Positions 1 through 14,448 of a DNA stretch of 14,448 nucleotides are shown in pieces; the first letter of the stretch is position 1; each line of letters starts with the position of its first letter. The notes under the pieces were generated by a model. The model saw nothing but the letters and a program-made list of their open reading frames with translations. It did not search any database and was not told the origin of the DNA. Source of the stretch: Nocardioides ginsengisegetis (lineage in GTDB: Bacteria; Actinomycetota; Actinomycetes; Propionibacteriales; Nocardioidaceae); contig NZ_JACGXA010000004.1 in the NCBI RefSeq assembly GCF_014138045.1, forward strand, positions 1-14,448. Reading direction: 5' to 3'. A program made the position numbers and the translations under genes.

Positions 1-2
1 GC

Positions 3-212
3 ATGGGCCTCGTTCCAGTGCTCTACCAGGGCGCATTCTCTCAGCACGCGGTCGAGGACCAGATCGATCGCCTCGATCAGCTCGGCTCAGTCGCTGCTCC
101 CGGCTTCTTCGATCCCGAGGGCGTCATCGTCTTCCACTCTGCCGCGCAGCAGATGTTCAAGGTCACCATCAAGGGCGACGAGGCCCCGAAGTCGCTGGCT
201 GGTGCGGCATGA
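3..212 (+). CDS. RNA ligase-like protein, C-terminal fragment
   Basis: This is the end of a gene whose 5' part lies left of the window; the ATG at 3 is probably an internal Met, because the frame is open to the window edge and the family is much longer than these 69 residues. The visible part contains PEGVIVFH followed by MFKVTIKGDE, which resembles motif IV (E-G-x-V) and motif V (K-x-x-K) of the ATP-dependent nucleic-acid ligase fold as found in phage RNA ligases. Such enzymes seal RNA nicks through a covalent AMP-lysine intermediate, often to repair host-cleaved tRNA. The catalytic KxDG motif would lie outside the window, so ligase activity is inferred. The stop overlaps the next start (ATGA). 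A related nucleotidyltransferase-fold protein is an alternative. Confidence 0.5.
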   Translation: MGLVPVLYQGAFSQHAVEDQIDRLDQLGSVAAPGFFDPEGVIVFHSAAQQMFKVTIKGDEAPKSLAGAA

Positions 213-385
213 ACCACGAGCCGTCCGATGAGCCAACCCGGCCTGCAACCCTCGTGTCCCGCAGCAAGTTCGAGTCCCTGGCGACCACGATCCACGGCGC
301 TGTCATCGAGTGCACCGCCGACGCCTACTTCCTCGACTACAACGGGCGGACCTACACGACGCCGCGGAAGGTCGTGGCGGCATGA
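209..385 (+). CDS. Small hypothetical protein, 58 aa
   Basis: A 58-residue reading frame starts at ATG 209, which overlaps the preceding TGA by four bases (ATGA), and it ends in another ATGA overlap with the next gene. The N-terminal third is polar and Pro-rich. The rest (SKFESLATTIHGAV through YFLDYNGRTYTTPRK) looks like a small beta-rich domain with aromatic residues. I see no cysteine pairs or catalytic motif and do not recognise the family. The continuous coupling on both sides and GC-rich third codon positions argue that it is a real gene. Function unknown. Confidence 0.6.
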   Translation: MNHEPSDEPTRPATLVSRSKFESLATTIHGAVIECTADAYFLDYNGRTYTTPRKVVAA

Positions 386-690
386 GCGCCGACAACTGGG
401 GCGTCTGCCCGCAGTGCAAGGTGTCCCGCGAGCGCGACATCGCCAACACCGAGCGGGCAGTCGCCGAGACCTACGGGAAGGTGTCGGTCGAGAAGTTCGA
501 TGACGCGCGAGCCCGCCTAGAGGCAAAGCGGGCCGAGCCCATCCAGTACACGCTTCGCGAGGACTACGAGATGGGCCTCGATGAAGATGGCGAGTTCTAC
601 GTCATCTACTCCGGCGGGTGCCGCGAGTGCGGACTGACCCACAAGTTCAAGCACTCCGAGCAGGTCGACCTCACCGGCGGTGCCGCATGA
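382..690 (+). CDS. Zinc-ribbon-like hypothetical protein, 102 aa
   Basis: The start is ATG 382, coupled by ATGA to the previous stop; an in-frame ATG at 310 would overlap the upstream gene far too much. The N-terminus reads DNWGVCPQCK and the C-terminal part reads GGCRECGLTHKF, so two CxxC knuckles about 65 residues apart could bind one zinc ion. Between them is a charged, probably helical segment (about residues 20-45) and an acidic stretch rich in Asp/Glu and Tyr. The form is common among small early proteins of actinobacterial phages, but no role is known to me. It may contact nucleic acid or a host protein; that is inference. Confidence 0.7.
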   Translation: MSADNWGVCPQCKVSRERDIANTERAVAETYGKVSVEKFDDARARLEAKRAEPIQYTLREDYEMGLDEDGEFYVIYSGGCRECGLTHKFKHSEQVDLTGGAA

Positions 691-863
691 AGCGCCGGAC
701 CTACCGACTCCCCGAGAGCCAGCTGCGTCACCTCGTGGGCGTCTCCGCACTCCACGACGGCGACTGTGTCCGCTGCCCCGACCCGATCCTCGTCAACCAG
801 CGGGTGGTTCCGCAGGGCGACGGGTGGATCCACGCGTCCTGCGCGTCGGGAGCGGACGAATGA
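687..863 (+). CDS. Small Cys/His protein, 58 aa
   Basis: ATG 687 overlaps the preceding stop (ATGA), and the TGA at the end overlaps the next ATG in the same way. The protein starts with a basic stretch (MKRRTYRLPES), then has CVRC around residues 31-34 and HASC near the C-terminus, giving a possible C3H zinc site. An in-frame ATG at 618 is rejected because it lies inside the previous gene. The middle reads LVNQRVVPQGDGWIHASC, typical of short phage proteins in which a Cys pair is followed by a Trp-Ile-His turn. No specific function can be assigned. Confidence 0.6.
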   Translation: MKRRTYRLPESQLRHLVGVSALHDGDCVRCPDPILVNQRVVPQGDGWIHASCASGADE

Positions 864-1351
864 GCCGCGAGTGGAAGCCGGGCGACGTGGCGATAGTGAC
901 GAACCAGTCCGGCGAGAGTGGCCGCGCGATCCGCTTCTCTGGTTCGCCAGAGGATGGCTGGTTCGCCGAGCGCGACGGCATCGGCGGCGACCTTACGGAC
1001 GCCCGCCCCCTCGTCGTCATCGACCCCGAGAACCGCGAACAGGTCGAACGGCTGTGCAACTTGGTTGACGGCGCTTTCAACGACACCCGCATCGATGGGA
1101 CCGGGCCGACCAGTACGGAACTTGCGCAGGCCGCCCTTCGCGAGTTCGCCAACCCGACCCCGCCGAAGCCCGAGGAACCGACCGGACTCGGCGCCGTGGT
1201 CGTGGACGAGAAGGGTCGCCTCTGGGTAAACCTCACCGACCCGAAGTGCAGCACCCACACCGATCCGTGGGTCAGCGTCCACGACCCCGACCGATGGGCC
1301 TCCTACGCGGACATCGCCGCCGTCAAGGTGCTCTCTGGTGGTGTCGCATGA
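860..1351 (+). CDS. Two-module hypothetical protein, 163 aa
   Basis: The ATG at 860 is coupled to the previous stop (ATGA); an in-frame ATG at 680 would cover the whole preceding gene and is rejected. Residues 1-75 start WKPGDVAIVTN and contain ARPLVVIDPENREQVERL, a type of small beta-barrel module I associate with actinobacterial phage accessory proteins. After a Pro-rich linker, the C-terminal part has PTGLGAVVVDEKGRLWV and ends SYADIAAVKVLSGG, which resembles a second, separately recurring phage module. The protein therefore looks like a fusion of two small domains. No catalytic residues are evident. Role unknown; the modular build fits the cassette shuffling seen elsewhere in this window. 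Confidence 0.65.
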   Translation: MSREWKPGDVAIVTNQSGESGRAIRFSGSPEDGWFAERDGIGGDLTDARPLVVIDPENREQVERLCNLVDGAFNDTRIDGTGPTSTELAQAALREFANPTPPKPEEPTGLGAVVVDEKGRLWVNLTDPKCSTHTDPWVSVHDPDRWASYADIAAVKVLSGGVA

Positions 1352-1620
1352 GCCCCGACACCTACGCCGCCCTGTTCCTGATCGCCGTCGCCGTCGGGTT
1401 CGCGCTCCCCTCGCTGCTCATCCGCGCCCTCGTCTACATCGAGGCCCGCGACAACCGCTGGCAGGCCGAGTCCGACGCCGACTTCGCAGAGCGCCGAGTC
1501 GACGAATGGTTCGCCGCTGTCGACCAGGCCGTCGCCATCACCTGCGCCGAACCCATCTACGCCGAACTCGCCGTCAAGCGGTTGCGCGCCGAGCTGGACG
1601 CGTGGGGTGAGACCGCATGA
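1348..1620 (+). CDS. Small membrane protein, 90 aa
   Basis: ATG 1348 overlaps the previous TGA. Residues about 5-28 (TYAALFLIAVAVGFALPSLL) form one strongly hydrophobic segment without a cleavage site, so this is probably a single-pass inner-membrane protein with the charged C-terminal part (RDNRWQAESDADFAERRVDEW onward, probably helical) in the cytoplasm. An early membrane protein of this form in a phage could serve in superinfection exclusion or anchor a complex, but the sequence gives no proof. It is not an obvious holin: it is single-pass and lies far from lysis genes. The 3' end overlaps the next start by ATGA. Confidence 0.6.
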   Translation: MSPDTYAALFLIAVAVGFALPSLLIRALVYIEARDNRWQAESDADFAERRVDEWFAAVDQAVAITCAEPIYAELAVKRLRAELDAWGETA

Positions 1621-1847
1621 CCGCTCAAAGCGACGCCCACCTCAACGGAGACTGCTGGCCCTCTCAATGCCAGATCTGTCAGGCCGAGGAAGACGCCCGC
1701 GAACCACTCAGCGGCGTCTATGGCGCCTGCGCCGGCTGCGGGGCAATCGAAGCCAACCTCGTCAAGCCAACCGGCGCCCGCGACCTGTCCGCGATCGGCG
1801 AACACCACGCCTACCCCACCGGCTACGGATGCGAGTTCTGCGCGTGA
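1617..1847 (+). CDS. Zinc-ribbon protein, 76 aa
   Basis: Start ATG 1617 is coupled to the previous stop. Three CxxC pairs are visible: CQIC near residue 18, CAGC near residue 38 and CEFC at the extreme C-terminus; an additional Cys at residue 13 precedes them. This spacing would allow one or two structural zinc sites in a protein with little other hydrophobic core. The final residues CEFCA end directly at the stop, which overlaps a GTG for the next, also Cys-rich, gene. The adjacent pair may have related roles, such as binding nucleic acid or host RNA polymerase; that is inference. Confidence 0.6.
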   Translation: MTAQSDAHLNGDCWPSQCQICQAEEDAREPLSGVYGACAGCGAIEANLVKPTGARDLSAIGEHHAYPTGYGCEFCA

Positions 1848-2002
1848 ACACCTACGACGACCACGACGACCTCGCTTGCCCAATGTGCTGCCGCGAGGCA
1901 TGCCAGACCTGCGCCGCCCCTTGCGAACACACCGACCCCCTGTGCGTCAGGTGCTGCCGGCTCTACCACCAGAACGAACCGATCCGAGAGGACGTCGCAT
2001 GA
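1844..2002 (+). CDS. Cys-rich mini-protein, 52 aa, GTG start
   Basis: The GTG at 1844 overlaps the preceding TGA (GTGA), and the gene ends in an ATGA overlap with the exonuclease gene, so the start is fixed by coupling on both sides. Nine cysteines fall within 27 residues: CPMCC, then C, CQTC-like spacing, C, and C-x2-CC. That is enough for two zinc ions or a cross-brace fold. A short acidic N-terminus (NTYDDHDDL) precedes the cysteine block. I do not recognise a named family. It is a good candidate for a B-box- or RING-like mini zinc fold, but this rests on cysteine spacing alone. Confidence 0.5.
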   Translation: MNTYDDHDDLACPMCCREACQTCAAPCEHTDPLCVRCCRLYHQNEPIREDVA

Positions 2003-2676
2003 CGCTGCACATCCTGGACGTTGAGCAGGGAACGCCTCCGTGGCATGACGCTCGCCGAGGAATCGTGACCGCCTCGACCGTCGGCAAGCTACTGACCCCC
2101 ACGCTCAAGGTCGCATCCAACGACGTGTCCCGAGGCATCACCGCAACCCTCGTCGCCGAACGCATCACCGGCCACACCGAGGAAACCGGCATGAGCCCCG
2201 ACATGTGGCGAGGTGTCGAGTCCGAGCCGATCGCCCGCGACCTCTACTCCGGCCACTACCAGCAGGCCGTCGAGGTCGGGTTCATGCGCCGCGACGAAGA
2301 CGACTGGACGCTCGGATACTCGCCCGATGGCCTCGTGGCTGACGACGGGCTGATCGAGATCAAGTCGCCCCGCCAGAAGACCCACCTGAACACGATTCTG
2401 GCGAACGAGGTCCCGACGCACTACATGCCGCAGTTGCAGGCCGGGCTACTCGTCTCCGGCCGCAAGTGGATCGACTTTGTGTCCTACTGCGGCGGCCTCC
2501 CCCTCTGGGTCAAACGCGTCACACCCGACCCCGCCTGGTTCGACGCCATCACCGCAGCCTGCCAGCAGTTCGAGAAGGCCGCCGCCGAAATGGGCGCGGC
2601 CTACACCCAAGCAATCGTCGGCCTCCCCACCACGGAGCGGGTCGACTTCAACCGAGTGGAGTTGAAGCTCGCATGA
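1999..2676 (+). CDS. YqaJ/lambda-exonuclease-type recombination exonuclease
   Basis: A 225-residue PD-(D/E)xK nuclease of the YqaJ/lambda Red exonuclease family, which resects double-stranded DNA ends 5' to 3' to expose single strands for annealing. The family marks are all present: GTPPWHDARRGIVTAS at residues 11-26, the conserved acid in the GVESEP segment (E74/E76), LGYSPDG with D110, IEIKSP giving E120 and K122, and the QLQAGL glutamines Q145/Q147. The length is normal. The start is ATG 1999 (ATGA overlap); an in-frame upstream ATG at 1720 would bury two genes. A probable ssDNA-binding/annealing partner follows two genes later at 2936 and a resolvase-like nuclease at 4055, making a recombination module. 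Confidence in the family is high. Confidence 0.92.
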   Translation: MTLHILDVEQGTPPWHDARRGIVTASTVGKLLTPTLKVASNDVSRGITATLVAERITGHTEETGMSPDMWRGVESEPIARDLYSGHYQQAVEVGFMRRDEDDWTLGYSPDGLVADDGLIEIKSPRQKTHLNTILANEVPTHYMPQLQAGLLVSGRKWIDFVSYCGGLPLWVKRVTPDPAWFDAITAACQQFEKAAAEMGAAYTQAIVGLPTTERVDFNRVELKLA

Positions 2677-2936
2677 AGCACGTCGAAGACCGTTCGGCCA
2701 TCCGACCGAGGCCGCATCACTACATGAACGCGGACGGCACCTGTCACGCGGGCGACCTCATGGAGCACGGGACGCCGTTCGTCGCGCTCTACGACGCCGA
2801 GGAACTGTGTCGCATCGTCAACGCGGAGAAGGCGGAGGCGTGGGACGAGGGCAAGTGGGCGTGCTACAGCGCCGAGCGCGAATCCCGCGACGGCTCGGCC
2901 CTCATCAACCCCTACGCCAGACACCTGGAGCACTGA
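2673..2936 (+). CDS. Hypothetical protein, 87 aa, in the recombination module
   Basis: ATG 2673 overlaps the exonuclease stop (ATGA), and the TGA at its end shares a base with the ATG of the next gene (TGATG). The protein is His-rich at the N-terminus (RPRPHHYMNADGTCHAGDLM) and continues with LYDAEELCRIVNAEKAEAW, a probable helix. There are three Cys residues but no clear CxxC pair. Its place between the exonuclease and its probable partner suggests a role in the same process or a hitchhiking accessory gene. I do not recognise the family. Confidence 0.6.
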   Translation: MKHVEDRSAIRPRPHHYMNADGTCHAGDLMEHGTPFVALYDAEELCRIVNAEKAEAWDEGKWACYSAERESRDGSALINPYARHLEH

Positions 2937-3475
2937 TGCGCGTCACCATCGAAAAGAAGACCGACCAGCTCAACTATGAAGACTTCCTGGGCGGCGTGAC
3001 GCGAATCGTCACCATCGCAGGAGTCAAGGCCGGCACCAAGGAGCAGCAGTACGACATCGCCATCGAAGGCGACACGCGCTTCTGGCGACCAGCCGTCACG
3101 GTCCTCAAGCAACTGGTCGACGCGTGGGGCGACGATGCTACCGAGTGGGTTGGACGCCGCGCCGAACTGTACGGCGACCCGGAGGTCTCGTTCGGCCGCG
3201 ACAAGGTCGGCGGAATCAGGGTCTCTCGGCTCTCCCACATCGACGGCCCGAGGACCGCGAACCTGACGATCACCAGGGGCAAGCGCGGCAACTTCACCGT
3301 GACACCGCTGCCTGACACGCCCACCGCACCCCCCGAGCCCACCGCCGAAGAGGTCGCCGCCTGCACCGACGTCGACCAGTTGAAGGCGATGTGGCGCAAC
3401 TCCAGCCCCGAGCGTCGCCAGCAGATCGAGCAGAGGGTGGCCGACCTCAACGACGAGCCGACGGGTGACGCCTAA
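2936..3475 (+). CDS. Probable ssDNA-binding/annealing protein of the recombination module, 179 aa
   Basis: The start ATG 2936 shares a base with the preceding stop. Residues 12-30 (LNYEDFLGGVTRIVTIAGV) and 63-102 (AWGDDATEWVGRRAELYGD, then VGGIRVSRLSHI) match a widespread phage family that I know only as uncharacterised proteins lying beside replication and recombination genes; the pattern suggests a compact beta-rich (OB-like) fold. A proline-rich linker follows (about 122-132), then a helical tail (TAEEVAACTDVDQLKAMW to the C-terminus) like the tails of many phage RecT/Erf-type annealing proteins. No classical RecT, Erf or Red-beta gene is visible near the YqaJ exonuclease, so this is the best candidate for its single-strand partner. 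That role is inference. Confidence 0.6.
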   Translation: MRVTIEKKTDQLNYEDFLGGVTRIVTIAGVKAGTKEQQYDIAIEGDTRFWRPAVTVLKQLVDAWGDDATEWVGRRAELYGDPEVSFGRDKVGGIRVSRLSHIDGPRTANLTITRGKRGNFTVTPLPDTPTAPPEPTAEEVAACTDVDQLKAMWRNSSPERRQQIEQRVADLNDEPTGDA

Positions 3476-3570
3476 TGCGCGCCCTGGTCGCGGTCGCTGC
3501 CGTGTGGCCGCTGCTCGTCGAGGTGAAGGCGTTCAGGACGGCGCTGGTGGTTGCGGGGTGGGGCGGGTGA
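3475..3570 (+). CDS. Possible 31-aa ORF between the annealing-type protein and HNH
   Basis: ATG 3475 overlaps the preceding TAA (TAATG), and its TGA overlaps the GTG of the HNH gene. The product is short and hydrophobic (MRALVAVAAVWPLLVEVKAF at the N-terminus), compatible with a membrane peptide but equally with a chance frame. It could be a translational bridge into the HNH gene or the remnant of a gene cut off when the HNH was acquired. No family is recognised. Coupling is the only positive evidence. Confidence 0.3.
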   Translation: MRALVAVAAVWPLLVEVKAFRTALVVAGWGG

Positions 3571-4055
3571 AGACCTGCTCAACGGAAGGCTGTGCGCAGC
3601 CATCGATGGCTAGGGGCCTTTGTCGGCTCCACTACGAACGGGCGACTAGGGGCTATGTCCCGCGCACTCCGGCCAGCCCACTAGATAGCTGGTTTGAGAA
3701 GACCAAAGGTTGCTGGATCTGGAAGGGCCACATCACTAGGTATGGCTACGGCCAGCTCCGCGGCAAGAAGGCACACCGCTTGGTCTATGAAGCAATGGTC
3801 GGGCCAATCCCCGAGGGATTGGTGATCGACCACCTATGTCGCAATCGGGCGTGTGTCAATCCAGAACACATGGAGCCCGTCACCAATGAGGAGAATCTCG
3901 ACCGCGGAGCTCGCAGCCCCAGTAAGACGACTTGCCCGGTGGGGCACTCATACACGCCCGAAAACACCTACGTCTACAACGGCGCCCGCCAATGCCGGAC
4001 GTGCAGGCGTGAAGCGGCGCGGCGGTATCGGGCGCGGATCGCGGAGGCGAGCTAG
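3567..4055 (+). CDS. HNH homing-type endonuclease, 162 aa
   Basis: A stand-alone HNH endonuclease of the kind often mobile in phages. The start is GTG 3567, overlapping the preceding TGA; the frame upstream of it is open but does not look coding. Residues 4-22 form a zinc finger (CSTEGC ... CRLH). The core follows: GCWIWKGHIT at 48-57, HRLVYEAMVGPIPEG at 70-84, then IDHLCRNRACVNPEHM at 87-102, with D88-H89, Cys pair C91/C96, N98 and H101 as the HNH catalytic and metal residues. A C-terminal CPVGH ... CRTCRREAARRYR unit probably binds DNA. The DNA is visibly richer in A/T than its neighbours and uses rarer codons (ATA, AGG, CTA, TAG-adjacent runs), which suggests recent transfer. It sits between two recombination genes that are usually close together. 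Confidence 0.88.
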   Translation: MKTCSTEGCAQPSMARGLCRLHYERATRGYVPRTPASPLDSWFEKTKGCWIWKGHITRYGYGQLRGKKAHRLVYEAMVGPIPEGLVIDHLCRNRACVNPEHMEPVTNEENLDRGARSPSKTTCPVGHSYTPENTYVYNGARQCRTCRREAARRYRARIAEAS

Positions 4056-4405
4056 TGACTCGCAACCGCGCCACCGCCAAGAAGGCCGGCACCGCATGGG
4101 AGACGGCGATCGTCGGCGCGCTCGTCGCCTACGGATGGCCCCACGCTGAACGCCGACGCCTAGCGGGAGCCGCCGACAAGGGTGACATAGCCGGCATCCC
4201 CGGCGTCGTCATCGAAGCGAAGAACACCAAGGGGTATGCGCTCGCCGAAGCTGTCGACGAAGCCAACCATGAGGCCGTCAACGCCTCCGCACCCATCGGT
4301 GTCGCCTGGTTGAAGCGCAAGGGCAAGACCGACCCGCTCGCCGGCTACGTCGTCATGGACGGCGCGACCTTCCTGCGGCTGCTCGGAGAGGCGGGCTACC
4401 AGTGA
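4055..4405 (+). CDS. Holliday-junction-resolvase-like PD-(D/E)xK nuclease, 116 aa
   Basis: A small nuclease-fold protein resembling those annotated as Holliday junction resolvases in actinobacterial phages. Motif residues are E16 in GTAWETAIV, GAADKGDIAGIPG with D44, and IEAKN giving E54 and K56, that is E...D...E-x-K of the restriction-endonuclease-like fold. A mixed helix/strand C-terminal part (GVAWLKRKGKTDPLAGYVV, then FLRLLGEAGY) matches the family's usual end and length. It would cut branched DNA made by recombination or replication before packaging. GTG 4055 shares a base with the TAG of the HNH gene, and the TGA overlaps the next GTG. Binding to junctions specifically is inferred from family resemblance; a general VRR-NUC-like nuclease is the alternative. 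Confidence 0.82.
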   Translation: MTRNRATAKKAGTAWETAIVGALVAYGWPHAERRRLAGAADKGDIAGIPGVVIEAKNTKGYALAEAVDEANHEAVNASAPIGVAWLKRKGKTDPLAGYVVMDGATFLRLLGEAGYQ

Positions 4406-4638
4406 CCATCGCCGCCAACCTCGCCACCCTGGCCGCCGACCTCAACGGCTGGACCAACGCCATCGACAAGGCCAGACGCGCCTACGCCCAGCACCTCAAC
4501 GAGCTCGAAGCCCACACGATCTGCCGCGACTGCGACCGACCAGCCACCAGCCAAGGCCGCTGCGACCCACACCGCCGCCGCTACTGGTCCGAATGCAGCC
4601 AGCGCGCCCGCGACAAGAAGAAGGAGACCACGGCATGA
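4402..4638 (+). CDS. Small protein with Cys/His cluster, 78 aa
   Basis: GTG 4402 overlaps the resolvase-like gene's stop (GTGA). Residues 1-37 form a probable amphipathic helix pair (ANLATLAADLNGWTNAIDKA, then RRAYAQHLNELEAH). After that comes ICRDCDRPATSQGRCDPH, a C-x2-C ... C-x2-H zinc knuckle, then a basic tail (RARDKKKE). A helical oligomerisation region plus a basic zinc knuckle suits nucleic-acid binding. The family is not recognised. The stop overlaps the next ATG. Confidence 0.6.
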   Translation: MTIAANLATLAADLNGWTNAIDKARRAYAQHLNELEAHTICRDCDRPATSQGRCDPHRRRYWSECSQRARDKKKETTA

Positions 4639-4991
4639 CCCGCCACTGGGACCGCGACGAATCCCCATCCACTCTCACCCACGGCGAATGGCGACTCGAC
4701 CCGAAGACCCGCGTGCTCGTGTGGGTTGACGCACCGCCCGTCAAGGAAGACCCGATCGCCTGCTACGTCTGTTTTGCCACCATCTACCAGTCTTGCCGGA
4801 CCATCGGCGGCAGTCGCACCAAGGACCACGCCGGACGCGCACCCCGTCTGTGCCGTTGTGGACGCGAGCCGTCCTACCGCGCTTCCTACTGCGACACCTG
4901 CCGACCAGAGGAGCACCGGGCACGCGCTCGAGCGAGCAAGCGACGTGTGGCTGACCGCAGGTGGGCCGAGTCTCAGCGGGAGGCGGCGTGA
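4635..4991 (+). CDS. Double zinc-ribbon protein, 118 aa
   Basis: The start is ATG 4635 (ATGA overlap); an in-frame ATG at 4593 is buried in the preceding gene. The first 40 residues are polar with a WRLDPKTRVLVWVDAPP strand pair. Then come CYVCFATIYQSCRT, with a further Cys near residue 74, and LCRCGREPSYRASYCDTC, giving at least two zinc-binding sites. A highly basic Arg-rich C-terminal helix follows (HRARARASKRRVADRRW). The C-terminal basic helix after a ribbon suggests DNA or RNA binding. Related Cys patterns are common in actinobacterial phages without known function. Confidence 0.62.
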   Translation: MTRHWDRDESPSTLTHGEWRLDPKTRVLVWVDAPPVKEDPIACYVCFATIYQSCRTIGGSRTKDHAGRAPRLCRCGREPSYRASYCDTCRPEEHRARARASKRRVADRRWAESQREAA

Positions 4992-5209
4992 GCGGGCAGT
5001 TCGAGGACGACGGCGACAAGATCCGCGAGCTGCTGGCCGCGCTCACCGCCGAGCGTTACCGCTCTCCCTGGTGGCGCACACCCGCCGACCACCACCCCGC
5101 GAGCGCACCCGACGCGCTCACCGACTGGGACGACTCAGAAGCGACCTGCGCGCGACGTCGGCGGGCGATGGCAGCGGACTTCGAGCAGGAGAAGAGGGCT
5201 GCGTCGTGA
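4988..5209 (+). CDS. Small hypothetical protein, 73 aa
   Basis: GTG 4988 overlaps the previous TGA; an in-frame ATG at 4961 is inside the upstream gene and lacks the coupling. The product has an acidic helix (FEDDGDKIRELLAALTAERY), a linker rich in His and Pro, and a second charged helix (RRRRAMAADFEQEKRA). The segment RSPWWRTPADHHP in the middle is distinctive. One Cys only, so no zinc site. The family is not recognised. Its stop shares a base with the next ATG (TGATG). Confidence 0.6.
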   Translation: MSGQFEDDGDKIRELLAALTAERYRSPWWRTPADHHPASAPDALTDWDDSEATCARRRRAMAADFEQEKRAAS

Positions 5210-5361
5210 TGGGCCGACACGCGCACCCCACCCCCCACTGTCCACTGGGGATTCCGCCTGTGCTATGGGAAAATGGGGCCACAGATGAAGACGGCCCGGA
5301 CGCGGAGTTGGTACCTCCGGCCGGGCCTACCGATCAGCACCAAAGGAGAGTGATCGGCTGA
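5209..5361 (+). CDS. Possible 50-aa protein, overlapping a leader hairpin
   Basis: ATG 5209 shares a base with the preceding stop and the frame runs to TGA 5359-5361, which shares a base with the ATG of the next gene. The predicted product is low in hydrophobic content and Pro-rich (AHPTPHCPLGIPPVLWENGA at the start), with no recognised domain. The same DNA carries a strong inverted repeat (5293-5327) and is locally less codon-biased than the flanks, so an alternative is that this stretch is mainly an untranslated leader of the replication operon. I hold the two readings as about equal. Confidence 0.35.
   Translation: MGRHAHPTPHCPLGIPPVLWENGATDEDGPDAELVPPAGPTDQHQRRVIG
5293..5327 (+). promoter_or_regulatory. 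Leader hairpin upstream of the replication genes
   Basis: GGCCCGG (5293-5299) pairs perfectly with CCGGGCC (5321-5327), and inside it GGAG (5304-5307) pairs with CTCC (5315-5318), giving an eleven-pair stem with one interior loop. No T-run follows, so it is not a good intrinsic terminator. It lies 14 bases before the AAAGGAG ribosome-binding site (5342-5348) of the next gene, so it could tune translation or messenger stability. A weak extended -10-like TGCTATGGG sits upstream at 5261-5269, without a convincing -35. Confidence 0.45.
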
Positions 5362-5498
5362 TGGCTATCTTGCCACCACCAACCCCCGGCGCGCACGACG
5401 ACGTACCTCCTTGCCCCAACTGTGGCGAGGACATCACCAGCGACTTGCACCACGACTGGTGCATCGCGCCCCTGGATCAGATCGAGGGGTGGGTCTAG
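5361..5498 (+). CDS. Zinc-finger mini-protein, 45 aa
   Basis: ATG 5361 shares a base with the preceding TGA and is preceded by a strong but somewhat distant AAAGGAG at 5342-5348 (12-base spacing). The protein has CPNCGEDITSD then LHHDWC, a C-x2-C ... H/C pattern that can hold one zinc. The last codon TAG shares a base with the GTG of the replication initiator. Very short zinc-finger proteins directly before the initiator are common in such phages; role unknown. Confidence 0.55.
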   Translation: MAILPPPTPGAHDDVPPCPNCGEDITSDLHHDWCIAPLDQIEGWV

Positions 5499-6361
5499 TG
5501 CCGCGCATCCGCACCATCAAGCCCGACGCGTTCCTGAGCGAATCCCTGTCGTCCGTGCCCCGTGGCACCCGCTGGACATTCGCCGGCCTCTGGACCTACG
5601 CCGACGACAAGGGCCGAGCTCGCGACGACGCCCGACTCATCAAGGCCGCGCTCTACCCCCTCGACGACGACGTGACCCTGGCCGACGTCGCCCACGACCT
5701 CGACCTGCTGGCCGCAATCAGCGGGATCTGCCGCTACGTCGTCGAGAACCGCAACTACCTGCACATGCCGAAGTGGCACCACCAGAAGATCAACCGCCCC
5801 ACCCCCGCCAAGAGCCCCCCGTGCCCGATCCATGAGGGCGGCGGGAGCGGTCACGTACTCCCCACTGACAACTCAGTGATTAATCACGGAGGAATCACTG
5901 AGCCCTCAACGTGGGAAAGGAAGGGAAGGGAAGGGGAAATGGAAGGGGAAGGGAACGGAGAGTCCGCGACTGACGTCGCCGACGCGCCGAAGTCACTCGC
6001 TCTCGTGAACGACCAACGACCCGACGTTGATGGCATCTGCGAACACCTCGCCGGAGCCATCGAGGCCAACGGCAGCAAGCGACCAACCATCACCACCAGG
6101 TGGCGTTCTGCCGCCCGCCTCATGCTCGACAAGGACGGACGCAGCGCCGACGAGATCCACGGCGCGATCGAGTGGTGCCAGCGCGACGAGTTCTGGCGGG
6201 CCAACATCCTCAGCCTGCCGACCCTCCGCGAGAAGTACGACACCCTCCGGCTCCAAGCGCAGCGCAAGAGCGCCGCCACCCCGCGACAGGCCGCCGAAGC
6301 CGAGATGTGGGAGCGCGCCTACGCCCGCGCTGAGGCTCGCGAGATCGGGGCCGAGCGATGA
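5498..6361 (+). CDS. Phage replication initiation protein (DnaD/lambda O-like role), 287 aa
   Basis: The N-terminal half (about residues 1-105) begins VPRIRTIKPDAF and contains TFAGLWTYADDKGR, DDARLIKAALYPLDDD and HHQKINRPTPAK, the hallmark of a phage replication protein family with a winged-helix DNA-binding domain. A low-complexity linker (about 106-165) contains ERKGREGEMEGEGNGE. The C-terminal domain (about 170-265) has RPTITTRWRSAARLMLD and IEWCQRDEFWRANILSLPTL, typical of the second domain that contacts the replicative helicase or its loader. GTG 5498 is chosen because it shares a base with the previous TAG and starts exactly at the family's usual N-terminus. The linker-coding DNA carries iteron-like and purine-rich sequence (5872-5962), as in lambda, where the origin lies inside gene O. 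Confidence 0.82.
   Translation: MPRIRTIKPDAFLSESLSSVPRGTRWTFAGLWTYADDKGRARDDARLIKAALYPLDDDVTLADVAHDLDLLAAISGICRYVVENRNYLHMPKWHHQKINRPTPAKSPPCPIHEGGGSGHVLPTDNSVINHGGITEPSTWERKGREGEMEGEGNGESATDVADAPKSLALVNDQRPDVDGICEHLAGAIEANGSKRPTITTRWRSAARLMLDKDGRSADEIHGAIEWCQRDEFWRANILSLPTLREKYDTLRLQAQRKSAATPRQAAEAEMWERAYARAEAREIGAER
5872..5962. other. Candidate replication origin inside the initiator gene
   Basis: CTCAGTGATT (5872-5881) is mirrored perfectly by AATCACTGAG (5893-5902). Within it GTGATTAATCAC (5876-5887) is a 12-base palindrome, so the half-site AATCAC/GTGATT occurs three times within 31 bases. Directly after comes an almost pure purine block, uninterrupted at 5913-5939 and 5941-5955, built from repeats of GGGAA and GGGGAA. 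A/T-rich half-sites followed by a strand-asymmetric purine run, in the linker of the initiator gene, match the layout of origins located inside lambda O-type genes. The function is inferred from layout. Confidence 0.5.
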
Positions 6362-6768
6362 ACCCCCGCGAGGCCGTCGACCTGGCGCGCTACATGCGGG
6401 CGCACTTCCCCCAGCAGCCGATCGACGAGTTCACCGCCGATGCGCTTGCTGAGACGTTGCGCGAGTACCCAGCCACTGACTGCCGCAAGGCGGTGCTGAA
6501 CCTCGCCGAGCGTGGCGAGCATTGGTGCGCACCAACAGCCGTCAAGGCTGAGGTGAAGCGCATCCGCAACAAGCGGGTCGCAGACTATGGCCCGATTGAG
6601 CCGCCCGCAGGACTCGACCCTGATGACGTGCGCGGCTACCAGCGTTGGCTCGGCGCGATGCACAAGGAGATCGCGGACGGCACCCTCACCGCGCCGCCCG
6701 AGATTGAGGGCATGGTGCGCGACGTTCGCGAGCTCGGCCACATCGGTCAGGACGTGCCCGATGCCTGA
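6358..6768 (+). CDS. Helicase-loader-like replication accessory protein, 136 aa
   Basis: ATG 6358 overlaps the initiator's TGA. The mostly helical N-terminal 75 residues (NPREAVDLARYMRAHFPQQP, FTADALAETL, DCRKAVLNLAERG, FxAP-type WCAPTAVKAEVKRIRNKRV) resemble small phage proteins that sit beside the initiator and are related in pattern to helicase loaders such as the G39P/loader-and-inhibitor group. The C-terminal part starts PPAGLDPDDVRGYQRWLGAM, a segment frequent in actinobacterial phage loader-like proteins. It would bring the host or phage DnaB-type helicase to the origin. There is no ATPase motif, so it is not a DnaC-type loader. The loader role is an inference from position and pattern. 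Confidence 0.6.
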   Translation: MNPREAVDLARYMRAHFPQQPIDEFTADALAETLREYPATDCRKAVLNLAERGEHWCAPTAVKAEVKRIRNKRVADYGPIEPPAGLDPDDVRGYQRWLGAMHKEIADGTLTAPPEIEGMVRDVRELGHIGQDVPDA

Positions 6769-6904
6769 CGCCAAGCGCACCAAGCGCAGCCGCGAGGAGT
6801 ACGAGGACCTGATCGCGAAGGCCATGCGCGTCGGGGACATGGGTTGGGTCGAGTTCCTGACCACCCGCTTCGACCGCGACTACCCGGCAGGAGGCGACCA
6901 GTGA
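6761..6904 (+). CDS. Small basic protein, 47 aa
   Basis: ATG 6761 lies eight bases before the end of the loader-like gene. The product starts with a basic stretch (MPDAKRTKRSREEYEDLI) and continues as a helix (IAKAMRVGDMGWVEFLTTRF). It is too short for a catalytic domain. Coupling at both ends (GTGA with the following frame) supports translation. The family is not recognised; it may be an accessory of the loader or initiator. Confidence 0.5.
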   Translation: MPDAKRTKRSREEYEDLIAKAMRVGDMGWVEFLTTRFDRDYPAGGDQ

Positions 6905-6984
6905 CCCGCCACCCCACCACCGCGCCCGACCTTGAGACCACATCCGCTAGCACCGACCACACCGAGGAGCACGCGCATGGCTGA
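6901..6984 (+). CDS. Possible 27-aa coupling ORF
   Basis: GTG 6901 overlaps the previous TGA (GTGA), and the frame ends at 6984, overlapping the next gene's ATG (6977) by eight bases. The product is Thr- and His-rich with no recognisable feature. It may serve only to carry ribosomes to the next start; GAGGAG at 6964-6969 supplies that gene's ribosome-binding site. Weakly supported as a functional protein. Confidence 0.3.
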   Translation: MTRHPTTAPDLETTSASTDHTEEHAHG

Positions 6985-7540
6985 GACGCCGCAGAACGTC
7001 GACATTGAGCCGTTGACCGACGCCGAGTGGAACGCGATCTGCCGCGCCGCAGGAGAGCACTCGGACGACGCCTGCGATGCGCTGAAGGTGGCCGTCGAGC
7101 GCATCATCGCCGAGCGAGAGCGGGTCGCCGCTGAGATTGCCTGGGATGAGGGTGTCGCCCACTGCGAGGAGATTGCGGGCGTCGGCTACAACCAGCCCGG
7201 AGCAAGCTACGAGGGCGGGGACTCCAACCCTTACCGCGCCGCACCTGCCCCGCCCCAACCGGACCCGAGGAGGCCGACCGTGGCTGACGACCGCTGCCTG
7301 AACTGCAACCAGACCCTCCGGGTCATCAACTACGTACTCGGCGAGCGGCTGATGCATGTGGACCGCGATGCCTCGTTCCCGAGCGCGCAGAAGGGGACGG
7401 CGTGGCGACACTGCCGACAGCGAGTCGCCACCCTCCCGCCGACGCCTATTGATGGCCTCACAGACCCGTGCCCGACGCCGGAGTACGAGCCCGAGCGGCG
7501 CATAAGCCCCGACACGAACGAGGAGGCCGACCGTGGCTGA
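6977..7540 (+). CDS. Fused two-part protein, 187 aa, with a possible internal start
   Basis: The frame from ATG 6977 is open to 7540. Residues 1-90 are a helical unit (LTDAEWNAICRAAGEHSDD, ERERVAAEIAWDEG) ending in a GYNQPG ... DSNPYR segment of the kind that normally lies at the very end of small actinobacterial phage proteins. From residue 102 a second unit begins, VADDRCLNCNQTLRVINY, with a Cys pair, a WRHCRQR segment and the tail PERRISPDTN. A strong internal start exists: GAGGAGG at 7267-7273, then GTG 7280, in frame. The sequence before GTG 7280 is a copy of a junction cassette (see 7247-7287) that, read in another frame, ends the upstream gene at 7285-7287. I therefore infer two former genes joined by a frame change; both the 187-aa fusion and the 86-aa internal product are possible. 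Confidence 0.6.
   Translation: MAETPQNVDIEPLTDAEWNAICRAAGEHSDDACDALKVAVERIIAERERVAAEIAWDEGVAHCEEIAGVGYNQPGASYEGGDSNPYRAAPAPPQPDPRRPTVADDRCLNCNQTLRVINYVLGERLMHVDRDASFPSAQKGTAWRHCRQRVATLPPTPIDGLTDPCPTPEYEPERRISPDTNEEADRG
7247..7287 (+). repeat. Junction cassette copy 1 (ribosome-binding site plus start)
   Basis: This 41-base segment matches 7735-7775 at 39 positions. It holds ACCGGACCCGA (7258-7268), the ribosome-binding GAGGAGG (7267-7273), and CGACCGTGGCTGA with a GTG at 7280. Read in the frame ending at TGA 7285-7287 it encodes PAPTGPEEADRG-stop, almost the same tail as at copy 3, yet the gene above it runs through in another frame. It shares an identical 21-base end with copy 2 (7520-7540). 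Confidence 0.8.
7492..7511 (+). repeat. ERRISP repeat copy 1
   Basis: CGAGCGGCGCATAAGCCCCG, identical at all 20 bases to 7721-7740 and 8952-8971. In each copy it is read in the same frame as ERRISP near the end of a coding region. It is followed here within 9 bases by junction cassette copy 2. Confidence 0.85.
7520..7540 (+). repeat. Junction cassette copy 2 (short form)
   Basis: These 21 bases are identical to 7267-7287: a GAGGAGG ribosome-binding site, six bases, then GTGGCTGA, in which the GTG (7533) starts the next gene and the TGA (7538-7540) ends the previous one. The upstream half of the cassette (ACCGGACCCGA) is absent. The tail encoded is EEADRG-stop. Confidence 0.8.
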
Positions 7541-7775
7541 GTCCGTGCTCATCGGCTCGACATGGAGGCGCAACCCTCCAGGGCGTGAAGTCGTTCGGAT
7601 TGAACGCGTGTGGATGTACTCCGCCCTCGGCGACTCGGCAGAACTGACCGTGCGAGCACATCCAGTCACGGGAGGTAGGCCGCTCGTTGCGCCCGTCGAG
7701 TGGCTCCGCAAGCACTACACCGAGCGGCGCATAAGCCCCGCCCCGACCGGACCCGAGGAGGGCGACCGTGGCTGA
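7533..7775 (+). CDS. Small beta-rich protein, 80 aa, ERRISP tail
   Basis: GTG 7533 sits eight bases inside the previous gene with GAGGAGG at a six-base spacing, so the start is well defined. The body (SVLIGSTWRRNPPGREVVRI to EWLRKHYTER) looks like a small SH3-like beta barrel of a kind common in phage accessory genes: an initial GSTWRR strand, alternating valines, and a final helix WLRKHYT. The last 17 residues, ERRISPAPTGPEEGDRG, come entirely from the two DNA repeats (7721-7740 and 7735-7775), so the core domain probably ends around residue 62 and the tail is borrowed. Function unknown. Confidence 0.7.
   Translation: MAESVLIGSTWRRNPPGREVVRIERVWMYSALGDSAELTVRAHPVTGGRPLVAPVEWLRKHYTERRISPAPTGPEEGDRG
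7721..7740 (+). repeat. ERRISP repeat copy 2
   Basis: The same 20 bases as at 7492-7511, here fused directly to junction cassette copy 3, whose first six bases it shares (7735-7740). It encodes ERRISP at the end of the 80-aa protein. Confidence 0.85.
7735..7775 (+). repeat. Junction cassette copy 3
   Basis: Matches copy 1 (7247-7287) at 39 of 41 positions (differences at 7745 and 7762). It encodes PAPTGPEEGDRG-stop in the frame of the 80-aa gene and provides GAGGAGG (7755-7761) and GTG 7768 for the following gene. This is the most complete copy, with the ERRISP repeat attached on its left. Confidence 0.85.
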
Positions 7776-7959
7776 GCGAGGCCGAGGGTCCCGCCGAAGC
7801 GACGGCCACTGTCCGGCGTGCGGCGCTGAGTGCAGCGCGCCGCCTGCCAGCACCGACGCCCACCGCATGTGGGCCCAGCGCCACGCCGACGCGACCGGCC
7901 ACACCGCGTGTGTCATCACCGAATCCGTCCGCACCTACGAGCCGAGGAGCACCACGTGA
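7768..7959 (+). CDS. Zinc-finger protein, 63 aa
   Basis: GTG 7768 lies eight bases inside the previous gene behind the GAGGAGG of the junction cassette. After a short basic N-terminus (MAERGRGSRRSDG) the protein has CPACGAEC followed by DAHRMWAQRHADATGHTACV, so C-x2-C and two His six residues apart form a C2H2-like finger (about residues 15-45). The tail ITESVRTYEPRS is typical of this small phage family. It probably binds nucleic acid or a protein partner. The TGA overlaps the next GTG (GTGA). Confidence 0.65.
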   Translation: MAERGRGSRRSDGHCPACGAECSAPPASTDAHRMWAQRHADATGHTACVITESVRTYEPRSTT

Positions 7960-8138
7960 GCACCCGAGTCGCCTGCCAGTCCTGCCCCATCACGTTGCCC
8001 GTCGAGCAGTTCGTGGACCTCGTGTCAGGCGGGTGGGACATGACGCACACGTTCCAGCGCCCCGAGTTCAACGACGGCAAGGTCGTCGTCTGCCGAGGCA
8101 GGTTCGCCGCCCCGACCGGACCCGAGGGGGGCCGATGA
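7956..8138 (+). CDS. Small zinc-knuckle protein, 60 aa
   Basis: GTG 7956 is coupled to the previous TGA; the frame upstream of it (from ATG 7830) is a shadow of the preceding gene. CQSCPITLP gives a CxxC near the N-terminus, and a third Cys in VVVCRGRF may complete a site. The middle WDMTHTFQRPEFNDGKV is short and mixed. The last residues AAPTGPEGGR are encoded by junction cassette copy 4 rather than by the core. Function unknown. Confidence 0.55.
   Translation: MSTRVACQSCPITLPVEQFVDLVSGGWDMTHTFQRPEFNDGKVVVCRGRFAAPTGPEGGR
8107..8127 (+). repeat. Junction cassette copy 4 (upstream half only)
   Basis: CCGCCCCGACCGGACCCGAG plus one more G is identical to 7738-7758 of copy 3. After that the sequences part: here GGGGGGCCGATGAGC follows, with ATG 8135 in place of GTGGCTGA. 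The encoded tail is APTGPE then GGR-stop. The copy again sits over the ribosome-binding site of the following gene. Confidence 0.75.
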
Positions 8139-8386
8139 GCGGCGACGAGCCTGAGATCCTGCTGCGCACGAGCGACTACGTGCTGGACATCGAGTTCCGT
8201 TGTACAGACGAGGACCACCCTGCTGACGGGCCGACTTGGTCCCCGTACCGCCACCTCGACCCAACCACGCCGACCAACAAGGCGCTCGAGGCCGTCGAGA
8301 GACTGAACGCCGACGGTGCTGCGGAGTGCATGGAGTTCCGCCTGACCGGCACTCGCATCGACTCCGTGAAGGAGTTGCTGACATGA
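8135..8386 (+). CDS. Hypothetical protein, 83 aa
   Basis: ATG 8135 overlaps the previous gene by four bases, with a G-rich ribosome-binding site in the cassette. The sequence has a beta-type N-terminal half (EILLRTSDYVLDIEFRCTDE), a loop with DGPTWSPYRHLD, and a helix-strand end (NKALEAVERLNADGAA, CMEFRLTGTRIDSVKELLT). Two isolated Cys, no pair. I do not recognise the family. The end is coupled to the ART-like gene (ATGA at 8383). Confidence 0.6.
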   Translation: MSGDEPEILLRTSDYVLDIEFRCTDEDHPADGPTWSPYRHLDPTTPTNKALEAVERLNADGAAECMEFRLTGTRIDSVKELLT

Positions 8387-9033
8387 GCCCATCAGTCAGC
8401 GCCGCCGACGGCCAGGAGGCCGAGCGCCTCGGCAATTCGACGAAGCCGAACCCGGACCAGCCCGCCCGCTGCCCGTCGATCGACCCGCACGACACACTCC
8501 AGTGCGCCCGGCGCATCCACGAGGACGACCAGTGCGTCTTCGGCGGCATCGGCTGGAAGAAGGGCGAGCGGCCTCAGCGCGACGTCCCAGCATTCCTCTA
8601 CCACTGGTCGCCAGCCAGGAATCGGATCAGCATCGAGCGCGAAGGCCTACGCCCCGGATCTCCGTCGAACACCTTCCCCGAGTGGTCCCCGCCCCACATC
8701 TGTTACGGGGAGACGCCGGCCTCCGCGCTCGGCCTGACGCTGCTGCCCGACGAGCTCGACCTGTGGATGGTCCGGACCGACAGCCACAGGTTCACCCTGG
8801 CCAACGAGGGTGCGGAGTGGCGCAGCGCCGACCAGATCGAGGCGTGGTGGGTCGGCGGTCGACCTCCTCGTGACCCAGTCATCGACATGACCCCGGCCGA
8901 GCAGGCCGAGGCCGACGAGATCGTGGCCTACCTCCACGAGCAGGAGATTGCCGAGCGGCGCATAAGCCCCGAAACGCACCCAACCCCCACCACCACCGAG
9001 ACCGGCACCACGACAGGAGCAGCAGATGAGTGA
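8383..9033 (+). CDS. Possible ADP-ribosyltransferase-fold protein, 216 aa
   Basis: ATG 8383 overlaps the preceding TGA. Three parts are visible. Residues 29-55 (RCPSIDPHDTLQCARRIH, DDQCVFGG) form a Cys/His unit. Residues 71-160 hold FLYHWSPARNRISIEREGL with Y73-H74, then PPHICYGETPASALGL and DLWMVRTD, then EGAEWRSADQIEAWWVGG. The order YHxS ... IxxEGLRPG ... CYxxxPxxA ... E-W-R ... I is like ART-fold families (for example KptA- or DarT-like), in which an N-terminal His, a Tyr and a late Glu line the NAD site. Residues 169-190 are an acidic helix, and the end carries ERRISP copy 3. If ART-like, it would modify a host protein or nucleic acid. This rests on pattern, not alignment; a non-enzymatic phage family is possible. 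Confidence 0.5.
   Translation: MSPSVSAADGQEAERLGNSTKPNPDQPARCPSIDPHDTLQCARRIHEDDQCVFGGIGWKKGERPQRDVPAFLYHWSPARNRISIEREGLRPGSPSNTFPEWSPPHICYGETPASALGLTLLPDELDLWMVRTDSHRFTLANEGAEWRSADQIEAWWVGGRPPRDPVIDMTPAEQAEADEIVAYLHEQEIAERRISPETHPTPTTTETGTTTGAADE
8952..8971 (+). repeat. ERRISP repeat copy 3
   Basis: The same 20 bases as 7492-7511 and 7721-7740, about 1.2 kb downstream, read in the same frame (AERRISPE) near the end of the 216-aa protein. It is followed not by the junction cassette but by an unrelated Thr/Pro-rich tail. Confidence 0.85.
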
Positions 9034-9274
9034 GCGCGAGGACGACCTCAGGACGCTGGGCATCGAGCACGCCTTCGAACGCCTTGACCCCGACGGCTAT
9101 GGCTGGGCAGCGGGCGACGGTCCTAGTGCCGAGGAGGTCGTGGGGGCGCTCATCGCGGCCGGCTGGCGACCTCCCGCCCACCGCGGATCGCACGACTTCG
9201 ACAACCACGGACCAACCGACAACCTCGACTGCCCCGGATGCGTGGCCCCCGAGACTCCTGGAGACCAGCCGTGA
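9026..9274 (+). CDS. Hypothetical protein, 82 aa
   Basis: ATG 9026 lies eight bases inside the previous gene with AGGAG a short distance upstream. The N-terminal half is helical (REDDLRTLGIEHAFERLDP, AEEVVGALIAAGWRPPAH), a pattern reminiscent of small phage proteins in which GALIAAGWRPP is followed by a short tail. The C-terminal part DNLDCPGC has one CxxC near the end. The family's function is unknown to me. The TGA overlaps the next GTG. Confidence 0.6.
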   Translation: MSEREDDLRTLGIEHAFERLDPDGYGWAAGDGPSAEEVVGALIAAGWRPPAHRGSHDFDNHGPTDNLDCPGCVAPETPGDQP

Positions 9275-9660
9275 GCACCGTGAGCATCAACGAGACGTGC
9301 CGCTGTGGGGCGACGTTCAGGGCGAGCGGAGACACGTTTGCCGTCAGCAGACGCCAGGGGTCATTCGATGAGCAGCACGCCGGATGTCGCCAGATCGAGC
9401 CCGGCATGTGCGGCAACCCGAGCCCCGTGCTGGTCAAGCTCGGCACGCCGACGGCGGACTACTGCCAGTTGCGCACGAGTGCGCCTCCCGTGTCGTCCAC
9501 GTCCAGGGAGCGCCGACGAGCCCGCGACCGGACCCGACACCCACCGCGCCCGACTCACAGCCCCACACGGCCACCAACGATTCCGCGTCGCCTGGCCCGG
9601 AGCAACCGCCGACGACTGGATCGACTACGCAGACGAAGAGAGGGCCGTCGCGATGGCTGA
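9271..9660 (+). CDS. Cys-rich protein, 129 aa, with doubtful C-terminal half
   Basis: GTG 9271 is coupled to the previous stop. The first 75 residues look real: TCRCGATFRASGD, FDEQHAGCRQIE and MCGNPSPVLVKLG contain a zinc-ribbon-like set of Cys and His. From about residue 80 the product turns into Arg/Pro-rich low-complexity sequence (RERRRARDRTRHPPRPTHSP) that looks like the shadow of the frame used by the next gene. The DNA from about 9480 has better codon character in the +1 frame. Either the gene truly overlaps the next by about 180 bases, or a frame change has fused its end to nonsense. Confidence 0.5.
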   Translation: MSTVSINETCRCGATFRASGDTFAVSRRQGSFDEQHAGCRQIEPGMCGNPSPVLVKLGTPTADYCQLRTSAPPVSSTSRERRRARDRTRHPPRPTHSPTRPPTIPRRLARSNRRRLDRLRRRREGRRDG

Positions 9661-9733
9661 CGTTCTTGTGAAGACCAAGGGAGCGGTCGTCGTGTACGCC
9701 GTCAACATCATTGAAGACCAGGAGGCGGCGTGA
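9479..9733 (+). CDS. Hypothetical protein, about 84 aa, start uncertain
   Basis: The C-terminal 55 residues look coding: HQRFRVAWPGATADDWIDYA, DEERAVAMADVLVKTKG and AVVVYAVNIIEDQEA, a small strand-helix-strand unit. The start is unclear: GTG 9479 is the nearest plausible start giving the whole domain, but it lacks a clear ribosome-binding site, and ATG 9653 would remove most of the domain. The region 9479-9540 (PGSADEPATGPDTHRARLT) contains ACCGGACCCGA (9527-9537), the core of the junction cassettes. Its stop overlaps the GTG of the HTH gene. It may once have been the end of the gene above, in a shifted frame. Confidence 0.45.
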   Translation: MRLPCRPRPGSADEPATGPDTHRARLTAPHGHQRFRVAWPGATADDWIDYADEERAVAMADVLVKTKGAVVVYAVNIIEDQEAA

Positions 9734-10533
9734 ACAGCGAGTGCAAGTGCGGACGACCAACCCGAGACGCCGCCTACGTGTGCGACACCTGCGGGGACGA
9801 ACTCGCCCGCGCCCTCGGTGACGTGACCTGGTTGGCCGAGGAGCTCGAAACCACCATCACGCGCCAGAGAGGCGTCGACTACCGCGGCGTCGGAGGCAGT
9901 AGTGGCGGCAAGAAGCCCTCAGAACGCCCCTCTCCCGTCCAATGGGGCGCCAGTGAGGCTCGGGGAGACCTCAGAGCCCTGCTCGTCTCATGGGCGCTGT
10001 TCTGTGAGGCTGAGGGGGTCAGGAACTCCTCGCCCTACCCCGGGCTGCCCGACGACGACCTCCCCGCCCTGTCCGGCTGGCTACTCTGGCGGGTCGACGG
10101 GCTGACCCTCAACGAGATCGGCTCCGATGCCGTCGAGGAGATCACCTCGGCCGTCGCCCACTGTCGTCGCGTCATCGACGTGGCCCCCGACAAGTGGTAC
10201 GCCGGCCCCTGCAACCAGGAGACCGAAGGCGTCGAATGTGGTGCCGACCTGTACGCCCTCTCCGCAAAGGGCAACGTCTCCTGCGGCGTGTGCTCGGCAA
10301 GCTACGACGTGGCCGAGCGTCGGAAGTGGCTCCTTGAGGCCGCTGAGGACAGGCTAGCCGATGCCGCCACCCTCGCCCGGTCAGTGTCCTGGCTCGGCGC
10401 ACTACCCCTCAACGCAGCACGCATCCGCAAGTGGGCCGAGCGCGGCCGGATTGTCGCCAAGGGACACCACGGGCAGAAGCCGCTGTATCGCATCGGGGAC
10501 GCCATCGACCTGCTCGCCAAGGAGGCATCGTGA
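9730..10533 (+). CDS. Zinc-finger and helix-turn-helix DNA-binding protein, 267 aa
   Basis: GTG 9730 overlaps the previous TGA. The N-terminus is a zinc knuckle with C5, C7, C18 and C21 (CKCG ... VCDTC). Residues about 28-60 (WLAEELETTITRQRGVDYRG) lead into a helical middle with the RGDLRALLVSWALFCEAEG segment. Near residues 155-185 a second Cys set occurs (PCNQETEGVECG, then CGVC). The C-terminal part (about 186-265) has DVAERRKWLLEAAEDRLADA, then LPLNAARIRKWAERGRIVAK and GQKPLYRIGDAIDLL, the pattern of a MerR-like/excisionase-like winged HTH. The architecture is frequent in actinobacterial phages. It is the last gene before the non-coding gap at 10534-10782 and may regulate transcription there; that is inference. 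Confidence 0.8.
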   Translation: MNSECKCGRPTRDAAYVCDTCGDELARALGDVTWLAEELETTITRQRGVDYRGVGGSSGGKKPSERPSPVQWGASEARGDLRALLVSWALFCEAEGVRNSSPYPGLPDDDLPALSGWLLWRVDGLTLNEIGSDAVEEITSAVAHCRRVIDVAPDKWYAGPCNQETEGVECGADLYALSAKGNVSCGVCSASYDVAERRKWLLEAAEDRLADAATLARSVSWLGALPLNAARIRKWAERGRIVAKGHHGQKPLYRIGDAIDLLAKEAS

Positions 10534-10578
10534 GCCTCGCGCGCGGGATTGTCCCCGACACGTAACAAAGATCAAGAG

Positions 10579-10607
10579 TTGACTTGCGCCAATGGTTGTG
10601 CATGTGT
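10579..10607 (+). promoter_or_regulatory. Promoter-like element
   Basis: TTGACT at 10579-10584 matches the -35 consensus well. No clean TATAAT lies 17 bases on (the hexamer there, at 10602, is ATGTGT). An odd palindrome TGTGTCACA at 10603-10611 overlaps this region and could be an operator. The gap is the first sizeable non-coding stretch in the window and A/T content rises here (around ACAAAGATCAAGAGTTGAC), which supports a promoter. A very short frame (10530-10565) follows the HTH gene and is not counted as a gene. Confidence 0.4.
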
Positions 10608-10614
10608 CACACTC

Positions 10615-10637
10615 GGGTTGGGCGATACGCCCATCCC
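10615..10637 (+). other. Small hairpin in the intergenic gap
   Basis: TGGGCG (10619-10624) pairs with CGCCCA (10628-10633) around an ATA loop, and GGG (10615-10617) pairs with CCC (10635-10637) across one mismatch. It lies between the promoter-like element and the terminator-like hairpin, so a transcript from the promoter would contain two adjacent stem-loops. Confidence 0.5.
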
Positions 10638-10639
10638 AA

Positions 10640-10673
10640 AAACGCCCCAAGTCCTCACCGGCCTGGGGCGTTT
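10640..10673 (+). terminator. Terminator-like hairpin (bidirectional form)
   Basis: AAACGCCCCA (10640-10649) pairs perfectly with TGGGGCGTTT (10664-10673) around a 14-base loop. On the + strand only three T follow the GC stem before GGC; on the - strand the stem is followed by five T (from AAAAA at 10638-10642), so it is stronger as a - strand terminator although no - strand genes are seen. It probably ends or attenuates the early operon. From here to the next gene at 10783 I see no further element apart from the ribosome-binding AGGGGG at 10771-10776. Confidence 0.65.
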
Positions 10674-10782
10674 GGCATATCCAGACCTTGCGCCGTTGGG
10701 GAGATCGAGGAACGGCCAAAAACCCTGCTGCCACCGCGCACCCGGCGCCGATGGAGCGCGGCGGTAGTTCAGGGGGTTTCCG

Positions 10783-10956
10783 ATGCGATTCACCCTTCGC
10801 TTCCTCGGCCTCGACCTGATCGACTTCGCGATCGAGACCGCTGCCGAGACTGTCTACGAGTCCGACGACCAAGGCAGTTGCACGACGTATCCGATCGGAT
10901 TCACGCAGCCCGAACCGGCGCCGCTGGACTACGACTGCCCGGACCGGGACTTGTGA
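10783..10956 (+). CDS. Small protein, 57 aa (MRFTLRFLGLDL type)
   Basis: ATG 10783 is preceded by AGGGGG at 10771-10776. The N-terminus MRFTLRFLGLDLIDFAIET is the signature of a recurring small actinobacterial phage protein that begins with a basic-hydrophobic strand. The rest is acidic and polar with two Cys (GSCTTYP, DYDCPDRD). No function is known to me. It is the first gene after the non-coding gap and the next gene starts three bases after its stop. The first 19 residues could be a membrane-touching strand rather than a signal peptide. Confidence 0.6.
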   Translation: MRFTLRFLGLDLIDFAIETAAETVYESDDQGSCTTYPIGFTQPEPAPLDYDCPDRDL

Positions 10957-10959
10957 GTC

Positions 10960-11163
10960 ATGTCCGACCCAACGCCCACCGAGCAAGCCGAAGCGATCGA
11001 GGCGATGGTTCGGCACGCAATGGCCGAACACGCCGCGCTACCGGATCGCGGGTTCGACTCCGCGCGTGACAGGTTTCGACTCCGCTGCCAAATCGATGAC
11101 CTGCTCGACGACCACGCCGAGCTGCTGGAGATCGTCGCGCTAGAGGCACAGGTCGCGTCGTGA
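10960..11163 (+). CDS. Small helical acidic protein, 67 aa
   Basis: ATG 10960 follows the previous stop after three bases. The product is almost wholly helical by composition (PTEQAEAIEAMVRHAMAEHA, then RFRLRCQIDDLLDDHAELLE), with hydrophobic residues at heptad-like spacing in the C-terminal half, which suggests dimerisation. One Cys. The family is not recognised. The end overlaps the next GTG (GTGA). Confidence 0.6.
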   Translation: MSDPTPTEQAEAIEAMVRHAMAEHAALPDRGFDSARDRFRLRCQIDDLLDDHAELLEIVALEAQVAS

Positions 11164-11264
11164 TAGTCCGCGACGACCTGCCCGAGACGCCCGAATGGAC
11201 CTTGCCGGCGCGTGAGACCGAGCAGCCCACGATCCCCGAGAACATCACCCTCTCGGACAACTGA
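11160..11264 (+). CDS. Possible 34-aa peptide
   Basis: GTG 11160 overlaps the preceding TGA, and the frame continues for 34 codons to TGA 11262-11264. The product is Pro- and Glu-rich with ETPEWTLPARETEQPTIPEN, without a domain. Coupling and codon use are in favour; size and composition are against. The 51 bases after it hold only the ribosome-binding site of the following gene (ACAGGAG at 11302-11308). Confidence 0.4.
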   Translation: MIVRDDLPETPEWTLPARETEQPTIPENITLSDN

Positions 11265-11315
11265 ATACCGATCCGCGGGACGCCTGAGCGCCCGCCGACC
11301 CACAGGAGCCCCGTC

Positions 11316-11570
11316 GTGGCACTCTCCGAACTCGCAGCGACCGTCAATGCCGAACTGCCACACAGGACTTGTCAGGTCTGCCATGCGCTCGCAGGCATCC
11401 CCACCGCCGAAGCCGCAGGGCTCCGGTCACTGCTCGCGAACCCTGGCCTCAAGTACACGGCCATCAGCGACATGGTCGCGGCCGACCCGGACACTCCACT
11501 CCTGCTCCACCCAGACGCGCTATCCCGTCACGCACGGGGCCGCTGTGGTGCGCGGGAGATGCTGCGGTGA
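11316..11570 (+). CDS. Small helical protein preceding the phosphoesterase, 84 aa
   Basis: GTG 11316 has ACAGGAG seven bases upstream. The protein shows TCQVCHALAGIPTAEAAGLR and NPGLKYTAISDMVAAD, then DALSRHARGRCGAREMLR. This resembles a small actinobacterial phage family with a CxxC followed by helices and a final RHARGxC segment, possibly an HTH-like fold (ALSRHARG as recognition helix). It is normally found just before a metallophosphoesterase gene, as here (GTGA overlap). Function unknown; a DNA-binding role is inferred. Confidence 0.6.
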   Translation: MALSELAATVNAELPHRTCQVCHALAGIPTAEAAGLRSLLANPGLKYTAISDMVAADPDTPLLLHPDALSRHARGRCGAREMLR

Positions 11571-12772
11571 GCATCGCCGACACTGCCCGCCGCGTCGGCA
11601 CGATCGAACGCGAGCACCTGGCGAACAAGGGCCGCGTTGAGGTCACGCCCGAGGGTGGCGAGTTCACCGACGTGCAGTTGGACGCGCCGATCAAGTCCGG
11701 TGACTGGTCGCGCGTATTCCGCATCTTCCAGCTCGACGCCACTGAGTTCGAGGTTGTCGACGACACGGTCCGAATGACGACGTGGCAGCAGTCCAAGGCG
11801 CTCGAGGACGGCACCCGCGACATCGTCCAGCTCTACTCCTACGGCGCCCGCTTCAAGCGCAAGCCCAAGGCGCGGCTCTCCGATGATGAGATCACTGAGC
11901 GTCGCAAGGCCGTCGCGAAGTGGAAGATCCCGAAGCGGGAGCGCACGACCACCCGAAACGGTAGCGTCGCCGCGGTCATCAACCTCGCTGACATTCAGGG
12001 CGGCAAGTCCGAGGGTGGCGGCGTCGCAGCAACTCAGCAGCGGCTTCACGACGGCCTCGAGAACGTAGACCGCTGGCTTGATCGCATGGCCGGCGACTAC
12101 AACGTCTCCGAGGTTGTGCTGGTCAACAATGGCGACCCGATGGAGAATTGCGCCGGCAACTACGCCGCCCAGTTGTTCACGGTTGAGCTAAACCACCGCG
12201 GCCAGATGAACTTCGTGCTCGACGTGTGGGAGCAGTACGCACGGCACCTGTTCCCGCGCTTCGACAAGGCCCGGTTCGTGTCGGTGCTGTGCAACCACGG
12301 CGAGTTCGGCCGCATGGGTGCGGCGAAGTCCCAGACCAGCGACAGCGACAACGCAGGCGGCTTCCTCGCTGAGACCCTGCGCAGGGTGCTCGATCGACCC
12401 GAGTTCGCCCACGTCGAATGGACAATCCCGCACGACGAGATGAACGTCTACGCCGACGTCGCAGGTGTCCCGATGGCGTTCAACCACGGCCACAAGATCC
12501 CCGGCAACGACGCGTCCGGCTTCGAGAAGTGGCTCAACGGCCAAGTCCGCGGCGACCACCAGGCGCACGCTGCACGCATCTGGCAGACCGCACACCGCCA
12601 CCACTTCGCCGCCTGGGACATGGGCTCGTGCTCAGTCTTCCAAGCGCCCTCGCTCGACGGCGGCAGCAAGTGGCTGACCGACATGACGGGCCGCTACTCA
12701 CGCTCCGGCATCCTCGCCTACCTCGTGGGTGAGCACGCGCCGCTCGGCTGGTCAGACATGGCGTTCCTGTGA
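11567..12772 (+). CDS. Metallophosphoesterase (calcineurin-like), 401 aa
   Basis: GTG 11567 overlaps the previous stop and gives the family's normal N-terminus; a much longer frame from ATG 11369 is an out-of-frame overlap with the preceding gene. Residues 35-100 hold an N-terminal module (SGDWSRVFRIFQLDATEFEV, MTTWQQSKALEDG). The catalytic domain follows with LADIQGGK (D142), NNGDPMEN (D190 and E193), LCNHGEFGR (N243-H244), FNHGHKIPG (H307, H309) and TAHRHHF (H343, H345), the five metal-binding motifs of calcineurin-like phosphoesterases. The usual D-x-H is D-I-Q here; phage members of this family that I know share that change. It would hydrolyse phosphodiesters or phosphomonoesters; substrate unknown. 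It shares four bases with DUF3310 downstream. Confidence 0.85.
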   Translation: MSIADTARRVGTIEREHLANKGRVEVTPEGGEFTDVQLDAPIKSGDWSRVFRIFQLDATEFEVVDDTVRMTTWQQSKALEDGTRDIVQLYSYGARFKRKPKARLSDDEITERRKAVAKWKIPKRERTTTRNGSVAAVINLADIQGGKSEGGGVAATQQRLHDGLENVDRWLDRMAGDYNVSEVVLVNNGDPMENCAGNYAAQLFTVELNHRGQMNFVLDVWEQYARHLFPRFDKARFVSVLCNHGEFGRMGAAKSQTSDSDNAGGFLAETLRRVLDRPEFAHVEWTIPHDEMNVYADVAGVPMAFNHGHKIPGNDASGFEKWLNGQVRGDHQAHAARIWQTAHRHHFAAWDMGSCSVFQAPSLDGGSKWLTDMTGRYSRSGILAYLVGEHAPLGWSDMAFL

Positions 12773-12993
12773 GCACGCCGAAGCCTGACCCCGTTGAGCA
12801 CCCGACGCACTACACAGGACACCCAAGTGGCATCGAGTGCATCCAGATCACCGAGCACATGGGCTTCAACCTCGGGAACGCCGTCAAGTACATCTGGCGC
12901 TGCGACCTCAAGCTCGACGCCATCGAGGATCTCCGCAAGGCCAAGTGGTACATCGAGCGGGAGATCGCCAAGCGCGAGACCCGTGCCAACTGA
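12769..12993 (+). CDS. DUF3310 family protein, 74 aa
   Basis: GTG 12769 overlaps the phosphoesterase stop. The sequence VEHPTHYTGHPSGIECIQIT ... GFNLGNAVKYIWRCDLKL ... AIEDLRKAKWYIEREI is the full DUF3310 signature: the HPTHY start, I-E-C-I pair, the GNAVKYIWR helix and the basic DLxKAxWY helix. The length is normal. The family is widespread in phages, often among nucleotide or replication genes, and has no proven function. The start is fixed by the GTGA overlap. Confidence 0.9.
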   Translation: MSTPKPDPVEHPTHYTGHPSGIECIQITEHMGFNLGNAVKYIWRCDLKLDAIEDLRKAKWYIEREIAKRETRAN

Positions 12994-13039
12994 GGGCTGC
13001 CCCTTGTGTGGCGAGTGGTCCTGCGGCTGCTCGCTTTAG
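12983..13039 (+). CDS. Possible 18-aa zinc-knuckle peptide
   Basis: GTG 12983 lies inside the end of DUF3310, and the frame VPTEGCPLCGEWSCGCSL ends at TAG 13037-13039. Four Cys in 18 residues is unusual for chance. It may be a very small metal-binding peptide or the remnant of a longer protein whose start was lost. There is little else to support it. Confidence 0.3.
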   Translation: MPTEGCPLCGEWSCGCSL

Positions 13040-13080
13040 GCAGATCCCTAACACCCAACCCGGTGAAGGCTGTGACCTGA

Positions 13081-13212
13081 TTGGACGACACCTACCGCTG
13101 CCCCTGGTGCGGTCACTGGTCAGTCGTCCCCAGCCTCAACACCCAACACGCCGCAACCTGTGCGGCCAACCCAGACCCGCTCAACCACGAGACCGGACAC
13201 CAACAACCATGA
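13081..13212 (+). CDS. Possible 43-aa zinc-finger protein, TTG start
   Basis: From TTG 13081 (directly after an in-frame TGA) the frame gives DDTYRCPWCGHWSVVPSLNT and QHAATCAANPDPLNH, that is C-x2-C ... H-x3-C, a good single zinc site, ending at TGA 13210-13212. GGTGAAGG at 13062-13069 may be its ribosome-binding site. TTG is a rare start, so the choice is not certain, but no ATG or GTG fits. The rest of 12994-13293 holds only the short frames named here and the ribosome-binding site of the HNH gene. Confidence 0.4.
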   Translation: MDDTYRCPWCGHWSVVPSLNTQHAATCAANPDPLNHETGHQQP

Positions 13213-13262
13213 GCCGCCAACACGGGGCAAGCACACCAACAATGGTCCGTCGTCCTAGTTGA
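13209..13262 (+). CDS. Possible 17-aa peptide
   Basis: ATG 13209 overlaps the TGA of the 43-aa frame (ATGA) and runs 17 codons to TGA 13260-13262. It is basic and Ser/Thr-rich. Coupling is the only argument; it could be chance. Confidence 0.15.
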   Translation: MSRQHGASTPTMVRRPS

Positions 13263-13293
13263 GCGCACCTTGTAGCACTACCGAGGAGTAGGC

Positions 13294-13593
13294 GTGGCAC
13301 TACGCGTCTGCCTCGACTGCCCCGAGCTCACCAACACGAGCCGATGCCCTGCCTGCGCTCGAGCCAAGGACAAGGCCCGAGGAACAAGGCAGCAACGTGG
13401 CTACGACGCCACACACGACCGCCTACGCGCCTCGTACCAGCAGCGCATGGACCAGGGCCACACGTACACCTGCTGGCGCTGCACGAAGCCGATCGACCCG
13501 AACGCCTGGCACCTCGGACACGACGACCACGACAGGTCGAGATACCGCGGGCCTGAGTGTCCCGCCTGCAACCTCGCAACCTCCGGCAGGTAA
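13294..13593 (+). CDS. HNH endonuclease, packaging-associated, 99 aa
   Basis: GTG 13294 has GAGGAG at 13283-13288, five bases before. The N-terminus is a zinc finger (C6, C9, C18, C21 in CLDC ... RCPAC), followed by a basic segment (ARGTRQQRGYDATHDRLR). A second zinc site is C60/C63 (CWRC) with C89/C92 (ECPACN), which encloses the HNH core WHLGHDDHDRSRYRGPECPA with H76, D77-D78 and N93. HNH proteins directly before the terminase genes are known to work with terminase in cutting packaging sites in several phages, so this one probably does the same. It differs in sequence and base composition from the mobile-looking HNH at 3567. Confidence 0.85.
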   Translation: MALRVCLDCPELTNTSRCPACARAKDKARGTRQQRGYDATHDRLRASYQQRMDQGHTYTCWRCTKPIDPNAWHLGHDDHDRSRYRGPECPACNLATSGR

Positions 13594-13779
13594 GGCAACC
13601 CTTCATATCACCTGGTGATATAGGGGTGGGGGGTGGGGCCGACGAGCCCTGATGTAAGGGACCGCGGGGGAGGGCTGGCAACGGCGCGGCGGGTTCATAG
13701 GGTCGCCTACATATCACCAGACGCATAGCGCGATGCTGTGCGGCACCCCGGCGCGGCGCGATGCCGTCGAGGAGGACAG
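13594..13779. other. Non-coding stretch before the terminase genes, candidate cos/pac or terminase-binding region
   Basis: 186 bases without a supported gene. It holds ATATCACC-T-GGTGATAT (13605-13621), a third ATATCACC (13711-13718), a G-run block GGGG-T-GGGGGG-T-GGGG (13623-13638), GC-rich sequence around 13665-13700, and a 9-base direct repeat GCGCGATGC at 13728-13736 and 13756-13764. GAGGAGG near 13768-13774 serves the next gene. Its place between an HNH gene and the terminase fits a packaging site; the cut position cannot be read from one sequence. A promoter for the late genes may also lie here. Confidence 0.45.
13605..13621. repeat. Perfect inverted repeat ATATCACC-T-GGTGATAT
   Basis: Two 8-base arms around a single T, just after the HNH gene's stop at 13593. 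The same ATATCACC half occurs again at 13711-13718, and C precedes both. It is A/T-rich compared with everything around it, suitable for an operator or a terminase-binding half-site. Confidence 0.7.
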
Positions 13780-14007
13780 ATGACTCAGGTCACCGCATCC
13801 CTGCATGTCGACAGCGAGGTTGCTGCTCAGTTCCCGCAGCGCCCCGACTTCGTGAAGGAAGCGATGGACGCGGCCGAGGCTGCGATGAAGGAGTTGGCTG
13901 CCGAGCGCAACCGGCGCCTGTCGTCGCCGCCTCAGTTGACCGACACCCGCGATACGCGCCTGGGCTTCGTTGAGTTGACATTCACGGCCGACACGGAGTC
14001 TCAGTAA
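13780..14007 (+). CDS. Small protein before terminase, 75 aa
   Basis: ATG 13780 has GGAGGAC immediately upstream; an in-frame ATG at 13738 lacks a ribosome-binding site and is rejected. The product is a strand-helix protein: TQVTASLHVDSEVAAQF, a charged helix PDFVKEAMDAAEAAMKELAA, then DTRDTRLGFVELTFTAD. The TAA shares a base with the next ATG (TAATG). The family is not recognised; its place suggests an accessory of packaging or a small structural protein. Confidence 0.6.
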   Translation: MTQVTASLHVDSEVAAQFPQRPDFVKEAMDAAEAAMKELAAERNRRLSSPPQLTDTRDTRLGFVELTFTADTESQ

Positions 14008-14448
14008 TGCCTCGCGGTGGTGCGCGCTCACACTCTGGCCCTGCGCCGGACCCGAACTCTGCGCGCAGCGAGAAGCGCGATTGGACGAAGCTCCCCGCTG
14101 AGGGTCGTCAGAAGCCTGCCCCCGTGTGGCCTCTGGTTGAGCCGTCTGAGCGCGAGCTCGAGCTGTGGGAGTCGTGGTGGGCTGAGCCTGTCGCGCAGAT
14201 CTGGGAGGACGCCCACACGCTGCATTACGTGGCGTTCACGGTCCGCATGTTCGCTGAGGCTGAGCAGCCGAAGGCGCGCACGGAGGACCGGAAGTCGTTG
14301 AATCAGATGATGGCGAACCTGTACCTGACGCCGGACTCGCAGTTGCGTGCGGGCATCAAGATCGTTTCGGCGCCGGACATCAAGGCTGTTCCCGAGGTTG
14401 TCGCCCAGGTGACGAACATCAAAGACCGGCTGAACCGTGGGAGCGCGT
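14007..14448 (+). CDS. Terminase small subunit, partial at the 3' end
   Basis: ATG 14007 shares a base with the preceding TAA; the frame is open to the end of the window (147 codons visible, no stop). The N-terminus MPRGGARSHSGPAPDPNSAR, then WTKLPAEGRQKPAPVWPL, is the typical start of actinobacterial phage small terminase subunits. It is followed by helices (ERELELWESWWAEPVAQIWE, YVAFTVRMFAEAEQPKA) and NQMMANLYLTPDSQLRAGIK, where the family's conserved L-x-L-(S/T)-P turn occurs. The small subunit recognises the packaging site and recruits the large ATPase/nuclease subunit, expected just beyond the window. The codons end in T or G more often than in the genes to the left, suggesting a different gene history for the late region. 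Confidence 0.82.
   Translation, partial: MPRGGARSHSGPAPDPNSARSEKRDWTKLPAEGRQKPAPVWPLVEPSERELELWESWWAEPVAQIWEDAHTLHYVAFTVRMFAEAEQPKARTEDRKSLNQMMANLYLTPDSQLRAGIKIVSAPDIKAVPEVVAQVTNIKDRLNRGSA

Follow-up and report, generated by a model that had tools for sequence, protein, structure and literature searches.

Three short repeat modules at the joints between unrelated small genes of a probable Nocardioides phage, one of which recurs at overlapping gene starts in other phages

Repeats at gene boundaries have been described in several phage groups. Cluster K mycobacteriophages carry a start-associated sequence (SAS), GGGATAGGAGCCC, in 11-19 copies per genome (PMC3203893), and cluster EF Microbacterium phages carry an SAS of their own, GGGAAAGGACCCC, in ten copies per genome (PMC7302621); even in recent work on cluster K, the role of the SAS is described as undetermined (PMC12699233, PMC11373665). 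Other reports concern single genes that come and go at repeats. Island3 gp67 and gp68 have their last 18 residues in common through ~50 bp of similar DNA, gp68 is reported to have no homologues, and from the comparison with Brujita the authors propose that recombination at this place adds or removes a gene (PMC3029335). In cluster O, Corndog gene 14 lies between copies of a 17-bp direct repeat that is located at the gene junction and is single in relatives, and gene 60 of YungJamal likewise has a short direct repeat on its flanks, at a junction and single in relatives (PMC4351075). Short conserved boundary sequences have been named as a route to mosaic phage genomes (PMC3029335), as has relaxed homologous recombination by Rad52-like recombinases of the Red-beta, RecT and Erf types for lambdoid phages (PMC3945230).

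The stretch of DNA analyzed here (the window) is 14,448 bases long and makes up an entire contig, C4, of a 4.46 Mb genome in six contigs. Contig C2 contains window bases 1-10,632 (100% identity over 10,632 bp), C6 shares the end of the window (99.97% identity), and C5 in turn shares sequence with C6 (100%): the four contigs are therefore overlapping parts of a single element rather than separate copies of it, and C2 is ruled out as a second copy of the region. The element is probably a temperate phage or prophage. On C2 lies the gene of a serine recombinase, in which Resolvase, Recombinase and zinc-ribbon domains were recognized, and the window encodes a YqaJ/RecE-like exonuclease (1999..2676, with a predicted start; Pfam YqaJ, E 1.4e-18; phrog_149, E 1.8e-36), a protein that PHROGs names as a RusA-like Holliday junction resolvase (4055..4405; phrog_244, E 1.9e-23), a replication initiation protein and an HNH gene. 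The exonuclease and resolvase genes, like the features given with coordinates below, are on the forward strand. No annealing partner of the RecT, Erf or Red-beta type was identified among the proteins scanned, a subset of the phage's genes. None of the named phages is close, as a near-identity search returned 28 matching records of which the best covered 1% of the window.

The repeats are found where several small genes, unrelated to each other, follow one another in the early region of the phage. Five pairs of exact direct repeats of at least 18 nt are present in the window, all within 7266-8972, compared with means of 0.00 and 0.01 in order-2 and order-4 Markov shuffles (100 of each), which rules out a chance origin. 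The sequence-only reading of this DNA had described one repeated cassette in four copies (7247-7287, 7520-7540, 7735-7775 and 8107-8127) that supplies the end of one gene and the ribosome-binding site (RBS) and start of the next. The repeats are instead made of three modules, A, B and C, which occur in varying combinations; module A had been overlooked. Module A (GAGCGGCGCATAAGCCCCG; 7493, 7722 and 8953) encodes the peptide ERRISP and, delimited as CCGAGCGGCGCATAAGCCCCG, is present in three exact copies starting at 7491, 7720 and 8951: at the end of gene 7280 (7491..7511), at the end of gene 7533 (7720..7740) and near the end of gene 8383 (8951..8971), the third lying ~0.8 kb downstream of the region first described. 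Module B (CCCCRACCGGACCCGAGGRGG; 7253, 7741 and 8110) is found at 7253..7273 (CCCCAACCGGACCCGAGGAGG), at 7741..7761 and at 8110..8130, where it forms the end of gene 7956 and lies 5' of ATG 8135. Module C (GAGGAGGSCGACCGTGGCTGA; 7267, 7520 and 7755) comprises an RBS, a GTG start and an overlapping TGA: GAGGAGG lies 6 nt 5' of the GTG, and the GTG and the TGA of another frame overlap over 8 nt in GTGGCTGA. Its copies are 7267..7287 (GAGGAGGCCGACCGTGGCTGA; GTG 7280), 7520..7540 (stop of gene 7280 and GTG 7533) and 7755..7775 (stop of gene 7533 and GTG 7768). A degenerate C-like joint, GAGGAGCACGCGCATGGCTGA, with 77% identity to module C over 22 nt, is present at 6964..6984 with the start ATG 6977.

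The modules build five joints. Joint 1 (start 7280) is B followed by C; in joint 2 (start 7533) a few other bases separate A from the C that follows; joint 3 (start 7768) is A, B and C; joint 4 (start 8135) is B only, with its own ribosome site; and joint 5 (end of gene 8383) is A only. The hexamer GCCCCG, which is both the end of A and the beginning of B, is the A-B fusion point in joint 3. The agreement reported between copies of the supposed cassette was reproduced for the first and third (39 of 41 bases) and for the third and fourth (21 identical bases, 7738-7758 and 8107-8127), and the identical block common to the first and second proved to be 22 rather than 21 bases long (7266-7287 and 7519-7540). 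It was also correct that the first three copies contain the RBS and GTG start; in the fourth, the 21-nt block ends before the start codon. Upstream tails of the form PAPTGPEE-(A/G)-DRG had been attributed to the repeat in general, which holds for copy 3, in frame and in its G form, and not for copies 1, 2 and 4: the tail at copy 2 is ERRISPDTNEEADRG and that at copy 4 is AAPTGPEGGR. At joints 2 and 3 the upstream protein terminates in EADRG or EGDRG.

Gene 7280 (7280..7540, 86 aa) belongs to a MADDRCLNC family with four metagenomic homologues, and gene 7533 (7533..7775, 80 aa) to a GSxWRRNPPGREVV family with 14 homologues besides itself. Genes 7768 (7768..7959, 63 aa), 7956 (7956..8138, 60 aa, with its module B-derived tail) and 8135 (8135..8386, 83 aa) are open frames without a match in the phage collection, and gene 8383 (8383..9033) encodes 216 aa with ERRISP near the C-terminus. 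As had been claimed, the bodies are mutually unrelated, and the best pairwise blastp match among nine of them has an E of 0.036. The flanking proteins are thus not homologous to each other, and plain tandem gene duplication is ruled out.

Joint 1 differs from joints 2 and 3 in its reading frame. The open frame of gene 6977 (6977..7540) has no stop before gene 7280, which it enters at GTG 7280 in the same frame and follows as far as the stop at 7540. The PAPTGPEEADRG frame of joint 1 is a different one and is open for only 45 codons; as this copy is out of frame with the preceding gene, joint 1 does not end gene 6977. All four homologues of gene 7280 begin at the position of GTG 7280, which supports this codon as the likely true start of the second gene, and the first half of open frame 6977 returned no homologue at E <= 0.01.

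Relatives of the genes show where the bodies end and the tails begin. A search of ~5.8 billion proteins found relatives of gene 7533 that keep its body to about HYTE; ERRISPAPTGPEEGDRG is missing in 14/14, and all 14 lack ERRISP and stop shortly past the part that is conserved. P0013, which is among the 14, ends in GGADRG, and a viral relative (L258) stands, by reading, alone in a different gene setting and is without the tail. Three of the four relatives of gene 7280 have another C-terminal part that lacks ERRISP, and the remaining one (P0001, known from its protein alone) is 90% identical to gene 7280, carries ERRISP and then diverges. For both genes the relatives are proteins from sequence archives, mostly metagenomic, and no phage record was matched. 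Gene 7533 has three loci in viral contigs, L258 among them, and none in genome contigs or in other same-genus genomes; gene 7280 has none in viral contigs and two marginal matches in the genus.

Because P0001 has ERRISP, gene 7280 probably carried module A in this lineage earlier than genes 7533 and 8383 did. The codon ATA accounts for 4 of 94 Ile codons in 18 open reading frames of the window, three of these four are in module A, all three copies of which carry it, and the same rare codon in unrelated proteins therefore favours DNA copying over convergence. Judged from these comparisons, the tails are evidently grafts, and the copies of module A evidently descend at the DNA level. The locus in this respect resembles Island3 and Corndog, with direct repeats at junctions that flank unrelated bodies, and tails that most relatives of the genes are without.

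Modules A and B are largely confined to this phage. Among 215 same-genus genomes, exact A and exact B were found in this phage only; with one mismatch, A has one same-genus site and B has 15 single sites in 15 other same-genus genomes. Module A occurs in no viral contig and in seven genome contigs from scattered organisms, and a looser pattern for B matched two viral contigs, where the sequence read showed no joint. A single 41-base cassette common to other phages was not found in the viral contigs or the genus. Such a distribution is what plain local duplication would leave, with slippage or illegitimate recombination copying gene ends in one phage and no exchange of bodies between phages, and it also fits that all copies save one lie within 0.9 kb. 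We consider this explanation quite unlikely all the same: the bodies between the copies are unrelated, and ERRISP is also present in P0001, a protein of another contig. Two of the bodies moreover come from families that are found elsewhere mostly without the tail, one of them in the different setting of L258 (by reading), and bodies and tails have therefore separated. That the hits might be local duplications only had been named as an outcome against the cassette proposal; it applies to exact A and B and not to C.

Module C has a far wider distribution. Its 18-base core was found in viral contigs at 92 sites in 91 stretches, of which 37 sites, in 36 stretches, continue with the TGA; the other 55 are without that TGA and, by reading, many have one common continuation. 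At all 37 full sites, both frames of the overlapping arrangement are open for at least 30 codons, and at 30/37 for at least 60. Control words without the RBS-like part, taken from the same 36 contigs, had both frames open in 50/131 (GTGNNTGA) and 12/26 (GTGGCTGA) cases. The proteins beside the 37 sites include no downstream pair and three upstream pairs that match at E <= 1e-4. Many matches of the 41-base copy before unrelated genes had been named as support for the cassette proposal; they were found for its 21-bp RBS/start core, and the proposal is not supported for the exact module B remainder. Two permutations of the C spacer were present in 4 and 1 viral contigs, as against 36 for the natural sequence, and the spacer seems to be kept more closely than ribosome binding alone needs.

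The spacer is one among many in joints of this general build. We scanned more loosely for GAGGAGG-N6-GTGGCTGA, with 116/120 stretches read and at least 111 distinct sites, and counted as junctions those with an upstream frame of at least 40 codons and a downstream frame of at least 30. Among the matches listed, 94/111 distinct sites look like junctions, and CCGACC is the commonest spacer, at 8/111 against ~1.0 expected if positions were independent; most such joints in this set therefore use other spacers.

Within the genus, module C minus its first G occurs at 7 sites in 6/214 other genomes, where the frames are open for 99-431 codons on the upstream side and for 49-502 on the downstream side, and the permuted spacers occur in 0/209 in both searches, which used a slightly different draw of genomes. 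The letters EADRG and VAD/VAE at these sites are dictated by the search pattern and are not extra evidence. One site lies in a prophage-like region (L138) with relatives of window genes 5495, 6358 and 8383, and two of the seven (G127 and G020) look chromosomal by reading. Comparison with PHROGs of six proteins, one beside each of the six sites other than that of L138 (G103), gave three weak matches (E 0.001-0.004) and three without any.

Named phages gave weak matches (E 0.03-5) to the C half of the query. Among the matches listed, which come from 40 of 44 records that include several GenBank/RefSeq pairs, 27/35 span two annotated genes, 6 span one gene and 2 are unannotated. Megan, Kozie, Sparky and Stoor have four matched sites, each an annotated 8-nt overlap that departs from C at 1-2 positions. 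Another 13 hand-picked 8-nt overlaps, from three of the four records, show 4-12 differences from C in 21 positions, and annotated phages mostly have sequences other than C at their 8-nt overlaps. Module C is used before many unrelated phage genes, and the named phages concerned are mostly phages of actinobacteria.

In some viral contigs such joints follow one another. With up to five mismatches to C allowed, successive small genes of L092 have 8 sites and those of L048 have 7; one L092 site is without the RBS-like part and seemingly inside a gene, and the repeat of L048 reaches into the coding start (VADDIVTR), with 38 identical bases. L092 and L032 have in common a 75-bp stretch (88%) that holds a C joint. 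Their downstream genes are different, and their upstream proteins match over 23 residues at their ends only. This pair is the nearest case to one joint with different genes attached.

That C recurs in unrelated phages could reflect convergence instead of common descent. We wondered whether selection alone could account for the whole pattern, the joints being alike since one sequence makes the best coupled start in the hosts, with recombination unnecessary. The presence of C in many phages, where the genes that follow it are unrelated, and at two chromosomal-looking sites, the preference for its spacer over two permutations, and the recurrence of 8-nt overlaps in annotated actinobacterial phages all agree with this. 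It leaves unexplained, however, modules A and B, whose place is upstream of the start region and in which unrelated proteins have synonymous sites in common over 21-22 nt, as well as the rare codon in A and the 39/41 match of joints 1 and 3. We therefore regard selection alone as unlikely.

The comparison with the cluster K SAS, made in the sequence-only reading with the remark that the sequence is different, is apt. Like the SAS, C is present as near-identical copies at the RBS before genes of different families and is conserved outside the part that pairs as a Shine-Dalgarno sequence; three copies in the window stand directly before unrelated genes, and the permuted spacers bear out conservation beyond that pairing. 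By reading, C fits neither GGGATAGGAGCCC, with up to two deviations allowed, nor GGGAAAGGACCCC. It also includes the start and a stop and codes for the upstream gene, whereas the SAS is described as lying just upstream of the start, and in cluster EF the extended part of the SAS is placed in non-coding gaps, unlike the coding C (PMC7302621). Finally, C is spread over unrelated phages with mostly few copies in each, unlike the SAS: this genome has three copies, each listed twice in overlapping contigs, where at least ten would be expected of an SAS. In titles and abstract openings of the literature on start-associated and junction-repeat sequences of phages we recognized no published account of module C, which is not proof of absence.

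The joints might also be regulatory sites, as was proposed for the cluster K SAS, at which a phage or host factor binds chosen starts and times their translation. Their location at starts and their conservation beyond the Shine-Dalgarno part would suit such a role. Good copies in the window number only three, however, and the conserved sequence is mostly coding as well, and we hold this explanation to be highly improbable. We know of no factor that binds such joint sequences.

The cassette reports provide the other half of the comparison. Island3 67/68 are, like the genes here, neighbouring genes with common tails through short similar DNA. Island3 has a sister genome without the extra gene, whereas the present locus has five joints and three modules and no such genome was found: no close relative with a gene gained or lost between the copies was detected in phages, viral contigs, genome contigs or the 215 same-genus genomes. 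For this reason exchange is something we infer rather than have directly observed; the nearest approach to it is P0001, whose sequence follows gene 7280 as far as ERRISP and diverges after that. The idea that genes are exchanged as cassettes accordingly stands in part, with unrelated genes after C and tails absent from the relatives of gene 7533 on its side, and with no exchange observed between phages. Corndog 14 and YungJamal 60, as described, involve one gene per event and another sequence, while the repeats here chain successive genes. The locus has in common with boundary sequences and with relaxed recombination that short or diverged homology would lead to mosaic phage genomes; the lambdoid route as described uses Red-beta, RecT or Erf, and here only the YqaJ/RecE-like nuclease was identified.

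Taking these comparisons together, we think it reasonably probable that C serves actinobacterial phages as a start-associated coupling joint and that A and B result from short-homology recombination that grafted tails onto unrelated genes. In such a joint, the last codons of one gene (EADRG-stop) would double as the RBS, spacer and GTG start of the next, and C would couple the translation of neighbouring genes across the 8-nt overlap. Modules A and B would be 3'-terminal gene segments whose DNA was copied to the ends of unrelated genes of the same phage. Recombination at the short homology of the joints likely replaces or inserts a gene body, each incoming gene would keep a working stop, RBS and start, and the phage's RecE-like (YqaJ) nuclease perhaps helps.

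The feature is real and more intricate than first described, and is best seen as a variant of known boundary repeats and SAS; it looks like the trace of a gene swap of a kind already seen in related viruses. A bolder proposal, which we rate as very doubtful, is that GGAGGNCGACCGTGGCTGA is a common joint of unrelated actinobacterial phages that is kept, besides its use in translation, for the exchange of coupled small genes between them. If this were true, the GGAGGNCGACCGTGGCTGA joint would be a natural, widespread cloning linker for phage accessory genes, and genes exchanged through it would still have a functional stop, ribosome site and start on arrival. For annotators, the identical protein tails at this locus reflect the joint and not a common function. 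That C recurs along with its spacer is the widest and most interesting part of the finding, and together with the local chains of copied gene ends it offers testable places for homology-guided exchange at gene borders.

A single open frame of 187 codons (6977-7540) spans two genes, the upstream ORF 6977 and gene 7280. Homologues were found for the second half of this frame only, and they start at the position corresponding to GTG 7280. Further along the window, gene 8383 (8383-9033) shares 71% identity with positions 16655-16789 of L138, a prophage-like region from the same genus, across 45 residues close to the N-terminus. After this segment, L138 continues into a different body, which ends at a joint formed by module C, the 21-bp coding joint that carries an RBS, a spacer, a GTG start and an overlapping TGA.

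L092, L032 and L048 are viral contigs with module C or C-like joints. L092 (10139-10213) and L032 (3577-3648) have a 75-bp stretch in common, within which L092 displays, immediately upstream of its joint, a palindrome-like sequence, ACTATACC...GGTATAGT, possibly an operator. Several different small proteins begin with VADDIVTRL or close forms of it (L048 5857, 6041 and 6514; L092 9342 and 9574; L032 2783), and some of these proteins from the three contigs also share an EIERLRA segment; their N-termini belong to the repeat.

Comparison of contigs within the assembly showed that window positions 1-10632 are present in contig C2 at 100% identity, and that C6 overlaps the window end (11287-14448) and is in turn overlapped by C5. 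The window, C2, C6 and C5 are overlapping contigs of one element, and copy counts in this genome are therefore doubled.

Among the best 20 of 28 records, the 80-90% nucleotide matches of the window to named phages derive from the DUF3310 gene (12799-12977). Shortly downstream of the YqaJ/RecE-like exonuclease gene (1999..2676, + strand) lies a gene of unknown function assigned to phrog_11517 in PHROGs (2936-3475), a candidate partner of the YqaJ nuclease.
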